A stretch of DNA of 64,000 nt from Humibacillus xanthopallidus. GTDB taxonomy: Bacteria > Actinomycetota > Actinomycetes > Actinomycetales > Dermatophilaceae. Below are positions 1-64,000 of the stretch, piece after piece (the stretch's first letter is position 1; each line of letters starts with the position of its first letter). The stretch lies in the NCBI RefSeq assembly GCF_006717145.1, contig NZ_VFQF01000002.1, forward strand, positions 372,001 through 436,000, read 5' to 3'. The notes under the pieces were generated by a model. It worked only from the letters and a program-made list of their open reading frames with translations, searched no databases and was not told where the DNA came from. Both the position numbers and the translations under genes were made by a program.

Positions 1-41
1 GCACGACCGACTGAGGCCGGGGGCGGCGTCAGGGACCGACG

Positions 42-461
42 TCAGGCGTCGGTGCCGCGCGGTGGGAGGTCGTGCTCGAAGTCCATGCGGTGCGTGCCGT
101 CAGCATCGATGTGCAGCCGCACGGTGCCGGTGATGCCCGTGAGCTCCTCGGTGCCGCTCTCGGGCACGATGACGCCGTACTCGTTGAAGCGATCGGCGCC
201 GCTGGTCGACGCGGCGTGCACGAAGTTGAACGCGCCGTGCCGACCGTCGACCGTGCCCTCGAACGACTCCAGGGCGACGTAGGTGCCGACTCCGCGCTCC
301 GGGTCGAAGGCCGACGTGAACTGGGTGATGCTGCGACCGGCCACGTCCCCGGCATACGTCTTGCTCATCCGCAGGTGGCCGCTCGGGAGTCCCGTCGCGA
401 TGCTCGGGGTGTAGTCGGTCACGTCGAAGTCCGACGTCGTGAAGGTCGAGGTGCTGATCAT
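42..461 (-). CDS. DUF3224 family protein
   Basis: Predicted 139-residue cytoplasmic protein of the DUF3224 family, a small beta-barrel family whose biochemical function is unknown. The sequence shows the family pattern of a TFTTSDFDV start, a conserved GRSITQFTSAFD stretch and a GVGTYVALESFEGTVDGRHGAF-like core (quoted in part) followed by FNFVHAAST. I placed the start at the ATG at 461 because the family homology begins there; the open frame continues upstream to 545 but those residues do not look like the family. There is no signal peptide. It is transcribed away from the DUF4118 gene and has no obvious operon partner in view. The family assignment is good; the function is open. Confidence 0.85.
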   Translation of the reverse strand: MISTSTFTTSDFDVTDYTPSIATGLPSGHLRMSKTYAGDVAGRSITQFTSAFDPERGVGTYVALESFEGTVDGRHGAFNFVHAASTSGADRFNEYGVIVPESGTEELTGITGTVRLHIDADGTHRMDFEHDLPPRGTDA

Positions 462-574
462 GCGCGAGACGCTAACCGTGTGGAGCCGGCCGCGATAGAA
501 CGTTCCCGTCAAGATCACGTCAGGGAGGTGGCGATCGTGCGTCACGGCCGCTCGGGCGGGTGTTTGCTGGAGTC

Positions 575-1348
575 ATGACGAGGAGCTGGCTGGCTGACCA
601 CCGGGCGTGGTCGCGCTGGGGCGCGGCCCTGCTGCCGGTGGCCGTGGGTGCCGTGTTGGCACTGCTGCGCGGCAGCATGAACCAGAGCACGGCAGCGATG
701 GTGCTCGTCCTCACCGTCGTGGCTGCCGCGGCCACGGGTGACCGCCTCTGCGGAGTCCTCGCGGCCCTGACGGCGGCGGGCAGCTTCGACTTCTTCCTCA
801 CCGAGCCCTACTACTCGCTCTCGATCCACCAGAGCGACGACCTCGAGCTCGCGATCGTGCTCGTCGTCGTGGGCCTCGCGGTCACGGAGATCGCTCTCTG
901 GGGACGACGGCAGGAGTCCACGGCCCAGCGCCGCGACGGCTACATCCAGGGCCTGACGCAGCTGCTCGACCTGCCCCCCGACACGAGCGAGGCGGCCCGG
1001 GCCGAGGCGATCGCGGCAGCCATCACCCGCACGCTCGGCGCCGACCGGAGCGAGTGGGTCGGGGCGCACCCCGCCGCGCTCGACGCCGTCGTCGATGCCG
1101 ACGGTGAGGTGCGCGTCGGCGGCAGCCGCGTGGCGGTCACGCGCTCGGGCCTGCCGACAGAGGCCTGCACCGCCGTCCCCGTGACCCGTGGCGGTATGCC
1201 GCTCGGCCACTTCCGCGTCGTCGCCTCGACCCGTGTCGCGCGCCCGACGCAGGAGCAGCTGCGGGTGGCCGTGCTGCTCGCCGACCGGATGTCGGCTGTC
1301 GAGTCCCTTCCGGCCCTGCCCGCACCACCGGAGGCGACTCTGCGTTGA
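575..1348 (+). CDS. DUF4118 membrane protein without a kinase domain
   Basis: Predicted 257-residue integral membrane protein. The N-terminal half has about four hydrophobic helices and the DUF4118 signature GDRLCGVLAALTAAGSFDFF followed by LTEPYYSL. DUF4118 is the transmembrane sensory domain of KdpD-type histidine kinases. The C-terminal half looks like a small cytoplasmic GAF-like segment, and there is no histidine-kinase H-box or HATPase domain. It may therefore be a stand-alone sensor or an auxiliary protein. The ATG at 575 follows a GGAG at 569-572, so it is preferred over the GTG at 560. The stop codon lies inside the first unit of a 12-bp tandem array. Confidence 0.82.
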   Translation: MTRSWLADHRAWSRWGAALLPVAVGAVLALLRGSMNQSTAAMVLVLTVVAAAATGDRLCGVLAALTAAGSFDFFLTEPYYSLSIHQSDDLELAIVLVVVGLAVTEIALWGRRQESTAQRRDGYIQGLTQLLDLPPDTSEAARAEAIAAAITRTLGADRSEWVGAHPAALDAVVDADGEVRVGGSRVAVTRSGLPTEACTAVPVTRGGMPLGHFRVVASTRVARPTQEQLRVAVLLADRMSAVESLPALPAPPEATLR

Positions 1349-1450
1349 GTGACGGGTCGAGTCACGGGTTGAGTGACGGGTTGAGTGACGGGTTGAGTGA
1401 CGGGTCGAGTGACGGGTCGAGTGACGGGTCGAGTCACGGGTCGAGTCACG
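1344..1450. repeat. 12-bp tandem array at the stop codon
   Basis: Eight full copies and one partial copy (11 of 12 bases) of a 12-bp unit, GGTYGAGTSACG, run head to tail from 1344. The variable bases are T/C at the fourth position and G/C at the ninth. The first partial unit contains the TGA stop of the DUF4118 gene, and every GGTTGAGTGACG-type copy carries further TGA triplets. The array lies between two convergent genes. Confidence 0.95.
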
Positions 1451-1459
1451 GCGTGACTC
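1443..1459. terminator. short hairpin between convergent genes
   Basis: The last repeat unit runs into GAGTCAC-GGC-GTGACTC, a perfect 7-bp stem with a 3-nt loop. It sits between the DUF4118 gene and the convergent serine protease gene, so a bidirectional terminator role is plausible. There is no T tract. Confidence 0.45.
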
Positions 1460-1481
1460 CGCGCGGCCGATCAACCGCGTG

Positions 1482-2396
1482 TCAGTCGACCGTCTGGTAG
1501 AGCGCCTGCTCCACGGTGCCGAAGTACGGGCCGTACATGACGTTCTTCTCGCCGCGGTAGCCGAACGAGTTGAGCGAGTTGAGATAGCCACCCGTGATCC
1601 AGCCTCCGCCCGACGAGCCGCCGGTCATGCTGCACGGCAACCGGTTGTCGGTCGAGCCCCTCGTGTCCTTGGTCGTGGGGCCGGAGCAGCGCCAGAGCGT
1701 CTGCCCGTCGTAGGGCGTCGCCGCGGGGTAGCCGTAGGCGTCGAAGGTGAGGTTGTAGCCCTTGTTGAACGCGATGGGGTAGGCAGAGCCCACGGCGCCC
1801 ACGAGAGTCTTGCCGTTGAGGGGGTTCATCGTCGCGAAGCCGATGTCGTGGTCGAAGTCGCCGCTCGTGCGCCACTGCTCCGTCGTCACCAGGGTCGCCG
1901 CCGTGAACGTGCCGTAGGGCCTACTGCCGTTCTCGTACTTCGGTACGAAGGCGAAGTTGCTCACGTAGGCGCCGGGGCCCTCGTTGACGCAGTGGCCGGC
2001 CGTCGTCACGAGCGAGTTCGACGAGCTCGCGGTGACCGTGCCGGAGCAGACGTAGTTGAGCCCCTTCTCCGTGAAGAAGACCTTGCCGAACAGCGGGCTC
2101 GCGGGCACCTGCACGGCCGTCGCGCTCCCGCCGCCCGGGCCGGGCTTGCCCTTTCGGGGGACGTAGACGTTCTCCCGGGGGATGGCGCTCTTCATCCGGG
2201 CCGGTGTCCAGTAGGCGGTGATCCGGCGCTGCTCGGCGAGCGTCGTTGCGGCAGCGTGCTGCCCGGTGCCGGTGCCGGTGCCGGCACCGCTAGCGGCGGC
2301 CCGGTCCGCAGCCACCGCCCCGGACGGCGCCGCGAGCGCGAGGGCGAGAGCCGCAGCCGACACGGCTGAGGTGGCGAGTGAGGTGATGATGCGCAT
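1482..2396 (-). CDS. secreted trypsin-like serine protease
   Basis: Predicted 304-residue exported protease of the chymotrypsin/V8 fold. Residues 1-29 form a Sec-type signal peptide with a short basic start, an alanine/leucine core and an AVA-A cleavage region. The catalytic triad is visible as His135 in TTAGHCV, Asp184 in DFDHDIGF and Ser262 in GGSSGGGW. Cysteines around residues 117 and 136 could form the usual disulfide near the active-site His. A Gly/Thr-rich region at about 34-46 may be a propeptide linker. The ATG at 2396 opens directly onto the signal peptide. The substrate cannot be told; such enzymes usually degrade extracellular protein. Confidence 0.88.
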   Translation of the reverse strand: MRIITSLATSAVSAAALALALAAPSGAVAADRAAASGAGTGTGTGQHAAATTLAEQRRITAYWTPARMKSAIPRENVYVPRKGKPGPGGGSATAVQVPASPLFGKVFFTEKGLNYVCSGTVTASSSNSLVTTAGHCVNEGPGAYVSNFAFVPKYENGSRPYGTFTAATLVTTEQWRTSGDFDHDIGFATMNPLNGKTLVGAVGSAYPIAFNKGYNLTFDAYGYPAATPYDGQTLWRCSGPTTKDTRGSTDNRLPCSMTGGSSGGGWITGGYLNSLNSFGYRGEKNVMYGPYFGTVEQALYQTVD

Positions 2397-2516
2397 GTGC
2401 AGCCTCCGGGTGGGGCCACCGGGGTGCCCCCGACCGGTGGGTCACCTTCACGGTAGGCCGATCCGTCGCCTGCCGGGTCAGGATCCGGCAAGGTGCGCAG
2501 GTGGTGGGGCCGAGAC

Positions 2517-3314
2517 TCAGTCGACCTGTGACCGCAGCCAGGCGATGTCGGCGCTCTGGCCCTCGACGCCGCCCGGGGTCTCGCAGACGACCGGGGCGCC
2601 CGCCGCGCTCACCAGTGCGGCGACGGCGGGACCGTCGAGCGTGCCCGAGCCGAAGTTCGTGTGGCGGTCGGCGCCCGAGCCTGCCTCGTCGCGGGAGTCG
2701 TTGGCGTGGATGAGGTCGATGCGACCGGTGATCGCCCGGATGTCGTCGACGACCGTGCCGAGGTCGAGCCCGCCCGCGAAGGCGTGGCACGTGTCGAGGC
2801 AGAAGCCGACGTTCTCGATGCCGGACGCCGTGCCGATGGCGTCCCACAGGCGGCCGATCGCCTCGAGCCGGCGCGCCATGGCGATGTCACCGCCGGCGGT
2901 GTTCTCGATGAGCAGCGGCACCGCGAGGTCGAGCCCGTCGATGCACTTGCGCCAGTTGTCGAAGCCCTTCGCGGCGTCCTCGTCGACGCCGAGGTGGCCG
3001 CCGTGCACGATGACGCCCTTGGCGCCGATCTCGGCGGCCGCGGTGAGGTGCTGCTGCAGCAGCTTGCGCCCGGGGATGCGGATGCGGTTGTTGAGGCTGG
3101 CGACGTTGATCGGGTAGGGCGCGTGGACGTAGAGGTCGATGCCCGCAGCCTCGGCGTCAGCCCGCAGCCTGGCGGCGCCCGCGGCGTACCGCACGACAGG
3201 GCCCTTGTAGCTCTGGGGGTCGCCGAGGAAGAACTGCGACAGCGTGGCGCCCCGCGCCTGCGCCTCCGCGATCGGGTCCTCCTGGTCGACGTGCGCTCCG
3301 ATGTGCAGGGCCAT
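2517..3314 (-). CDS. nfo: deoxyribonuclease IV (AP endonuclease)
   Basis: Predicted 265-residue endonuclease IV. The family cuts DNA 5' of abasic sites in base excision repair using a tri-metal centre. The protein starts MALHIGAHVDQEDP and carries the expected metal-ligand motifs: HGGH, LIENT, the CLDTCHAFAGG segment, HANDSRDE and a C-terminal CETPGG. Length is normal for actinobacterial Nfo. The ATG at 3314 begins exactly at the family N-terminus, so the roughly 60 codons of open frame upstream are not used. It is divergent from the DUF4395 gene and apparently monocistronic. Confidence 0.93.
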   Translation of the reverse strand: MALHIGAHVDQEDPIAEAQARGATLSQFFLGDPQSYKGPVVRYAAGAARLRADAEAAGIDLYVHAPYPINVASLNNRIRIPGRKLLQQHLTAAAEIGAKGVIVHGGHLGVDEDAAKGFDNWRKCIDGLDLAVPLLIENTAGGDIAMARRLEAIGRLWDAIGTASGIENVGFCLDTCHAFAGGLDLGTVVDDIRAITGRIDLIHANDSRDEAGSGADRHTNFGSGTLDGPAVAALVSAAGAPVVCETPGGVEGQSADIAWLRSQVD

Positions 3315-3399
3315 GCACGACAGCGTAGGCCCGTGGTGAGACGCCGGCGGCATCGGCAGGAGCATCCGGATGGCGAACACGATTGGATAAGGAAGGGTT

Positions 3400-3936
3400 A
3401 TGCGTTCAATAATGCTCACCATGAGTTCCTCGCGCTTCCCCACCGTCGTCGACGACGTGACGGTCCGTCTCATCGCCGCCGTCGTGCTCGTCATCGGCGT
3501 CGTCGCCCTCGGCGCCCAGCAGTGGTGGCTCTATGCCGTGCTCGCCGTCGACTTCACCCTGCGGGCCGCGCTCGGACCCAAGGCCAGCCCGATCGCCCAG
3601 CTCGTGAACCGGTGGATCCGACCCGCCGTGCCCGCGGCGAAGCGTCCGACGGCAGGCCCGCCGAAGCGCTTCGCGGCGACCATCGGGGCCGTCATGACGA
3701 TCGCCGCGACCGCGCTCTGGCTCGTCCACCTGGCCACCGGGTCGGCCGGCGCGAGCACCGGCGTCGTCGTCATCGGCGCGGTCATGGTGCTCTTCCCGCT
3801 CCTCGAGGCCGCCTTCGGCTTCTGCGTCGGCTGCCGCCTCTTCGCGGTGCTCATGCGGCTCGGCCTCGTGCCCGAGGAGGTCTGCCTCGACTGCGCCGAC
3901 ATCACGCGCCGGCGCACTCCGCAAACGGTCGCCTGA
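3400..3936 (+). CDS. DUF4395 membrane protein
   Basis: Predicted 178-residue membrane protein of the DUF4395 family. It has two hydrophobic pairs, roughly residues 22-58 and 91-135, and two Cys-x-x-Cys motifs, GFCVGC and VCLDC, which are typical of the family. DUF4395 proteins often accompany thioredoxin or sulfur-handling genes, but none is adjacent here, so no role is assigned. Three in-frame ATGs at 3400, 3412 and 3421 are possible. The first has GGAAGGG immediately upstream but with very short spacing; the third is nearer the conserved region. Confidence 0.8.
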   Translation: MRSIMLTMSSSRFPTVVDDVTVRLIAAVVLVIGVVALGAQQWWLYAVLAVDFTLRAALGPKASPIAQLVNRWIRPAVPAAKRPTAGPPKRFAATIGAVMTIAATALWLVHLATGSAGASTGVVVIGAVMVLFPLLEAAFGFCVGCRLFAVLMRLGLVPEEVCLDCADITRRRTPQTVA

Positions 3937-3996
3937 CCCGGCCGGACGGCATACGGCAGCGGGCGTGCTCGCCGGCCGGTGTGGCCACCCGACCGC

Positions 3997-4713
3997 TCAG
4001 CCCAGCCGCTCCCGCGCGAGGAAGCCGCGGATCGCCTCCCGGGGGTGGTCGCGCAGCTCGGGCCCGTGGGTGAAGGCGGCGAGGTCGTAGTCGAGCTCGC
4101 CGAGCACGGCTGCCGTGCGCTTCGTCATGGCGAAGTCGGTGCAGAAGGCGCGGATCGGCCAGCGCAGGCGACGAACGTTGAAGATCGCGTCGCCGGTGAT
4201 GAGCAGGCGCGTCTGCTCGTGGAGCAGCGAGATGTGCCCCGGTGAGTGCCCCGGCGTGTGGACCACCCGCAGGCCACCGGCCACTGGGAGCAGCTCGCCG
4301 TCTGCGAGCTCGCGCTCGACCGGCACCGGCGTGAAGTCGTGGCCGCGCGACAGGCGGTCGAAGATCCGACCGAGGAGGAAGCTGCGGTCTCGCGGTGGCG
4401 ACATGCCCGCACGGGCGTATGCGGCGTCGTCCGCGTGGATGTCGAAGCCGCGTCCCGTCGCGGCGGCGACGTGCGCCGCACCCCCGGCGTGGTCGGGGTG
4501 GGCGTGCGTCAGCACGAGACGGGTGACCTCGGACGGCGCGGACCCGATGGCGGCGAGGGCCGCGATGACCTTGGGACCCGATGGCTTCAGGCCCATGTCG
4601 ACGAGAGTCACCTGGCCGTCGTCGTCACGCAGGATGAACCCGTTGACGAAGTCGCGCACGAGCGGGATGCGCCAGACTCCTGGCACGAGCGGCACGACCG
4701 GAGCAGAGGCCAT
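3997..4713 (-). CDS. metallo-beta-lactamase-fold hydrolase
   Basis: Predicted 238-residue MBL-fold hydrolase. The metal-binding THAHPDHAGG motif lies near residue 80, and HTPGHSPGH and TGDAIF supply the later ligands, giving the standard binuclear zinc site. A HGP segment near the C-terminus fits the last ligand. The substrate of this broad family (thioesters, lactones, nucleic acids, glutathione conjugates) cannot be inferred. The ATG at 4713 is chosen because homology starts at MASAPVVPLVPGVWRI; the frame stays open upstream without family-like sequence. It converges on the DUF4395 gene. Confidence 0.88.
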   Translation of the reverse strand: MASAPVVPLVPGVWRIPLVRDFVNGFILRDDDGQVTLVDMGLKPSGPKVIAALAAIGSAPSEVTRLVLTHAHPDHAGGAAHVAAATGRGFDIHADDAAYARAGMSPPRDRSFLLGRIFDRLSRGHDFTPVPVERELADGELLPVAGGLRVVHTPGHSPGHISLLHEQTRLLITGDAIFNVRRLRWPIRAFCTDFAMTKRTAAVLGELDYDLAAFTHGPELRDHPREAIRGFLARERLG

Positions 4714-4909
4714 GACCTCGATGCTAGGCGCCGGCACCCCCGACCGACAGGTGCGCACCGAAAGGCTGCCGCTCCACGAGCGTCGTGGTGCGCTGGTGCG
4801 CCGGCCGGCGAGGTGGGTACGGGCGGAGGGTGGAGGTGCGACCAGCGCCACCGCAGATCCATCCGGCAGCGCCTCGGCGCTGCGCACCACCGCCACACCA
4901 GGAGGCACC

Positions 4910-5458
4910 GTGTCCAAGAAGGTCGCATTCCTCGTCGCCCCCGAGGGCATCGAGCAGGTCGAGCTCACCGAGCCGTGGAAGGCCGTGACCGACGCCGGCC
5001 ACGAGGCCGTCCTCGTCAGCACCGAGTCCGGCACGGTCCAGATGTTCAACCACCTCGACAAGGGTGACACCAAGGACGTCGACGTGACGGTCGGCAGCGC
5101 GACGGCCCAGGACTACGACGCGCTCGTGCTGCCCGGCGGCGTCGCCAACCCCGATGCGCTCCGTATGGACGACTCGGCGGTCGGCTTCATCCGCGACTTC
5201 GTCGCGTCGGGCCGTCCCGTCGCGGCGATCTGCCACGCGCCGTGGACCCTCATCGAGGCCGACGTGCTGAGGGGCCGCCGGGTGACGTCGTGGCCGAGCC
5301 TGCAGACCGACATCCGCAACGCCGGCGGCGAGTGGGTCGACGAGGCCCTCGTGACCGACGGCAACCTCATCACGAGCCGCAACCCCGACGACCTGCCGCA
5401 GTTCTGCGGTGCGGTCGTCGAGTCGCTCGAGCACGGAGCGGCCGCGGCCAGCGCCTGA
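4910..5458 (+). CDS. PfpI/DJ-1 family glutamine amidotransferase-like protein
   Basis: Predicted 182-residue cytoplasmic protein of the DJ-1/PfpI superfamily, related to YhbO-type general stress proteins, for which protease, chaperone and deglycase activities have been proposed. The nucleophile elbow AICHAPW carries the reactive Cys followed by His, and LVLPGGVANPD is the conserved glycine-rich loop. Translation starts at the GTG at 4910, four bases after a clean GGAGG at 4901. It diverges from the MBL hydrolase gene and ends just before a strong hairpin shared with the next, convergent gene. Confidence 0.9.
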   Translation: MSKKVAFLVAPEGIEQVELTEPWKAVTDAGHEAVLVSTESGTVQMFNHLDKGDTKDVDVTVGSATAQDYDALVLPGGVANPDALRMDDSAVGFIRDFVASGRPVAAICHAPWTLIEADVLRGRRVTSWPSLQTDIRNAGGEWVDEALVTDGNLITSRNPDDLPQFCGAVVESLEHGAAAASA

Positions 5459-5470
5459 GCCGACGTTGCG

Positions 5471-5516
5471 TGACGGAGCCCGCCCCACGGCATACCGCTG
5501 GGGGCGGGCTCCGTCA
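5471..5516. terminator. 16-bp stem terminator with CGGCATAC in its loop
   Basis: Positions 5471-5486 and 5501-5516 are perfect reverse complements (16 bp, very GC-rich), separated by a 14-nt loop that contains CGGCATAC, the dispersed 8-mer of this window. It lies between the convergent PfpI and flavin oxidoreductase genes and probably terminates both. No T tract is present. Confidence 0.85.
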
Positions 5517-5540
5517 GGTCGTGGGCTGACCCGCGGCCGG

Positions 5541-7169
5541 TCAGCCGAAGCCGTGCTGCGCCAGGGGGTGAACGAGCTCGCGCTCCTCGTAGGCGAGGTG
5601 CGACAGGAGCGTGTCGGTGAGCAGGTCGACTGTCCGCTGAAGCTCATCGAGGGCCTCGCGGCCGGCGGTGCCGTAGCCGTCGGACCCGACCATGGCGACG
5701 AGCGCCTCGTCGACCTGCTCGAGCACGTCGGCGATGACGTGGTGCTCCTGCTCGAGGCGGTCGATGACGTGCGTGAGGCTCGGCTGGCGGCGGCGCAGGT
5801 GCGGGAAGATGCTGCGGTCCTCGAGCGTGTGGTGGCCGGTGACGATGCGGCAGTAGGACTCGCAGTAAGCGCCGAGGGTCCAGCTGTTCTGGCGCATCGT
5901 CATCGTGTTGATGACCGAGCGGGCCTGGCCGACGGACAGCAGGCCCCGCCGCACCTGGTCGACGACGTCGCGCACCTGCGCCAGCTCGCTGCGCAGGTGG
6001 TCGTGCACGTCGACGAGGTGCTGCGGCACCGCCTGCTGTGCCGGGGTGTATGCCGCGTCGTCGGGCTTCGTCGTCACCGGCCGGTCCTCCTCGCGCCAGG
6101 GGAGCGACGGGCTGAGGCGACGCCCGTCGTCGGGCGTCGGGCGGACGGCCAGGGGCGCGCCCTCGGGGCTGCCCGCGCGGACCACGGGAGACCGGAGGGC
6201 CGCGTCGGGATCCACGCCGACCGGGTGGCCGTCGGTCTCGCCCGCGTCGACGGGTGAGCCGGAGGCCCGCCGCGAGCGCTCGACCTGCACGAGCTCGCGC
6301 ACGGCCGGGGCGACCTCGTCGGCGAAGCGCCGCACCGTGTCGGGGTCGTCACTGCCGAGCACGTAGGTGCTCATGCCCTGCTCGAGCGTCAGCCCGGCGA
6401 GCTGCTCGGCCCAGTCGTCCGCCGTGCCCTGCAGGAAGCCGCCGCCCGAGCCGAAGCGGCCGAAGACGTTGTACATCCGCCGGATCGCCTGGGGTCCGCG
6501 CCCCGCCTCGACCGCGGCGTCGTCGATCACCCGGTTCAACTCGGCGAGGGCGGCCGGGTCGGCATAGCCCATGCTCGGCAGCCAGCCGTCCGCGAGCCGG
6601 CCGGTGACCCGGAGCATGCGCGGCTTGTAGGCGCCGAGCCAGATCTCGACGTCGTGCAGGGGCATGGGTCCGGCGTGCAGGCCGGACACCGTGTAGTGCT
6701 CGCCCCGGCGCGTGACGGAGCGCTCGCCCCGGCGGTCCGGGTCCTGGCCCCACGTGCCGCGGATGACGCCGATCGCCTCGACGAGGGCGTCGACCGCCTC
6801 CTTGGGGCTGCGCCGCTCCCCGCCCGCCGCGACGATCGCATCCCAGAAGGCGCCGGTGCCGAGGCCGAGCTCGGCCCTACCGCCACTGACGATGTCGAGG
6901 GTGGCGATCTCCTTCGCGAGGCCGACCGGCGGCCGCAGCGGCAGGTTCGCGACGTTGTGCGCGACGCGGATCGTCGACGTGCGCGCGGCGACTGCCGTCA
7001 GCAGGGTGGAGGCGTCGAGGTGCGTCGCGTTGTAGGGGTGGTCCTGCACCGTGAAGAGGTCGAGACCCAGCACGTCGGCGAGCTGGGCCAGCTCGAGCGT
7101 GTCGTGCACGCGGGCCACCTCCGGACTCGCGAACACCCCGAACTGCAGCTCGTGCCCGTAGTCAGCCAT
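5541..7169 (-). CDS. LLM-class flavin oxidoreductase fused to a hemerythrin domain
   Basis: Predicted 542-residue two-domain protein. Residues about 1-310 match luciferase-like monooxygenases, which use F420 or FMN (GLDLFTVQDHPYN, DIVSGGRAELGLGTG, GWLPSMGYADPAAL). A charged, proline-rich linker spans about 310-385. Residues about 390-540 form a hemerythrin HHE domain with the di-iron ligand pattern HDHLRSE, TGHHTLEDRSIFPH, EQEHHVIADVLE and HLAYEERELVHP. The fusion suggests an oxygen-, NO- or redox-sensing module coupled to flavin chemistry, but the substrate is unknown. The ATG at 7169 begins the LLM homology. It lies 90 bp downstream of the M16-like gene on the same strand and may be cotranscribed. 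Confidence 0.87.
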   Translation of the reverse strand: MADYGHELQFGVFASPEVARVHDTLELAQLADVLGLDLFTVQDHPYNATHLDASTLLTAVAARTSTIRVAHNVANLPLRPPVGLAKEIATLDIVSGGRAELGLGTGAFWDAIVAAGGERRSPKEAVDALVEAIGVIRGTWGQDPDRRGERSVTRRGEHYTVSGLHAGPMPLHDVEIWLGAYKPRMLRVTGRLADGWLPSMGYADPAALAELNRVIDDAAVEAGRGPQAIRRMYNVFGRFGSGGGFLQGTADDWAEQLAGLTLEQGMSTYVLGSDDPDTVRRFADEVAPAVRELVQVERSRRASGSPVDAGETDGHPVGVDPDAALRSPVVRAGSPEGAPLAVRPTPDDGRRLSPSLPWREEDRPVTTKPDDAAYTPAQQAVPQHLVDVHDHLRSELAQVRDVVDQVRRGLLSVGQARSVINTMTMRQNSWTLGAYCESYCRIVTGHHTLEDRSIFPHLRRRQPSLTHVIDRLEQEHHVIADVLEQVDEALVAMVGSDGYGTAGREALDELQRTVDLLTDTLLSHLAYEERELVHPLAQHGFG

Positions 7170-7259
7170 GTCGTGGGAACGGCGGTGGGCAGCGGCGGCA
7201 TTCCCCCTCGGCTGTCCAGGCCCCGCGATGCCGCAGCCGCGGCGCGTCGGCGCCAATCC

Positions 7260-8864
7260 TCACGGACCGGTCAGAGCCTTGACGACGGCCTTCAGGGCAT
7301 TGATGACGAGGAACCACGAGACACCGAAGAAGATCCAGCCCGAGGTCGTCTCGGGCAGGACCCGCGCAAGCTTGCCGAACCTCACGCGTGCCCTGCGCCG
7401 GACCCGCCAGGCGAGTGAGGGCCGGACCGGGATGTCTTCGGGCTGTCGGGGCGGGTGTGGCAGCACCAGCTCCGGAGGCACACGGGCCTCCAGCGCTGCG
7501 GTCAGGACATTGCCGCGCTGGAGCAGGGCTGGCTCCACCGTCAGGCTCCAGCCGTCGCGCGAGATCAGCCGCCGGCCGCCGTCGGGATAGGCCACGAGTC
7601 CCGCGACGTCGTCGAAGGGAACGGTGACCGAGCCCGACGGCGCCACCGCCTGGATGCCGTGGTCGCCGACCCGCATGCTGGTGAGCCCGTCCACGTGCTT
7701 GTGGACGGAGGTCGCATCGAGCAGCTCCCGTGGAGGAGAGGTCAGCTCGTGGTAGCCGTTGGGCACTGAGCACTCTTCCGGCAGTCCGAGGATGGCGGTG
7801 CGCCGGACCTCGCGGAACACCTCACTGAGGTCGTCCGGGGTCACCGCGGCCGAGAGCGCCTCACTCTGCTCGAGGGTGTAGACCTCGGAGCAGGTCAGCA
7901 CCGAGAACGCCGCGGCCCAGGCCTGGGACGGTGCGTTCTGCTCGTCCCGGAAGAAGCGCGACCGGGATACCGCCATCTCGTCGAGCATGGCCTGCTCAGG
8001 GCCATAGAGCTCGAGTCGGCGCAGGACGCGGGCCAGGGTCGCTCCCGCCCTCGACCGGCCGGCGGAGCTGACGTCCGTGCCGAACAGCAGCAGCGCCGTG
8101 TCGCCGTCGACCCTCTCGAGGTCGGCCCAGGGTGCGTAGGCGGTGCCTTCCTCATCGCGCAGCGTCTCGGTCAGGGTGCGCGAGAGCACCTCCGGGGCCA
8201 GGCTCGCAGCGAAGGAGCGACTGACGACGGCAGAGCCGGTCACCCCGGAGGCCACCCGATGCACGCCGGGCAGGTGCGCTGCGGCGGTCGGTGGGAGGAC
8301 CGCAGGATGCCTGTCACCTCGCGCAAGCCCGAGGAGCACGCTGTCGGGGAGCCGCGCGTCACAGGCGAGCACGGCATTGTCGGCGGTGAACCGCTCGCGG
8401 CACCAGGCTCGCAGGCCGTCGGGCGTGCTGCGCGTGAGCCCCAGCTCCCGGTATGCGGGCAGTCCAGGACCCTGGGCGCCGTATCGCCACTCGAGGTTGA
8501 GGGAGATGTTGCCGACCGGGCGCTGCTCCGACTCGGCGCGTAGGACCTTGGACTCGTGCTCGACCCGCGAGAGGTCCGGCTCGGCGAGCCAGGTGCCGAG
8601 CCGACGCAGGTGGTCGACGACGGCATCGGGCTCTCCGTCGAGGTCGAACCTCGTCGCGTAGAGGCCGACGGAGGCGTTGAACGCCAGCCTGGGGTCCTTC
8701 CAGCCGTGCAGCGCCGAGTGCTCGATGAGGTGCGTCCAGCCCGAGGTCGCGAGGGTCTCGTCGGCCTGGCCGACGCGGAAGAAGAGCGTCGCCCGCATGG
8801 TCGACCGCCGTGAGTCGATGCTCAGCACACGCAGCCCGTCGCGTGTCTCGCCGTGCAGTTCCAT
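7260..8864 (-). CDS. M16-like metallopeptidase with C-terminal membrane anchor
   Basis: Predicted 534-residue protein. The inverted zinc motif HLIEH is at residues 45-49, and an acidic cluster at about 102-113 (VEHESKVLRAESEQ) could supply the third zinc ligand, as in pitrilysin/insulinase family M16. The rest resembles a degenerate two-repeat M16 fold. Near the C-terminus, about 505-527, one hydrophobic helix (SGWIFFGVSWFLVINALKAV) would anchor the enzyme, probably with the catalytic part in the cytosol since there is no signal peptide. The ATG at 8864 follows an AGGGGA ribosome site. The natural substrate is unknown. Confidence 0.7.
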   Translation of the reverse strand: MELHGETRDGLRVLSIDSRRSTMRATLFFRVGQADETLATSGWTHLIEHSALHGWKDPRLAFNASVGLYATRFDLDGEPDAVVDHLRRLGTWLAEPDLSRVEHESKVLRAESEQRPVGNISLNLEWRYGAQGPGLPAYRELGLTRSTPDGLRAWCRERFTADNAVLACDARLPDSVLLGLARGDRHPAVLPPTAAAHLPGVHRVASGVTGSAVVSRSFAASLAPEVLSRTLTETLRDEEGTAYAPWADLERVDGDTALLLFGTDVSSAGRSRAGATLARVLRRLELYGPEQAMLDEMAVSRSRFFRDEQNAPSQAWAAAFSVLTCSEVYTLEQSEALSAAVTPDDLSEVFREVRRTAILGLPEECSVPNGYHELTSPPRELLDATSVHKHVDGLTSMRVGDHGIQAVAPSGSVTVPFDDVAGLVAYPDGGRRLISRDGWSLTVEPALLQRGNVLTAALEARVPPELVLPHPPRQPEDIPVRPSLAWRVRRRARVRFGKLARVLPETTSGWIFFGVSWFLVINALKAVVKALTGP

Positions 8865-8972
8865 TGTGTGTCCCCTGTCAGTCCGGGGTCACCGTAGTGG
8901 AGCCGGCTACCACATCGGGACGAAAGGCCCCACCCCGTGTCGGAGGGCGGTGCGACCGCATACGCTCCGGGC

Positions 8973-10304
8973 ATGCGACGCAGCAACGGGGAGCCGGCGG
9001 TCGAGGCGCTGCAGGCGCTGATCCGCATCCCGACGGTCTCGGACTGGGACGGCGACAAGGAGGACCGGGCGGCCTTCGCCGCTCTGCTCGACGAGCTCCG
9101 GGGTCGCTTCCCCCGGCTGCACGAGGTGTGCGAGGTGGAGCGGATCAGTGGCGACGCCCTGCTCGTGCGGTGGGCCGGACGCACGCGTGAGGCGCCGGTC
9201 GTGCTCATGGCCCACCTCGACGTCGTGCCGGTCGACGACCCGTCCGCGTGGACCCACCCACCGTTTGCCGCCGAGGTCGTCGACGGATTCATCTGGGGCC
9301 GTGGGGCGCTCGACTGCAAGGGCTCACTCGTCGCCACCTGCCAGGCGGTCGAGGACCTCATCGGCGAGAGGGTCGTGCCGGCACGCGACGTCTGGCTCTC
9401 CTTCGGCTGCAACGAGGAGGTCTCGGGTCGGGCAGCCAAGGACGCGGTCGCGATCCTGCGCGACCGGGGCGTCGAGCCGTGGTTCGTCGTCGACGAGGGG
9501 GGTGCCATCGTCGAGGGGGTGCTGCCCGGGGTCGACGCCGAGATCGCCGTCGTCGGGGTCTCCGAGAAGGGCACGGTCGACATCGAGCTCACCGCTCGTG
9601 GCGACGGCGGCCATGCCTCGGCTCCGCGTCGGGGCGGGGCGACGGCCCGGCTCGCCCGGGCCATCACGCGCCTCGAGAAGCGGCCCTTCCCGGCCCACCT
9701 GCCCGACGCGACCGTCGAGATGATGGAGCACGTCGGCCCCCACGCCCGTATGCCGTTCGGCGCGGTCTTCTCCCACGCCCGGGTGCTGCGCCCGGTGCTT
9801 GCCCAGGTTCTCGCCCGGCTGGGCCACGAGACGGCGGCGCTGACCCGCACCACCGTCGCGGTGACCCAGCTCTCCGGCTCGCCCGGCGCCAACGTCATCG
9901 CGGCCACGGCGCGCGCCCACGTCAACATGCGGGTCATGGTCGGCGAGACCGTGGACGGCGCCATCGAGCGGATTCGCAAGACGGTGGGCGACCCCCACGT
10001 CGAGGTGACCCTCGTCAGCGGCGACGAGCCGAGCCCGGTGTCGCCGACGGACGACGCGGCATACCGCCTGCTCGAGTCGACGCTCGCGGAGGTCTTCCCC
10101 GGCACGGTTCCGGTGCCCTACGTCATGCTCGCCGCGACCGACTCGCGGCACTTCCACCGGGTGTGGCCGCGGGTCTACCGCTTCACGCCCTTCCGCATGT
10201 CGACGGCGCAGCGCGCCTCCATCCACGGCGTCGACGAGCGCATCGGGGTCGAGGCGCTGCTCGACGGGGTGCAGTGGTATCGGCGACTCATCGAGTCGCT
10301 GTAG
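8973..10304 (+). CDS. M20 family metallopeptidase
   Basis: Predicted 443-residue dinuclear zinc hydrolase of the M20/M25/M40 group (dipeptidases, DapE/ArgE-like deacylases, carboxypeptidase G2). The metal ligands are visible as HLDVVPVDD, GRGALDCKGS, NEEVSG and the C-terminal IHGVDE. The lid domain lies at about 190-330 (GDGGHASAPRRGG). The length and the DSRHF/FTPFRM region fit M20 peptidases acting on small peptides. An ATG at 8973 precedes the conserved AVEALQALIRIPTVS; a GTG at 8937 is an alternative. It is divergent from the M16-like gene and followed 31 bp later by the MFS gene. Confidence 0.88.
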   Translation: MRRSNGEPAVEALQALIRIPTVSDWDGDKEDRAAFAALLDELRGRFPRLHEVCEVERISGDALLVRWAGRTREAPVVLMAHLDVVPVDDPSAWTHPPFAAEVVDGFIWGRGALDCKGSLVATCQAVEDLIGERVVPARDVWLSFGCNEEVSGRAAKDAVAILRDRGVEPWFVVDEGGAIVEGVLPGVDAEIAVVGVSEKGTVDIELTARGDGGHASAPRRGGATARLARAITRLEKRPFPAHLPDATVEMMEHVGPHARMPFGAVFSHARVLRPVLAQVLARLGHETAALTRTTVAVTQLSGSPGANVIAATARAHVNMRVMVGETVDGAIERIRKTVGDPHVEVTLVSGDEPSPVSPTDDAAYRLLESTLAEVFPGTVPVPYVMLAATDSRHFHRVWPRVYRFTPFRMSTAQRASIHGVDERIGVEALLDGVQWYRRLIESL

Positions 10305-10335
10305 CCGGAAAACTCTGAGACAGAGAAGGATTCGA

Positions 10336-11810
10336 ATGTCCGACAGCACGGCCGTCAGCGACGCCGCCCGCGCCCTGGCACGTAGCCCGATCACCAAGGT
10401 CGTCGGGTTCCTCATCTGCGTCGAGCTCGCCAGTGGCGTGCTGCAGGGCTACTACACACCGATCTTCACCGACATCGCCCGGCACCTGTCGATCAAGGAC
10501 GCCGACGTCAACTGGTTCGAGGCGGCCCAGCTCATCGTGTCGGCCCTAGTCGTGCCCCTCCTGGCCCGGCTCGGCGACCTCATCGGGCACCGCAAGGTGC
10601 TGCTCCTGTCGACCGTCGTGACGGCGCTCGCGTCCTGGGGCGTGGCCTTCGCGCCGAGCTTCGGGCTCTTCCTCGTGGCCTGGGCCCTGCAGGGCTTCTA
10701 CGTCGTGTGGCTGCCGAGGAGGTCGCGATCATCCACCGGCGCACCGGTGGCTCCGAGTCGCGGGTGCGCGGGGCGGCCGGCCTGCTCGTCGCGGGGCTCG
10801 AGATCGGCGTCATCGTCGGCGCCCTGACGAGCGGTGCACTTGCCGAGTCCCTTGGCATGACAGCGCTGCTCGCGGTGCCGGCCGTCGTCGTGACGTTGGC
10901 TCTCGTCGCGATCTGGTTCGGCGTCGAGGAGTCGCCGGTGCAGGCGCACGGGCGCATCGACTGGCACGGCTTCTCGCTCATCACCCTGGTGCTCGGCCTC
11001 GTCATGGCCGGTCTCGTCATGCTGCGGGTCGTCGGGCCGGGCAGCCCGTGGCCGTGGCTGCTCGTCGTGGCCGGCTTTGTCGCCCTCGTCCCCTTCGCCC
11101 GCGTCGAGCTCGCCCACCCGGAGCCGCTCGTCGACCTGCGGGTTCTCGGTGCACCCGGGCAGTGGCCGGTGCAGGCGACCGCGTTCCTCTTCGGGGTCTC
11201 GGTGCTCGGTGCGCAGATCCCGCTCTCCACCTTCGCCCGCACCGACCCCGCGGTGACGGGCTACGGCCTCGGAGCCTCGGCCGGCCGCGTCTCGATCATC
11301 ATCGGCGGCTACGTGCTCTCCCTCGCGCTCGGCGCCCTCCTGCTCCACGTCGTCGGCCGCCGCACGGGCACCCGGGCCGCGATGGTCGGGGCCGCCGTGC
11401 TCGTCGGGGTCGGCTACCTGCTCTTCCTGCCCTTCCACGACACGCTCGCCCAGACGATGACCAACATGGTGATCGCCGGGCTGGGGTCGGGGGCTCTCGT
11501 GGCCGGGCTGCCGACGGCCGCCGCGGCTGCGGCACCGCCGACGCACACGGGGCTGACGACCGGCATGACCAACACGACGAAGACGATCGGTGGGGCCTTC
11601 GCCTCCAGCGTCTTCGCCATCGCGCTCGCCTCCACCGGCAGCGTCGACGCCGAGGCCACGGCGCACGCGTCGCTGTCGGGCTACCTCACGGTGTGGGCGA
11701 TCTGCGGCGGGACGGCTCTCGTGGCCGCCCTCTTCCTCGCCGTCGTGCGCCCGCGCGGTGGCCCGTTGTCCGGAATGCCTGAGTTGCCGATGCCGCCCGT
11801 GGGAGCGTAG
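10336..11810 (+). pseudogene. MFS transporter with a frameshift
   Basis: Major facilitator superfamily drug/metabolite exporter read in two frames. The first part (10336 to about 10716) encodes the N-terminus and three helices ending ALQGFYVVWLP; the second (from about 10719 to 11810) continues as EVAIIHRRTGGSE and the remaining helices to the stop. Related transporters read WLPLE across this junction, so one base appears to be missing near 10717-10718. Everything else, including GLTTGMTNTTKTIGGAFASS and an intact C-terminus, looks under selection, so a recent mutation or an assembly error is more likely than old decay. A GAGAAGGA ribosome site precedes the ATG at 10336. Confidence 0.85.
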
Positions 11811-11815
11811 GAGAC

Positions 11816-12943
11816 ATGCGCATCGCCTCCTACAACGTCGAGAACCTCTTCGACCGCGCCAAGGTGCTCTCGTCGGCGGAGTGGAGCGATGCGAGGCCGC
11901 TGCTCGACGCCTACACCGAGCTGACCAAGGTGCTGCAGCAGCAGGCCTACTCGGCCGATGACAAGACGACGATCCTGCGCCTGCTCGACACGCTCGGCCT
12001 GACGTCGTCCGACGAGACGGCCCTCTTCCTGCTCCGGCAGAACCGTGGTCGCCTGGTACGACGTTCGACGAACGGCACCGTCACCGTGGTCGCGGACGGA
12101 CGCGGCGACTGGATCGGCTGGCTCGAGATGAAGCGGACGACGGTCACCGACCTCGCCGTGCGGCATACCGCCCAGGTCGTTCACGACGTCGGAGCCGACG
12201 TTCTCGGCGTCGTCGAGGCAGAGGACCGCTGGGCGCTACGCCACTTCAACGCCGACCAGCTCGCCCCGCTCGGTGGGCGCATCTACGGGCACGTCATGCT
12301 CATCGACGGCAACGACGAGCGCGGCATCGACGTCGGACTGCTCACTCGCGGCGACCTGCCCATCGGGTGCATCACGAGCCACGTCGACGACGCGGACCTC
12401 GCGGGCCCGATCTTCAGCCGCGACTGCGCCGAGTTCGAGATCGCGCTCGACGACGGCCGCACCCTCGTCGTCATGGTCAACCACTTCAAGTCGAAGGGCT
12501 ACGGCGGGCGCGAGGCGACCGCGCGGCGCAAGCGCCAGGCGCAGCGCGTGCGCGAGATCTACGAGCAGCGACGCGCCGACGGCTTCGACCTCGTCGCAGT
12601 CGTCGGCGACCTCAACGACCACCCGACGAGCTCGGCGCTCTCGCCGTTGCTCGGGTCAGGCGGCACCGGTGTCGCTGCGACGCCGAGCGACCTGCGTGAC
12701 GTGTCGGCCTTCGCCGGGTTCGACGACCTCGGACGGCCGGGCACCTACGGCACGGCGGCGAGGACGAACAAGATCGACTACATCCTCTGCTCGCCCGCCC
12801 TCTTCGCGACGATCACGGCCGCCGGGGTGCACCGGGCGGGGGTGTGGACGGCCTCGGGGAAGTGGGCGATGTATCCCACGCTGACCCGTGAGCAGGACGC
12901 GGCCTCCGATCACGCGGCGATCTGGGCCGACCTGGATCTCTAG
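11816..12943 (+). CDS. endonuclease/exonuclease/phosphatase family protein
   Basis: Predicted 375-residue member of the EEP superfamily (DNase I, exonuclease III and sphingomyelinase-like enzymes). The N-terminal RIASYNVENLFD is the classic start of the fold, VVEAEDR carries the metal-binding Glu, VVMVNHFKSKG the catalytic His region, VVGDLNDHP the Asp/Asn pair and SDHAAIWADL the terminal Asp-His. No signal peptide is visible, so it is probably cytoplasmic, with an unknown phosphodiester or phosphate substrate. It begins 6 bp after the MFS stop and could be cotranscribed. Its stop overlaps the end of the convergent TetR gene by 4 bp. Confidence 0.86.
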   Translation: MRIASYNVENLFDRAKVLSSAEWSDARPLLDAYTELTKVLQQQAYSADDKTTILRLLDTLGLTSSDETALFLLRQNRGRLVRRSTNGTVTVVADGRGDWIGWLEMKRTTVTDLAVRHTAQVVHDVGADVLGVVEAEDRWALRHFNADQLAPLGGRIYGHVMLIDGNDERGIDVGLLTRGDLPIGCITSHVDDADLAGPIFSRDCAEFEIALDDGRTLVVMVNHFKSKGYGGREATARRKRQAQRVREIYEQRRADGFDLVAVVGDLNDHPTSSALSPLLGSGGTGVAATPSDLRDVSAFAGFDDLGRPGTYGTAARTNKIDYILCSPALFATITAAGVHRAGVWTASGKWAMYPTLTREQDAASDHAAIWADLDL

Positions 12944-13620
12944 GAGCGGGGCGTGGCCGACCCCGCTGGTGGCGGCGGCAGGAGGGTGTCCTCGAGGGTG
13001 CGCCGGACCCACGCGGCGTAGCGCTCGTGGCTCCAGCCGAGCTCGTCGACGAGCAGCCGGTGGACGTCGGGACCGGTGAGCGTCCACACCGTTGAGGCTG
13101 CCTCCTCGACCGAGACCCCCTCTCGCAGTGGGCCGTTGGCGGCCAGCCACGTCACGAACTGAGTGAGGTTGACGAGCCGGGTCTCGTGCATCTCACGGCG
13201 CTTGTCCGCGACCGACTCGTCCACGAGCGCCGCTGAGCGCATGACGTCGTCGATCGGCCGGACGCTGGCCGTGCGACGGCTGATGTCGGCCGCGAACATC
13301 TCGATCTGGCGGCGCTGGTCCTTCTCCTCCCGGACGGCCTGCGGGCCGTGCTGCTCGAGCACGCGCGGGCTGTCGAGCTCGCCCGTGACCGAGAAGTTGA
13401 GCACCTCGACGAGCAGGCCGCGCTTCGTCGTGAAGAGCACGTAGACGAGGTCCTCGCTGACGCCGGCGTCGGCCGCGATGGAGGCGACTGACGTCTTCGG
13501 GTAGCCGTCGGCGACGAAGCGGCGGTGGGCCGCCTCGAGGATCGCCACGCGGTTGGCGCGGGCCCGCTCCTCGCGGACGGGGGAGCGGTAGGGGCGTCGG
13601 CTCTTGACAGGTTCGCTCAT
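12940..13620 (-). CDS. TetR family transcriptional regulator
   Basis: Predicted 226-residue one-component repressor. The N-terminal helix-turn-helix is clear: ANRVAILEAAHRRFVADGYP then KTSVASIAADAGVSEDLVYV, followed by LFTTKRGLLVEVL. The C-terminal ligand-binding domain is not recognisable beyond the family. It is divergent from the methyltransferase gene with a 61-bp AT-richer gap, so it may repress that gene and itself. It ends with a Pro/Ala/Ser-rich tail. Confidence 0.9.
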   Translation of the reverse strand: MSEPVKSRRPYRSPVREERARANRVAILEAAHRRFVADGYPKTSVASIAADAGVSEDLVYVLFTTKRGLLVEVLNFSVTGELDSPRVLEQHGPQAVREEKDQRRQIEMFAADISRRTASVRPIDDVMRSAALVDESVADKRREMHETRLVNLTQFVTWLAANGPLREGVSVEEAASTVWTLTGPDVHRLLVDELGWSHERYAAWVRRTLEDTLLPPPPAGSATPRS

Positions 13621-13681
13621 CGGGGATCACTCTAGCGAGTATTCATTCGTGTAGTACTTGAACGAAAGTTGGGGAGGCATC
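13621..13681. promoter_or_regulatory. divergent tetR/methyltransferase control region
   Basis: A short intergenic stretch that is noticeably AT-richer than its surroundings. It contains AGTATT and AGTACT 15 bp apart as a direct repeat (the second is itself palindromic), as expected for overlapping promoters and a repressor site. A GGGGAGG ribosome site at about 13671-13677 serves the methyltransferase. The exact operator cannot be defined from one sequence. Confidence 0.45.
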
Positions 13682-14281
13682 ATGAGTACGGGCTACGCAC
13701 TCGCCTACCGCTTGGGGATCACCCCATGGGAGCGGGCCGGCGAGGTCGCCAAGGCAGGCTTCGACGCGTTGCTCGCGCGTGAGGAGGCGGAGCGGTCCCG
13801 CCCGCCGGGCCGAGCGCTCGACCTGGGCTGTGGCCGGGGTCAGCACACGCACGAGCTCGCGGCCCGAGGCTGGGAGGCGGTCGGCGTGGACAACATCCCT
13901 CGCGCCGTCGAGGCCGCGAGGAGTGCGGCCGGCCCTGGCGCCACCTTCGTCGTGGGCGACGTCACGGACCTCTCGGAGAGCACCCTCGGCACCTTCGACT
14001 TCTTCCTCGACGTGGGGTGCTTCCACGGGCTGGGCGCCGACGAGCGCCGAGCCCAGGGCGGCGGCGTGACGGCCCTCGCCCGGCCCGGCGCCACACTGCT
14101 CATGCTCGCGTTCCAGCCCACCCCCCTGCCGCTCGTGCCGGACGGCGTGACCCGGGCGGATATCGAAGCGGCCTTCGGCGGCTGGCAGCTGCTCTCGGTC
14201 GAGCCGGCCGACACCTCCGGCATGCCAGGGCCGCTGAAGCGGACGACGCCTCAGTGGTACCGCCTGCGCAACGGCGCCTGA
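13682..14281 (+). CDS. class I SAM-dependent methyltransferase
   Basis: Predicted 199-residue methyltransferase of the seven-beta-strand fold. Motif I is LDLGCGRGQHT at about residue 47, followed by VGVDNIPRAVEAARS (motif II acid) and TFVVGDVTDL. The family resembles thiopurine/tellurite-type small-molecule methyltransferases, but the substrate is unknown. The ATG at 13682 is preceded by GGGGAGG at ideal spacing, so it is preferred over upstream GTG codons. It is probably controlled by the divergent TetR protein. Its stop codon lies 4 bp before the first copy of the REP-like element described below. Confidence 0.86.
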   Translation: MSTGYALAYRLGITPWERAGEVAKAGFDALLAREEAERSRPPGRALDLGCGRGQHTHELAARGWEAVGVDNIPRAVEAARSAAGPGATFVVGDVTDLSESTLGTFDFFLDVGCFHGLGADERRAQGGGVTALARPGATLLMLAFQPTPLPLVPDGVTRADIEAAFGGWQLLSVEPADTSGMPGPLKRTTPQWYRLRNGA

Positions 14282-14791
14282 CGCTGATCGAGAGAGCAGT
14301 TCGTCGGACCCGTCGCGCGCGGAGTGAGTCTGCAGCTCGGGGAATCAGGGACTCACTGCGTCGTCGACCTCGTCGCGGTCGTCGGCGACCTCCGCCCTCC
14401 ACCCCCTCCGCACAATCGAAAGAGCAGTTCGTCGGCGTGCAGGAGGCCGACGAACTGCTCTTTCGATCGGGTGCGCTCCTCACGGCACTGCACGCAGCCG
14501 GGTCAGCGAGGTGCCTGTCGTGCTGCTCGATGCCGGGACCATCGGCCCTTTCTGGCTGCCCGTTGGGGTCTCACCATGGGCGGAAGGCGGCAGCGTCGTC
14601 GCCCTGAGCGCACAAGGACAGGGAGGCGGGCGGGGGCATTGGCCGGCAGGAGGCCGACGAACTGCTCTCTCGATCGGGGTGGGTGCTGTGGCACCGCCCG
14701 CGCTCCCCAGATGTCGATCGAGGGAGCAGTTCGTCGCACGCGTCGCGCTCTCAACCCCGGGACACGGTGCTCTCTCAATCACCCGACGAAG
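14282..14791. repeat. REP-like inverted-repeat island
   Basis: About 510 bp without a gene. It carries five copies of a roughly 22-bp element whose core is GAGCAGTTCGTCGG: plus orientation at 14286-14307, 14415-14436 and 14715-14736, minus orientation at 14446-14467 and 14653-14676. The pair 14415-14436/14446-14467 is a perfect 22-bp inverted repeat with a 9-nt loop, and 14653-14676/14715-14736 is a looser inverted pair. Positions 14320-14373 are a degraded copy of the 3' end of the neighbouring DUF2786 gene. I see no convincing reading frame; the open frames here are by-products of the repeats. Confidence 0.85.
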
Positions 14792-15050
14792 TGCTCTCTC
14801 GATCGAGCGACGGGGGGCGGACTCAGATCACCCGACGAAGTGCTCTCTCGATCGAGCGACGGGGGGCGGACTCAGATCACCCGACGGAATGCCCTCTCGA
14901 TCGAGCGACGGGGGGGCGGACTCAGATCACCCGACGGAATGCTCTCTCGATCGAGCGACGAGGGGCGGCCTCAGATCACCCGACGGAGTGCTCTCTCGAT
15001 CACCCGACGGAGTGCTCTCTCGATCGGCCGACGGGGTGCTCTCTCGATCG
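14792..15050. repeat. 49-bp tandem array
   Basis: Four head-to-tail units of 49-50 bp (starting at about 14792, 14841, 14890 and 14940), then two shortened 24-bp units from about 14989 and a fragment that reaches the stop codon of the DUF2786 gene. Every unit begins TGCTCTCTCGATC, which is the reverse-complement core of the REP-like element upstream. The full units also contain a GC-rich insert and CAGATCACCCGACG. There are no unique spacers, so this is a minisatellite and not CRISPR. Confidence 0.92.
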
Positions 15051-16457
15051 TCAGGGGGTGATGGTGGGGCCGGCTCCGAGCTCGGCGCGGTCGGCGGCGG
15101 CCCGGCCGGAGTGCCAGCCCTCGGCGTCGCGGACCGCTCCCACGGAGTGGGTCTGCAGCTCGGGGAACCAGGTGCTCACGGCGTCGTCGACCTCCTCGGC
15201 GCGCGCCTCGAGCAGCGGCACGAGCTCACGGCCGGACGATCGCGCCGTCTCGGAGGCGGCCACCTCCTCGGCCGCCGTCACTGCCCGCAGGCGCTCGCCG
15301 ATGCGCGACGCGTAGGCGGTGAGGAACGACTGCCGGAAGGCCCGGGTGCGGCTCCCGCCGTGCCGGTCGGTGCGCGACCCGGCCGAGGTGAGCGTGCGGG
15401 TCGCCTGGACGAGGAGCGAGGTGAAGAGCACCTCGACGCCCTCGAGGTCGGACTCGAAACCGACCACCGTGCCGAAGCCGAGCTCGCGGCTCCAGACCAT
15501 GCGGCACCGGTTGGCGGAGGCGACGGCGTTGAGGAGCATCGCCTTGGGCCCGTCGTAGGGGTTGTCGATGCCGATGCGGCGACCCTCGGGTGCCGAGGGG
15601 CCGAGCCGGCCTGCCGCTGCGGTGGCCGCGAGCAGCGCCGCGTCGATGCTGTGCCGCGCCATGAGGGCCTGGGCGCCGGCGGTGAAGGTCTCGGCCTCGG
15701 CCTCGAAGGTCGTCGACTCGGCCTTGGCGAGGAGCATCCGGACCTTGCTGAGGATGCGCTCGTCGACGACGGGTCGGTCATCGCCTCCGCCGGCGGGGGA
15801 GGGCGCCGCCACGACGGTGCCGGGCACGGGCGTGAGCAGCTCGAGCACGGGCAGCCGTGCGACGAGGTGCAGGACGGTGAGCGCACGCGACATGAGGGTG
15901 AACCAGTCGGTGCCCTTGTCGCGGTGGGCGTCGAGCAAGGTGCTCGAGCCCTCCCACCACACGGTGCCCCCGAGCTCGCGCAGCTGCGCCCACCAGCGCC
16001 GGTCGACGGTGGCAGGCGCGTAGCGGCTGAGCTCGTGGCTCATGACGTCGACGGCGAACGCCTGCTCCGCGACACCGAGCCGGCGGCCCGCCAGCCGGTG
16101 CACGTCGCTCGGCTGCCAGCCGCGCTCCCAGGCCACGGTCGTCGCGGCCGTCAGGGAGTCGAGCAGGATCGTCACCACGTCGCGCTGGGTCGTCGGTGAC
16201 GCGCACCTGCCCGCCAGCGTCACCGCCGCGTCGTCGAGGTGGTCGCCCACGCCGACGTCGAGAGCGTGGAGGGCCTGGCTGATGAGGGCCCCCACCGCCA
16301 CGCGCCCGTCCTCACCCGTCCCGGTGGCGCCGGCACCCGGTCCACCCGGCTCTGTTCCAGGCCGCACCGTTCCAGGCCGCACCGTTCCAGCCCGCCCCGT
16401 TGCTGCCCGCTGCGTGGCCACCCGTGCCGGACCCGCGCCCTGCCGCTGCTCTCGCAC
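15051..16457 (-). CDS. DUF2786 protein, N-terminus apparently frameshifted
   Basis: Predicted 468-residue protein with a central DUF2786 domain (KVRMLLAKAESTTFEAEAET followed by FTAGAQALMARHSID), a family of unknown function. The C-terminal third is rich in Arg and Glu. A GTG at 16457 opens the long frame, but no ribosome site precedes it. In a different frame an ATG at 16485, after a purine-rich GGGGGCAGG, encodes MGKDKRARRRARAA, the usual basic start of this family; codon bias switches frames at about 16455. One base therefore seems lost in the CGGCGGCGT run. A 15-bp repeat encodes RPGTV copies near residue 25. The gene ends against the 49-bp tandem array. Confidence 0.8.
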   Translation of the reverse strand: MREQRQGAGPARVATQRAATGRAGTVRPGTVRPGTEPGGPGAGATGTGEDGRVAVGALISQALHALDVGVGDHLDDAAVTLAGRCASPTTQRDVVTILLDSLTAATTVAWERGWQPSDVHRLAGRRLGVAEQAFAVDVMSHELSRYAPATVDRRWWAQLRELGGTVWWEGSSTLLDAHRDKGTDWFTLMSRALTVLHLVARLPVLELLTPVPGTVVAAPSPAGGGDDRPVVDERILSKVRMLLAKAESTTFEAEAETFTAGAQALMARHSIDAALLAATAAAGRLGPSAPEGRRIGIDNPYDGPKAMLLNAVASANRCRMVWSRELGFGTVVGFESDLEGVEVLFTSLLVQATRTLTSAGSRTDRHGGSRTRAFRQSFLTAYASRIGERLRAVTAAEEVAASETARSSGRELVPLLEARAEEVDDAVSTWFPELQTHSVGAVRDAEGWHSGRAAADRAELGAGPTITP

Positions 16458-16592
16458 GCCGCCGCGCCCGCTTGTCCTTGCCCATCCTGCCCCCGCCTTC
16501 CCGGTCGTGAGCGCTCATGCTGCCACCCGCGGCCGACGCCTCGCCGGGTCCGACCTCCCGGCTGTGGACAACCGGCCCGTAGGTCGGTCCCC

Positions 16593-17417
16593 GTGGGGCG
16601 CACGAGGATCACCGTCACCGGCACGCCCGTGGGCGAGGTCGACCTCGCCGTCGTCACCCCGCACGGCAGCCGTCGCACGGCGGAGCTGCCACTCCTGCTC
16701 GCCCACGACGGGCCGGAGTACGCCCGGCGCGCGCACCTGCTCCAGGTCCTCCACGACGCGCACGTGGCCGGCCGGCTCCCGCTCATGCGGGTCGCGCTGC
16801 TCCGCCCGGGGCCGCGCAACGCGAGGTATGCCGCCAACCCCCACTACGCCGAAGCGCTGACCGAGCACGTGCTGCCGAGGGTGCTCACGGCATACCGGAC
16901 GGCGGGTCGGCCGACCATCATGGGAGCGAGCCTCGGAGCGCTCGCCGCGCTGCAGGCGGAGTGGCTGCGGCCGGGCACCTTCGCAGGCCTCTTCCTGCAG
17001 TCGGGGTCCTTCTTCCGCAAGCGGCTCGACGGCGAGGAGAGCTTCGAGCACTGGCACCGCGTCACGTCGTTCGTCACGCAGGTGGGGCGCGCCCGGCGGC
17101 GGCGCACGGACGCCCGCATCGCGATGACGTGCGGCTCGGCCGAGGGCAACTTGCGCAACAACGAGCTCATGGCCGCCACCCTCGAACGGCAGGGCCACGA
17201 CGTCGACCTCGGGGTCGTGCCGGGGCGCCACGACTGGCCCTCGTGGCACCGAGCCTTCGACCCCCACCTCATCGACCTGCTCGCCCTCACGACACTGCCG
17301 GCACCGGCGGCGACACGAGCGGCGACACCGGCGACGGCACCCACGGCGCGCGGAGCCGCGACAGAAGGCGCGCTTCCTGCAAGGATCGCTCTCGTCGACC
17401 GCGCCACCGGACCCTAG
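16593..17417 (+). CDS. esterase-like alpha/beta hydrolase
   Basis: Predicted 274-residue alpha/beta hydrolase resembling enterochelin-esterase-type enzymes. The nucleophile elbow is GASLGALAAL, preceded by a LLAHDGPEY oxyanion-hole region, and HDWPSWH near the C-terminus supplies the catalytic His. The last 40 residues are an Ala/Thr-rich tail. The start is probably the GTG at 16593 (VGRTRITVTG); the frame is open further upstream over DNA that is antisense to the DUF2786 gene. It ends 10 bp before the ATP-grasp gene, so the two almost certainly form an operon and may act on one metabolite. Confidence 0.8.
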   Translation: MGRTRITVTGTPVGEVDLAVVTPHGSRRTAELPLLLAHDGPEYARRAHLLQVLHDAHVAGRLPLMRVALLRPGPRNARYAANPHYAEALTEHVLPRVLTAYRTAGRPTIMGASLGALAALQAEWLRPGTFAGLFLQSGSFFRKRLDGEESFEHWHRVTSFVTQVGRARRRRTDARIAMTCGSAEGNLRNNELMAATLERQGHDVDLGVVPGRHDWPSWHRAFDPHLIDLLALTTLPAPAATRAATPATAPTARGAATEGALPARIALVDRATGP

Positions 17418-17427
17418 GAGCCCCACG

Positions 17428-18726
17428 ATGACCGAGAACGCTCAGCAGCCGTCGGCCGAGGAGGCGCCCGCGTCGTCCGCGACGAACCGCACCCACCTCG
17501 TGGGACTCCTGCTCGGGGCCGAGGAGGACTGGCCGACCGCCTTCGAGGAGCTGCTGGCGCTCGTCGGGCCGATCACGACCGACGACGGTGTCACCCATGA
17601 GCTGACGAGCGAGCGCCTCACCATCGAGCCGTTCGACCTGCGCCAGCCGGTGCGCACCGGCCTCGTCATCGACCGCCTCGCCTACTGGTACTACCACCCG
17701 CGCGAGTGGCTCAAGAAGGCCGCGCTCATGAACGACACCTACCTGCTCAACAGCCCGTTCACCTTCCAGTCGATGGAGAAGCACAGCGCCTACGTCGCCC
17801 TCATGCGTCTGGGCCTCAAGGTCCCCGAGACGTGGCTCGTGCCCTACAAGCACCCCGTCGACAACTCTCGCTGGGCCTACACGTCGGCGAAGTACAACCA
17901 GCCGTTCGACCTCAAGCAGATCGCCAACGACCTCGGATACCCGATGTACATGAAACCGTTCGACGGGGGCGGCTGGCGCGGGGTCTCGCGGATCAACGAC
18001 GAGGCCGACCTCATCAAGGCCTACGACGAGTCGGGCGAGATGCTGATGCACCTGCAGTCGACCGTCGACTACGAGCACTTCGCGCGGGCGCTCTCGATCG
18101 GCCCCGAGACCATGGTGATGGACTTCCGTCCCGACCAGCCGATGCACAACAGGTATGCCGTGTCGCACGACTTCCTGTCACCCTCGGCCGGCAAGCAGAC
18201 CGCTGCCATCAGCCGCATCGTCAACGCGATGTTCGGGTGGGAGTTCAACTCCTGCGAGATGCTCGTCGCCGGCGACGACGTCTATCCCATCGACTACGCG
18301 AACGCCTGCCCCGACGTCGCCGTGACGTCGCTGCACTACTACTTCCCCTGGGCTATCAAGGCGCTCGTGCGGTGGTCGGCCTACTGCCTCGTCACGGGAC
18401 GCCTCGGCCCGATGGACCTCGAGATGCGGCGCTACTTCGACATCGCGGACCGCACCGACCTGGGCGACGCGCAGAAGCTCGACGCCTACCTCGCCATCGC
18501 CGACGAGTACTTCGAGACCGACGCCTACTGGGCCTGGTGCGAGCGCTACCTGCCGCACCTCGACCAGGCCGTGCTCGAGTGGGTGCAGTCCGACGCGTTC
18601 CGGCGCATCCTCCGCTCGACCGTCCAGGCGACCTACCCGGCCCACGAGCAGGACCAGTTCATGGCGCACTTCTCCGGCCTCATCGGGCTCTGGGTGTCGG
18701 ACGAGAAGTCGCGTCTCGGAGTCTGA
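17428..18726 (+). CDS. ATP-grasp domain protein
   Basis: Predicted 432-residue cytoplasmic protein. The middle carries an ATP-grasp-like fold: MYMKPFDGGGWRGVSRI is the nucleotide-binding lysine/glycine-rich loop, and the later YPIDYANACPD fits the metal-binding acidic strand. ATP-grasp enzymes form acyl-phosphate intermediates and ligate carboxylates to amines or thiols. The N- and C-terminal regions (WYYHPREWLKKAALM, HYYFPWAIKALVRW) are well structured but I cannot place them. With the esterase 10 bp upstream it forms a two-gene unit of unknown product. The stop lies inside an 11-bp tandem repeat. Confidence 0.78.
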   Translation: MTENAQQPSAEEAPASSATNRTHLVGLLLGAEEDWPTAFEELLALVGPITTDDGVTHELTSERLTIEPFDLRQPVRTGLVIDRLAYWYYHPREWLKKAALMNDTYLLNSPFTFQSMEKHSAYVALMRLGLKVPETWLVPYKHPVDNSRWAYTSAKYNQPFDLKQIANDLGYPMYMKPFDGGGWRGVSRINDEADLIKAYDESGEMLMHLQSTVDYEHFARALSIGPETMVMDFRPDQPMHNRYAVSHDFLSPSAGKQTAAISRIVNAMFGWEFNSCEMLVAGDDVYPIDYANACPDVAVTSLHYYFPWAIKALVRWSAYCLVTGRLGPMDLEMRRYFDIADRTDLGDAQKLDAYLAIADEYFETDAYWAWCERYLPHLDQAVLEWVQSDAFRRILRSTVQATYPAHEQDQFMAHFSGLIGLWVSDEKSRLGV

Positions 18727-18764
18727 GGCCCGAGTCTGAGGCCGGTTTGAGGCCAGGTCTGAGG
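18720..18764. repeat. 11-bp degenerate tandem repeat at a stop codon
   Basis: Four copies of GTYTGAGGCC-type units (11-13 bp) run from the stop codon of the ATP-grasp gene. The first copy contains that TGA, and each later copy repeats it. A GCGGCGG/CCGCCGC hairpin (18773-18779 with 18785-18791) follows and overlaps the end of the convergent DUF1345 gene. Confidence 0.75.
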
Positions 18765-18780
18765 AGCGGGGTGCGGCGGG

Positions 18781-19524
18781 TCAGCCGCCGCTCCCGCTGC
18801 CGAGTCCGGCCACGAGGTTGATCGTCGCCGCGATGACGACCGTGCCGTAGAGGTAGGCAAGCATCGCGTGCCCGAGGACCACCTTGCGCACCGCCGTCGT
18901 CTTGAGGTCCGTGTCGGAGACCTGGTAGGCCATGCCCATGTTGAAGGAGAAGTAGGCGAAGTCCGAGAAGGCCGGGTCCTCGTCCTGGTTGAAGTCGATC
19001 GGCGGCGTCGGGCTGGCGTAGTAGATGCGTGCATAGCGCAGCACGTAGAGCGTGTGCACACAGAGCCAGCCCACCGCCACGGCTGCCACCCCGATGAGTG
19101 ACTCGAGGATCTGCGAGCCGCCGCGCGACTGGCTCCCGATGAGCAGGATGGCCACGCCACACAGGCTGGCGAGCCCCACGATGATGACGACGATGTCGTA
19201 CCACTTGGCGTCGCCGTCACGGCCGGCGACCTTAGCGCGGGTGTCGTCCGCGGTGTGACCGAGCACGTGCACGAGGAGTGGTACCGCGAACGCGAGGCCG
19301 CCGACGACAAAGCCGGCCAGGGAATGACTCAGCGCGTGGGTGGTCACGCCGAGGGGGATGAACAGCCCGGCGAGGACACCGAGCACGCTTGCGACGACGA
19401 GCCGCCGACGAATGGTGAGCACGCGCCGCAGGGTACTCGCGCTGCCCTCGCATCGGCTGGGAGCGGCTGGGAGCGGCTGGAAGTGCGGCTCCTGTTGGGG
19501 CTGGCCGGGGCGTGGGTATGTCAC
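18781..19524 (-). CDS. DUF1345 membrane protein
   Basis: Predicted 247-residue integral membrane protein of the DUF1345 family. Five or so hydrophobic helices are visible, and the family hallmark FAYFSFNMGMAYQVSDTDL lies in the C-terminal half. The function of DUF1345 is unknown. A GTG at 19524 gives a basic, proline-rich cytoplasmic N-terminus before the first helix; the later start nearer LTIRRRLVVAS is an alternative. It diverges from the lipid kinase gene with a 57-bp gap that must hold both promoters. Confidence 0.85.
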   Translation of the reverse strand: MTYPRPGQPQQEPHFQPLPAAPSRCEGSASTLRRVLTIRRRLVVASVLGVLAGLFIPLGVTTHALSHSLAGFVVGGLAFAVPLLVHVLGHTADDTRAKVAGRDGDAKWYDIVVIIVGLASLCGVAILLIGSQSRGGSQILESLIGVAAVAVGWLCVHTLYVLRYARIYYASPTPPIDFNQDEDPAFSDFAYFSFNMGMAYQVSDTDLKTTAVRKVVLGHAMLAYLYGTVVIAATINLVAGLGSGSGG

Positions 19525-19581
19525 CGTCTGGTCGAGCCGACGGCCGCGTCCCCCTCACGCCTCGAGCCCTAGGATCCCTCC

Positions 19582-20637
19582 ATGTCTGACACCGTGCCCG
19601 ATGTGCCCGAAGCACCCGGAAACGACGGCGTGCCCAGTGCCCGCCGCAGCCTCACCGTCGTCTACAACCCCGTCAAGGTCGACGACGTCGATGCCGCGAA
19701 GCAGCTCGTCGCCGATGCGGCCGCGAGGCACGGCTGGGGCGAGCCCCGGTGGACCCCGACCACCGCGGAGGAGACCGGCGAGAAGCAGGGGCGCGAGGCG
19801 GTCGAGGCCGGAGCCGATGTCGTCGCCTCCCTCGGCGGCGACGGCACCGTCCGGGCCGTGGCGTCCGCCCTCGTCGGCACCGACAGCGCGCTCGGTCTGC
19901 TGCCCGGGGGCACGGGCAACCTGCTCGCCCGCAACCTCGGCCTGCCCATCGACTCGCTGGAGGACGCCGTCGAGACGATGCTCTCCGGCTCCGACCGTCG
20001 CATCGACGTCGGGCTCGTCCGCACCGGCGACAGCCTCACCGAGATCGGTGCCGACGGGACCGCAGGTGCCGGGGGACGGGCCGACGACCCCGCCGAGGGC
20101 CGCCGCGAGGGCGAGGAGGTCTTCCTCGTGATGACCGGTCTCGGTCTCGACGGTGAGGTGATGGCGGGCACGAACGAGAAGGTCAAGGCCGTCATCGGCT
20201 GGGTGGCCTACGTCTTGGCGGCGATGCGCAAGATCTTCGGCCGCGGCTTCTCGGTGTCCGTGGCAGCCACCGGGGGCCCCGGCGAGAGCGACCGGCCTGG
20301 CGACCGCATCGGTCGCCACGCCCGCACGGTCGTCATCGGCAACTGCGGCACCCTGCAGGGCGGCATCGAGCTGATGCCCGAGGCCAGGCTCGACGACGGC
20401 GTGCTCGACTCGGTCGTCGTGGCACCGAAGGGGTTCTTCGGCTGGCTGTCCGTCTTCGCCGACGTCGCGACCCGACACCGCTCGGGCCACAAGCGGCTCG
20501 ACCGGCTCCGCGGGCGAGAGTTCACGGTGCTGGCGAAGGAGCCGGTCGAGACCGAGATCGACGGCGACCCCATCGGTGAGCGCCGCGCCCTGGCGGTGCG
20601 CGTCCTGCCCGACTCCCTGGTCGTGCGCGTTGGCTGA
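19582..20637 (+). CDS. diacylglycerol/lipid kinase family protein
   Basis: Predicted 351-residue cytoplasmic lipid kinase with a DAGKc catalytic domain. The nucleotide-binding SLGGDGTVRAVASAL motif and LLPGGTGNLLARNLGLP are canonical. A hydrophilic Gly/Asp-rich insert at about residues 150-175 is unusual for the family. The enzyme probably phosphorylates diacylglycerol or a related lipid, giving phosphatidate. The gene overlaps the next by a few bases and heads a three-gene unit with two PAP2-type phosphatases, which would catalyse the reverse reaction. Confidence 0.88.
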   Translation: MSDTVPDVPEAPGNDGVPSARRSLTVVYNPVKVDDVDAAKQLVADAAARHGWGEPRWTPTTAEETGEKQGREAVEAGADVVASLGGDGTVRAVASALVGTDSALGLLPGGTGNLLARNLGLPIDSLEDAVETMLSGSDRRIDVGLVRTGDSLTEIGADGTAGAGGRADDPAEGRREGEEVFLVMTGLGLDGEVMAGTNEKVKAVIGWVAYVLAAMRKIFGRGFSVSVAATGGPGESDRPGDRIGRHARTVVIGNCGTLQGGIELMPEARLDDGVLDSVVVAPKGFFGWLSVFADVATRHRSGHKRLDRLRGREFTVLAKEPVETEIDGDPIGERRALAVRVLPDSLVVRVG

Positions 20638-21370
20638 CCTCGAGGGCGACGGGCGGCCGCCGCGAGGCGGCCGGGGGCGTCGTCTGCTCAAGGCGATCGG
20701 TTTCGGGCTCGTCTTCGCCGTGCCCATCACGGCTCTGGCCTTCGTCGTCCGGGAGAAGTTCCTGCCGGTCATCGAGCTCGACGAGCGCCTCATCGTGGCA
20801 GCCACCGACATCACCCGCGACAACCCGTGGTTGCGCACCGCGCTGCTCTGGTGGCAGGAGGGCACCCAGCCGCGGGTGCTCTACGTGCTCGCGACCATCG
20901 TGTGCATCGTCGTGTGGCGCAGGTACGGCCTGCGCAGCCGGGCCCTGTGGGCCTTCGTCACGATGATGGTGGCCTGGGCGCTCCAGCTCGTCCTCAAGGA
21001 GGTCGTCCAGCGCGCCCGCCCCGTCGTCAGCGACCCGGTGTCGCACGCGCCGGGCTACAGCTTCCCGTCCGGCCACGTCGCCAACGCCGCCGCCGTCGCA
21101 ACCGTGCTCGTCCTGCTGCTCTGGCCGCTGCTCTCGCCGGCCGGGCGTCGTTGGCTCGTCGGCGGTCTGTCGCTGCTCGTGCTCGTGACCTGCCTCGACC
21201 GCGTCTTCCTCGGCGTGCACTACCCCTCGGACGCCCTGGCAGGAGTGCTCTTCGGAGTCGGCCTCGCCACAGCGTCCTACCTCGGCTATCTCGGGTGGAA
21301 CCCCACCGGCCCCGACGACGCCCCTCCGCCGGAGGGTCGCAGCGGGCCTGAGCAGAAAGGCGATTCGTGA
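20630..21370 (+). CDS. PAP2 family phosphatase (first copy)
   Basis: Predicted 246-residue membrane phosphatase of the type-2 phosphatidic acid phosphatase family with about six helices. The three catalytic blocks are present: KEVVQRARP, PSGH and a variant third block DRVFLGVHYPSD, in which the usual first Ser is Asp. It should dephosphorylate lipid phosphates at the membrane face. The likely start is a TTG at 20630, overlapping the kinase stop by 8 bases; a GTG at 20576 inside the kinase gene is the alternative. Tight overlap implies translational coupling. Confidence 0.82.
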   Translation: MADLEGDGRPPRGGRGRRLLKAIGFGLVFAVPITALAFVVREKFLPVIELDERLIVAATDITRDNPWLRTALLWWQEGTQPRVLYVLATIVCIVVWRRYGLRSRALWAFVTMMVAWALQLVLKEVVQRARPVVSDPVSHAPGYSFPSGHVANAAAVATVLVLLLWPLLSPAGRRWLVGGLSLLVLVTCLDRVFLGVHYPSDALAGVLFGVGLATASYLGYLGWNPTGPDDAPPPEGRSGPEQKGDS

Positions 21371-22098
21371 ACCACACCTTCATCCACCGCTATGAGATCG
21401 ACAGGTCGCGGCCTCCGGTGGGGTCGGCCCTGCGCGACATGGCGCTGCGCGTGCTCGCGCCGGCGATCGTGCTCTTCGGCATCATCGTCGGCCTCGGCTT
21501 CCTCATCGTCGGCCCACTGGGCGACCTCAAGTCCGAGAACTCCATCAGCAAGGCCCTGGCCGACGGTCGCACCGCCACGTGGAACTCCATCACTGCGGTC
21601 TGGTCGCACATCGGCAACACCGAGATCATCATCGGCGTCTGCGTCATCATGGTGGCCCTCGTGTGGTGGCGCACCAAGGAGTGGTGGTATGCCGTCGTGC
21701 CGGCTCTCGCCATCGCCGCTCAGGCGAGCGTCTTCGTCGCTGCCACGACGATCACGGGCCGCGACCGCCCGACCGTTCCGCACCTCGACCCGGCGCCGCC
21801 GACCTCGAGCTACCCGAGTGGCCACATGGGTGCAGCCACGGCTCTCTACCTCACCTTCGCGATGATGGCCCAGCGCATCGAGCAGACCTGGCTCCGTCGT
21901 CTCGTCACGAGCATCTGCATCCTCGTGCCGTTCCTCGTCGGCTATGCCCGGCTCTACCGCGGCATGCACCACCTCTCCGATGTCCTCGTCGGTGCCGTGA
22001 ACGGCGCGGTCTGCATGCTGCTGGCGTGGAACTATCTGCGCCGCAAGACATCCGGCACGACGGTCGGCAGCCAGGCCCGCGAGGCCGTGCGGCACTGA
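21367..22098 (+). CDS. PAP2 family phosphatase (second copy)
   Basis: Predicted 243-residue membrane phosphatase related to, but clearly diverged from, the copy just upstream. The blocks TTITGRDRP, YPSGHMGAA and RLYRGMHHLSD match the PAP2 catalytic signature. The GTG start at 21367 overlaps the preceding stop as GTGA. Two successive lipid phosphatases behind a lipid kinase suggest different substrates (for example phosphatidate and undecaprenyl or phosphatidylglycerol phosphate), which is inference. A strong terminator hairpin follows. Confidence 0.87.
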   Translation: MNHTFIHRYEIDRSRPPVGSALRDMALRVLAPAIVLFGIIVGLGFLIVGPLGDLKSENSISKALADGRTATWNSITAVWSHIGNTEIIIGVCVIMVALVWWRTKEWWYAVVPALAIAAQASVFVAATTITGRDRPTVPHLDPAPPTSSYPSGHMGAATALYLTFAMMAQRIEQTWLRRLVTSICILVPFLVGYARLYRGMHHLSDVLVGAVNGAVCMLLAWNYLRRKTSGTTVGSQAREAVRH

Positions 22099-22136
22099 CC
22101 CAGGGCCAACCTGACGGGCCTCGCCCGCCAGACGCC

Positions 22137-22170
22137 AATCGCCGGGAACCCCCAAGGGTTCCCGGCGATT
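22137..22170. terminator. 15-bp stem terminator
   Basis: Positions 22137-22151 and 22156-22170 are perfect reverse complements (AATCGCCGGGAACCC) with a 4-nt loop, between the PAP2 gene and the convergent DUF1206 gene. It probably terminates both. Confidence 0.9.
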
Positions 22171-22210
22171 CGTGTGTGTCGTGCAGAGCGCAGCGGCCCA
22201 GCGAGACCGG

Positions 22211-22996
22211 TCAGACGTCGGCGTGGCGGGCGCGGCCGAAGCAGTAGACGCCGAAGGCGATGAGCCCGACGGCAACGAGTCCGAGGAGCACCGGGCCGCC
22301 GGGGGCGCCGAGGAGGTTGTGCAGGGCCCCGTCGAGGCCCTTGGCCTCGCTCGGCTTATGGCGCACGGCCGCAAGCACGAAGAGGCCGCCCACGATGGCG
22401 AGCGCGATGCCCTTGGCGATGTAGCCCACCCGACCGGCCTTGACGATCCACTCGCCCGGGTGCGACTCGAGGTCGCTGAGGAACTTCTTCTTCCAGCCCT
22501 TGACGACGTGATAGACGCCGACACCGATGACGACGAGTCCGACGAGAGCGACGAGCCACTGGCCGGCCGGCTTCTCCATGAGGGTCGCGGTGAAGTCGGT
22601 CGACTGCTTCTTGCTCGACGAGCCGCTGCCGGTGGCGAACTTGAGCGCCGTCCAGGCGAGGACGATGTAGACAATCGCCTTGGCGCTGGCCTTGACCCGG
22701 TCGCTCGTCTCGGTGCTGCCGGTGATCGCCTCGGTGACCTGCCAGATGCCCAGGCCGAGCCACGCGACCACGGCGATCCAGAGCACGACCACGCCGAGGG
22801 GGTTGTCCGCGAGCGACCCGAGAGCTCCGGACTGGTCGGCACTCGTGCCCTTGGACCCGAAGGCGAGTGCGAGGGCGATGACGCCGATGATGATGTGGAG
22901 CACGCCGTTGACGGCGTAGCCGATGCGTGCCGCCGTCTCGAGAGCCGGGTGGTCACCGGCCTGCCGCGAGACCTGCTTGACGTCGGTCGAATCCAT
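22211..22996 (-). CDS. DUF1206 membrane protein
   Basis: Predicted 261-residue membrane protein built from three DUF1206 repeats of two helices each. Each repeat starts with a similar Gly-Tyr motif (ARIGYAVNGVLHIIIGV, DRVKASAKAIVYIVLAW, GRVGYIAKGIALAIVGG). Function is unknown; the family is often found near stress or redox genes. The ATG at 22996 starts the conserved part, with about 20 open codons upstream that are not needed. It lies 92 bp downstream of the BAAT-like hydrolase on the same strand. Confidence 0.87.
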   Translation of the reverse strand: MDSTDVKQVSRQAGDHPALETAARIGYAVNGVLHIIIGVIALALAFGSKGTSADQSGALGSLADNPLGVVVLWIAVVAWLGLGIWQVTEAITGSTETSDRVKASAKAIVYIVLAWTALKFATGSGSSSKKQSTDFTATLMEKPAGQWLVALVGLVVIGVGVYHVVKGWKKKFLSDLESHPGEWIVKAGRVGYIAKGIALAIVGGLFVLAAVRHKPSEAKGLDGALHNLLGAPGGPVLLGLVAVGLIAFGVYCFGRARHADV

Positions 22997-23088
22997 GTGA
23001 GCGGTCCTGTCGGTAGAGGGGTCCCCGTGTGCACCCGTGAACATACCCACCACGGGTCCCCCACTTGCGGCCTGCGCGTCCGCCGTTC

Positions 23089-23943
23089 TCAGTGCTCCGG
23101 AGCGCCGAGGACGCGCCGGATCTCGGGCCAGGCGAGCAGGCCCAGCGCCCGGTCGGCAGGCTCGGTGCCGCCGCGCTGCATCGCGGCGCCACCCGCGGCG
23201 ACGCCCTCTCCGGGCAGGATCACGCGGTGGCCCGCGTCCGGGTGCGTCACGAGGGTCGTCGGCAGGCCGTATGCCGTCCGGCGGGCCTCGACCGCCCGGG
23301 CGAAGTCGAGCGCGGGCCAGACCCGGTCGTCGCCCCCGGCGACGAGCAGGACGTCGCCGAAGAAGCGTTCCACCGGGATCGTCGCCGCCTCGACCCGGTC
23401 GGCGAAGGTGTCGAGGCTCGTGCGATAGACGGGCTCGAAGGCCGGTGGGTCACCTGTCACCGCGACGTCGTCGTCATAGGGCACATAGGGAAGCGCCCGA
23501 CCGGCCCTCGACCACGACGAATGCTGGGGGCGCAGCTCACCGTCCGGCCCTGGCGAGACGGCCGCCCACGCGACGTGGCTCGGCGACAGCGCGACGACAG
23601 CGTCCACGCGCGGGTCGTCGGCGGCATACAGCAGGAAGGCCTCGGCGCTCTTGGAGACGCCCACGAGGACGACCCGATCACACTGGGGGGCAAGGCGACC
23701 CACGGCCCAGTCGAAGCTCTCGAGCGGCAGCTCCCAGATGCCGTGCGGCTGGCCGGGCGCCCCGAACCACCGGTAGGAGAGGGCGGTCGCACCGACGCCG
23801 GCCAGCACCGTCGCACGCTGGGTCTCGACCCTGCCGCTCGATCCCGAGAGCACGAGGACACCCGTGCCGGTGGCCCCTCGCGCGTCGGCCGGGCGCACCC
23901 AGACTCCGTCGACGTCCGGCAGGGCCTCGCTGCGCAGCTGCAT
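23089..23943 (-). CDS. BAAT C-terminal-like acyl hydrolase
   Basis: Predicted 284-residue alpha/beta hydrolase resembling the C-terminal domain of bile acid-CoA:amino acid N-acyltransferase and related acyl-CoA thioesterases. The nucleophile elbow is VLVGVSKSAEAFLL, the Asp lies in AGGDDRVWPA and the His in DAGHRVILPGEG. It lacks the N-terminal domain of true BAAT enzymes, so a cytoplasmic thioesterase/acyltransferase is the safe call. The ATG at 23943 begins directly. It is divergent from the vWA-PKD gene. Confidence 0.8.
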   Translation of the reverse strand: MQLRSEALPDVDGVWVRPADARGATGTGVLVLSGSSGRVETQRATVLAGVGATALSYRWFGAPGQPHGIWELPLESFDWAVGRLAPQCDRVVLVGVSKSAEAFLLYAADDPRVDAVVALSPSHVAWAAVSPGPDGELRPQHSSWSRAGRALPYVPYDDDVAVTGDPPAFEPVYRTSLDTFADRVEAATIPVERFFGDVLLVAGGDDRVWPALDFARAVEARRTAYGLPTTLVTHPDAGHRVILPGEGVAAGGAAMQRGGTEPADRALGLLAWPEIRRVLGAPEH

Positions 23944-24078
23944 CGGGCGATGCTAACCGCCTCGTGACGGCCGACGTATCACCGAGCGGGGGCGGGGCCA
24001 CTTTCCGGACATCGGGGGCACAACGGGCGACGCCGGGCCACAGGGGGCTCGTCGCACCCGATCCAGAGGGGGATACAC

Positions 24079-26100
24079 GTGCACACAGCAACAGGGCGCC
24101 GGCTCGTTCCGGCGCGGATCCGGTCGGTCGCGGCGGTCATCGCCGCGACCGCACTCACGCTCGGGGGGATCGCCATGGCCCCGCTGGCCTCGGCGGCACC
24201 GGTCCCGAGCGCATCGGCCAGCCCGACCACGGTCAACCGCTACGGCACCTCGACCGTCACGCTCACCCTCGACGGGGAGAGCAGCACCCAGTCGACGCCC
24301 ACCGACCTCGTGCTCGTGCTCGACGAGTCGGGCAGCATCGACTCCACCGAGTTCGGCCAGCTGAAGAGCTTTGCCGACGCCGTCGTCGAGGCCGTCGGCA
24401 ACGACGGGCTCTTCGCCAACGGCGGGCGCGTCGGCGTCGTCGGCTTCTCCACCGGCGCCGAGGTGGTGTCTCCGCTGAGCGGCAACGAGACCGACGTGCG
24501 CAACGCCATCGCGGCCAACCCGCAGTCGGGCGGCAGCACCTGCATGTCGTGCGGCCTCAACGAGGCCAGCACGGTCATGGGCGCCGACGACCCGGCGCGC
24601 AACCAGCTCGTCATCGTCATCACGGATGGCAACGCCACCAGCGGCGACCCGACAGCGAGCGCGGCAGCGAACCTGCAGGCCAAGGCCGAGGTCTTCGCGG
24701 TCGGAGTCGGCGACGGCATCAGCCAGTCGACGCTCGAGACCATCGCCAGTGGACCCGGAGCCGACAACACCTTCTCAGTGGGTGGCTTCAGCTCGCTCGC
24801 GACGCTCCTGTCCGCCCTCGTGTCGGCGGTCGTCGTCCCCGGCGCGACGCACCCCTCGGTGACCGTGACCCTCGCACCGGGCTGGGACCTTGTGCCGAAC
24901 TCGGTCACGGCGACGCTCGGCGCGACCGTCAGTGGGGAGTCCGTCGACGGCTTCACCGTCTCGAGAGGGGAGCTCGGCGACGAGAACCTCGTCATCACCT
25001 ACGACGTCACGCACGAGGGCGCGCCCTGCGGCCTGCTCGACGTCAACTCCTCCGTCGCCTACACCGACGACCAGAACGCCACAGTGACGTTCCCGGACGT
25101 CAAGGTCACCGTCACCTGCCTGCCGCCCGTCGCGGACGCCGGCGCCGACAAGACCGTCGCCGAGGGCTCGTCCGTGACGCTCGACGGGTCCGGCAGCCAC
25201 GACCCCGACGGCACCATCACGGCATACGCCTGGAGTGGTGCAGCCGCGAACATCGGCACGCTGAGCGGCACGAGCAACGCCGTGGCGACCTACAGCGGCG
25301 TCGACGACGGTGTCGACGCGGTGACGCTCGGGGTGACCGACGACAACGGCCTGACCGACACCGACACGACGACCGTGACGGTCACCAACGTCGCTCCGAC
25401 CCTCACCCTGACGAGCTGCCCGGTCGCGCCGAGCGCCGTCGGCACCGACGTGTCGGTCGCGGGCACCTTCACCGACCCGGGTGTCAACGACACGCACACG
25501 AGGACGGTCGACTGGGGCGACGGTGTCGTGAGCGCAGCCGTGGCGACGACCTCGCCGGTCGCGGCCACCCACCAGTACACCTCGGCGGGCATCTTCGACA
25601 TCGCCGTCACCGTGACCGATGACGACGGCGGCTCCGACACCGAGACGTGCGGCTTCGTCGTCGTGTTCGACCCCGACGGGGGCTTCGTCACCGGAGGTGG
25701 ATGGATCACCTCGCCCGCGGGGGCCTACCCGGCCGACCCGGGGGCCGCGGGCCGCGCGAGCTTCGGCTTCGTGTCGAAGTACAAGAAGGGCGCGACCGTT
25801 CCCACCGGCAGCACCGAGTTCCAGTTCCAGGCGGGCAACCTGAACTTCCACTCGAGCGACTACCAGTGGCTCGTCGTCGCCGGCACCAAGGCGCAGTACA
25901 AGGGCACCGGCACCGTCAACGGCGCGAGCGGCTACAGCTTCATGCTGACGGCCACGGACGGTGGTCCCGACAAGCTGCGGATGAAGGTCTGGAAGACGTC
26001 GGACAGCACGGTCGTCTACGACAACCAGATCGGCAGCGGCGACACGACCAACCCGACGACGGCGCTCTCAGGCGGTCAGATCGTCATCCACAAGGGCTGA
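24079..26100 (+). CDS. secreted vWA-PKD domain protein
   Basis: Predicted 673-residue exported protein. A signal peptide spans residues 1-39 (Arg-rich start, alanine core, cleavage near ASA-AP). A von Willebrand factor A domain follows at about 77-255, with a complete MIDAS start, DESGS at 82-86. Two PKD beta-sandwich domains lie at about 351-440 and 441-545 (SHDPDGTITAYAWSG; FTDPGVNDTHTRTVDWGDG). The last 125 residues (GFVTGGGWITSPAGAY onwards) match a module found at the ends of other secreted actinobacterial proteins. There is no LPXTG anchor, so it is free or non-covalently bound. An adhesive role is likely but inferred. A GTG start follows AGAGGGGGA. Confidence 0.83.
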   Translation: MHTATGRRLVPARIRSVAAVIAATALTLGGIAMAPLASAAPVPSASASPTTVNRYGTSTVTLTLDGESSTQSTPTDLVLVLDESGSIDSTEFGQLKSFADAVVEAVGNDGLFANGGRVGVVGFSTGAEVVSPLSGNETDVRNAIAANPQSGGSTCMSCGLNEASTVMGADDPARNQLVIVITDGNATSGDPTASAAANLQAKAEVFAVGVGDGISQSTLETIASGPGADNTFSVGGFSSLATLLSALVSAVVVPGATHPSVTVTLAPGWDLVPNSVTATLGATVSGESVDGFTVSRGELGDENLVITYDVTHEGAPCGLLDVNSSVAYTDDQNATVTFPDVKVTVTCLPPVADAGADKTVAEGSSVTLDGSGSHDPDGTITAYAWSGAAANIGTLSGTSNAVATYSGVDDGVDAVTLGVTDDNGLTDTDTTTVTVTNVAPTLTLTSCPVAPSAVGTDVSVAGTFTDPGVNDTHTRTVDWGDGVVSAAVATTSPVAATHQYTSAGIFDIAVTVTDDDGGSDTETCGFVVVFDPDGGFVTGGGWITSPAGAYPADPGAAGRASFGFVSKYKKGATVPTGSTEFQFQAGNLNFHSSDYQWLVVAGTKAQYKGTGTVNGASGYSFMLTATDGGPDKLRMKVWKTSDSTVVYDNQIGSGDTTNPTTALSGGQIVIHKG

Positions 26101-26127
26101 CCTCACGCAGGCCCTCGGACGTCAGGT

Positions 26128-26158
26128 GGGGTCGGCGGTCATCGTGACCGCCGGCCCC
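26128..26158. terminator. hairpin between vWA and helicase genes
   Basis: A 14-bp stem (26128-26141 with 26145-26158, one G-T pair) with a 3-nt loop, lying between the convergent vWA-PKD and helicase genes. The remaining 70 bp of the gap show nothing else I recognise. Confidence 0.8.
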
Positions 26159-26230
26159 ATCCTCTGCAGGGCGGCCGGTCGGTGGCCGAGCCGCCTCGCT
26201 CAGCCGTCGAGACGCTCGGCTGTCGCGGGC

Positions 26231-28777
26231 TCAGCCGCCGAGGGGCTCGAAGGCGGTGACGGTCAGGACCGCCGCGCCGACGTCGTCGCTGGCGGCGAGG
26301 TCGACGACGGCCGTGATGCCCCAGTCGCGGTCGCCGTCGGGGTCGACGACGACCTGCCGCAGCCGCCACTGGTCGGCCGTTTTCTCGACCTGCAGCAGGC
26401 CCGGCGAGCGGGCCTGCTGGTCGGTGGCGATCGAGTCGTGCTCGTCGTAGTAGGCGCCGAGCGCGTCGTTCCACGCCTCCGGTGTCATGACGACCTTCTG
26501 CGGCGGGTCGGTCAGCTCCGCCACGCGGGCCTCGAGGTCCCCAAGCAGCTCCCAGGCGTCGCGTGAGGCGAGCTCGACCCGGTGGAACATGGCGTTGCGC
26601 ACCATGACGGTGAAGGCACGCACGTTGGCCGTGAGCGGCCGTGCCGGCGGTGCGAGGTCGTCCTGCTGCAGCGCGGCGGCACTCGGGTTGACGAGGTCCT
26701 CCCACTCGTCGAGCAGGCTCGAGTCTGTCTGTCGCACGAGCTCGCCGAGCCACTCGATGACGTCCTCGAGCTCCTCCGTGCGGTGCGACTCGGGCACCGT
26801 GTGCCGCAGGGCGCGGTAGGCGTCCGTGAGGTAGCGCAGGAGCAGTCCCTCCGAGCGCGAGAGGCCGTAGGCCGAGACGAACTCGTTGAAGGTCATGCCC
26901 TGCTCGTACATCTCGCGCACCACCGACTTGGGTGACAGCGCGTCGGGCGAGATCCAGGGGTGGGTCTGGCGGTAGGCCGCGAGCGTGACCTCGAGCAGGT
27001 CGGCGAGGGGCTTCGGCCAGGTCACCTCCTCGAGGCGCTCCATGCGCTCCTCGTACTCGATGCCGTCCAGCTTCATCGCCGCGACCGCCTCGCCCCGAGC
27101 CTTGGACTCCTGGGCCCAGAGCACCTGTCGCGGGTCCTCGAGGATCGCCTCGATGACAGAGACGAGATCCCTTGCATAGGTGTCGGACTCGGGGTCGAGC
27201 GTCTCCATCACGGCGAGGGCGAACGGCGCCAGCGGCTGGTTGAGAGCGAAGTCTCGCTGCAGGTCGATCGTCAGGGTGTGACGCCGGCCGGAGGCCTCCG
27301 CGGTGGGCAGCCGCTCGACGACGCCGGAGCTGATGAGCTCCTTGGCGAGCACGAGCGCATGCCGCTGGAGACGGCGCTGGTCCTTGGGCTCGTGGTGGTT
27401 GTCGGAGAGCAGCCGCTGCGCGTGGGCGACCGGGTTGCCTTCTCGCGCAAGGATGTTGACGAGCATCGAGTGAGACACCCGCATCCTCGGCTGGAGGGGC
27501 TCGGGCTCTGCCGCGATGAGCCGCTCGAACGTCTCCTCGGACCAGCTGATGAAGCCGTCGGGAGCCTTCTTGCGCTGGACCTTACGCTGCTTCTTCGGGT
27601 CGTCACCGGCCTTCTCGACGGCGCGGAGGTTCTCGATGACGTGGTCGGGAGCCTGGGCGACCACCCAGCCGCGCGCGTCGAAGCCGGCCCGCCCGGCACG
27701 ACCGACGATCTGGTGGAACTCGCGGGCCTTGAGCATCCGCTGCTTCGTCCCGTCGAACTTCGTCAGCCCGGTGAGCAGGACGGTGCGGATCGGCACGTTG
27801 ATGCCGACCCCGAGCGTGTCGGTGCCGCAGATGACCTTGAGGAGGCCGTCCTGGGCGAGCTGCTCGACGAGGCGGCGATACTTCGGCAACATGCCGGCGT
27901 GGTGGACGCCGATGCCGTGCCGCACGAGCCGCGAGAGGGTGCGGCCGAAGCCGGCGCCGAAGCGGAAGTTGCCGATGCGGGCCGCGATCGCATCGCGCTC
28001 CTCGCGCGTCGTGATCTTGACCGCCATGAGGCTCTGCGCGCGCTCGAGGGCGGCCGCCTGCGTGAAGTGCACGACGTAGACGGGTGCGCGGTCCTTGGCG
28101 AGCAGGTCCTCGATGGTCTCGTGGAGGGGGGTGACGGCATACGAGAACTCGAGCGGCACGGGGCGCTCCGTGCCGGAGATGACGGCGGTGGCGCGGCCGG
28201 TGCGGCGGGTGAGGTCGTCACGGAACATCGTGACGTCACCGAGCGTCGCCGACATGAGGATGAACTGCGCCTGCGGCAGCTCGATGATGGGCACCTGCCA
28301 CGCCCAGCCGCGGTCAGGCTCGGAGTAGAAGTGGAACTCGTCCATGACGACGAGGCCGACGTCGGCCGAGCTGCCCTCTCGCAGTGCGAGGTTGGCGAGG
28401 ATCTCAGCGGTGCAGCAGATGATCGGCGCATCCGAGTTCACCGATGCGTCGCCCGTGATCATGCCGACGTTGTCGGCGCCGAACTGCTCGCACAGGGCGA
28501 AGAACTTCTCCGAGACGAGCGCCTTGATGGGCGCCGTGTAGAAGCTGACCCGGTCGTCCGCGAGGGCGGTGAGGTGAGCCGCCGTGGCGACGAGCGACTT
28601 CCCCGAGCCCGTCGGCGTCGAGAGGATGAGGTTGCTGCCGCTGAGGATCTCGAGGAACGCCTCCTCCTGGTGCGGGTAGAGCGTGAGCCCCCGCTCGGTC
28701 GTCCACTCGGTGAAGACCTCGTAGAGGCCGTCGGGATCGGGATCCCGCGGGATGCGCTCGGCGAGGTTCTTCGTCAC
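26231..28777 (-). CDS. DUF3516-containing superfamily 2 helicase
   Basis: Predicted 848-residue ATP-dependent helicase of the Ski2-like type typical of actinobacteria. The Walker A STPTGSGKS is near residue 53, the Walker B is MDEFH, then motif III SATLGD; the second RecA domain carries HHAGMLPKYRRLVEQL and QIVGRAGR. The C-terminal half matches DUF3516. It is expected to unwind RNA or DNA; the exact substrate is unknown. The start is one of two adjacent GTG codons (28777 or 28780), giving MTKNLAERIP. No clear ribosome site precedes it, and a CGGCATAC copy lies 8 bp upstream at 28785-28791. Confidence 0.9.
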   Translation of the reverse strand: MTKNLAERIPRDPDPDGLYEVFTEWTTERGLTLYPHQEEAFLEILSGSNLILSTPTGSGKSLVATAAHLTALADDRVSFYTAPIKALVSEKFFALCEQFGADNVGMITGDASVNSDAPIICCTAEILANLALREGSSADVGLVVMDEFHFYSEPDRGWAWQVPIIELPQAQFILMSATLGDVTMFRDDLTRRTGRATAVISGTERPVPLEFSYAVTPLHETIEDLLAKDRAPVYVVHFTQAAALERAQSLMAVKITTREERDAIAARIGNFRFGAGFGRTLSRLVRHGIGVHHAGMLPKYRRLVEQLAQDGLLKVICGTDTLGVGINVPIRTVLLTGLTKFDGTKQRMLKAREFHQIVGRAGRAGFDARGWVVAQAPDHVIENLRAVEKAGDDPKKQRKVQRKKAPDGFISWSEETFERLIAAEPEPLQPRMRVSHSMLVNILAREGNPVAHAQRLLSDNHHEPKDQRRLQRHALVLAKELISSGVVERLPTAEASGRRHTLTIDLQRDFALNQPLAPFALAVMETLDPESDTYARDLVSVIEAILEDPRQVLWAQESKARGEAVAAMKLDGIEYEERMERLEEVTWPKPLADLLEVTLAAYRQTHPWISPDALSPKSVVREMYEQGMTFNEFVSAYGLSRSEGLLLRYLTDAYRALRHTVPESHRTEELEDVIEWLGELVRQTDSSLLDEWEDLVNPSAAALQQDDLAPPARPLTANVRAFTVMVRNAMFHRVELASRDAWELLGDLEARVAELTDPPQKVVMTPEAWNDALGAYYDEHDSIATDQQARSPGLLQVEKTADQWRLRQVVVDPDGDRDWGITAVVDLAASDDVGAAVLTVTAFEPLGG

Positions 28778-28890
28778 CACGTGAGTATGCCGTCCGGGCG
28801 CCACCCGCTCCCAATGCAGCAGTCGGGCGCGGGGTATCAACCTCGTCCAACGGCTCTCTGCCCCGTAGGGAGCGAGGGGAGGGGGTGGCG

Positions 28891-29538
28891 ATGGCGCCGT
28901 CGACAGGAGCGTTCGTCGTCGCGACCCTCGCCCTGCTCGTCGTGCCGGGGCCCTCCGTCGCCTTCGTCGTGACGCGGGCGCTGGCCCATGGGCGTGCAGC
29001 CGGGCTCGTCTCCGTCGTGGGTCTCGAGGCGGGGCTGCTCGTGCACGTCGTCGCGGCAGCCCTCGGGGTCGGCGCGCTCGTCGCGTCGTCAGGTGCTGCC
29101 CTCGTGCTCCTCCACGTGGGCGGCGTGGCCTACCTCGTCGTCCTCGGCCTGCGACACGTCGTCGCGGCCCCCTCCTCCTCGGGTGCTGCGACTGCCCACC
29201 CGCGCCGTGGCAGCTGGGCGCTGGCACGTGACGCCTTCGCCGTCGACCTGCTCAACCCGCAGACCGTGATCTTCTTCCTCGCCTTCCTCCCGCAGTTCGT
29301 CCAGGCCGGGCCGACGCCGCCGACTGGTCAGCTCCTGCTCCTCGGCCTCTGCGTCGTGGTCCTCGCGTTCGGCTGCGACGCGGGCTACGTCCTGGCGTGC
29401 ACCGCGTTGGTGAACCGGCGGGCTTCGGCGGCGCGGAGGCGGCCGTCGCCGGGGTGGCTCGCAGGCTCACCCCGGGCGGCCACCCGTGCAACTGGTGCCG
29501 TCTACCTGGGCCTGGCCGCCTGGTCGGCGTTCGCCTGA
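28891..29538 (+). CDS. LysE/RhtB family exporter
   Basis: Predicted 215-residue inner-membrane exporter of the LysE superfamily, which extrudes amino acids and analogues by proton exchange. The N-terminal VVPGPSVAFVVTRALAHGR, the DLLNPQTVIFFLAFLPQFV segment and about six hydrophobic helices are diagnostic. The ATG at 28891 is preferred because GAGGGGAGG lies 8-9 bases upstream; a GTG at 28885 is closer to it. It is divergent from the helicase gene with about 110 bp between. Confidence 0.87.
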   Translation: MAPSTGAFVVATLALLVVPGPSVAFVVTRALAHGRAAGLVSVVGLEAGLLVHVVAAALGVGALVASSGAALVLLHVGGVAYLVVLGLRHVVAAPSSSGAATAHPRRGSWALARDAFAVDLLNPQTVIFFLAFLPQFVQAGPTPPTGQLLLLGLCVVVLAFGCDAGYVLACTALVNRRASAARRRPSPGWLAGSPRAATRATGAVYLGLAAWSAFA

Positions 29539-29775
29539 AGGGCGGGCCCAGGCCGCGCTGCGCGTCGAGGACTGAGCCCCACGGCATACGCCGGCGGTCA
29601 CTCGGTCGTCCACTCGGCTCCACCCGGGGGCGCCCGGGGGGACCCACCGGAAACGCTCAGCAACCGACCAGCAAGCCCCCACCGGAGGCCCAGCAAGCGT
29701 GCTTACCGTCGAGCTGCCGGAGAGACCGACACCAGCACGGAGCTGAGTACACGGCAGGCACCCTGAGGAGGGGCA
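29539..29775. other. intergenic gap without a gene
   Basis: About 237 bp between the LysE-type gene and the membrane esterase. It holds one CGGCATAC copy (29582-29589), a CCCGGGGGCGCCCGGGGG-type inverted stretch near 29620-29640 and a GAGGAGGGG ribosome site at its right edge. I see no RNA gene or riboswitch. Confidence 0.5.
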
Positions 29776-30906
29776 GTGGAACTGACCAGTGGCGGCCTGC
29801 TCGTCGCGCTCGGGGTGCTCGCGGCCGTCGCCTTTGTCCTGCTGGTCCTCGGCCTTCCGCGCACCGGACGCCGGTGGCTCGGGGCCATCGCTCGTGGCGG
29901 AGAGGCGCTGCTGCTCAGCCTGACCGTCCTCGTGCTGGCGGGCGCTGCCCTCAACGACCAGTACCTCTTCTACGTCAGCTGGGGTGACCTCTTCGGGGCC
30001 AACGCGAGCGTGACGGCGATGCACGACGGGGGGACGGCCCGCCAGGCGGTCGAGACCCGGGCGAAAGGGGTGGGGCTGACCCAGATCGCGGTGCCCTCCG
30101 TGTACCCGTCGCTGCCGGCCCCCGGTCAGCGACTGCAGCGCTACATGGTGACCGGTGCCCGGAGCCACATCACTGCCGAGGTCCTCGTCTACCTGCCCCC
30201 TGGCTACGATCCCACAGCCGGCAAGAAGTACCCGGTCATCCTCGCCCTGCACGGACTGCCCGGTCACCCGGAGGGCTACCTGACGGGGATCCACATCGAC
30301 CAGACGCTCGACGCGCTCGTGGCGACGCGGCAGTTCGCGCCCTCCATCGTCGTCATGCCGCAGATCAACAGCCCGAGCTCGCTCGACACCGAGTGCGTGG
30401 ATGCGCCGAGCGCCGCGGGTCCTCAGGACGAGACCTGGCTGGCTGCCGACATCCCTCACTGGGTCGTGAGCCACTTCGCGGTGCAGACGGCCCGAACCTC
30501 GTGGGCCACGATGGGTTTCTCCTTCGGAGGGTGGTGCTCAGCGATGCTCGGAGTTCGCCACCCCGACATCTTCGCCGGTGCGATCGTCCTGGAGGGCTAC
30601 TTCCGTCCTGACTTCTCTCGCTCCTACGACCCGATCACGGCCGGCTCGGCCGCCGCTCGCGGCTACGACCTCGTGCGCACCGCGCGGACCGACCCGCCGC
30701 CCATCGCCATGTGGGTCATGGCGAGTCGTTCCGACTCCCTCTCCTACCCGACGACGGCCCAGTTCATCCACGACGCGCGGCCGCCGACGTCCGTGACCAC
30801 GGTCCTGCTGAAGACAGGCGGCCACCGCGTCGCCGTGTTCCTGCCCTTCATCCGCACGTCCCTCGTCTGGCTGGGTCAGACGCTCCCCGGCTTCCGCGCG
30901 GGGTAG
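29776..30906 (+). CDS. membrane-anchored esterase-like alpha/beta hydrolase
   Basis: Predicted 376-residue protein with two N-terminal hydrophobic helices (about 5-27 and 42-60) followed by an extracytoplasmic alpha/beta hydrolase domain resembling esterase D/mycolyltransferase-like enzymes. The nucleophile elbow is MGFSFGGWCSAML, the oxyanion region LALHGLPGHPEGYL and the catalytic His lies in KTGGHRVAVF. The substrate is unknown; cell-surface esters are plausible. The GTG at 29776 follows GAGGAGGGG. Transcription continues toward a universal stress protein gene about 100 bp downstream. Confidence 0.82.
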   Translation: MELTSGGLLVALGVLAAVAFVLLVLGLPRTGRRWLGAIARGGEALLLSLTVLVLAGAALNDQYLFYVSWGDLFGANASVTAMHDGGTARQAVETRAKGVGLTQIAVPSVYPSLPAPGQRLQRYMVTGARSHITAEVLVYLPPGYDPTAGKKYPVILALHGLPGHPEGYLTGIHIDQTLDALVATRQFAPSIVVMPQINSPSSLDTECVDAPSAAGPQDETWLAADIPHWVVSHFAVQTARTSWATMGFSFGGWCSAMLGVRHPDIFAGAIVLEGYFRPDFSRSYDPITAGSAAARGYDLVRTARTDPPPIAMWVMASRSDSLSYPTTAQFIHDARPPTSVTTVLLKTGGHRVAVFLPFIRTSLVWLGQTLPGFRAG

Positions 30907-31002
30907 GGCCAGGCGCATCTGGGACCAAAGCCTCTGCCGGGGCTCCGCCCCCGTCGACACGATGGGAGGAGACGTGAGGCCGCGACGAGAGGGTGCGCAG
31001 AC

Positions 31003-31440
31003 ATGAGCGAGCAGGGCACGAGGACAGGGCGGATCGTCGTCGGGGTCGACGGGTCGGAGTCGTCGAAGCAGGCGCTGCGCTGGGCCGCGCGCCTCGCGGC
31101 CGGCGACGGGAGCCGCATCGAGGCGATCACCGCGTGGGACTACCCGCAGGCCTACAACTCGCCCGTCGACCCGAACTGGCGCCCTGACCTCGACGCCCAG
31201 ACGATCCTCGACGACACGTTGCGCGAGGTCTTCGGGGACGACCGTCCGACCGGGCTCGTCCCCATCGTGCGGCACGGTCCGCCGAGGACGGTCCTCATCG
31301 AGGCGAGCCGGGGCGCCGAGATCCTCGTGGTGGGCAGCCGGGGCCACGGAGGCTTTGCGGGCCTGCTGGTCGGCTCGGTCAGCTCTGCCTGCTCCGAGCA
31401 CGCGCACTGCCCGGTGCTCGTCCTGCACGACAAGGCCTGA
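31003..31440 (+). CDS. universal stress protein (UspA family)
   Basis: Predicted 145-residue single-domain Usp. The N-terminal RIVVGVDGSESSKQALRWA and the C-terminal VVGSRGHGGFAGLLVGSVS contain the G-2x-G-9x-G-S ATP-binding pattern, so it belongs to the ATP-binding subclass. Such proteins act in stress and stationary-phase survival. It is followed by an 11-bp tandem repeat in the gap before the deacetylase gene. Confidence 0.93.
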   Translation: MSEQGTRTGRIVVGVDGSESSKQALRWAARLAAGDGSRIEAITAWDYPQAYNSPVDPNWRPDLDAQTILDDTLREVFGDDRPTGLVPIVRHGPPRTVLIEASRGAEILVVGSRGHGGFAGLLVGSVSSACSEHAHCPVLVLHDKA

Positions 31441-31451
31441 GGGTTCCCTGG

Positions 31452-31495
31452 GTCATCAGCGAGTCATCAGCGAGTCATCGGCGAGTCATCGGCGA
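31452..31495. repeat. 11-bp tandem repeat
   Basis: Four perfect-length copies of GTCATCRGCGA (R is A in the first two, G in the last two) just downstream of the universal stress protein stop and upstream of the deacetylase start. Confidence 0.92.
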
Positions 31496-31536
31496 GGATG
31501 CGACGTGTCGGCGGGCACCGCGCCTACCGTGAGCAG

Positions 31537-32295
31537 GTGGACCGTCGACTGTTCCTCACGTCCGTGGCCGCCATGGTGGCCACGGGGCTCTCGGCGTGCA
31601 GCGGCGATGCGACGGCGGGCACGACCAAGGCCGTCGACACCCGGCCCTTCAAGGCGCCCCAGGGCGTGACGAAGGTGCCGCTGCCGCACGGCACGCTCTA
31701 CCGCCTGCCGGGCAAGACGAACCAGATCGCCCTCACGGTGGACGACGGCACCAACTCCGCGGTCATCGAGGGCTACGCGAAGCTGGCCCGTGACACCGGC
31801 ATGCGGCTCACCTTCTTCTGCAACGGCGTCAACCGCGGTTGGACCGAGCACGCCGACCTGCTGCGTCCGCTCCACGACGACAACCAGATCTTCCTGGCCA
31901 ACCACACGTGGAGCCATCCCAACCTCGTCAAGCTCTCGTCGCGCAGGATCAGCGACCAGGTCCGCCGCAACGAGACGTTCCTCAAGAACACCTACGGCAC
32001 TCTCGGCCGGCCGTTCATGCGACCGCCCTACGGCTTCACGAACTCCCGCGTGGCCGCCCAGCTCGCCGACCTCGGCTACCCGGCGGTGACGATGTGGCTC
32101 GGCAGCCTCGGCGACTCGTCGAACATCCCCCCGGCCGAGATCGTCGCGAACGCCAAGGAGTGGATGACGAAAGGACGCATCGTCATCGGTCACGCCAACC
32201 ATCCCGGCGTCCTCAAGGCCTATGGCCAGCTCGTCGAGATCATCCGCAGCCGCAAGCTCGTGCCGGTCCACCTCGGCGACATCTACTCCGTCTAG
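31537..32295 (+). CDS. polysaccharide deacetylase lipoprotein
   Basis: Predicted 252-residue carbohydrate esterase family 4 protein. A GTG at 31537, preceded by GAGCAGG, gives MDRRLFLTSVAAMVATGLSAC, a lipoprotein signal with lipobox LSAC and a twin-arginine-like start. The NodB motifs are TVDDG (catalytic base and metal Asp), NHTWSHP (metal His pair), RPPYG and a late IVIGHANHP. It should remove N-acetyl groups from a cell-wall polymer such as peptidoglycan or chitin-like glycans outside the membrane. An earlier start at 31498 would bury the signal peptide and is less likely. Confidence 0.87.
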   Translation: MDRRLFLTSVAAMVATGLSACSGDATAGTTKAVDTRPFKAPQGVTKVPLPHGTLYRLPGKTNQIALTVDDGTNSAVIEGYAKLARDTGMRLTFFCNGVNRGWTEHADLLRPLHDDNQIFLANHTWSHPNLVKLSSRRISDQVRRNETFLKNTYGTLGRPFMRPPYGFTNSRVAAQLADLGYPAVTMWLGSLGDSSNIPPAEIVANAKEWMTKGRIVIGHANHPGVLKAYGQLVEIIRSRKLVPVHLGDIYSV

Positions 32296-32338
32296 ACCAA
32301 GGCGACGTCCCCGTATGCCGTCCGGCCGGGTTCGCGCG

Positions 32339-35206
32339 TCAGTGGTCGGTGCGCTGCTGGGCAGAGCGGGCGACGGCTGCGGCCTGGCCCCGGTTGGACA
32401 CACCGAGCTTGGCCAGAACTCGTCCGACATGGGCGCTCGCGGTCTTCTCCGTGATGAAGAGCGTCGTCGCGATGGCGCGGTCCGTCGCCCCGGTCGCGAT
32501 GAGCTCGAGCACTTCGCGCTCGCGTGGCGTGAGCCGGTTGAGCGGACCCGGCCCTCCTCCATCGAGAGGCAGGCCGACCCGGAACCTGCGCGCGGTTCGC
32601 GTGGCCTGCTCCTCGACCCAGTGCGCGCCCATGGTGTGTGCCTCGTGCCACGTGGCGACGAGCAGCTCCCTGCCTTCCTCCCGCGCGGCGTGGGCGAGGA
32701 GGGCCCGTGCCAGCTCCAGCCGGGGGCGCAGCGCCGTGTAGCGCCCGTGCCGCGCACCGAGAGCGGCTGCCCGCCGACACTCGGCGATGGCCGGATCGCC
32801 GAGCAGCTGCGCTTCGAGGGCCGTGGCGACGGCCAGATGCACGCCGAACCAGCTCTCGACCCAGTCCGCTGAGGAGTGGCTCTGGGCAAAGGCCAGTGCA
32901 TCGGCGGAGAGCCGCACCAGCTCGGCTGACGGTGCCACACCGCCTGCTACGGCGAGTACCCGGGCGCGGAGGCCGTGACACGCTGCCTGCGCGAGGACGA
33001 GCGGCGAGTCGGTGGCCGCAACCTCGAGAAGCATCGCCTCCGTCGTCGAGAGCACGCGCCCGACGTCGCCCCGCTGCTCGTGGGCCTCGATGAGGCGTGG
33101 CGTGTTGTCGATGCCGGGCACGAGCTCGTGCTCCGCGATCGTCTCCTCCTCGAGTGCTGCGGCCGCGGCACCCTCGCCGCGAGCGACGAGAAGCCGCACG
33201 CGGAACCAGCAGTCTCGATAGGTCTGCCGCGCGGGAAGGCACTCGTCGTCGTAGAGCGCTTCGGCGGCAGCGAACTCCCCGTCCTGGATGAGCCATTCGG
33301 CCTCCTGCTCCGCCGCGAAGGCCACGAGCCGGGGCAGGCCGGCCCTCTGTGCCGCGGCGCGCGTCCGCCTCGCCAGCCCGAGACCCTCCTCGGTCTGCCC
33401 CTTTCGGAGCAGCGAGCCCGCCAGCTCCCCGGCCATCTCGAGGGTCAGTCCAGGCTGGTCGGACTGCTCGGCCTCGTGCACCGCGGCGCGGTGGACCTCG
33501 AGGGATTCGTCGCACCGGCCCAGGTCCCACAGGGCGCCGGCCTCCTCCCACCGGGCCTTGGGAACGAGATCGACGGCTCCCAGCGCCGTCGCGACGTCGA
33601 GGGCGCGGTGGGCGAGGGTCAGTGACACGCCGAACCGAAGCATCCGGCTCTCGTGGAAGGCGGCCGCGACGAGCGCCTCGGCGAGCTCACGCGTGGGGGT
33701 GGGCCCCGCCAGGTCGATGGCTCGGTCGAGCGCCTCGCCCTGGTCGAGCACCCCCCGCACCTGGATCCACTCGTTGCCGATCGCGGTGTAGACCCGGCTG
33801 GCCGCGAGGGGGTCGCCGTCGACAGGGAGCAGGTCGACCGCCTGACGCAGCAGGGCATGCACCCGCGCCCGATCACCCTCGTTGGTGAGCACCTTCGCAG
33901 CCAGCCGCGGCAGGTCCGTCCTCGCGAGGTCGGAGCGTTCGGCGGCATCGGGCACCTTGTCCCACAGCTCGAGTGCGCGCTCGAAGTGGTCGGCGGCTGC
34001 GCCCGCACCGTACTGCTTGCCGGCGAGGCCAGCCCACACTGAGGCGTCGAAGGCCAGCGGAACGTCGTGGGCGGCATACGCATGGAGCGCCAGAGCGGCG
34101 CCGTACTGCCATCGCTCAGCGGTCGACCCCGCCTCGACGCGGGCGCGGAGCGCGCGGGCCAGCGCCGCGTGCATCTCGGCCCGCTCCCGGGGAAGCAGCT
34201 CGTCGTGGATCGCTTCGCGCAGCAAGGCATGTCGGAAGGAGAAGCGGTCGCCCCGGCGCACGATGACGTTGCCGTCGAGGATCTCCTGCAGGGCCGCGGA
34301 GAACTGCTCGCCGGTCACGCCCGAGGCGTCCTGCAGCACGTCGACGTCGACGACGGAGCCGCCGACCGAGGCGAGCCGGGCAAGGCGAGCCGATGGGGCG
34401 GTGAGCCGGTCGACGTGCCGCAGGAGCAGGTCACGCAGGGGCCCTGGCACGCCGTCGCCGTGCGCGTCGAGCAGCTCCTCGACGAAGAGGGGGTTGCCCT
34501 CGGAGCGCTCCACCAGCGACGCGATCGTCCCGAGGTCCAGCTCCCGGCCCGTGCGGCGGCGTCCGAGCTCGGCGATCGGCTTCGCCTCGAGGGCGGGGAG
34601 CTCGAGGTGCACCGACCCGGGGCTCCTGCCCAGCTCGACGAGGACGGGGCGGAGCGGGTGGTGGCGGCCCAGCTCCTCGGTGCGGTAGGTGAGGCCGAGC
34701 AGGAGCGGGGCGCGGCACGTCCGGAGGACGGCGAGCGCCCAGCTGCGCACGGACTCGTCGGCCCAGTGCAGGTCCTCGAGCACGAGCACGAAGGGGGCGA
34801 CCTCGGCGAGCGACTCGGCGGCGTCGAGCAGCCTCGCCAGGGAGCCGGCAGCTGCGGAGGGCGCGGTGCTCGCCAGCCAGGCTGCCGAGCTCGGCAGTGT
34901 GGCCGGGTCGGAGACGTTGCGGTGCACATGGCTGCGGAGTGCCTGGACGACCGGGCCGAGGGCCACACCGGTTGCCAGGTCGAGACAGTGGCCGACGGTG
35001 AACCCGAGACCGAGTGCCGAAGCGCGCGAGTCCAGGGCGTGCACGAGGGTGGTCTTGCCCATGCCGGCGTCGCCGCTGATCAGGAGGGCGCGCGCGTGCG
35101 GCTGTCCCGACGTCGTGTCAGCGAGGGTCGCGCGCAGGAGCTCGTCGGCCAGGGCGAGCTCCTCGTCCCGACCGACGGGTTCCTCCAGGTCGAACGCTCG
35201 CGTCAT
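32339..35206 (-). CDS. large ATP-binding LuxR-family regulator
   Basis: Predicted 955-residue LAL-type transcriptional activator. The N-terminal NTPase carries Walker A GDAGMGKTT near residue 45 and Walker B VLVLEDLHWAD; the middle 500 residues are helical, TPR-like repeats; the C-terminus is a LuxR helix-turn-helix (LTPREREVLELIATGATDRA then IATTLFITEKTASAHV). Such proteins act as ATP-dependent, ligand-responsive switches for secondary metabolism or carbon use. Targets cannot be inferred from neighbours, because the adjacent genes belong to other processes. A gene for a small secreted protein lies 86 bp upstream on the same strand and is the nearest candidate target. Confidence 0.9.
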   Translation of the reverse strand: MTRAFDLEEPVGRDEELALADELLRATLADTTSGQPHARALLISGDAGMGKTTLVHALDSRASALGLGFTVGHCLDLATGVALGPVVQALRSHVHRNVSDPATLPSSAAWLASTAPSAAAGSLARLLDAAESLAEVAPFVLVLEDLHWADESVRSWALAVLRTCRAPLLLGLTYRTEELGRHHPLRPVLVELGRSPGSVHLELPALEAKPIAELGRRRTGRELDLGTIASLVERSEGNPLFVEELLDAHGDGVPGPLRDLLLRHVDRLTAPSARLARLASVGGSVVDVDVLQDASGVTGEQFSAALQEILDGNVIVRRGDRFSFRHALLREAIHDELLPRERAEMHAALARALRARVEAGSTAERWQYGAALALHAYAAHDVPLAFDASVWAGLAGKQYGAGAAADHFERALELWDKVPDAAERSDLARTDLPRLAAKVLTNEGDRARVHALLRQAVDLLPVDGDPLAASRVYTAIGNEWIQVRGVLDQGEALDRAIDLAGPTPTRELAEALVAAAFHESRMLRFGVSLTLAHRALDVATALGAVDLVPKARWEEAGALWDLGRCDESLEVHRAAVHEAEQSDQPGLTLEMAGELAGSLLRKGQTEEGLGLARRTRAAAQRAGLPRLVAFAAEQEAEWLIQDGEFAAAEALYDDECLPARQTYRDCWFRVRLLVARGEGAAAAALEEETIAEHELVPGIDNTPRLIEAHEQRGDVGRVLSTTEAMLLEVAATDSPLVLAQAACHGLRARVLAVAGGVAPSAELVRLSADALAFAQSHSSADWVESWFGVHLAVATALEAQLLGDPAIAECRRAAALGARHGRYTALRPRLELARALLAHAAREEGRELLVATWHEAHTMGAHWVEEQATRTARRFRVGLPLDGGGPGPLNRLTPREREVLELIATGATDRAIATTLFITEKTASAHVGRVLAKLGVSNRGQAAAVARSAQQRTDH

Positions 35207-35291
35207 GAGCCACTCCCCGCCAGTCCCCCCCGCCGGTCCGCGCGGCCCCCACCACGCTTTGTCCAGCGTAGGTCTGACGAGGGCGCGGCGT

Positions 35292-35528
35292 TCAGAGGAC
35301 GGCAGAAGCCGGCACGTTGAGGATGAGGACGAGCTCGTTGTGAACGGAGCGCTGATGGGTGTCTGCGTACTGCAGGCGCAGGTGGTGGAGCAGCGAGTCG
35401 GTGCGGACGTCGCTGACGGTGCCGTTCTTCGGCACGCCGTCGCGGATCGGCCCAGCCTGGGCAGTGCCGGCGGAGGCGGCGAGTGCCACTGCGGCGAGCA
35501 GTCCGACTGCGGTCTGGCGAGCGTTCAT
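35292..35528 (-). CDS. small secreted protein of unknown function
   Basis: Predicted 78-residue protein beginning MNARQTAVGLLAAVALAASA with cleavage near AQA-G, so about 53 residues are exported. The mature part (GPIRDGVPKNGTVSDVRTDS and onward) is hydrophilic, His-rich in the middle (LLHHLRLQY) and has no cysteines. An AGGGAGAA ribosome site precedes the ATG at 35528. I do not recognise a family. It lies directly upstream of the LuxR-family gene in the same direction. Confidence 0.7.
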   Translation of the reverse strand: MNARQTAVGLLAAVALAASAGTAQAGPIRDGVPKNGTVSDVRTDSLLHHLRLQYADTHQRSVHNELVLILNVPASAVL

Positions 35529-35797
35529 GAGGGTTCTCCCTGAGTGGTGTGGCGGCCTCGTTGCCGCCTCTTCCACGGTTCCGCGCAGGAGCACCCCTGC
35601 ACATCGGGAGAACTCCCACACCTCGCGCTGGGGCCGCCCTCCTGCGACGGTGGTGACGAGCCCGCAGGAACCGGGCGCCGTCCTCGGCCGCCCGGCGGTG
35701 CCACAGGGCGACACGGTGGGTAAGCGTTCTGTGGCGGTTCCCAGACATAACTGGTTGATTGGCTTTCACAACCCGTCCAGCGCAGGAAGGTGCACCG
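35529..35797. promoter_or_regulatory. divergent control region of formate dehydrogenase and small secreted protein
   Basis: About 270 bp between divergent genes. The right end turns AT-richer (CATAACTGGTTGATTGGC at about 35746-35763), as expected for the fdhA promoter, and AGGAAGG at 35784-35790 is its ribosome site. I could not identify a confident operator or riboswitch. Confidence 0.4.
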
Positions 35798-38700
35798 GTG
35801 GATCCGAAGAAGACGCTCCTGTCGTGGCCCGTCGTCCGGCAGCTCCGCTCCGGTGACTTCCTCGGTCGCGGGCCCTCGGTGACGTCGGCCCGCACGCGTG
35901 GCCTCGAGCCGCGCACGTCGACCGCCGACAAGGTCGTCCAGAGCGTCTGCCCCTACTGCGCCGTCGGTTGTGGGCAGCGTGTCTTCGTCAAGGACGGGCG
36001 CGTCGTCCAGATCGAGGGTGACCCGGACTCGCCGGTCTCGCGAGGGCGCCTGTGCCCCAAGGGATCTGCGAGCGAGCAGCTCGTCAACAACCCCGGCCGC
36101 CAGCGCAAGGCGCTCTACCGCCGTCCCGGCGGCGCCGACTGGGAGCCGATCGAGCTGTCCACCGCCGTCGAGATGATCGCGCAGCGCTTCGTCGAGTCGC
36201 GTCGGCGCACGTGGCAGGACCACGACGAGCACGGGCGTCCGCTGCGCCGCACGATGGGCATCGCGTCCCTCGGCGGGGCGACGCTCGACAATGAGGAGAA
36301 CTACCTCATCAAGAAGCTCTTCACCGCAGCAGGCGCCATCCAGATCGAGAACCAAGCACGTATTTGACACTCCTCCACGGTCCCCAGTCTGGGGTCCTCG
36401 TTCGGGCGCGGCGGCGCCACGCAGTACGTGCAGGACCTGTCCAACGCCGACTGCATCGTCATCCAGGGATCGAACATGGCCGAGTGTCATCCGGTCGCCT
36501 ACCAGTGGGTGACGGAGGCACGTCTCAAGGGCGCCAAGGTCATCCACATCGACCCGCGCTTCACGCGGACGTCGGCGACCGCCGACAAGCACATCCCGAT
36601 CCGCGCCGGCAGCGACGTCGTGCTGCTCGGCGCCCTCATCAAGTTCATTCTCGACAACGAGCTGTACTTCAAGGAGTACGTCGTCGCGTACACGAACGCC
36701 GCGACCCTGGTGAACGAGGACTTCCAGGACACCGAGGACCTCGACGGGCTCTTCTCCGGCTACGACGACGAGTTGGGCAGCTACGCGCCCGACACCTGGG
36801 CCTACGCGAGCAGCGACGGCGAGGGCGACGAGTCGCCCGGCACCATCGGTGGGCCCGCGGCCGGGCACGAGCACGGCCAGAGCCAGTCGGAGCGGTCAGC
36901 CGGTGACCAGCACGGCTCCGGCGGCCCGGCGCTCGAGCATGCCCGCGTCCTGCGCGACGAGACGCTGCAGGACCCCAACACCGTCTTCCAGATCCTCAAG
37001 CGGCACTACGCCCGCTACACGCCCGAGATGGTGGCCGACACGTGCGGCATCAACGTCGACGACTTCAACTACCTCGCCAAGGCGGTCACGGAGAACAGCG
37101 GCCGCGAGCGCACGACGGCCTTCGTCTACGCGGTGGGCTGGACCCAGCACACCCTCGGTGCGCAGTTCATCCGCACGGCCGCGATCGTGCAGCTGCTCCT
37201 CGGCAACATGGGGCGCCCGGGCGGCGGCATCATGGCGCTGCGCGGGCACGCGAGCATCCAGGGCTCGACCGACATCCCCACGCTCTACAACATCCTCCCG
37301 GGCTACCTCGCGATGCCCGTGGCCGGCCTCCACGACACGTGGGAGGACTACGTCGGCGCGATCGGCAACAAGGAGCAGAAGGGCTTCTGGGCCAACGCCG
37401 ACACGTATGCCGTCAGCCTCCTCAAGGCGTGGTGGGGCAAGGCCGCGACGGCTGAGAACGACTGGCGCTTCGACTACCTCCCGCGTCTCTCCGGGGCCCA
37501 CGGCACCTACCAGACGACGATGGCGATGCTCGACGGCGAGGTCGAGGGCTACTTCCTCCTCGGACAGAACCCTGCCGTCGGGTCGGCCCACGGCCGCATG
37601 CAGCGTCAGGCCATGGCGAAGCTCAAGTGGCTCGTCGTGCGTGACTTCAACATGATCGAGTCGGCCACCTTCTGGAAGGACGGCCCCGAGATCGCCTCGG
37701 GCGAGCTCACGACCGAGGGCATCGAGACCGAGGTCTTCTTCCTGCCCGCCGCAGCGCACACGGAGAAGAGCGGGTCGTTCACCCAGACCCAGCGGATGCT
37801 CCAGTGGCACCACCAGGCGGTGCAGCCACCCGGTGACTGCCAGAGCGAGCTGCAGTTCTTCTTCGAGCTGGGCCGCCGGGTGCGCGAGCTGCTCGCCGAC
37901 TCGACCGACGAGCGCGACCGTCCCCTGCTCGACCTCACGTGGGACTACCCCGCCGACGAGAACGGCGACCCCGACGCCGAGGCGGTGCTCGCCGAGATCA
38001 ACGGCCGTCACCTGACGGGCGACAAGGCGGGACAGCCTCTTTCGGCCTACACGGAGATGAAGGCCGACGGCTCCACCGACGGCGGCTGCTGGATCTACAC
38101 CGGCGTCTACGCCGACGGCGTCAACCACGCCGCCGACCGCAAGCCCGGCCAGGAGCAGGACCTCACGGCGCTCGAGTGGGGCTGGGCGTGGCCGGCCAAC
38201 CGTCGCATCCTCTACAACCGCGCCTCGGCCGACCCCGAGGGCAAGCCGTGGAGCGAGCGCAAGAAGTACATCTGGTGGGACGAGGAGCAGGGCAGGTGGA
38301 CGGGGCACGACGTGCCCGACTTCGTGCCCGACAAGGCGCCGAGCTACCGTCCGGAGCCCGGCACGGGCGGCGCTGCGGGGCTCGCGGGCGATGACCCCTT
38401 CGTCATGCAGGCCGACGGCAAGGGCTGGCTCTTCGCGCCCAAGGGCATGCTCGACGGGCCGCTCCCGACGCACTACGAGCCGCAGGAGTCACCCGTCCGC
38501 AACCCGCTCTATGCCCAGCAGTCGAACCCGGCCCGCAAGGTCTTCCCCCGCAAGGACAACCTGTGGAGCCCGTCCGGTGACGAGCCGGGCGCCGACGTCT
38601 ACCCGTTCGTCTTCACGACCTACCGCCTCACCGAGCACCACACGGCCGGCGGCATGAGCCGCTGGCTGCCCTACCTGTCGGAGCTGCAGCCGGAGTTCTT

Positions 38701-39124
38701 CTGCGAGGTCTCACCCGAGCTCGCCGCGGAGCGGGGCCTCGAGAACGGCGGTTGGGCGACGATCGTCTCGGGCCGCGCCGCGATCGAGGCCCGGGTCATG
38801 GTGACCGAGCGGATGACACCGCTCGTCATCCGGGGCCGCACGATCCACCAGGTCGGCCTGCCCTACCACTGGGGTGTCGGCGGCAACGCGGTCGTCAGCG
38901 GCGACGCGGCCAACGACCTGCTCGGGGTCGCGCTCGACCCCAACGTGCAGATCCAGGAGAGCAAGGCCGGCTCTTGCGACATCGTGCCCGGTCGGCGCCC
39001 CACGGGTGAGGCGCTCCTGCGGCTCGTCGCCGAGTACCAGTCACGCGCGGGCAGCACCGTCATGACGGGCAACGAGCTGCGCACCGGCCACCCTGAGTCA
39101 ACCCCCGACACGAGAGGAGGCTGA
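35798..39124 (+). CDS. fdhA: formate dehydrogenase catalytic subunit, selenocysteine-containing
   Basis: Predicted 1108-residue molybdenum/tungsten bis-MGD formate dehydrogenase. An N-terminal [4Fe-4S] motif uses Cys51, Cys54, Cys58 and Cys86 with the conserved Lys88. An in-frame TGA at 36365-36367 falls exactly at the catalytic site, reading QARI-U-HSSTVPSLGSSF, so residue 190 is selenocysteine followed by the conserved His191. Both flanks stay in one frame and match known Sec-formate dehydrogenases. A Gly/Ser/His-rich insert lies near residues 330-375. The GTG at 35798 follows AGGAAGG; no Tat signal is visible, suggesting a cytoplasmic active site. It heads an operon with fdhB and the membrane subunit, and the Sec machinery is encoded 2-10 kb downstream. 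Confidence 0.95.
36365..36400 (+). promoter_or_regulatory. bacterial SECIS element
   Basis: Immediately after the UGA, GGTCCCCA (36379-36386) pairs with TGGGGTCC (36390-36397), leaving a GTC apical loop and one T-T mismatch. The loop begins 20 nt after the UGA and shows the AGUCUG context seen in E. coli fdhF (AGGUCUG). This is the expected SelB-binding hairpin. Confidence 0.85.
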
Positions 39125-39127
39125 CCG

Positions 39128-40207
39128 ATGGGCTTCTGGCGCAACCAGCTCTCAGGGCCGACCGATCCCGCGGCCGATGCCGCGTGGGACCGGCGCGAGC
39201 CGCGCAAGGGCTTCTTCACCGACACCTCCATCTGCATCGGCTGCAAGGCCTGCGAGGTGGCGTGCAAGGAGTGGAACCACGTGCCCGAGGACGGGCTCGA
39301 CCTGCTCAACCAGTCCTACGACAACACCGGTGCGCTCGGGGCGAGCACGTGGCGCCACGTGGCCTTCGTCGAGCAGTCGAGCGAGCGCATCGAGCAGGCC
39401 CGCGAGTCGGGTCGCCGGCTCGTCCAGCTCGGTATGCCGTCCGTGCGCACTGCGCCCGAGCCCCCTCTCATGGGTGGTGGCGTCACGACCACCGACCCGG
39501 CGGTGCCCGACCTGCGCTGGCTCATGGCATCCGACGTGTGCAAGCACTGCACGCACGCGGCCTGTCTCGACGTGTGCCCGACCGGGTCGCTCTTCCGCAC
39601 CGAGTTCGGCACCGTCGTCGTGCAGGACGACGTCTGCAACGGCTGCGGCTACTGCGTCGCGGCCTGCCCGTTCGGCGTCATCGAGCGCCGGAGCGGTCAC
39701 GAGGGTCACGAGAAGGGCGCCCGGTCGCACGGCATCAGCATCAAGGGGTCCGGGGGGTCGGGCGACACGAGCAGGGGTTCGCACCAGAACCCCCCGTCCC
39801 ACGCCGAGACCAACGGCGAGGTGAAGAACGTCGGCATCGCCCAGAAGTGCACGCTCTGCTACGACCGGCTCGGAGCCGGCCAGACTCCCGCCTGTGCGCA
39901 GGCCTGTCCGACGACCTCGATCAAGTTCGGCGACCTCGACGAGATGCGCGCCACGGCCCGCGCCCGGGTCGCCGAGCTGCACGAGCTCGGCTACCCCGAG
40001 GCTCGGCTCTACGGCGTCGACGAGCACGACGGTGTCGGCGGCACCGGCTCCACGTTCCTGCTGCTCGACGAGCCCGAGGTCTACGGGCTGCCGCCGGACC
40101 CGCGGGTCACGACCGCCGACCTGCCCGACATGTTCCGCAAGGCCGGCTACGCGGGGCTGACGATGCTCGGTCTGGCCGCGGCAGCGTTCGTCGGGAGGCG
40201 TCGATGA
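39128..40207 (+). CDS. fdhB: formate dehydrogenase iron-sulfur subunit
   Basis: Predicted 359-residue electron-transfer subunit with four [4Fe-4S] clusters. The cysteine groups are visible as ICIGCKACEVACKEW (Cys36, 39, 42, 46), CKHCTHAACLDVCP, CNGCGYCVAACPF and CTLCYDRLGAGQTPACAQAC. A hydrophilic Gly/Ser/His-rich insert of about 45 residues separates the third and fourth groups, longer than usual. The C-terminus ends in a short hydrophobic helix (GLTMLGLAAAAFVG) that could contact the membrane subunit. It starts 3 bp after fdhA, behind AGAGGAGG, and overlaps the next gene. Confidence 0.93.
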   Translation: MGFWRNQLSGPTDPAADAAWDRREPRKGFFTDTSICIGCKACEVACKEWNHVPEDGLDLLNQSYDNTGALGASTWRHVAFVEQSSERIEQARESGRRLVQLGMPSVRTAPEPPLMGGGVTTTDPAVPDLRWLMASDVCKHCTHAACLDVCPTGSLFRTEFGTVVVQDDVCNGCGYCVAACPFGVIERRSGHEGHEKGARSHGISIKGSGGSGDTSRGSHQNPPSHAETNGEVKNVGIAQKCTLCYDRLGAGQTPACAQACPTTSIKFGDLDEMRATARARVAELHELGYPEARLYGVDEHDGVGGTGSTFLLLDEPEVYGLPPDPRVTTADLPDMFRKAGYAGLTMLGLAAAAFVGRRR

Positions 40208-41310
40208 CGGTCAACCCCTTCGACGCAGACCGCCCCCCGGAGCGCGCGCGCCGCGGCAACGGCGAGCGAAAGCGCAACGGCCAGAACGGCGCCCGCCGCC
40301 GCGACGAGTCGCTCATGGTGCCCGATGTGTCGTTCGACAGCTACTACGGCCGCCACATCGTCAAGCCCGCGCCGTGGGAGAAGGAGATCGCGGCATACCT
40401 CTTCCTCGGCGGTGTGGCCGGCGGGTCGGCACTGCTCGCGGCAGGGGGTCGCGCCCTCGGCTACCCGGCGCTGCAGCGCGTCGGGCGAGTGGGGGCCATG
40501 GGGGCTGCGGCGCTCGGTGGTGCCGCGCTCGCCAAGGACCTCGGCAAGCCGAGCCGGGCCCTCAACATGATGCGCACCGTCAAGCTCACCTCGCCGATGT
40601 CGGTCGGCTCGTGGATCCTCACTGCCTTCAGCGGGTTCTCGGGCCTGGCCCTCGCCTCCGAGGTGACGCAGGCCATCGCCGCCCGGAGCCAGGGTGGGGT
40701 CGGGGGTGGCTCCGCCGTCGCTCGCGTGGCCCGTGTGCTCGAGCTCGTGGACGGGCCCGCGACGGTGGGTTCGGCACTCTTCGCACCGCCCCTCGCGGCA
40801 TACACCGCAGTGCTGCTCGCCGACACGGCCACCCCGACCTGGCACGAGTCCTACCGTGAGCTGCCCTTCGTCTTCGTCAGCTCCGCCAACCTCGCGGCCG
40901 CCGGGCTCGCTCTGGTCGCGGTGCCGACGGCGCAGAACGGGCCGGCGCGGCGGCTCGCCGCCGTCAGTGCGGTGGCCGAGACCCTCGCGTTCGAGCGGAT
41001 GCAGGACAAGCTCGGCCCGACGCTGTCGGAGCCGCTGCGCACGGGCAAGGCCGGGCGGCTGGTTCGGGCGAGCAAGGCCCTGACGATCGCGGGCGCCGTC
41101 GGCTCCGTCGCGCTGGGGCGCAGTCGGGTGGCGGCCGCGGTGAGCGGCCTTGCCCTCATGGCAGGTTCGGCCTGTCTGCGATTCGGCGTCTTCGAAGCGG
41201 GCCTGGCATCGGCGATCGACCCGAAGTACACCGTCGAACCCCAGCGGGAGCGGCTGGAACGCCGCCGCGCCGCGGGTGTCGTCGACGACTCCATCACGAC
41301 GGCGCGATAG
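40204..41310 (+). CDS. NrfD-type membrane subunit of formate dehydrogenase
   Basis: Predicted 368-residue integral membrane protein of the NrfD/PsrC family with about eight helices. KPAPWEKEIAAYLFLGGVAG is the family's N-terminal signature, and MSVGSWILTAFSGFSGLAL follows. It would pass electrons from FdhB to menaquinone. The first 40 residues are an Arg/Asn-rich cytoplasmic extension. The ATG overlaps the fdhB stop (ATGA), so translation is coupled. The stop codon lies within the loop of a hairpin shared with convergent selD. Confidence 0.9.
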   Translation: MTVNPFDADRPPERARRGNGERKRNGQNGARRRDESLMVPDVSFDSYYGRHIVKPAPWEKEIAAYLFLGGVAGGSALLAAGGRALGYPALQRVGRVGAMGAAALGGAALAKDLGKPSRALNMMRTVKLTSPMSVGSWILTAFSGFSGLALASEVTQAIAARSQGGVGGGSAVARVARVLELVDGPATVGSALFAPPLAAYTAVLLADTATPTWHESYRELPFVFVSSANLAAAGLALVAVPTAQNGPARRLAAVSAVAETLAFERMQDKLGPTLSEPLRTGKAGRLVRASKALTIAGAVGSVALGRSRVAAAVSGLALMAGSACLRFGVFEAGLASAIDPKYTVEPQRERLERRRAAGVVDDSITTAR

Positions 41311-41320
41311 CGCGCCGTCG
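41297..41320. terminator. hairpin between fdh operon and selD
   Basis: CGACGGCGCG (41297-41306) and its exact complement (41311-41320) flank a 4-nt ATAG loop. The hairpin overlaps the end of the membrane subunit gene and sits 4 bp from the selD stop, so it can terminate both converging transcripts. Confidence 0.85.
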
Positions 41321-41324
41321 CAGG

Positions 41325-42329
41325 TCACCGCACGTTGATGGCGGCCCCGGTGCGCGCGGTGAACACGCCGATGACGGTGCCCCCGGGCATCTCGCCGGCG
41401 ACGAGCAGTCCACCGCTCGTCTGGGCATCGGCGAGCAGGATGAGGTCCTCGTCGGACACGGCCGCCTCGAGGTGGGGTCGCACCCAGTCGAGGTTGCGCC
41501 TGCTGCCGCCGGGCACGAAGCCCTCCCGCAGCGACTCCCGAGCCCCCTCGAGGTAGGGCACGGCGCGGGCGTCGATGACGGCCGACACCCCCGACGCCCG
41601 AGCCATCTTGTAGAGGTGCCCGAGCAGCCCGAAGCCGGTGACGTCCGTCGCGGCCCTCACGCCCGCCGCGAGGGCCGCGGAGCTCGCCGTGTCGTTGAGG
41701 GCGACCATCGACTCCACGGCGTGAGAGAAGACCTCGCCGGTCGCTTTGTGACGGTTGTTGAGGACGCCGACCCCGAGCGGCTTGGTCAGGCTTATCGGGA
41801 GGCCGGCTTGTGCAGCATCGTTGCGCAGCAAGCGATTCGGGTCGGCCAGCCCGGTGACGGCCATGCCGTACTTCGGCTCCGGGTCGTCGATGCTGTGGCC
41901 GCCGGCGACCGGGCACCCGGCGAGGCGAGCGACGTCGAGGCCGCCCCGCAGCACCTCCTGCGCGAGCTCCGGCGGGAGCACGTCGCGGGGCCAGCCGAGC
42001 AGGTTGACGGCGAGGATCGGGCGCCCGCCCATCGCATAGATGTCGGAGAGGGCGTTGGCTGCCGCGATGCGGCCCCAGTCGTAGGCGTCGTCGACGACGG
42101 GCGTGAAGAAGTCGGCAGTCGCGAGCACCGCGATGTCGCCGTGCGGCCCGCCCTCGATGCGGACCGCGGCCGCGTCGTCGCCGTCGTCGAGACCGACGAG
42201 CAGGTCGGCCGACCCGATCCCCACGAGGCCGCGCACCATGTCCTCCAGCTCCCCTGGGGGGATCTTGCAGGCACAGCCCCCGCCGTGGGCGTACTGGGTG
42301 AGCCGGGTCGTCGCGGGTGAGGTCGTCAC
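41325..42329 (-). CDS. selD: selenide, water dikinase (selenophosphate synthetase)
   Basis: Predicted 334-residue SelD, which makes selenophosphate from selenide and ATP for selenocysteine synthesis. The glycine-rich active-site loop AHGGGCACKIPP carries Cys19 and Lys22 (matching E. coli Cys17 and Lys20), so this copy uses Cys and not Sec. GDDAAAVRI, LATADFFTPVVDD, NALSDIYAMGG and AGGHSIDDPEPKYG are further family motifs. The GTG at 42329 fits the family N-terminus; open frame beyond it crosses the tRNA-Sec gene and is not used. Unusually it faces the fdh operon, while selA and selB lie on the other strand behind the tRNA. Confidence 0.94.
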   Translation of the reverse strand: MTTSPATTRLTQYAHGGGCACKIPPGELEDMVRGLVGIGSADLLVGLDDGDDAAAVRIEGGPHGDIAVLATADFFTPVVDDAYDWGRIAAANALSDIYAMGGRPILAVNLLGWPRDVLPPELAQEVLRGGLDVARLAGCPVAGGHSIDDPEPKYGMAVTGLADPNRLLRNDAAQAGLPISLTKPLGVGVLNNRHKATGEVFSHAVESMVALNDTASSAALAAGVRAATDVTGFGLLGHLYKMARASGVSAVIDARAVPYLEGARESLREGFVPGGSRRNLDWVRPHLEAAVSDEDLILLADAQTSGGLLVAGEMPGGTVIGVFTARTGAAINVR

Positions 42330-42437
42330 CCGTCGACTGTATGCGGACCGCTCGCTCCCAGAGCGCCGCCCGGTCGGTCGAGACCGCAGTCCCGACCCGT
42401 GCGCGCCCGGGCCGCCGGACTGGGTACGGTGGCGCGT

Positions 42438-42533
42438 GGAGGTGTCTGGGCACCTGGTGGTCCCCCCGGTCTTCAAAACCGGTGAGGCCGAGCATCTCGG
42501 CCTGGCGGGTTCGATTCCCGTCCACCTCCGCCA
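42438..42533 (+). tRNA. selC: tRNA-Sec (anticodon TCA)
   Basis: A 96-nt gene with encoded 3' CCA. The acceptor stem GGAGGTG pairs with CACCTCC, and the discriminator is G. The anticodon arm CCGGT-CTTCAAA-ACCGG carries anticodon TCA, which reads UGA. A long variable arm with stem GGCCGA/TCGGCC and a TTCGATT T-loop complete the picture; the overall length and the extended variable arm are hallmarks of tRNA-Sec. It lies between divergent selD and selA, 56 bp before the SelA start. A possible -10 box TACGGT lies at 42425-42430. Confidence 0.96.
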
Positions 42534-42589
42534 GCACGGCCCGCTCGCAGCGGGTGGTGGCGGTCGAAGGCGTGGAGAGGACAACGGTC

Positions 42590-43915
42590 GTGTCGCAGGC
42601 GGATCCACGGCGCAGCGTCCCGCGCACCGACGTGCTGCTGGCCCACCCCGCCCTCGTGGCCGCGGCAGATCGACACGGCGCGGGAGCGGTCAGGTCCGCG
42701 GTGCGGTCGGCCCAGGCGAGAGTTCGCGCCGGCGAGATCGCGCCCGGCGAGGTCGTCGCGGCAGCTCAGGCGGCACTGCCGGCACGCAGCACGACCCTGC
42801 GTCCGCTCCTCAACGCCACGGGCGTCGTCGTGCACACGAACATCGGCCGGGCCCCCCTCTCCGACGCCGCGATCGAGGCCATCGGGGCGGCGGCGGGCTA
42901 CGTCGACGTCGAGTTCGACACCGCGACCGGAGCGCGCGCCCGACGCGGGCGCGGCACCCTCGACGCGCTGCGCGCCGCCGTCCCCGGCGCCGGTGACGCC
43001 CTCGTGGTCAACAACGGAGCGGCCGCGCTCGTCCTCGCGACGACGGCCCTGGCCGCCGGCCGCGAGGTCGTCGTCAGCCGCGGCGAGATGGTCGAGATCG
43101 GCGATGGATTCCGGCTGCCCGACCTCATCGCCTCGACGGGCGCCCGGCTGCGCGAGGTCGGCACGACGAACCGGACCCGCCTCGCCGACTACGCCGCCGT
43201 CGTCGGCCCGGACACCGGCTGCGTCCTCAAGGTCCACCCGAGCAACTTCCGCGTCGAGGGCTTCACGAGCGCGGCCTCCGTGCAGGAGCTCGCGACGCTC
43301 GGGGTGCCGCTCGTCGTCGACATCGGCAGCGGGCTGCTGGGCCCGGACCCGCTGATCCCCGACGAGCCGGATGCCACGACGGTGCTCCACGACGGCGCGA
43401 CCGTGGTGACGGCGAGCGGTGACAAGCTGCTCGGCGGCCCCCAGGCCGGCCTCGTCCTCGGTGAGGCCGCCACGGTCGAGCGGCTGCGCCGGCACCCCCT
43501 CGCCCGGGCGCTGCGCGTCGACAAGCTGACGCTCGCCGCCCTCGAGGCGACGTTGCGTGGCCCCGTGAGCCCGGTGACGGCATACCTCCACGCCGACGGC
43601 GAGGGCCTGCGGGCGCGCACCGAGCGACTCGCGGCGGTGGCGTCAGGAGACGTCGTGGCCGTCGAGGGGCGCGTCGGTGGGGGCGGAGCGCCGGGGGTGC
43701 CGTTGCCCGGCTGGGCCGTGGCGCTGCCCGAGGCGTGCGCCGAGCGGCTGCGGCGCGGCGAGCCCGGCGTCGTGGCGCGGGTGGAGCGTGGCCGGTGCCT
43801 CGTCGACCTCCGCTGCGTGCCGCCTGACCGCGACGGCGACGTCGAGGCGGCCGTGCTCTCAGCGCTCGACGAGCTCGACGAGCTCGCTCGCGGCAAGTCC
43901 ACCCGCGAGGGCTGA
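42590..43915 (+). CDS. selA: L-seryl-tRNA(Sec) selenium transferase
   Basis: Predicted 441-residue PLP enzyme that converts seryl-tRNA(Sec) to selenocysteyl-tRNA(Sec) with selenophosphate. The pyridoxal lysine is Lys279 in TASGDKLLGGPQAG. LLNATGVVVHTNIGRAPLS, VVNNGAAALVLA, LREVGTTNRTRLADY and VHPSNFRVEGFT are family signatures. The start chosen is the GTG at 42590, nine bases after GGAGAGG; a GTG at 42572 would overlap that site. The gene follows tRNA-Sec and ends 3 bp before selB. Confidence 0.95.
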   Translation: MSQADPRRSVPRTDVLLAHPALVAAADRHGAGAVRSAVRSAQARVRAGEIAPGEVVAAAQAALPARSTTLRPLLNATGVVVHTNIGRAPLSDAAIEAIGAAAGYVDVEFDTATGARARRGRGTLDALRAAVPGAGDALVVNNGAAALVLATTALAAGREVVVSRGEMVEIGDGFRLPDLIASTGARLREVGTTNRTRLADYAAVVGPDTGCVLKVHPSNFRVEGFTSAASVQELATLGVPLVVDIGSGLLGPDPLIPDEPDATTVLHDGATVVTASGDKLLGGPQAGLVLGEAATVERLRRHPLARALRVDKLTLAALEATLRGPVSPVTAYLHADGEGLRARTERLAAVASGDVVAVEGRVGGGGAPGVPLPGWAVALPEACAERLRRGEPGVVARVERGRCLVDLRCVPPDRDGDVEAAVLSALDELDELARGKSTREG

Positions 43916-43918
43916 CCC

Positions 43919-45784
43919 GTGCACGTCGTCGCGACCGCCGGGCACGTCGACCACGGCAAGTCGACGCTCGTGCGCGCCCTGACCGGCATCGAGCCCGACC
44001 GGTGGGCCGAGGAGCACCGCCGCGGCATGACGATCGACCTCGGCTACGCGTGGACGACCCTCGCCACGGGCGTCGAGGTCGCGTTCGTCGACGTGCCCGG
44101 CCACGAGCGCTTCATCGGCAACATGCTTGCGGGGCTCGGCCCCGCCCCGGCTGTCGTCCTCGTCGTCGCTGCCGACGAGGGGTGGCGGCGGCAGTCGGCG
44201 GAGCACCTCGCCGCGGTCGACGCGCTCGGCATCTCGCACGGTCTGCTCGTCGTCACGCGCAGCGACCTCGCCGACCCGGGGCCCGCCCTGGCGCAGGCGG
44301 GGGAGCAGCTCGCGAGGACGAGCCTGTCGGGGAGCCCGGCGCTCGCCGTCTCCGCGCGCATGGGCCAGGGCATGGACGACCTGCGGGCTGCACTCGGCGA
44401 CCTCGTTGCCACCCTCCCCGCCCCGGACACCGGCGGGCGCACCCGTCTGTGGGTCGACCGCTCCTTCTCGATCCGCGGCAGCGGGACCGTCGTCACGGGC
44501 ACCCTGGGCCAGGGGACGATCCGGGTCGGCGACGACGTCGTCGTCCACCGCCACTCGGGAGCGAGGCTCCGGGCGACGGTGCGTGGCCTCCAGAGCCTCG
44601 AGCAGCCCCGCGACGCCGTCTCCGCCGTGGCCCGGGTTGCCGTCAACCTCCGCGGGGTGGGGGTGGACGACGTCGCCCGTGGCGATGCCCTGCTCACTCC
44701 CGGCGCCTGGCACCTGACGAGGACGGTCGACGTGCGGCTCACGACCGACTCGACCGACCCGACCAGCTCGACCCACCCGTCCGCCGAGACGTCACACGGG
44801 GACGCGCAGGCGCGTCAGCGGCTGCCGGCCCACCTCATGGTCCACGCCGGCACGGTCGCCGTGGAGGCGCGGGTGCGCCCGCTCGGCCCCGGAGCGCTGC
44901 GCCTGGGCCTTCCCGAGCCGCTGCCCCTGGCTGCGGGCGACCGGATCGTCCTGCGCGACCCCGGGTCGCGTCGCGTCGTCGGTGCGCTCGTCGTCGACGC
45001 CGACCCACCCCGGCTCGACCGCCGTGGTGCCGCAGCCCGTCGGGCCGATGAGGTCGTGAGCCTCGCCGGGGCGCCCGACCTCGCGCGCGAGGTGGCACGG
45101 CGGGGGTGGATGCGTCACGACGACGCGGCCTCGCTCGGGATCGCCGTGCCCTCCGGCCCTCGTCCCGCCGGCACCGTCACGCGCCGCGGGGCCTGGCTCG
45201 TCGACGACGACGCCTGGGTGGTGGCTGCCGAGCGGCTGCGCACGGCCGCGGAGCGGCGCGCCGAGTCCACGCCCATCGACCCCGTCCTCCCGCTCGAGGC
45301 CGCCCGCGCGGCTGCCGGGGTGCCCGACCGGGCGCTCGTGACCGCGCTCGCCGAAGGTGCCGGGCTCGAGGTCCGTGACGGGCGGGTCGGCCTGCCGGGT
45401 CGTTCGGCGGCCCTCGGTGACCGCGCCGAGAACGCGCTCCGGGCGATCGAGGCCGAGTTGCGCCAGCACCCCTTCGCGGCGCCCGAGCAGCACGACCTCG
45501 ACGCGGCCGGGCTCGGGGCCCGCGAGCTCGCCGCCGCCGAGGGCACCGGCCGCATCCTCCGGCTGCCGGGTGACGTCGTGCTCCTCCCGTCGGCGCCGGC
45601 GCTCGCGATGCGCGAGCTCGCCCGGCTGCCCCAGCCCTTCACGACGAGTGACGCCCGCCAGGCGCTGGGCTCGACCCGTCGCGTCGTGATCCCGCTCCTC
45701 GAGCACCTCGACGGCCGGGGCTGGACCCGCCGCCTCGACGGCTCGCACCGCGAGGTCGTCCGCGCCCGGCCTGCCTCGTCCTGA
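43919..45784 (+). CDS. selB: selenocysteine-specific elongation factor SelB
   Basis: Predicted 621-residue GTPase that carries Sec-tRNA to the ribosome at a UGA with a SECIS hairpin. G1 is GHVDHGKS (residues 8-15), G2 lies in RRGMTIDLGYAW, G3 is DVPGHERF and a TRSD motif stands in for NKxD. EF-Tu-like domains follow (IRGSGTVVTGTLGQG), and the last 250 residues are winged-helix domains that bind the SECIS. A Ser/Thr/Asp-rich insert at about residues 275-302 is atypical. A GTG start is used 3 bp after selA. Confidence 0.95.
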   Translation: MHVVATAGHVDHGKSTLVRALTGIEPDRWAEEHRRGMTIDLGYAWTTLATGVEVAFVDVPGHERFIGNMLAGLGPAPAVVLVVAADEGWRRQSAEHLAAVDALGISHGLLVVTRSDLADPGPALAQAGEQLARTSLSGSPALAVSARMGQGMDDLRAALGDLVATLPAPDTGGRTRLWVDRSFSIRGSGTVVTGTLGQGTIRVGDDVVVHRHSGARLRATVRGLQSLEQPRDAVSAVARVAVNLRGVGVDDVARGDALLTPGAWHLTRTVDVRLTTDSTDPTSSTHPSAETSHGDAQARQRLPAHLMVHAGTVAVEARVRPLGPGALRLGLPEPLPLAAGDRIVLRDPGSRRVVGALVVDADPPRLDRRGAAARRADEVVSLAGAPDLAREVARRGWMRHDDAASLGIAVPSGPRPAGTVTRRGAWLVDDDAWVVAAERLRTAAERRAESTPIDPVLPLEAARAAAGVPDRALVTALAEGAGLEVRDGRVGLPGRSAALGDRAENALRAIEAELRQHPFAAPEQHDLDAAGLGARELAAAEGTGRILRLPGDVVLLPSAPALAMRELARLPQPFTTSDARQALGSTRRVVIPLLEHLDGRGWTRRLDGSHREVVRARPASS

Positions 45785-45818
45785 GCCCGCTCCACCCTGA
45801 GCTCGTCCTGCTGAGCCC

Positions 45819-45853
45819 GCCGGACGGCATACGCCCGCGGTATGCCGTCCGGC
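45819..45853. terminator. terminator built from two inverted CGGCATAC motifs
   Basis: GCCGGACGGCATAC (45819-45832) and its exact reverse complement (45840-45853) flank a 7-nt loop, 35 bp after the selB stop. Each arm contains the dispersed 8-mer, so this is an inverted motif pair acting as a probable selB terminator upstream of lhr. Confidence 0.85.
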
Positions 45854-45935
45854 GCGGTGCCGATCGACCCGCGCGGCGCCCGCCGGGCGACGGCGCCCCC
45901 AGCGGGTGTCGGTGGGGGATGGCAGGCTGACCTCG

Positions 45936-48900
45936 ATGGCGAAGGACAAGCGGGCCGACGTGCTCGACCGATTCTCCCCGGCGACGGCCGCGTGGTTCCG
46001 GGGCAGCTTCAGCGCGCCCACCGCGGCGCAGGCGGGTGCATGGGACGCGATCAGCTCGGGCCACCACTGCGTCGTCGTCGCGCCGACCGGGTCGGGCAAG
46101 ACGCTGTCGGCCTTCCTCTGGGCCATCGACCGTATGGCGAGCGAGCCGGTGCCCGACGAGAAGCTCGCGCGCTGCCGGGTGCTCTACGTCTCGCCGATGA
46201 AGGCGCTCGCCGTCGACGTCGAGCGCAACCTGCGCGCACCGCTCGTCGGCATCGGTCACGCCGCGACGCGGCTCGAGCTCCCGCAGCCCGACATCGGGGT
46301 GAGCGTGAGGTCGGGCGACACCCCCGCGGGCGAGCGCCGCGCCTTCGCCCGCACGCCGACCGACATCCTCATCACGACCCCCGAGTCGCTCTTCCTCATG
46401 CTCACCTCATCGGTTCGCGAGGCGCTCAAGGGGGTCGAGACGGTCATCATCGACGAGGTCCACGCCGTCGCGGGCACCAAGCGTGGGGCTCACCTCGCGC
46501 TGACCCTCGAGCGGCTCGACGCCATCCTGCCGAAGCCTGCCCAGCGCGTCGGCCTGTCGGCGACGGTGCGTCCGGTCGAGGAGGTCGCCCGCTACCTCGC
46601 CGGCGGCCGGCCGGTCGAGATCGTCCAGCCGGTGTCGACCAAGGAGTGGCAGCTCGAGGTCGTCGTGCCGGTGCCCGACATGGGCGAGCTGTCGGGGGCT
46701 GCCGCCGAGATCTCGCCGGGGGTCCCCGACCTCTCGGGGCCGGCGGCGGGCAACGCCCCGCAGGCGAGCATCTGGCCGCACGTCGAGGAGCGCATCGTCG
46801 ACCTCATCGCCGACCACCGCTCGACCCTCGTCTTCGCCAACTCGAGGCGCCTCGCCGAGCGTCTGACGTCTAGGCTCAACGAGATCTGGGAGGAGCGGCT
46901 GGCCGAGGACGAAGGGCTGCCGCTGGCCAGCGTCGGCGCCACCCGGGCCCCGGCTCAGGTCATGGCCCAGGCGGGCACGAGCCGCGGCGCCCCGCCGATC
47001 CTCGCCCGGGCCCACCACGGGTCGGTGAGCAAGGAGCACCGCGCCGCCATCGAGGAGGACCTCAAGGCCGGGCGCCTGCCCGCGGTCGTCGCGACGAGCA
47101 GCCTCGAGCTCGGCATCGACATGGGGGCCGTCGACCTCGTCATCCAGGTCGAGAGCCCGCCGAGCGTCGCGAGCGGCCTGCAGCGGGTGGGTCGCGCGGG
47201 GCACCAGGTGGGCGCGGTCAGCGAGGGCGTGCTCTTCCCGAAGTTCCGCGGCGACCTCGTCCAGACCGCCGTCGTCGTCGAGCGCATGCGGGCCGGGGCG
47301 ATCGAGTCGCTGCGCATCCCGGCCAACCCCGTCGACGTGCTCGCCCAGCACGTCGTCGCGATGTGCGCGATGGACGAGTGGAGCGTCGCCGACGTCGAGT
47401 CCCTCGTGCACCGCACCGCGAGCTTCGCCTCGCTCCCGCGCTCGGTGCTCGAGGCGACCCTCGACATGCTCGCCGGGCGCTACCCCTCCGACGAGTTCGC
47501 CGAGCTGCGCCCCCGCATCGTCTGGGACCGCGTCACCGACACGCTCACCGGCCGCCGCGGAGCCCAGCGCCTCGCTGTCACGAGCGGCGGCACGATCCCC
47601 GACCGCGGGCTGTATGCCGTCTTCCTCGCCTCCGGTGAGGGGCCCGGTCGCCGGGTCGGCGAGCTCGACGAGGAGATGGTCTACGAGTCGCGCGTCGGTG
47701 ACGTCTTCACCCTCGGCACGTCGACGTGGCGCATCGAGGACATCACCCACGACCGCGTCCTCGTCACACCCGCGCCCGGCCAGGCCGGCAAGCTGCCGTT
47801 CTGGAAGGGCGACCAGCAGGGCCGGCCTGCCGAGCTCGGCCGCGCGCTCGGTGCCTTCGTCCGCGAGATCGTCGGGCTGACGCCGGAGCGGGCCCGCGCG
47901 CGGGTCACCGCTGCCGGCCTCGACGAGTGGGCGGCCGACAACCTCATCGCCTACCTCACCGAGCAGAAGGAGGCGACGCGCCACGTCCCCGACGACCGCA
48001 CGATCGTCGTCGAGCGCTTCCGCGACGAGATCGGCGACTGGCGGGTCGCGGTGCTCTCGCCCTTCGGTGGGCAGGTCCACGCGCCGTGGGCGCTGTGCGT
48101 CGCGGCGCGCATGCGCGAGCGCTTCGGGGTCGACGTGCAGGCGATGCACGGCGACGACGGCATCGTCTTCCGCCTGCCCGACCTCGAGTTCGACGACCCG
48201 GCGGGCGGGGGTCAGATCGGCCAGCAGCTCATCGAGCTCGTGACCCTCGAGCCCGAGGAGGTCAGCGAGCTCGTCACGCAGGAGATCGGCGGATCCGCCC
48301 TGTTCGCAGCGCGATTCCGCGAGTGCGCCGCGCGTGCCCTGCTGCTGCCGCGGCGCCGCCCCGACCGCCGCCAGCCGTTGTGGCAGCAGCGGCAGCGGGC
48401 GGCGCAGCTGCTCGAGGTGGCGAGCCAGTACCCCACCTTCCCCATCGTCCTCGAGGCCGTGCGCGAGTGCGTCCAGGACGTCTTCGACGTGCCGGGTCTC
48501 GTTGACCTGATGACCGACATCCGCTCGCGTGGCGTCAAGGTCGTCGACGTCGAGTCGAGCCAACCGAGCCCCTTCGCGAAGTCGCTCGTCTTCGGCTACG
48601 TCGCCCAGTACCTCTACGAGGGCGACTCGCCGCTCGCCGAGCGGCGGGCGGCCGCGCTCGCCCTCGACCCGTCGCTGCTGTCCGAGCTGCTCGGTCAGGG
48701 TGAGGCGCTCGCGCTGCGCGACCTGCTCGACCCCGAGGCGGTGGCCCGCACCGAGGCGGAGCTCCAGCGGCTGACGCCCGAGCGTGGTGCCCGCGACGGC
48801 GAGGACGTCGCCGACCTGCTCCGCGTGCTCGGGCCGCTCTCGATGGGCGACATCGTCGCCCGCGCTGCCGAGGGCTTCGACCCGGCTGCGATCCAGGCGG

Positions 48901-50930
48901 CCGTCTCCGAGCTCGAGCAGGCCCGCCGCGTCATCGCGGTCCGCGTCGCCGGTGACGACCGCTGGGCCGCCATCGAGGACGCCGCACGACTGCGCGACGC
49001 GCTCGGCACCTCCCTGCCCGTCGGCGTGCCGCAGGCGTTCCTCGAGCCGGTGCCCGACCCGCTCGCCGACCTCGTCGCCCGGTTCGCCCGCACCCACGGG
49101 CCCTTCGCTGTGCAGACCGTCGCGGTCTGGTGGGGCCTCGGTCCGGCGGTGGTCCACGACGCGCTGCGCCGGCTCGTCGGCTCGGGCCGCGTCGTCGAGG
49201 GCGAGCTGCTGCCGACCGAGAACGGCGGCGGTCATGGCCCGGAGTTCTGCGACGCCGAGGTGCTGCGGCTGCTGCGCCGACGGTCGCTCGCCGCCCTGCG
49301 CCACGAGGTCGAGCCCGTCGGCCAGCTCGACCTCGCCCGCTTCCTGCCGCAGTGGCAGGGAGTCGGCGGTGGCCTGCGCGGGCGCGAGGGGCTGCTGCGA
49401 GCCGTCGAGCAGCTCACCGGGGCGGTCGTGCCGGCCAGCGCGCTCGAGACGCTCGTCCTCCCGGCCCGGGTCGCCGACTACCGCCCTGCTCTGCTCGACG
49501 AGGTGATGAGTGCCGGTGAGGTCGTCTGGCGAGGCCACGGCTCCCTGCCGGGCGACGACGGCTGGGTCAGCCTGCACCTCGCCGACGCCGCCCATCTCAC
49601 GCTGACACCACCCGACGACACCGAGCTCACCGATGCCGAGCGGGCCGTCCTCGACGCTCTCGAGGGTGGCGGCGCCTACTTCTTCCGCGCGCTCGCCAGC
49701 CGTGTCGGCCTCGGTGACACGGAGACCAACGACGCGCTGTGGTCGCTGCTGTGGTCCGGCCGCGTCACCAACGACACAGTCGCCCCCCTTCGCGCGCTGC
49801 TCGCCGGCGGGCGCACGGCCCACAAGCGCGCCCCCTCGGGCCCCCGGTCGACGCGGTATGCCGGCCGGCGCGGCTCGCTCGGCCGCTTCGGCTCCCTGCG
49901 CGGTGCCGTCGCAGGCGCGAGCCCGGCGCAGGTCGAGGCTGCCGAGGACGCCGCGACGACCAAGGCTCTCGCGGTGGGTCGGGCAGCCGGGTCGGGGCCG
50001 TCCACCGGGGTCGGCCGCTGGACCGCGCTGCCTCCCGCCGAGTCCGACCCGACGGTGCGCGCGGTCACCAACGCCGAGCTGCTCCTCGACCGCTACGGGG
50101 TGCTGACCCGTGGCTCGGTCGTCACCGAGGATGTCCCCGGAGGCTTCGCGGCGGTCTACCGCGTGCTCGCCGCGGCAGAGGAGGCCGGAAAGGTGCGCCG
50201 CGGCTACTTCGTCGAGGGCCTCGGTGCGTCGCAGTTCGCCTCGACGGGTGCCGTCGACCGGCTGCGGTCGATGTCACGGCTGCCCGGCGCGACCGCGTCC
50301 CAGCAGTCCGAGCAGTCCGGCGGCAGGGTCGACCCGAGCCTGGGCGACGACTGGGCGACGCCGGCACCCGGCCAGCGCGGCGGCATACCAGCTCGGCACG
50401 GCAGGAGCGCCGACGCGCGGCGGGAGCGCACCGGGCCGCCGGCCCTCGTGCTCGCCGCGAGCGACCCGGCCAACCCCTACGGCGCGAGCATCTCCTGGCC
50501 CGAGCGCGGGCTCACCGAGCCCGGAGAGAGCACCGACGAACGCAGCGACGCGCCCGGCGCGGAGGCCGGTGGCCGGCGCGCGACGGCCGAGCGCGGTCCG
50601 GGCGGCACGGCGGGTGAGGGCGGTCGCCCCCGCCGCAAGGGCCACCAGCCGAGCCGCAAGGCTGGGGCGCTCGTCGTGCTCGTCGACGGCGACCTCGTGC
50701 TCTACGTCGAGCGTGGCGGCAAGACGATGCTCTGCTGGTCCGACGACACGGAGCGGCTGCAGGCGGCAGCCGACGCACTGGCGCTCGCCGTCCGTGAGGG
50801 CGCACTCGGCCGCCTCACGGTCGAGAAGGCCGACGGCGCCTCCGTGCTGGGCTCCGGTCACCCGCTCGTCGAGGCGCTCTCCCACGCGGGCTTCCACATG
50901 ACACCGCGTGGGCTGCGGCTCCGTCGCTGA
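45936..50930 (+). CDS. lhr: large superfamily 2 helicase Lhr
   Basis: Predicted 1664-residue 3'-5' DNA/RNA-DNA helicase implicated in DNA repair in actinobacteria. The Lhr core shows Walker A APTGSGKT at about residues 49-56, Walker B IIDEVHAV, SATVRPVEEVA, then a second RecA domain with ARAHHGSVSKEHR, ATSSLELGIDMG and QRVGRAGHQ. Winged-helix and Lhr-specific domains follow. The C-terminal 700 residues match the Lhr extension, interrupted by low-complexity stretches around 1445-1570. The ATG at 45936 begins MAKDKRADVLDRFSP. The usual partner nei is not adjacent. The protein is somewhat longer than typical (about 1500). Confidence 0.93.
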   Translation: MAKDKRADVLDRFSPATAAWFRGSFSAPTAAQAGAWDAISSGHHCVVVAPTGSGKTLSAFLWAIDRMASEPVPDEKLARCRVLYVSPMKALAVDVERNLRAPLVGIGHAATRLELPQPDIGVSVRSGDTPAGERRAFARTPTDILITTPESLFLMLTSSVREALKGVETVIIDEVHAVAGTKRGAHLALTLERLDAILPKPAQRVGLSATVRPVEEVARYLAGGRPVEIVQPVSTKEWQLEVVVPVPDMGELSGAAAEISPGVPDLSGPAAGNAPQASIWPHVEERIVDLIADHRSTLVFANSRRLAERLTSRLNEIWEERLAEDEGLPLASVGATRAPAQVMAQAGTSRGAPPILARAHHGSVSKEHRAAIEEDLKAGRLPAVVATSSLELGIDMGAVDLVIQVESPPSVASGLQRVGRAGHQVGAVSEGVLFPKFRGDLVQTAVVVERMRAGAIESLRIPANPVDVLAQHVVAMCAMDEWSVADVESLVHRTASFASLPRSVLEATLDMLAGRYPSDEFAELRPRIVWDRVTDTLTGRRGAQRLAVTSGGTIPDRGLYAVFLASGEGPGRRVGELDEEMVYESRVGDVFTLGTSTWRIEDITHDRVLVTPAPGQAGKLPFWKGDQQGRPAELGRALGAFVREIVGLTPERARARVTAAGLDEWAADNLIAYLTEQKEATRHVPDDRTIVVERFRDEIGDWRVAVLSPFGGQVHAPWALCVAARMRERFGVDVQAMHGDDGIVFRLPDLEFDDPAGGGQIGQQLIELVTLEPEEVSELVTQEIGGSALFAARFRECAARALLLPRRRPDRRQPLWQQRQRAAQLLEVASQYPTFPIVLEAVRECVQDVFDVPGLVDLMTDIRSRGVKVVDVESSQPSPFAKSLVFGYVAQYLYEGDSPLAERRAAALALDPSLLSELLGQGEALALRDLLDPEAVARTEAELQRLTPERGARDGEDVADLLRVLGPLSMGDIVARAAEGFDPAAIQAAVSELEQARRVIAVRVAGDDRWAAIEDAARLRDALGTSLPVGVPQAFLEPVPDPLADLVARFARTHGPFAVQTVAVWWGLGPAVVHDALRRLVGSGRVVEGELLPTENGGGHGPEFCDAEVLRLLRRRSLAALRHEVEPVGQLDLARFLPQWQGVGGGLRGREGLLRAVEQLTGAVVPASALETLVLPARVADYRPALLDEVMSAGEVVWRGHGSLPGDDGWVSLHLADAAHLTLTPPDDTELTDAERAVLDALEGGGAYFFRALASRVGLGDTETNDALWSLLWSGRVTNDTVAPLRALLAGGRTAHKRAPSGPRSTRYAGRRGSLGRFGSLRGAVAGASPAQVEAAEDAATTKALAVGRAAGSGPSTGVGRWTALPPAESDPTVRAVTNAELLLDRYGVLTRGSVVTEDVPGGFAAVYRVLAAAEEAGKVRRGYFVEGLGASQFASTGAVDRLRSMSRLPGATASQQSEQSGGRVDPSLGDDWATPAPGQRGGIPARHGRSADARRERTGPPALVLAASDPANPYGASISWPERGLTEPGESTDERSDAPGAEAGGRRATAERGPGGTAGEGGRPRRKGHQPSRKAGALVVLVDGDLVLYVERGGKTMLCWSDDTERLQAAADALALAVREGALGRLTVEKADGASVLGSGHPLVEALSHAGFHMTPRGLRLRR

Positions 50931-50958
50931 GCGACGACCGGCCGGGTCGCGCCGGGTC

Positions 50959-53066
<2,108 letters not shown>

Positions 53067-53208
53067 GGTGGTGCTCGCTCTCTGCTCGAGTCAGTGCGTG
53101 GTCGTCCAGCACCCAGCCAACCCCTCGACGCGTGGATGCGACAGGCCCTGTCATGAGGGGTACTGGCAGGGACTCCCACGGGCGGGCCGGAGACGTACCG
53201 TTGACGCC
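53067..53208. promoter_or_regulatory. divergent dehydrogenase/regulator control region
   Basis: A 142-bp gap with a 13-bp palindrome GACAGG-C-CCTGTC at 53140-53152 and a nearby GGGACTCCC (around 53168-53176). Either could be the operator for the divergent XRE-family regulator. No experimental support is visible in sequence. Confidence 0.4.
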
Positions 53209-54150
53209 ATGGCAGCCAGGGACCAGCCGACGACGAACGACCTCAAGGAGTTCCTCACCACCCGACGCGCCAAGATCACCCCCGAGCAGTCCGGGCTCCC
53301 CCTCTACGGAGCCAACCGGCGCGTCGCCGGCCTGCGCCGCGAGGAGGTCGCGCTGCTCGCCGGGATCAGCGTCGAGTACTACACGCGTCTCGAGCGCGGC
53401 AGCGTCGGCAACGTCTCCGAGGGCGTCCTCGACGGGCTCGTCCACGCGCTCCAGCTCGACGAGGCCGAACGCGACCACCTCTACCGACTCGTGCGTGCGG
53501 CGAGCGCCCCGGCCGGCCGCGGGCCGCGCCGTGCCCCGACGCGCAGGCAGGTCCGGCCCGCCCTGCAGAGGGTCCTCGACCAGATGCTCCTGCCGGCCTT
53601 CATGCGCAACGGTCGCTTCGACGTCCTCGCCGCCAACGACCTGGGCCGGGCCCTCTACAGCCCGCTCTACGCCTTCGCCGCGGCCCACACGCCGGGCGAG
53701 CCGCCCAACAGCGCCCGGTTCATCTTCCTCGATCCCCACGCCTCCGAGTTCTTCATCGACCACGACCGGACCGCCGACGACTGCGTCGCCTTCCTGCGCG
53801 CCGAGGCCGGTCGCGACCCCTACGACAAGGCCCTCTCCGACCTCGTCGGTGAGCTGTCCACCCGGAGCGAGGACTTCCGGCGCCGCTGGGCGGCGCACGA
53901 CGTCCGCTACCACCGCACCGGGCGCAAGCGCCTGCACCACCCGCTCGTCGGTGACCTCGAGCTCGACTACGAGGCGTTCGAGCTGCCCGGCGACCCGGGC
54001 CAGCGGGTCAACGTCTACACGGCACCACCCGACTCGCCGTCCGACGCTGCGCTCAACCTCCTCGCGAGCTGGACGGCCCGGGACGGGTCGACTGCACGGG
54101 AGGACTCCGGCGACCTACCGCCGGTGCGTCGTCCCGGGGGCGACGGCTGA
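53209..54150 (+). CDS. XRE-family regulator with MmyB-like ligand domain
   Basis: Predicted 313-residue repressor/activator. The N-terminal helix-turn-helix reads RVAGLRREEVALLAGISVEY with YTRLERG, and the C-terminal domain (PAFMRNGRFDVLAANDLGRA, HDVRYHRTGRKRLHHPLVG) is the MmyB-like region that binds small ligands in many actinobacterial regulators. The ATG at 53209 begins MAARDQPTT. Divergence from the dehydrogenase/reductase pair makes those genes its likely targets. Confidence 0.9.
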   Translation: MAARDQPTTNDLKEFLTTRRAKITPEQSGLPLYGANRRVAGLRREEVALLAGISVEYYTRLERGSVGNVSEGVLDGLVHALQLDEAERDHLYRLVRAASAPAGRGPRRAPTRRQVRPALQRVLDQMLLPAFMRNGRFDVLAANDLGRALYSPLYAFAAAHTPGEPPNSARFIFLDPHASEFFIDHDRTADDCVAFLRAEAGRDPYDKALSDLVGELSTRSEDFRRRWAAHDVRYHRTGRKRLHHPLVGDLELDYEAFELPGDPGQRVNVYTAPPDSPSDAALNLLASWTARDGSTAREDSGDLPPVRRPGGDG

Positions 54151-54236
54151 CCTGACGGCACAGTTCCGCTCCCGCTCGTGGTTCCACGCGATCATCCGCC
54201 GGGCGCCGCGCAACGCCCGAGCGTGGCGATGGCGCA

Positions 54237-54932
54237 CTACCGCTGGAGCGCCTTGAGCGTCATCGGCCGGCCGCCGCTCAGGCGGTCGACCTGGACGAGG
54301 TAGAGCTCGGCGCAGGCGAGCGCGTCGGTGAGGGCCTCGTGGGCGGCATACCGGGGGAGGCCCAGGTTGGCGCGCGCCGTGCCCAGGCGCAGCGCACCGG
54401 GCGGGAGGTCCTCGCCCGCGTGGCTGCGCAGGACGCGGCTCTGCAGCTCCATCGTGTCGACGGCGGTGATCGGCAGCGGCACCCCGAGCTCGCGCTCGCA
54501 CGCCGCCGAGAGGAAGCCGGTCTCGATCACGGCGTGGTGCGCGAGCAGCACCCGGCCGGTGAGGGCCGCGGCCACACGTTCGAGGAGGTCGCGCAGGGCG
54601 ATGCCGCCCGCGAGCGCGTCGTCGGTGATCCCGTGGATCGTCGCGCTCTGCCCGACCTCGACGTCGGCGCGGCAGATCAGCTGCTCGGCGCCCGCGAGGT
54701 TGATCTGAAGCCCGTCGACCGGAACGAAGCCCACCGACAGGATGTGGTCGGCGCGCGGGTCGAGGCCGGTGGTCTCGAGGTCGAGCGCGAGCAGCGGTAG
54801 GTCGGAGACGTCAGTGCGCGGGCCGGGCGGGGCGCTCGCGAGGTAGTCGCGCACCGGTCCCGGGGGCGCCTGCTCGGCCCACCGCGCTTGCCGTGCCCGC
54901 CGCCGGTCGACCCTGAACCGCGAGAGGATCAC
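54237..54932 (-). CDS. DnaQ-like 3'-5' exonuclease
   Basis: Predicted 231-residue DEDDh exonuclease. Motif ExoI is LALDLETTGLDPRADHI, ExoII lies in VLLAHHAVIETGFL and ExoIII in AAHEALTDALACAEL. It resembles DNA polymerase III epsilon-type proteins but has no polymerase partner here. It overlaps the DUF294 gene by 4 bp (ATGA-type), a pairing also found in other bacteria, where the two are thought to act in nucleotide or signal turnover. The substrate is not known. Confidence 0.9.
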   Translation of the reverse strand: MILSRFRVDRRRARQARWAEQAPPGPVRDYLASAPPGPRTDVSDLPLLALDLETTGLDPRADHILSVGFVPVDGLQINLAGAEQLICRADVEVGQSATIHGITDDALAGGIALRDLLERVAAALTGRVLLAHHAVIETGFLSAACERELGVPLPITAVDTMELQSRVLRSHAGEDLPPGALRLGTARANLGLPRYAAHEALTDALACAELYLVQVDRLSGGRPMTLKALQR

Positions 54933-56800
54933 GTCACGTGCCCGAGCGGATGGCTGTGCAGGAGCGTCTGCTGAGCCGACCGCACGACGTGGAAAGCGTC
55001 ACGCAGGTGCCGCTTCTCGAAGCTGCTCAGCTCGCTCGGGGCGACGAAGTTGTCCGGCGGCATAGCAGCGCGAATCTGCTTGGCCTGATGGAGAAGTCGC
55101 ACGTAGCGGATGAACTCGAAGGCATCGTGCAGATCCGCCGCTGTCTCCTCCGAGAGCCCACCCGCGCCCACGGCGGCCGCCATGCGCGAGGAGGTGCTCA
55201 CCTGCGGAAGCCCCCGTGACAGTGCGTGCACCCGGGCCACCTCGACGACGGCGTGGAAGCCGCCGCGCTTGAGGTCGAGGGTGTCCTTGTGCGCGCCCTC
55301 GCGCTCGAGGACGAAGCCGCGGAAGAAGCCGAGCGGGGGCTCGTTGGCTGCGGCGTTTCTCGCCAGGTGCGCGAGGAAGCGGGTGCCGGTGGGTGCGGAC
55401 CGGCGGATCTGCGCCTGCAGCTCCTCGACGAGACCCTCGTCGCCGTGCACGGCGCGCAGGTCGAAGAAGATCGCCGACCGCAGGATCGCGTCGGGCACCG
55501 GCTCGTCGATCCACTGCGCGAAGGTGCGCTTCCACTCCCGCAGCGGCCGGCGCCACTGTGGGTTGGTCGCCATGACGTCGCCGGGGCACCGCGGGTAGCC
55601 GCAGGCGACGAGCCCGTCGACGACGAAGCGGGCGAGCGCCTCGAACCACGGCGCGTCTGCGGGGGTCGCGTCATCGCTGATGACGAGCGCGTTGTCCTGG
55701 TCGCTGCCCGGCCCCTGCTCGAGGCGGGCCTGCGACCCGAGCACCACCCAGGCGTATGCCGTCGGGCTCGGCCCCAGCTCACGCTCGGCGAGGTGGATGA
55801 GACGTTGCTCGACGGCGTCGCCGACGGCGGTGACGATGCGGCCGATGCCGTCGGCGGTCGCGTCCTCGTGGACGAGCTGGTCGATGATGCGGGGGAGTCG
55901 CTGGCTGAGCGCGACGAGGGCCTCGAGGTCGTCGGCCTTCGCGATGTCGCCGACGAGGTGGATCGGGTTCGCCCGCTCGAGCCGCATGAGGTCGGTGCTC
56001 GTCAGCATGCCGAGGGGAGCGTGCCCTCCGGCACCGCCGACGACGGGCATGTGGTGGATGTTGCGCGAGGTCATCTCGAGGATGAGCTCCATCGCGATGT
56101 CGTCGGGCCCGGCAGTGACCGGGTCGGCGGTCATCATCGCGCTGACCGGGGTGGAGGAGTCGAGGCCCGCCGCGAGCACGCGGGTGCGCAGGTCGCGGTC
56201 GGTGACGATGCCGGTGAGGCGGTCGCCGTCCACGACGAGCAGCGACGACACCTGCTCGCGGGCCATCAGCTGCGCCGCCTCGCGGACCGTCGCGTCACCG
56301 GTCGTCGTGATCGGCTCGCGCCGCACCAGGTCGCGCAGCCGGGTCTGCAGCACGGCGGTGCGGCGCTGGGCGTGCGGCATGGACTGCAGCGCGTGGCGCA
56401 GCCGGGTGGCCCGCTGCTGCGAGAAGAAGTCGCCCACGACGGGGTGCGCCGCCGCCAGCTCGTGGAAGGCGGCCGAGGGCAGCACGAGCAGGAGGGTGTC
56501 CTCGATGGCCTCGACCTCGAAGCGGGACGGTTGGCCGCCCAGCGCCGTCGTGCCGAAGGCGGTGCCCTCCCCTCCGCGGTCGACGAGCGTGCCGCTGTCG
56601 TCGGTGATCTGCACCGCGCCGCTGCGCACGACGAAGACCTCGTCGTTGCCGCGCCCCACCGACATGAGAAGGGTGCCGCGACGGGCGTAGCGGACGGTCA
56701 TTCGGCGCGCGAGCCGCTCGAGGTCGCTGCGCGGCACGGCGGCGAAGGGCGCCTGCTCGGCGAGGAAGTCCGTGACTTCGGGGATCTCGGCGTCGGCCAC
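54929..56800 (-). CDS. DUF294 signalling protein (cNMP-binding, CBS, nucleotidyltransferase-like)
   Basis: Predicted 623-residue multidomain protein. A cyclic-nucleotide-binding domain occupies about residues 10-130 (VRSGAVQITDDSG; GEGTAFGTTALGG). A CBS pair follows at about 155-275 (QVSSLLVVDGDRLTGIVTDR). A DUF294 nucleotidyltransferase-like domain spans about 290-430 (WVVLGSQARLEQGPGSDQDN), and its partner C-terminal domain runs to the end. The GS...SDQDN pattern keeps the metal-binding residues of the fold, so activity is possible. It probably senses an adenine nucleotide. Translation is coupled to the downstream exonuclease. Confidence 0.9.
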   Translation of the reverse strand: MADAEIPEVTDFLAEQAPFAAVPRSDLERLARRMTVRYARRGTLLMSVGRGNDEVFVVRSGAVQITDDSGTLVDRGGEGTAFGTTALGGQPSRFEVEAIEDTLLLVLPSAAFHELAAAHPVVGDFFSQQRATRLRHALQSMPHAQRRTAVLQTRLRDLVRREPITTTGDATVREAAQLMAREQVSSLLVVDGDRLTGIVTDRDLRTRVLAAGLDSSTPVSAMMTADPVTAGPDDIAMELILEMTSRNIHHMPVVGGAGGHAPLGMLTSTDLMRLERANPIHLVGDIAKADDLEALVALSQRLPRIIDQLVHEDATADGIGRIVTAVGDAVEQRLIHLAERELGPSPTAYAWVVLGSQARLEQGPGSDQDNALVISDDATPADAPWFEALARFVVDGLVACGYPRCPGDVMATNPQWRRPLREWKRTFAQWIDEPVPDAILRSAIFFDLRAVHGDEGLVEELQAQIRRSAPTGTRFLAHLARNAAANEPPLGFFRGFVLEREGAHKDTLDLKRGGFHAVVEVARVHALSRGLPQVSTSSRMAAAVGAGGLSEETAADLHDAFEFIRYVRLLHQAKQIRAAMPPDNFVAPSELSSFEKRHLRDAFHVVRSAQQTLLHSHPLGHVT

Positions 56801-56854
56801 GCCGTTATCGTCGCACCGCCGGCACCGGTCGCGCCGGCGACTGGTCGACCGGAC

Positions 56855-58147
56855 CTAGAGACGCTCGACACCCGGCGCCGGTGTCGCCGCACCCCGGGTG
56901 TCGAGGAAGCGGCGCGAGATGCGGGCGAGGCCGTCGACGTCGTAGCCGCGGTGGTGCTGGAGCAGGATCGTGAGGTCGGCGTGCTCCACGGCGGCGTCGA
57001 GGTCGGCGACGCTGCGCGCCGGCAGGCCCAGCGCGTCCCACTTCTCGATGAGCGGGTCGTGGAACTCGACGAGGGCTCCGAGGTCGATGAGGCGCCGGCC
57101 CACGTGCACCGCCGGAGACTCGCGCTGGTCGGCGATGTCGGGCTTGTAGGTGACGCCGAGCAGCAGCACCCGTGCACCACGCAGGGCCTTGCCGTCCTCG
57201 TTGAGGGCGTCCTGCGCCCGCCTCACGACGTAGGCGGGCATCGACGCGTTGATCTCCTGCGCGAGCTCGACGAAGCGGAACGGGTAGCCGAGGCGGGTGC
57301 GCACGTTGTGCGAGAGGTAGTTCGGGTCGATCGGGATGCAGTGCCCGCCGACGCCGGGGCCGGGATAGAAGGCTTGGAAGCCAAAGGGTTTCGTGCGTGC
57401 GGCGGCGATGGCGTCCCAGAGGTCGATGCCGAGCTCGTGGCAGAAGCGGGCCATCTCGTTGACGAGGGCGATGTTGATGTGGCGGTAGGTGTTCTCCAGC
57501 AGCTTGGCCGTCTCCGCCTCGCGGGTGCCCTTCGTCGGCACGACGGTATCGACGAAGCGGGCGTAGAAGTCGCAGGCGGCCTGCGTGCACGCCGGCGTGA
57601 GCCCGCCGACGACCTTCGGGGTGTTGCCGATGCCGTATGCCGCGTTGCCGGGGTCCACGCGCTCCGGCGAGAAGGCGAGGTGGAAGTCGGTGCCGGCGAC
57701 GAGGCCGCTCGCCTCGAGCAGGGGCCGGACGATCTCGTCGGTCGTGCCGGGGTAGGTCGTCGACTCGAGGACGACGAGCGAGCCGGGGCGCAGGTGCCGT
57801 GCGATCGTCGATGCCGCCGACCGGACTGCGGTGAGGTCTGGCCCACCCTCGTCGCCGAGCGGGGTGGGCACGCAGATGACGGTGACGGCGGCCTCAGCGA
57901 GGGCCGCGGGATCGGTCGTCGGCACGAAGCCGGCGGCCAGCATCGTGGCGACGTCCTCGTCTGAAAGGTCGTCGACGTGCGAGCGGCCGGCCGTCAACGA
58001 CGCGACGACCGAGGCGTTCGCATCGAGGCCCACCACCGCCAAGCCGGCGTTGACCGCGGCCTGCGCGAGCGGCATACCGACGTAGCCCAGACCGATGACC
58101 GCAAGGTCGTGTCGATGTCGGACCACGCGCGCGCCCGGTCCGCTCAC
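56855..58147 (-). CDS. UDP-sugar 6-dehydrogenase
   Basis: Predicted 430-residue nucleotide sugar dehydrogenase that oxidises a UDP-hexose to a UDP-uronate with NAD. The Rossmann motif is VIGLGYVGMPLAQ, the catalytic Cys lies in GPGVGGHCIPIDPNYL, and the C-terminal UDP-binding half carries VLLLGVTYKPDIADQRESPA. It is more like WbpA/UDP-GlcNAc dehydrogenases than the wecC copy 1.2 kb away, so the operon makes two different uronic sugars or one copy is specialised. Its GTG start overlaps the wecB stop (GTGA). It is the last gene of the operon before DUF294. Confidence 0.9.
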   Translation of the reverse strand: MSGPGARVVRHRHDLAVIGLGYVGMPLAQAAVNAGLAVVGLDANASVVASLTAGRSHVDDLSDEDVATMLAAGFVPTTDPAALAEAAVTVICVPTPLGDEGGPDLTAVRSAASTIARHLRPGSLVVLESTTYPGTTDEIVRPLLEASGLVAGTDFHLAFSPERVDPGNAAYGIGNTPKVVGGLTPACTQAACDFYARFVDTVVPTKGTREAETAKLLENTYRHINIALVNEMARFCHELGIDLWDAIAAARTKPFGFQAFYPGPGVGGHCIPIDPNYLSHNVRTRLGYPFRFVELAQEINASMPAYVVRRAQDALNEDGKALRGARVLLLGVTYKPDIADQRESPAVHVGRRLIDLGALVEFHDPLIEKWDALGLPARSVADLDAAVEHADLTILLQHHRGYDVDGLARISRRFLDTRGAATPAPGVERL

Positions 58148-59325
58148 ACGCTCACGAGGTCGGGGGCGGGCGCGAAGTCCGCTGCCCGCTCACCGACCCC
58201 GAGCAGCTCGGCGATGGCGGCGACGCAGCGCTCGGCAGCGCGACCGTCGCCGTAGGGGTTCACGGCCCCGGCCATCTCCGCGTAGGCGAGCGGGTCGTCG
58301 AGCAGCTCGTCGACGGCCCGGCGGATGGTCGCGCCGTCGGTGCCGACGAGCCGCACCGTGCCCGCCTCGACCGCCTCGGGGCGCTCGGTCGTGTCCCGCA
58401 TGACGAGCACCGGCTTGCCGAGGCTGGGGGCCTCCTCCTGCACGCCACCGGAGTCCGTGAGCACGACGGTGGCCCGCGCCAGGGCGTGGGCGAACTGGTG
58501 GTAGTCGAGCGGCTCCGTGAGCAGCACGTTGTCGAGGTGACCGAGGAGCGGCTCGATGACCTCACGCACGACGGGGTTGCGATGCATGGGCAGCAGCACC
58601 TGCAGGTCGGGGCGCGCGACGGCGAGGTCGCGGACGGCCGTCATGGTGGCGACCATCGGCGCGCCCCACGACTCGCGTCGGTGGGAGGTGACGAGCAGCA
58701 GGTCGCGAGGCGCCGAAGGCCCGTCGAAGAAGGCCGCGACCGCAGGGTCGGTGAACTCGACCGGCTGGGCGGTCGTCCACCGCAGCGCATCGATGACGGT
58801 GTTGCCGGTGACCGGCACGCGACTGCCGGGGATCGACTCGCGCAGGAGGTTCGCCCTGGACGTCGCGGTCGGGGCCAGGTGCAGGTCGGCGAGCGGCGCG
58901 GTGAGGCGGCGGTTGGCCTCCTCGGGGAAGGGTGACCGGATGTCGCCGGTGCGCAGCCCGGCCTCGAGGTGGACGACGGGGATCCGCTCGTAGAACGCGG
59001 CGAGGCTCGTCGCGAGCACTGTCGTCGTGTCGCCCTGCACGACGACGACTTCGGGGCGGTCCGCGCGCAGCAGCTCGGAGGTGGCCAGGACCGTGCGGGC
59101 GGTGATCTCGGCGAGGGACGCGCCGGGCGTCATCAGGTCGAGGTCGTGGGCCGGGCGGATGCCGAAGAGGGCGTTGACCTGATCGAGCATCTCGCGGTGC
59201 TGACCGGTGACGGCCACGACCGGCTCGAGGCGGTCATCTGCCTCGAGGGCGGCGACGAGGGGGGCCATCTTGATCGCCTCGGGACGGGTCCCGTAGACGG
59301 TCATGACCCGGGGACGCGCTGTCAT
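58144..59325 (-). CDS. wecB: UDP-N-acetylglucosamine 2-epimerase
   Basis: Predicted 393-residue non-hydrolysing UDP-GlcNAc 2-epimerase, which interconverts UDP-GlcNAc and UDP-ManNAc. VMTVYGTRPEAIKMAPL, VVQGDTTTVLA, HLEAGLRTGD, LVTSHRRES and the late LTDSGGVQEEAPSLGKPVLVMR (shortened here) are diagnostic. The ATG at 59325 overlaps the wecC stop. With wecC it supplies UDP-ManNAc and then UDP-ManNAcA for a surface polymer such as teichuronic acid or capsule. Confidence 0.94.
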   Translation of the reverse strand: MTARPRVMTVYGTRPEAIKMAPLVAALEADDRLEPVVAVTGQHREMLDQVNALFGIRPAHDLDLMTPGASLAEITARTVLATSELLRADRPEVVVVQGDTTTVLATSLAAFYERIPVVHLEAGLRTGDIRSPFPEEANRRLTAPLADLHLAPTATSRANLLRESIPGSRVPVTGNTVIDALRWTTAQPVEFTDPAVAAFFDGPSAPRDLLLVTSHRRESWGAPMVATMTAVRDLAVARPDLQVLLPMHRNPVVREVIEPLLGHLDNVLLTEPLDYHQFAHALARATVVLTDSGGVQEEAPSLGKPVLVMRDTTERPEAVEAGTVRLVGTDGATIRRAVDELLDDPLAYAEMAGAVNPYGDGRAAERCVAAIAELLGVGERAADFAPAPDLVSV

Positions 59326-60665
59326 CAGGCCACCGCCTCTCTGCGCCAGATGCCGCGGGTGTCGACGAGCTGACGCCCGCGCAGCTCTCCCAGGCTGATG
59401 GCGCGGAAGGCGGCGTGGTCGACGAGGAGCACGACGACCTGCGCCTCGCGCAGGGCCTCCTGCGTCGAGACGAGCTCGACGTTCGGCAGGGCGGCGAGGG
59501 TCGCCGGCAGGCGCGACACGTGCGGCTCGACGGCGAGGATCCGGGCGTCCGGGTGCTCGGCCGCGAGCGTCTCGGTGATCGCGAGGGCGGGCGACTCGCG
59601 CAGGTCGTCGATGTCGGCCTTGAAGGCCAGCCCGAGGCACGCGATCGTCACGCCCACTCCGTCGCTGTCACCAGCGCCGGCACTGTCGCTGTCACCACCG
59701 CTGTCACTGAAGCTGTCACCGAAGCCGCCGCTGTGTCCCGAGGCCGCAACCGCTTCGGCCACCTTCGTGAGCACCGTTCTCGGCCGGGCGTCGTTCGTCT
59801 CGCGGGCCGCCCGGATGAGCCGGGCCTGCTCGGGCGCCGCCGACACGATGAACCAGGGATCGACGGCGATGCAGTGGCCGCCGACGCCCGGGCCGGGCTG
59901 CAGGATGTTGACCCGGGGGTGGTGGTTGGCCATCGAGATGACCTCCCACACGTCGACCTCGAGGTGGTCGCAGATCTCCGCGAGCTCGTTGGCGAAGGCG
60001 ATGTTGACGTCGCGGAAGGCGTTCTCGGTCAGCTTCGCCATCTCCGCCGACGTGGCGTCGGTGAGCACGATCTCGCCGGCGACGAAGGTGCGGTAGAGCT
60101 CGGCGGCGCGCTCGGCGCACTCGGGCGTCAAGCCGCCGACGACGCGGTCGTTCGTGAAGATCTCGACCATGATGCGTCCCGGCAGCACCCGCTCCGGGCA
60201 GTGCGCCAGGTGCACGTCGGGGATGCCGCCCATGTGCGGCAGCTTGAGGTCGGGCCGCAGGTCCGAGATCCACTCCGAGATCCGCTCGGTCGTCCCGGGG
60301 GGCGATGTCGACTCGAGGATGACGACCTCACCGCCGCGCAGCTGGGGAGCGATGGCCTCCGTGGCCGCCCGCACGTGGCGGAGGTCGGGCTCGTGGTCGC
60401 CTCGGAAGGGGGTCGGCACGGCGATGAGATAGACCGAGGCGTGCGGCATCTCCGTCGTCGCGGTGAGCAGCCCGCGCTCGACCGCCTCGAGGATCGCCTC
60501 GTCGAGGTTGGGCTCGACGATCGGCACGCGCCCCGCGTTGATCTCGGCGACGGTGCGCGCGTTGACGTCGACCCCGACGACCCGCAGGCCGCGTCCGGTC
60601 AGCGCGGCGCAGGTCGGTAGGCCGATGTAACCGAGACCGATGACGGCGATTCCGTCGTCGAACAT
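59325..60665 (-). CDS. wecC: UDP-N-acetyl-D-mannosamine dehydrogenase
   Basis: Predicted 446-residue enzyme that oxidises UDP-ManNAc to UDP-ManNAcA. It matches E. coli WecC closely: VIGLGYIGLPTCAALTGRGL at the N-terminus, VPTPFRGDHEPD, AHCPERVLPGRIMVE and catalytic GPGVGGHCIAVDPWFIV. A Gly/Ser/Asp-rich insert of about 29 residues (encoded near 59655-59740 by imprecise repeats) sits between the central helix and the C-terminal domain, where WecC has a short linker. Its first 67 bases overlap the tail of the upstream glycosyltransferase; a GGGAGAAG ribosome site supports the ATG at 60665. Confidence 0.93.
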   Translation of the reverse strand: MFDDGIAVIGLGYIGLPTCAALTGRGLRVVGVDVNARTVAEINAGRVPIVEPNLDEAILEAVERGLLTATTEMPHASVYLIAVPTPFRGDHEPDLRHVRAATEAIAPQLRGGEVVILESTSPPGTTERISEWISDLRPDLKLPHMGGIPDVHLAHCPERVLPGRIMVEIFTNDRVVGGLTPECAERAAELYRTFVAGEIVLTDATSAEMAKLTENAFRDVNIAFANELAEICDHLEVDVWEVISMANHHPRVNILQPGPGVGGHCIAVDPWFIVSAAPEQARLIRAARETNDARPRTVLTKVAEAVAASGHSGGFGDSFSDSGGDSDSAGAGDSDGVGVTIACLGLAFKADIDDLRESPALAITETLAAEHPDARILAVEPHVSRLPATLAALPNVELVSTQEALREAQVVVLLVDHAAFRAISLGELRGRQLVDTRGIWRREAVA

Positions 60666-61897
60666 GGTGCTTCTCCCGTGGTTGGTCGTGGGCCCTCCGG
60701 GCCGGAGGGCGGGTGGTGTGCATCGGAGCTCGCGCTCGGCCCCGGCAGCGCAGGCTCGCCCTCAGCGGGTCGGCCCCGCCGGGCGAGGGCGCGGACGTGC
60801 GTCACGAACTCGTGGCCGACGGCGTTCCAGTCGTGGTGCTCGCGGGCGTAGCGGTGCCCGGCACGGCCGAGGGCGGCTCTCCGCTCGGGGTCGGCCGCGA
60901 GCTCGATGAGCGCTGCCGCCGTCGCGGCGGCGTCGCCGAAGGGCACGACGATGCCGCATCCGGCCCGCGTCACGATGTCGCGCGCCAGGGGCAGCGGGGT
61001 CGTGATGACCGGGATGCCGTGGGCCATGTACTCGATGACCTTCGTCGGCATCGAGTGCCGGTAGTTGGGGCGGTCCTCGAGGAGCGAGAGCCCGGCGAGG
61101 GCCCCGTCGAGCATCGGCAGTGCGATGTCGCTCGGCACGAAGCCGTGGTGGCGCAGGTGGCCGCTCTTCACGGCCCACGCCAGGGCCTCTGCCGTGCGGG
61201 TGTCGCGGGCCGGCCCGATGACCTCGACCGTGATCCGGCCCTTGCGCTCGACCGTGAGCCGCCGGCCGGTCTGCACGAGGGTCGCAGCGCCGCGGGGCAT
61301 CGTCACCGAGCCGAGGTAGACCGCGCGGTGGCAACCCGGCCGGGCCACCGTCTCTGGCACGCGCACGGTGTTGGGCACGACGAGGTGCTCACCGGCGAAG
61401 CGTTCGGCATAGGCGTGCTCGGCGAGGATGAGCTCGTGGTGGCGCTCCGCGTGGCGCTCGAGGGCGCGGGCTGCGGCCATCATCGGCCGGCGTGCGCGCG
61501 CCGGCACCCAGTCCTTGGTCTCGATCGAGGCGACGGTGTCCTCGTGGACGTCCCACAGTAGGTTGCGCAGCCCCAGGCCGAGCGCCGCGACGAGCAGCTC
61601 GGGGTCGTGGACGATGACGACGTCGTGGTCCACCCCTCGGGTGCGCAGGAGTGCTCGCGCCGCCTGCATCGCCTCCTTTCGGGTGCGCCCGCTCGCGTGC
61701 GGCAGGTCGACGGGCCGGAGACCGGCGACGTCTGGGAGGGGGAGATCGTGCGCGCCGAAGGGGGCGGCATACGTCACCTCGAAGCCGGCCTCGAGGAGCG
61801 AGCCGATCTCGCGGTGCCGGATGCGGGCGTCCTCGGGGTGGTGGACGACCGTCATGACGAGCGCCCGGTCGGGCTGGCCTCCGGGGCGCGCGCTCAT
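60599..61897 (-). CDS. glycosyltransferase family 4
   Basis: Predicted 432-residue GT-B glycosyltransferase. The N-terminal acceptor domain starts ALVMTVVHHPEDARIRHREI, and the C-terminal donor domain has KVIEYMAHGIPVITTPLPLA (the nucleotide-sugar-binding region) and later AREHHDWNAVGHEFV. The last 60 residues are a Pro/Ser-rich tail that overlaps wecC by 67 bases in another frame, which is unusual. The ATG at 61897 overlaps the ABC ATPase stop. It probably extends the polymer exported by the neighbouring ABC system. Confidence 0.88.
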   Translation of the reverse strand: MSARPGGQPDRALVMTVVHHPEDARIRHREIGSLLEAGFEVTYAAPFGAHDLPLPDVAGLRPVDLPHASGRTRKEAMQAARALLRTRGVDHDVVIVHDPELLVAALGLGLRNLLWDVHEDTVASIETKDWVPARARRPMMAAARALERHAERHHELILAEHAYAERFAGEHLVVPNTVRVPETVARPGCHRAVYLGSVTMPRGAATLVQTGRRLTVERKGRITVEVIGPARDTRTAEALAWAVKSGHLRHHGFVPSDIALPMLDGALAGLSLLEDRPNYRHSMPTKVIEYMAHGIPVITTPLPLARDIVTRAGCGIVVPFGDAAATAAALIELAADPERRAALGRAGHRYAREHHDWNAVGHEFVTHVRALARRGRPAEGEPALPGPSASSDAHHPPSGPEGPRPTTGEAPCSTTESPSSVSVTSAYRPAPR

Positions 61898-62718
61898 CGG
61901 CCGCCCTTGCGGTGGCTCGCCTCGTAGGCGGCGACGACGTCCTCGGTGGGTCCGTCCATGATGAGCCGTCCCTGGTCCATCCAGAGCACGCGGTCGCACG
62001 ACTCGCGGATCGCGGCGTTGGAGTGGCTCACGAGGAAGACCGTGCCGGCCTGCTCGCGGATCTCGGCAATGCGCTCGCGGCTGCGGGTCTGGAACTCCGC
62101 GTCGCCGGTCGCCAGGGCTTCGTCGATCATGAGGATGTCGGGTGCGGCGGCGGTCGAGATGGCGAAGCGCAGGCGCGCCCCCATGCCTGACGAGTAGGCG
62201 CTCATCGGCAGGTCGACGAAGTCGCCGATGCCGGAGAACTCCACGATGTCGTCGTAGCGCTCGCGCACCTCGCGAGGCGAGAGCCCCAGCGCCAGCCCGC
62301 CGATCATGACGTTGCGCGAGCCGGTGAGCCCGGTGAGCAACACGGCGTTGACGCCGAGGAGCGCGGGCCGGCCTGCGGCCCAAGCACGCCCACCACTCGG
62401 GGGGATGAGCCCGGCGATCGCGCGCAGCAGCGTGCTCTTGCCCGACCCGTTGCGGCCGATGATGCCGACTGCCTCGCCGTGGCGCACGACGAAGGAGACT
62501 CCCTTGACGGCATGCACCTTGCGCACGTTGCCGACATCGACCTGCCGCCGCTGGCGCAGGATGCGCTCGAGCCACGGTTGCTCGCCCTCCGTGGTCGTCG
62601 CCTTCTTCCGCGCGCCGAAGACCGTGTAGACGATGTCGAGCTCCGAGCAGATGACGCTCGGCGTCGCCTCGCGCGCACCGGTCCGGTCGCGATCACGCAC
62701 TGTCTCAGTCGCTTCCAT
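61894..62718 (-). CDS. ABC-2 polysaccharide exporter ATPase (Wzt/TagH-like)
   Basis: Predicted 274-residue ATPase of the polysaccharide/teichoic acid exporter family. Walker A is IGRNGSGKSTLLRAIAG, the signature is AYSSGMGARLRFAIST (the SSGM variant typical of Wzt/TagH) and Walker B is ILMIDEALATGD, with a VSHSN switch His. An acidic, charged N-terminal tail of about 60 residues precedes the nucleotide-binding domain. There is no C-terminal carbohydrate-binding domain, so it resembles TagH more than long Wzt proteins. It overlaps the permease gene by 14 bp. Confidence 0.92.
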   Translation of the reverse strand: MEATETVRDRDRTGAREATPSVICSELDIVYTVFGARKKATTTEGEQPWLERILRQRRQVDVGNVRKVHAVKGVSFVVRHGEAVGIIGRNGSGKSTLLRAIAGLIPPSGGRAWAAGRPALLGVNAVLLTGLTGSRNVMIGGLALGLSPREVRERYDDIVEFSGIGDFVDLPMSAYSSGMGARLRFAISTAAAPDILMIDEALATGDAEFQTRSRERIAEIREQAGTVFLVSHSNAAIRESCDRVLWMDQGRLIMDGPTEDVVAAYEASHRKGGR

Positions 62719-63655
62719 AGCGACCCTCCCCACGCCAGAAGAAGACGAGGCCCCCGGCCCCGAGCACGACCGCCCAGATGCCGGCGGCCGCCCAGCTCGA
62801 CCACGTGAGCGGGTACTGGTCCATGAGGGCCTCGCGGCCGATCGTCATCGTCACCGCGAGCGGCTGGTAGAGCAGCAGCATGCTGACGATCCCGTGGCCG
62901 GCGTAGTGGGTGATGCTGAAGAAGACGCCCGAGACGTAGCGGGCGAGCCGGATGACGACAGGCACGAGGTTGGCCGTGTCACGCGCGGCGTTGACGATGC
63001 GGGCGAGGAAGAACGCGATGCCGAGGTTGATCGCGGTCTGGAGCACGAGGGCGGGCCCGAAGAGCAGCCAGTGCCACGAGAACGGCTCTCCCGTCAGGGG
63101 GATCATGACGAGCAGCACTCCGAAGGCCGGCAGGGTGACGAGGAGCTGGGTGAGGGTCACCGACATCGGCAGGATCGCCCGGGGGAAGCGCAGCGCGCGG
63201 ACGAGGCCGATGTTGGCGGTCACGGCGCGGGCCCCGGCGATGATCGCCGAGGCGGAGTAGCCGAAGACGAAGATGCCGACGGTGAGGAAGGCGATGTAGT
63301 TCTCGGTGCCGCCGCGGGTCTTGAGGAGCACGCCGAAGATGAGGTAGTAGGAGCCGACGAGCAGCAACGGGTTGATGACCGCCCACAGCTGCCCGAGGTG
63401 GTTGTTCTGGTTCGTCGCGTAGGCCTGGGCCGACGACAGGTGCCACACGAGGTGCCGGAATTCCCAGATCTCGCGCAGGTAGTGCCGTCGGTGGGGGCGC
63501 ACACCCAGCTCGGAGAGGCCCGCGGACCGCGCCAACTCGGCGCACTCCTCGGGTGAGAGCGGGCTGGGGGTATGCCGTCCGGTGGCCGCGTCGCTCGCGG
63601 GCGCGCCTGCGGGTGGCTCCGTCAGCGACAGGGTCTCGGTCGACGGGCTGCTCAT
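62705..63655 (-). CDS. ABC-2 polysaccharide exporter permease (Wzm/TagG-like)
   Basis: Predicted 316-residue membrane permease with about six helices. NNHLGQLWAVINPLLLVGSY is the conserved ABC-2 polymer-export motif, followed by TRGGTENYIAFLTVGIFVFG. The first 70 residues are a Pro/Ser/Thr-rich cytoplasmic tail. It pairs with the ATPase to flip or export a complete glycan chain across the membrane. The ATG at 63655 overlaps the stop of the upstream glycosyltransferase. Confidence 0.91.
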   Translation of the reverse strand: MSSPSTETLSLTEPPAGAPASDAATGRHTPSPLSPEECAELARSAGLSELGVRPHRRHYLREIWEFRHLVWHLSSAQAYATNQNNHLGQLWAVINPLLLVGSYYLIFGVLLKTRGGTENYIAFLTVGIFVFGYSASAIIAGARAVTANIGLVRALRFPRAILPMSVTLTQLLVTLPAFGVLLVMIPLTGEPFSWHWLLFGPALVLQTAINLGIAFFLARIVNAARDTANLVPVVIRLARYVSGVFFSITHYAGHGIVSMLLLYQPLAVTMTIGREALMDQYPLTWSSWAAAGIWAVVLGAGGLVFFWRGEGRYGSD

Positions 63656-64000
63656 GAGGCCAGCCGGACGGCGCGGTGCTCGGCAGGTGTGGCGCCGGTG
63701 GTCGCGCCCTCGTCGAGGGAGGCGTAGATGCCGGCGTAGGTGCGTGCGGCGGCCGCCCACGTGCGCCGGGCGGCGACGTGAGCGCGCCCGGCCCGGCCGA
63801 GCGCTTCCCGGCGCGCCGGGTCGCCTGCGAGGTCGACGATGGTCGCGGCGAGGGCCGCGAGGTCGCCGACCGGCACGAGCACGCCACGGGGGGCGCCTTG
63901 CGCAAGCGCACGACTGGCGTCCGCGGCCGTACCGCCGAGGAGCTCGGCCAGGGGCGGCAGGTTGCTCGCGACGACGGGTCGACCGAGGGCCATGGCCTCG
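63652..64000 (-). CDS. glycosyltransferase family 4, C-terminal fragment (cut by window edge)
   Basis: The visible 3' 116 codons carry the donor-domain motif EAMALGRPVVASNLPPLAEL and the terminal GRAGRAHVAARRTWAAAART of a GT4 enzyme. The gene continues beyond the right edge. It is the first visible member of a minus-strand operon in which every stop overlaps the next start. Confidence 0.85.
   Translation of the reverse strand, partial: EAMALGRPVVASNLPPLAELLGGTAADASRALAQGAPRGVLVPVGDLAALAATIVDLAGDPARREALGRAGRAHVAARRTWAAAARTYAGIYASLDEGATTGATPAEHRAVRLAS

Follow-up and report, generated by a model that had tools for sequence, protein, structure and literature searches.

A strand-alternating octamer resembling DNA uptake sequences in a family of Actinomycetota

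The octamer CGGCATAC, two inverted copies of which form a hairpin behind selB in the stretch of 64,000 nucleotides analysed here (the window), is probably a self-tag of the DUS/USS type, which, judging from sequence, would be read by a transformation machine made of a Flp/Tad pilus, ComEA and ComEC. The 5.39-Mb source genome, of Humibacillus/Terrabacter type, contains 3225 copies of the word (1590 + 1635), against 439 (217 + 222) for the reversed word used as a control. When sampled over 864 kb (41 stretches with 658 predicted genes), it yields 516 copies vs. 16.9 expected from trinucleotides, while its 24 one-letter neighbours all range from 0.2 to 3.4 times their expectation; the signal is thus exact to the octamer. 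Similar figures are obtained for the window (36 copies vs. 0.81 expected) and for a second enriched genome, G221 (253 vs. 8.4). All the sequence-level features that define DUS and USS are found here, beginning with this huge over-representation of a short word on both strands. The likeness to uptake sequences proposed in a preliminary description of the window is therefore well supported by the genome statistics, even though its interpretation as a whole is only partly supported (see below).

As in known uptake sequences, the location of the word is permissive. Most copies are single and lie within genes, and the density in the 864-kb sample is 0.52 per kb in coding sequence and 1.90 per kb in short intergenic gaps, these placements being approximate because genes were called with a simple codon model of our own. 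All six frame/strand placements are used by the coding copies (306 out of 368 in two of them), which, together with the unenriched neighbours and the higher intergenic density, led us to reject a codon-usage artefact; moreover, the codon-driven words of silent genomes are mostly clustered on the same strand. The extended form CCGGA-CGGCATAC accounts for 22 of the 140 non-coding copies and 17 of the 376 coding ones. Within the window, extended copies (CCGGACGGCATAC) were recovered at the four positions listed in the preliminary description, as well as at a fifth that it had missed (Table 1) and in both arms of the selB hairpin. Another word, AATCGAAA/TTTCGATT, was encountered 48 times in the same 864 kb, about 100 times its trinucleotide expectation, and similar words exist in loci L045 and L071.

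Pairs of same-strand copies lying 39–600 bp apart are far fewer than expected in the three genomes examined (79 vs. 175.7), while opposite-strand pairs at the same distances number 226 vs. 188 expected; same-strand pairs are still at about 0.8 of expectation at 600–1500 bp, and no shortage is observed farther out. The opposite-strand excess among neighbours thus exists because same-strand pairs fall short, and, since same-strand neighbours are halved and opposite-strand ones undepleted, the word seems to mark each strand separately. Neighbouring copies are opposite rather than same in ratios of 307:168 (source genome), 155:78 (G221) and 135:50 (G282), with 107:51 (Knoellia group) and 54:34 in pooled named loci; alternation is not significant in the high-copy genome G244 (84:70), nor in the pooled loci of Terrabacter (42:32) and Intrasporangium (24:15) taken alone. 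With an opposite-strand fraction of 0.646, CGGCATAC ranks first among 146 octamers of like abundance, itself included (mean 0.479, sd 0.039). Alternation is strong inside single genes (71:22, 58:15, 37:15) and absent among source-genome pairs with both copies in non-coding DNA (20:19). Same-strand spacing is even (CV of 0.75 vs. 0.93 with shuffled strand labels), and the whole-genome counts of the two strands in 106 high-copy genomes are more balanced than chance would have it (rms z of 0.78 vs. 1.00 expected). This strand exclusion comes in addition to the DUS/USS features and points to a reader with a direction.

At the family level, 106 of 186 genomes are high in CGGCATAC (at least 400 copies), 65 are low (fewer than 120) and 15 are intermediate. 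Among the high genomes, the word reaches a median of 11.9 times its control and a maximum of 70 times, and it is abundant in none of 139 genomes from other families of the order (maximum 167 copies). Loss is patchy inside genera: G226 has 19 copies vs. 3681 in G227, and G255 only 50, though most genomes of its genus have several hundred or more. Most of the named relatives, which were identified through Lhr, belong to Intrasporangiaceae or neighbouring groups; Humibacillus xanthopallidus is the closest (95% identity). Our survey of dialects, based on k-mers in the named loci and in 20-kb stretches, one apiece from 19 genomes with low or intermediate counts, plus a stretch of G199, revealed the sister spellings CGGCATCC (32 copies in 20 kb of G178 and 17 in 20 kb of G318), CGTCATAC (L043, L071) and CGCATAC (L062, L058), in line with the lineage-specific dialects of DUS and USS. 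An unrelated word, CGAAGGGGG, which is mutually exclusive with CGGCATAC, was found on both strands in two genera devoid of the latter, with 1265–1939 copies in 5/5 genomes tested of g87 (G195, G199, G207) and g5 (G066, G233), where its control word has 14–29 copies, and also in loci L203, L204, L244 and L239; it is abundant in 0/7 other genomes tested (18 to 69 copies). The dialect words alternate as well (87 opposite and 38 same, summed over seven stretches), as does CGAAGGGGG in G199 (21:12 overall, 14:2 within 1 kb). For G226, G300, Phycicoccus and Micropruina, the search for an alternative word returned none that was convincing, and CGGCGTAC of G232 was rejected as a dialect for want of alternation (10:8). 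Two words of G226, a genome without CGGCATAC, are 4–5 times over expectation (CGCCGTAC and CGTCGTAC; L185–L194), which may reflect a decayed dialect or codon usage.

A directional reader could also be an end-processing helicase-nuclease (AdnAB or a relative), which would read the octamer on one strand and need one copy every few kb per strand. Chi, the signal of RecBCD and AddAB, is likewise an exact, octamer-sized and over-represented word read on one strand; CGGCATAC is exact and mostly genic, while same-strand exclusion without opposite-strand depletion is the selection expected from a reader that works in one direction and can act on either end of the DNA. Nevertheless, RecC, the Chi-reading subunit of RecBCD, was not found in the source genome and 60 other high-copy genomes (61/106) and is present in 37/65 low-copy ones; the word is thus not tracked by RecC, and RecBCD was rejected as its reader. 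Chi in E. coli has a bias linked to replication, whereas no consistent strand bias appears along the fetched 20-kb stretches, and replication-oriented signals such as KOPS were rejected because the strands are balanced across these stretches. Whole-genome counts are balanced too, both comparisons being made with the origin position unmapped. Finally, several spellings and an unrelated word within one family, along with the loss separating G226 from G227, would mean that a core enzyme of DNA repair had changed again and again. We consider a Chi-like recombination signal, the main rival to the uptake reading, unlikely; if this reading were correct instead, the source genome would harbour a Chi-type signal without RecBCD. 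The strand exclusion fits it equally well, and is no known feature of uptake sequences, since the orientation of USS has no effect on uptake in H. influenzae, according to the available part of PMC1939737.

Aligned CGGCATAC sites are conserved above background in nine Terrabacter/Humibacillus loci (47/69 vs. 27.4 expected, these loci not being independent), and the figure for five loci farther removed is 5/12 vs. 3.4 expected. The two motif-poorest of the 41 stretches, with 2 and 5 copies where 20 kb contain about 12 on average, encode conjugation proteins. That mobile DNA of recent acquisition has few copies, as observed here in two islands, is another DUS/USS feature, and low uptake-word density is described for Neisseria islands in the accessible text of PMC7371117. 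The two stretches, L141 (G000 C1:1920001-1940000) and L132 (C1:840001-860000), are lower in GC, feature a TrwC relaxase and a TraG/TraD coupling protein, and are likely integrative conjugative elements.

Depletion in these islands is not what one would predict for an intracellular signal involved in chromosome architecture, replication or repair and separate from uptake, for which HIP1 of cyanobacteria is the case to compare. The even same-strand spacing speaks in its favour, the even spacing of USS having once been read in this way by Karlin and colleagues (as reported in the available part of PMC1939737). However, no relation to the replication strand was seen in the fetched stretches, and the dialect switches are sharp and the losses patchy among close relatives, so that we regard such a signal as quite unlikely.

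Regarding the putative uptake machine, the source genome encodes ComEC, ComEA, DprA, TadE and Flp-like pilins, the Flp pilins being recognised by eye. Across the family, ComEC is present in 180/186 genomes and T2SSF/Tad genes in 183/186, while the 5/106 high-copy genomes without a ComEC match are all fragmented or incomplete assemblies. A ComEA-like gene lies beside ComEC in at least 11 of 17 ComEC loci, whether from carriers or non-carriers. ComEC and T2SSF thus failed as discriminating genes, as they are near universal and also occur in genomes without CGGCATAC. A type IVa pilus was rejected too, with PilM in 7/186 family genomes and no match in the source genome. Hence, competence machinery accompanies the word as it does DUS and USS, but, because the ComEC, ComEA and Tad genes occur in carriers and non-carriers alike, its presence permits uptake and leaves unexplained which genomes carry the octamer.

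In the preliminary description, inverted pairs of the word were held to double as terminators, and an enrichment of such pairs past genes was proposed as a genome-wide check. This check comes out in favour of one orientation and not of the other, to which the pair of the preliminary description itself belongs. From the copy density of the genome, about 15 pairs of each orientation are expected within 30 nt; head-to-head pairs (GTATGCCG..CGGCATAC) number 62 genome-wide, and tail-to-tail pairs 23, modestly above chance. Gene context was examined for 35/62 of the former and all 23 of the latter. Head-to-head pairs are intergenic in 31/35 cases, with 17 between tandem genes, 10 between convergent genes, 2 between divergent genes and 2 with one neighbour beyond the stretch, the remaining 4 being in genes; where both neighbours are known, 2/29 lie between divergent genes, while about one third of short intergenic DNA consists of divergent gaps. 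They commonly sit about 10–35 nt beyond a stop codon, and their stems reach 21 bp, such pairs at gene ends being a further feature shared with DUS and USS. Tail-to-tail pairs, the class to which the selB pair of the preliminary description belongs, do not favour gene ends: 6/23 are in genes, 8 between tandem, 2 between convergent and 7 between divergent genes, with 10 adjoining a gene end. A terminator role is therefore supported for head-to-head pairs, whereas the case for tail-to-tail pairs is weak. That the pair itself is the purpose of the motif, i.e., that CGGCATAC is a terminator element, would account for the 62 head-to-head pairs lying mostly just beyond stop codons, but not for the single copies inside genes nor for the tail-to-tail pairs within or between divergent genes; as all the close inverted pairs account for about 170 of the 3225 copies, this reading is most improbable.

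The selB hairpin (Table 1) was reproduced: the 14 bp of its stem at 45819-45853 match perfectly around a loop of 7 nt, and an outer C-G pair (45818/45854) adds a fifteenth base pair. Its folding energy is -37.4 kcal/mol (z of -4.0). About 40 nt separate its octamers from the preceding selB stop and about 88 nt from the following lhr start, both as predicted. A stable stem shortly after a stop codon is what an intrinsic terminator requires, but the U-tract looked for after the stem is absent. Among 16 relatives examined, the selB C-terminus was located in six, of which two (L009 and L042) have the tail-to-tail pair; it is no general feature of selB 3' ends. Because of its long stem, its position after the stop codon and its retention in Humibacillus xanthopallidus (L009), the pair may still terminate selB, as had been suggested. 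The related arrangement noted at 5471-5516, a longer stem whose loop contains a single copy, was also recovered. The 12-letter DUS12 of Neisseria includes ATGCCG, which GTATGCCG shares, possibly by chance; when the common flank of GTATGCCG is counted in, the shared letters are ATGCCGTC (window 45825-45847).

Table 1. Coordinates of the features discussed, as positions in the window.
Feature	Coordinates	Strand	Remarks
Hairpin from two inverted CGGCATAC copies, 3' of selB	45818..45854	+	15-bp stem, 7-nt loop
CGGCATAC copy, left hairpin arm	45825..45832	+	
CGGCATAC copy, right hairpin arm	45840..45847	-	
selB, selenocysteine-specific elongation factor	43919..45784	+	Pfam PF09107, PF25461, PF00009
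lhr, large helicase-related protein, gene after selB	45939..50930	+	Pfam PF19306, PF08494
Hairpin with 16-bp stem; loop contains one CGGCATAC at 5488-5495	5471..5516	.	Fold -55.1 kcal/mol, z -6.4
Extended copy CCGGACGGCATAC	3942..3954	+	
Extended copy CCGGACGGCATAC	23269..23281	-	
Extended copy CCGGACGGCATAC	28785..28797	-	
Extended copy CCGGACGGCATAC	32313..32325	-	
Extended copy CCGGACGGCATAC	63570..63582	-	Missing from the preliminary description
All CGGCATAC copies of the window	350..63577	.	36 (19 on +, 17 on -)

For the uptake-type self-tag that we favour, we infer both the uptake machine as reader and the directionality of uptake. A putative surface receptor carried by the Flp/Tad competence pilus would bind external DNA at the octamer and hand this tagged DNA to ComEA/ComEC, and copies would accumulate as tagged DNA of the cell's own species is preferentially taken up. 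In a monoderm cell, one strand would enter from the bound site, each orientation serving one strand over about 1 kb; owing to such one-strand entry, same-strand neighbours would be redundant and opposite-strand ones would not. Where copies happen to be paired in inverted orientation, mostly head to head, they would be used as hairpin terminators, and the selB hairpin would be a less common, tail-to-tail instance of this reuse.

More broadly, we give about even chances to the proposal that DNA uptake sequences arose here independently for a third time, and for the first time outside Proteobacteria, as an actinobacterial Flp/Tad-pilus system with four or more related spellings plus an unrelated word in a single family, in which strands would be tagged separately since uptake is directional. 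If this is true, such convergence in Gram-positive soil bacteria would indicate that self-tags evolve repeatedly and with different pili. Receptor co-evolution could then be tested directly on the natural dialects and word switches of one family, and these bacteria might become easier to transform with constructs to which the word has been added. In the literature text that is available, GTATGCCG appears in no paper and CGGCATAC only in a Ralstonia typing paper. No literature joining uptake sequences with actinobacteria was found there; the name Intrasporangiaceae is in none of the papers among the matches listed, and these genera go unmentioned in a paper on spaced motifs (PMC5217627).

The closest parallel is the DUS of Neisseriaceae (receptor ComP), also a short, exact and non-palindromic word, which, according to the accessible portions of PMC3630211 and PMC7371117, occurs about once per 1–2 kb in both genic and intergenic DNA, with lineage dialects, low density in islands and inverted pairs at terminators. 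Unlike in Neisseriaceae, the present word belongs to Actinomycetota and not Proteobacteria, has no type IVa PilM match at its side, shows same-strand exclusion and is replaced by a second, unrelated word in sister genera; it is, besides, known only from sequence. Similarly, the USS of Pasteurellaceae has a density of about one copy per kb, lies predominantly within genes and forms inverted pairs of two orientations where genes end (PMC7811141 and PMC1939737, as far as their available text goes), but the sequence logo of CGGCATAC has no counterpart of the AT-rich USS flank. Finally, another actinobacterium, Micrococcus luteus, depends on ComEC and two tad loci for its transformation, and the term “uptake sequence” is absent from the accessible part of the paper (PMC4322843). 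This Flp/Tad-pilus transformation system resembles the one considered here in its ComEA, ComEC, DprA, TadE and Flp-like pilins.

Follow-up and report, generated by a model that had tools for sequence, protein, structure and literature searches.

A DNA-level process maintains the eight-letter word CGGCATAC in and between genes of this actinobacterial genome, and which process does so cannot be read from the sequence. We interpret it as a genome-wide self-recognition word whose role probably resembles that of a DNA-uptake sequence, an inference made without uptake data for these species. Whatever its reader may be, a family-specific word that occupies 44% of the coding sites allowed to it and resists change letter by letter represents a strong, unexplained constraint on the whole genome.

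The window, i.e. the whole 64-kb stretch of DNA analysed here, contains 36 copies of CGGCATAC compared to 0.81 expected from dinucleotide-preserving shuffles. Across the entire 5.39-Mb genome (Humibacillus/Terrabacter-type, G000), 3,225 copies (0.60 per kb) were counted, and relatives have densities as high as 1.1 per kb. The reversed word, serving as a control, occurs 439 times, a number that its flanks suggest is partly produced by CGGCATAC itself where GGC comes next; CATACGGC is a scrambled form of the word. A contiguous 456 kb (G000 contig 2) harbours 296 copies, preceded by A or G in 88%, at a density 2.2 times higher between genes (1.22 per kb) than within them (0.55 per kb). Intergenic copies display a loose 5' flank (C at -9, G at -6, C at -5 and -4) and C or G at +8, and the fuller form of the word is RCGGCATACS, preceded by a GC-rich 5' flank that is only loosely defined. 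CGGCATAC is asymmetric and not palindromic (it differs from its own complement), but strand-neutral, as both orientations are about equally frequent in each of eight 57-kb blocks, independently of GC skew and gene direction. Neighbouring copies less than 60 bp apart were inverted in 12 of 12 pairs, about half of them intergenic, and close direct pairs did not occur at this distance (0 of 12).

Where the preliminary description of this DNA has 29 coding copies, our recount gives 27 coding and nine noncoding ones, the difference lying in edge cases of gene calling. The reported dominance of Ala-Tyr and Tyr-Ala stands, now with 21 of 27 copies (11 Tyr-Ala, ten Ala-Tyr) in place of 22 of 29. Met-Pro copies number three and not four, while the two His-Thr copies and a single Ile-Pro copy (Gly-Ile-Pro) were found again. 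Outside lhr, Tyr-Ala is encoded at 350-357 (+; TAT GCC), 16826-16833 (-), 18153-18160 (-), 21687-21694 (-), 23622-23629 (+), 28135-28142 (+), 34072-34079 (+), 37405-37412 (-) and 54344-54351 (+), the last two being intact at the aligned H. xanthopallidus locus (L009). Ala-Tyr is found at 6048-6055 (-; GCA TAC), 10057-10064 (+), 16888-16895 (+), 23269-23276 (-), 25220-25227 (+), 40391-40398 (+; intact in L009 and L042), 40796-40803 (+), 43578-43585 (+) and 55754-55761 (-), these three intact in L009, and at 57635-57642 (-; intact in L009, L012, L042 and L063). Met-Pro copies lie at 1194-1201 (-), 9748-9755 (-) and 39432-39439 (-; CGGCATCC in L009, intact in L042), and His-Thr copies at 12161-12168 (+) and 63570-63577 (-). 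Noncoding copies are located at 3947-3954 (+), 5488-5495 (+), 28785-28792 (-), 29582-29589 (+) and 32313-32320 (-), and two more are noncoding by these calls, one at a gene edge (58070-58077, +; intact in L009) and one at 61765-61772 (+).

The remaining copies lie upstream of or within lhr (45906-50930, +), which encodes a large helicase-related protein with the Pfam domains DEAD, DEAD_assoc, WH_Lhr and WH2-4_Lhr. An intergenic inverted pair is situated upstream of the gene (left half 45825-45832, +; right half 45840-45847, -), and three copies are hosted within it. Those at 47612-47619 (-; CTG TAT GCC GTC) and 49856-49863 (-; CGG TAT GCC GGC) are intact in H. xanthopallidus (L009) and in all six aligned Terrabacter/Terracoccus relatives, and altered in the word-poor Humibacillus DSM 29435. 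The third, at 50381-50388 (+), reads GGC GGC ATA CCA (Gly-Gly-Ile-Pro) as had been described, in a gene whose identity as lhr is confirmed by Pfam; it encodes part of the Lhr tail past the WH4 domain, and the aligned site is intact in L009 and L014. Judged from the lhr loci, from which alone species names were taken, the nearest named relative is H. xanthopallidus, followed by Terrabacter and Intrasporangium.

Codon choice and conservation between species

Codon statistics cover 456 kb, in which 352 genes were called with a simple codon-model script and not with a standard annotator, and orthologue statistics cover 195 kb; neither extends to the whole genome. When synonymous codons were resampled according to the genome's own usage with amino acids fixed, nine coding copies of CGGCATAC were expected, while 219 were observed (24-fold). 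Of 497 coding positions at which the protein sequence is compatible with the word, these occupy 44%, and all six coding frames are used. The preference for particular codons depends on whether the neighbouring letters complete the word: Tyr-Ala flanked by G at either end is written as TAT-GCC in 105 of 118 cases but in only 36 of 254 elsewhere, Ala-Tyr as GCA-TAC in 67 of 108 cases after CG vs 10 of 244, and Ile as ATA in 23 of 93 cases after Gly in a C..C context vs 2 of 440. Equal frequencies of GCA-TAC and TAT-GCC outside an RCGG context would have refuted the preliminary description, and these counts are clearly at odds with such an outcome. Large shares of two rare codons reside inside the word, i.e. 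105 of 282 TAT codons (37%) and 22 of 39 ATA codons (56%). One-mismatch variants were not enriched in genes over the 456 kb except for CGGCATAG (18 vs 4.6 expected, about 3.6-fold), which is perhaps a weakly accepted variant, and CGGCGTAC was depleted 4-fold.

Alignment with a comparison genome of H. xanthopallidus (G001; 194.6 kb aligned, 91% identity) revealed 111 of 121 aligned copies to be intact (92%), whereas the corresponding share is 52% for 8-mers in general and 59% for same-letter permuted words (p about 1e-15). Among intergenic copies, 20 of 22 were kept (vs 45%). Mismatches amount to 0-4% across the eight core positions and are higher immediately beyond, which gives the word sharp edges in coding and intergenic DNA alike. 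Unusual conservation of synonymous sites among orthologues had been proposed as a check of codon override, and it is evident for each codon concerned: GCA was kept in 33 of 34 cases (97%) inside the word and in 119 of 399 (30%) outside, TAT in 39 of 39 vs 36 of 72, and ATA in 11 of 11 vs 2 of 5. No divergence gradient surrounds the word, four-fold-site divergence being about 0.24 at every distance (G000 vs G001), and this flat profile leaves no trace of word-focused recombination between the two species compared.

If the word merely followed from preferred codons or dipeptides, or from constraint on the proteins, this would explain why most coding copies read Ala-Tyr or Tyr-Ala, but we hold such an origin to be hardly credible: the null model that keeps amino acids and codon usage gives nine copies and not 219, the word is denser between genes, the dipeptides themselves are hardly enriched, and exact codons are retained across species inside the word only. 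Codon or dipeptide bias was thus rejected on the basis of synonymous resampling, intergenic density and dipeptide counts. A single mutational bias was rejected as well because several substitution types yield the word (GCC to GCA, TAC to TAT, ATC to ATA). The earlier proposal that selection acts on DNA and not on protein therefore finds support in the six frames, the 24-fold excess, the intergenic density and the letter-exact conservation limited to eight bases, although the supposed selection could equally be a drive, i.e. biased uptake and recombination, that restores the word.

Distribution, dialects and losses among relatives

Among 188 genomes of the family, 109 were enriched for CGGCATAC (at least 390 copies) and 66 had fewer than 150. 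At the level of genera (53), 27 were enriched, 19 at background, three mixed and four intermediate, and one genus comprises opposite states with 19 copies in one genome (G121) and 3,681 in another (G122). Outside the family, none of the 362 genomes examined, which represent 19 families of the same order, was enriched. In a single-gene tree of lhr built with a quick method, word-poor members (Phycicoccus sensu stricto, Humibacillus DSM 29435 and one Pedococcus) are scattered inside word-rich clades, which is best read as an early presence of the word in the family followed by repeated losses.

Dialects of the word share a constant CATAC, with CGNCATAC in Dermacoccaceae relatives and CASCGCATAC in Nostocoides-type genomes. 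The latter reaches 238-780 copies in four of four genomes of genus g21 compared to 5-16 for the control. Six genomes of genus g71 (G137, G145, G151, G152, G155 and G162) contain CGGCATAC together with above-background CASCGCATAC, and the counts of the two words are inversely related, as though one dialect were being exchanged for the other. In word-rich genomes, CATAC is almost always part of the word, and in word-poor relatives (e.g. Phycicoccus loci L037, L038, L039, L055, L061 and L070) it is about ten times rarer in any context than base composition predicts (7 vs 78 expected). A limited search of 20-80 kb samples did not reveal a replacement word in word-poor genomes.

Possible readers and rival explanations

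Uptake words on a genome scale are well documented in Neisseriaceae and Pasteurellaceae, both of them Gram-negative families. Typically, they are hyper-abundant, asymmetric, strand-neutral, denser between genes, arranged in inverted pairs, divided into dialects that keep a fixed core, and lacking in acquired DNA. They are the best match for CGGCATAC among known kinds of word, and its density lies within their range. We propose an uptake-like role because the features of CGGCATAC fit this profile and the genome possesses a com/tad set of the Micrococcus luteus type, namely two Tad loci encoding Flp- and TadE-type pilins together with a ComEA (SLBB and HHH domains) and a ComEC (Competence and Lactamase_B domains). 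In M. luteus, another actinobacterium, transformation requires ComEA, ComEC and two tad loci (PMC4322843), and the likeness extends to the Flp and TadE/F-type pilins of this Tad/Flp-dependent system. The two differ in that CGGCATAC is at background in 19 other sampled families of the order, and the M. luteus study makes no mention of an uptake sequence (PMC4322843). By the proposed mechanism, a part of the competence machinery at the surface or membrane would prefer DNA bearing the word; this part would most likely belong to the Tad/Flp pilus and work with ComEA/ComEC as in M. luteus, and homologous recombination of the imported DNA would restore and spread the word wherever coding permits. 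The reader is thereby inferred to be an uptake receptor, uptake to be biased, and drive rather than site-by-site selection to keep the word. Several points speak against this reading: the known com/tad machinery does not track CGGCATAC, recombination focused on the word left no trace between the two species compared, and one-mismatch words are not enriched in genes although mutation should supply such a pool.

ComEC was found in 54 of 58 genomes and the Flp pilin (DUF4244) in 174 of 188 family genomes, word-poor relatives included in both cases, and TadE and TadF of tad-1 were present in each of the eight genomes, word-poor or intermediate, that were inspected at that locus. ComEC, the Flp pilin and the tad-1 minor pilins were therefore rejected as discriminating genes. 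None of the tested genes tracks the word, and no reader protein was found. Competence without an uptake word is common in other bacteria. In one genome with the CASCGCATAC dialect (G021, L187:3187-6600), tad-1 stops after TadC beside a transposase that contains an integrase core; no homologues of TadE, TadF or TadG were found at this locus, and these minor pilins may have been lost or moved. The PilM family is missing from G000 and from nearly every other genome of its family, so a type IVa pilus was rejected as the reader.

Much of what characterizes the word is shared with the DNA-uptake sequence (DUS) of Neisseriaceae, which is read by the minor pilin ComP: both are short, asymmetric and present in thousands of copies in hosts with competence genes. 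The DUS has clade dialects around a constant CTG core and some relatives are without any abundant word (PMC3630211), and likewise CGGCATAC has clade dialects, a constant core (CATAC) and relatives lacking it. However, its sequence is unrelated, its host is a GC-rich monoderm and uptake bias has not been shown. As this host lacks a type IVa pilus by the PilM test, and hence a ComP-type system, and as data on the defining uptake bias are missing, the word cannot be filed under the Neisserial DUS/ComP system. The Pasteurellaceae uptake signal sequence (USS) occurs in inverted pairs between genes, in terminators (PMC5217627); CGGCATAC resembles it in a spacing of about one copy per 1-2 kb, in inverted intergenic pairs (without terminator data here) and in a core of 8-9 bases with looser flanks, but differs in sequence and host. 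The USS reader, too, is only predicted, with ComN as the candidate (PMC12616744).

Whether CGGCATAC constitutes a third uptake-sequence system that evolved independently in a monoderm host, with a Tad/Flp-type instead of a type IVa pilus reader and with dialects and repeated losses within one actinobacterial family, appears to us evenly balanced. No report of such a word in actinobacteria was found in the open-access literature, which is weak evidence of novelty given that most subscription papers lie outside it, and searches with the letters of the word returned mostly primer and adapter sequences. If true, an actinobacterial uptake word with dialects and word-losing close relatives would offer an independent origin for comparison, would serve as a sequence marker of natural transformation among soil bacteria in which this ability is not known, and would provide an engineering rule, i.e. 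to add CGGCATAC to DNA. The existence of word-free relatives makes the reader gene findable via comparative genomics.

The main rival to an uptake role is a cytoplasmic reader combined with direct selection at each site, where an unknown sequence-specific DNA-binding protein uses about 3,000 weakly selected copies for intracellular architecture, repair or recombination. The letter-exact purifying pattern at single sites with unaffected divergence around them would suit such a site, as would the failure of the word to track any competence gene tested. We nevertheless regard this as possible but unlikely, considering that strands are equal in all blocks, unlike in polar chromosome words, that selection would have to act on thousands of sites even though entire genera do without the word, and that a shift of dialect would call for thousands of sites to change in concert, something more readily accounted for by uptake drive. 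Another rival is a polar signal for a recombination nuclease or a chromosome translocase, as with Chi and KOPS, for which a short, asymmetric and over-represented word would be typical, but Chi and KOPS are polar with replication, whereas no 57-kb block has a strand bias, regardless of GC skew or gene direction. Moreover, G000 and G001 lack RecC, which is patchy in word-rich and word-poor genomes alike (AdnAB-type enzymes were outside the test). A polar KOPS/Chi word, for which we see very little room, was rejected for lack of strand bias and because RecC does not track CGGCATAC.

A solitary methyltransferase with methylation-directed repair might also create and keep the word, in the manner of cyanobacterial HIP1 (GCGATCGC), which is comparably hyper-abundant in and outside genes and has patchy losses. 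HIP1 is palindromic and linked to orphan methyltransferases (PMC4390886), while CGGCATAC is asymmetric, and the N6/N4 methyltransferase family PF01555, the only class searched, is absent from the word-rich genomes G000, G001, G005, G008, G022, G023 and G033 and was accordingly rejected as maker of the word. In addition, unrelated substitutions feed CGGCATAC (GCC to GCA, TAC to TAT, ATC to ATA), for which one biased repair reaction is insufficient. Thus, a methylation word seems quite improbable, if slightly less so than a polar signal.

Acquired DNA and other word-free stretches

A 27.8-kb region on G000 contig 3 (880001-907800; L135 and L136:1-7800) has no copy of CGGCATAC where about 17 would be expected. 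It has a GC content of 65-66%, carries integrases of phage type along with a third Flp/Tad cluster (T2SSE, T2SSF, RcpC), and looks like a recently acquired island with its own pilus genes. Four small blocks without a counterpart in G001 contain three copies in about 12 kb, and Tetrasphaera phage TJE1, the sole phage checked, has two copies in 49 kb. The longest word-free stretch within the 456 kb spans 11.9 kb and includes an intein-bearing dnaB and an IS110-family transposase. The intein, which contains a LAGLIDADG domain, splits this dnaB (L091:1798-4257; G000 contig 2, 41798-44257) in frame.
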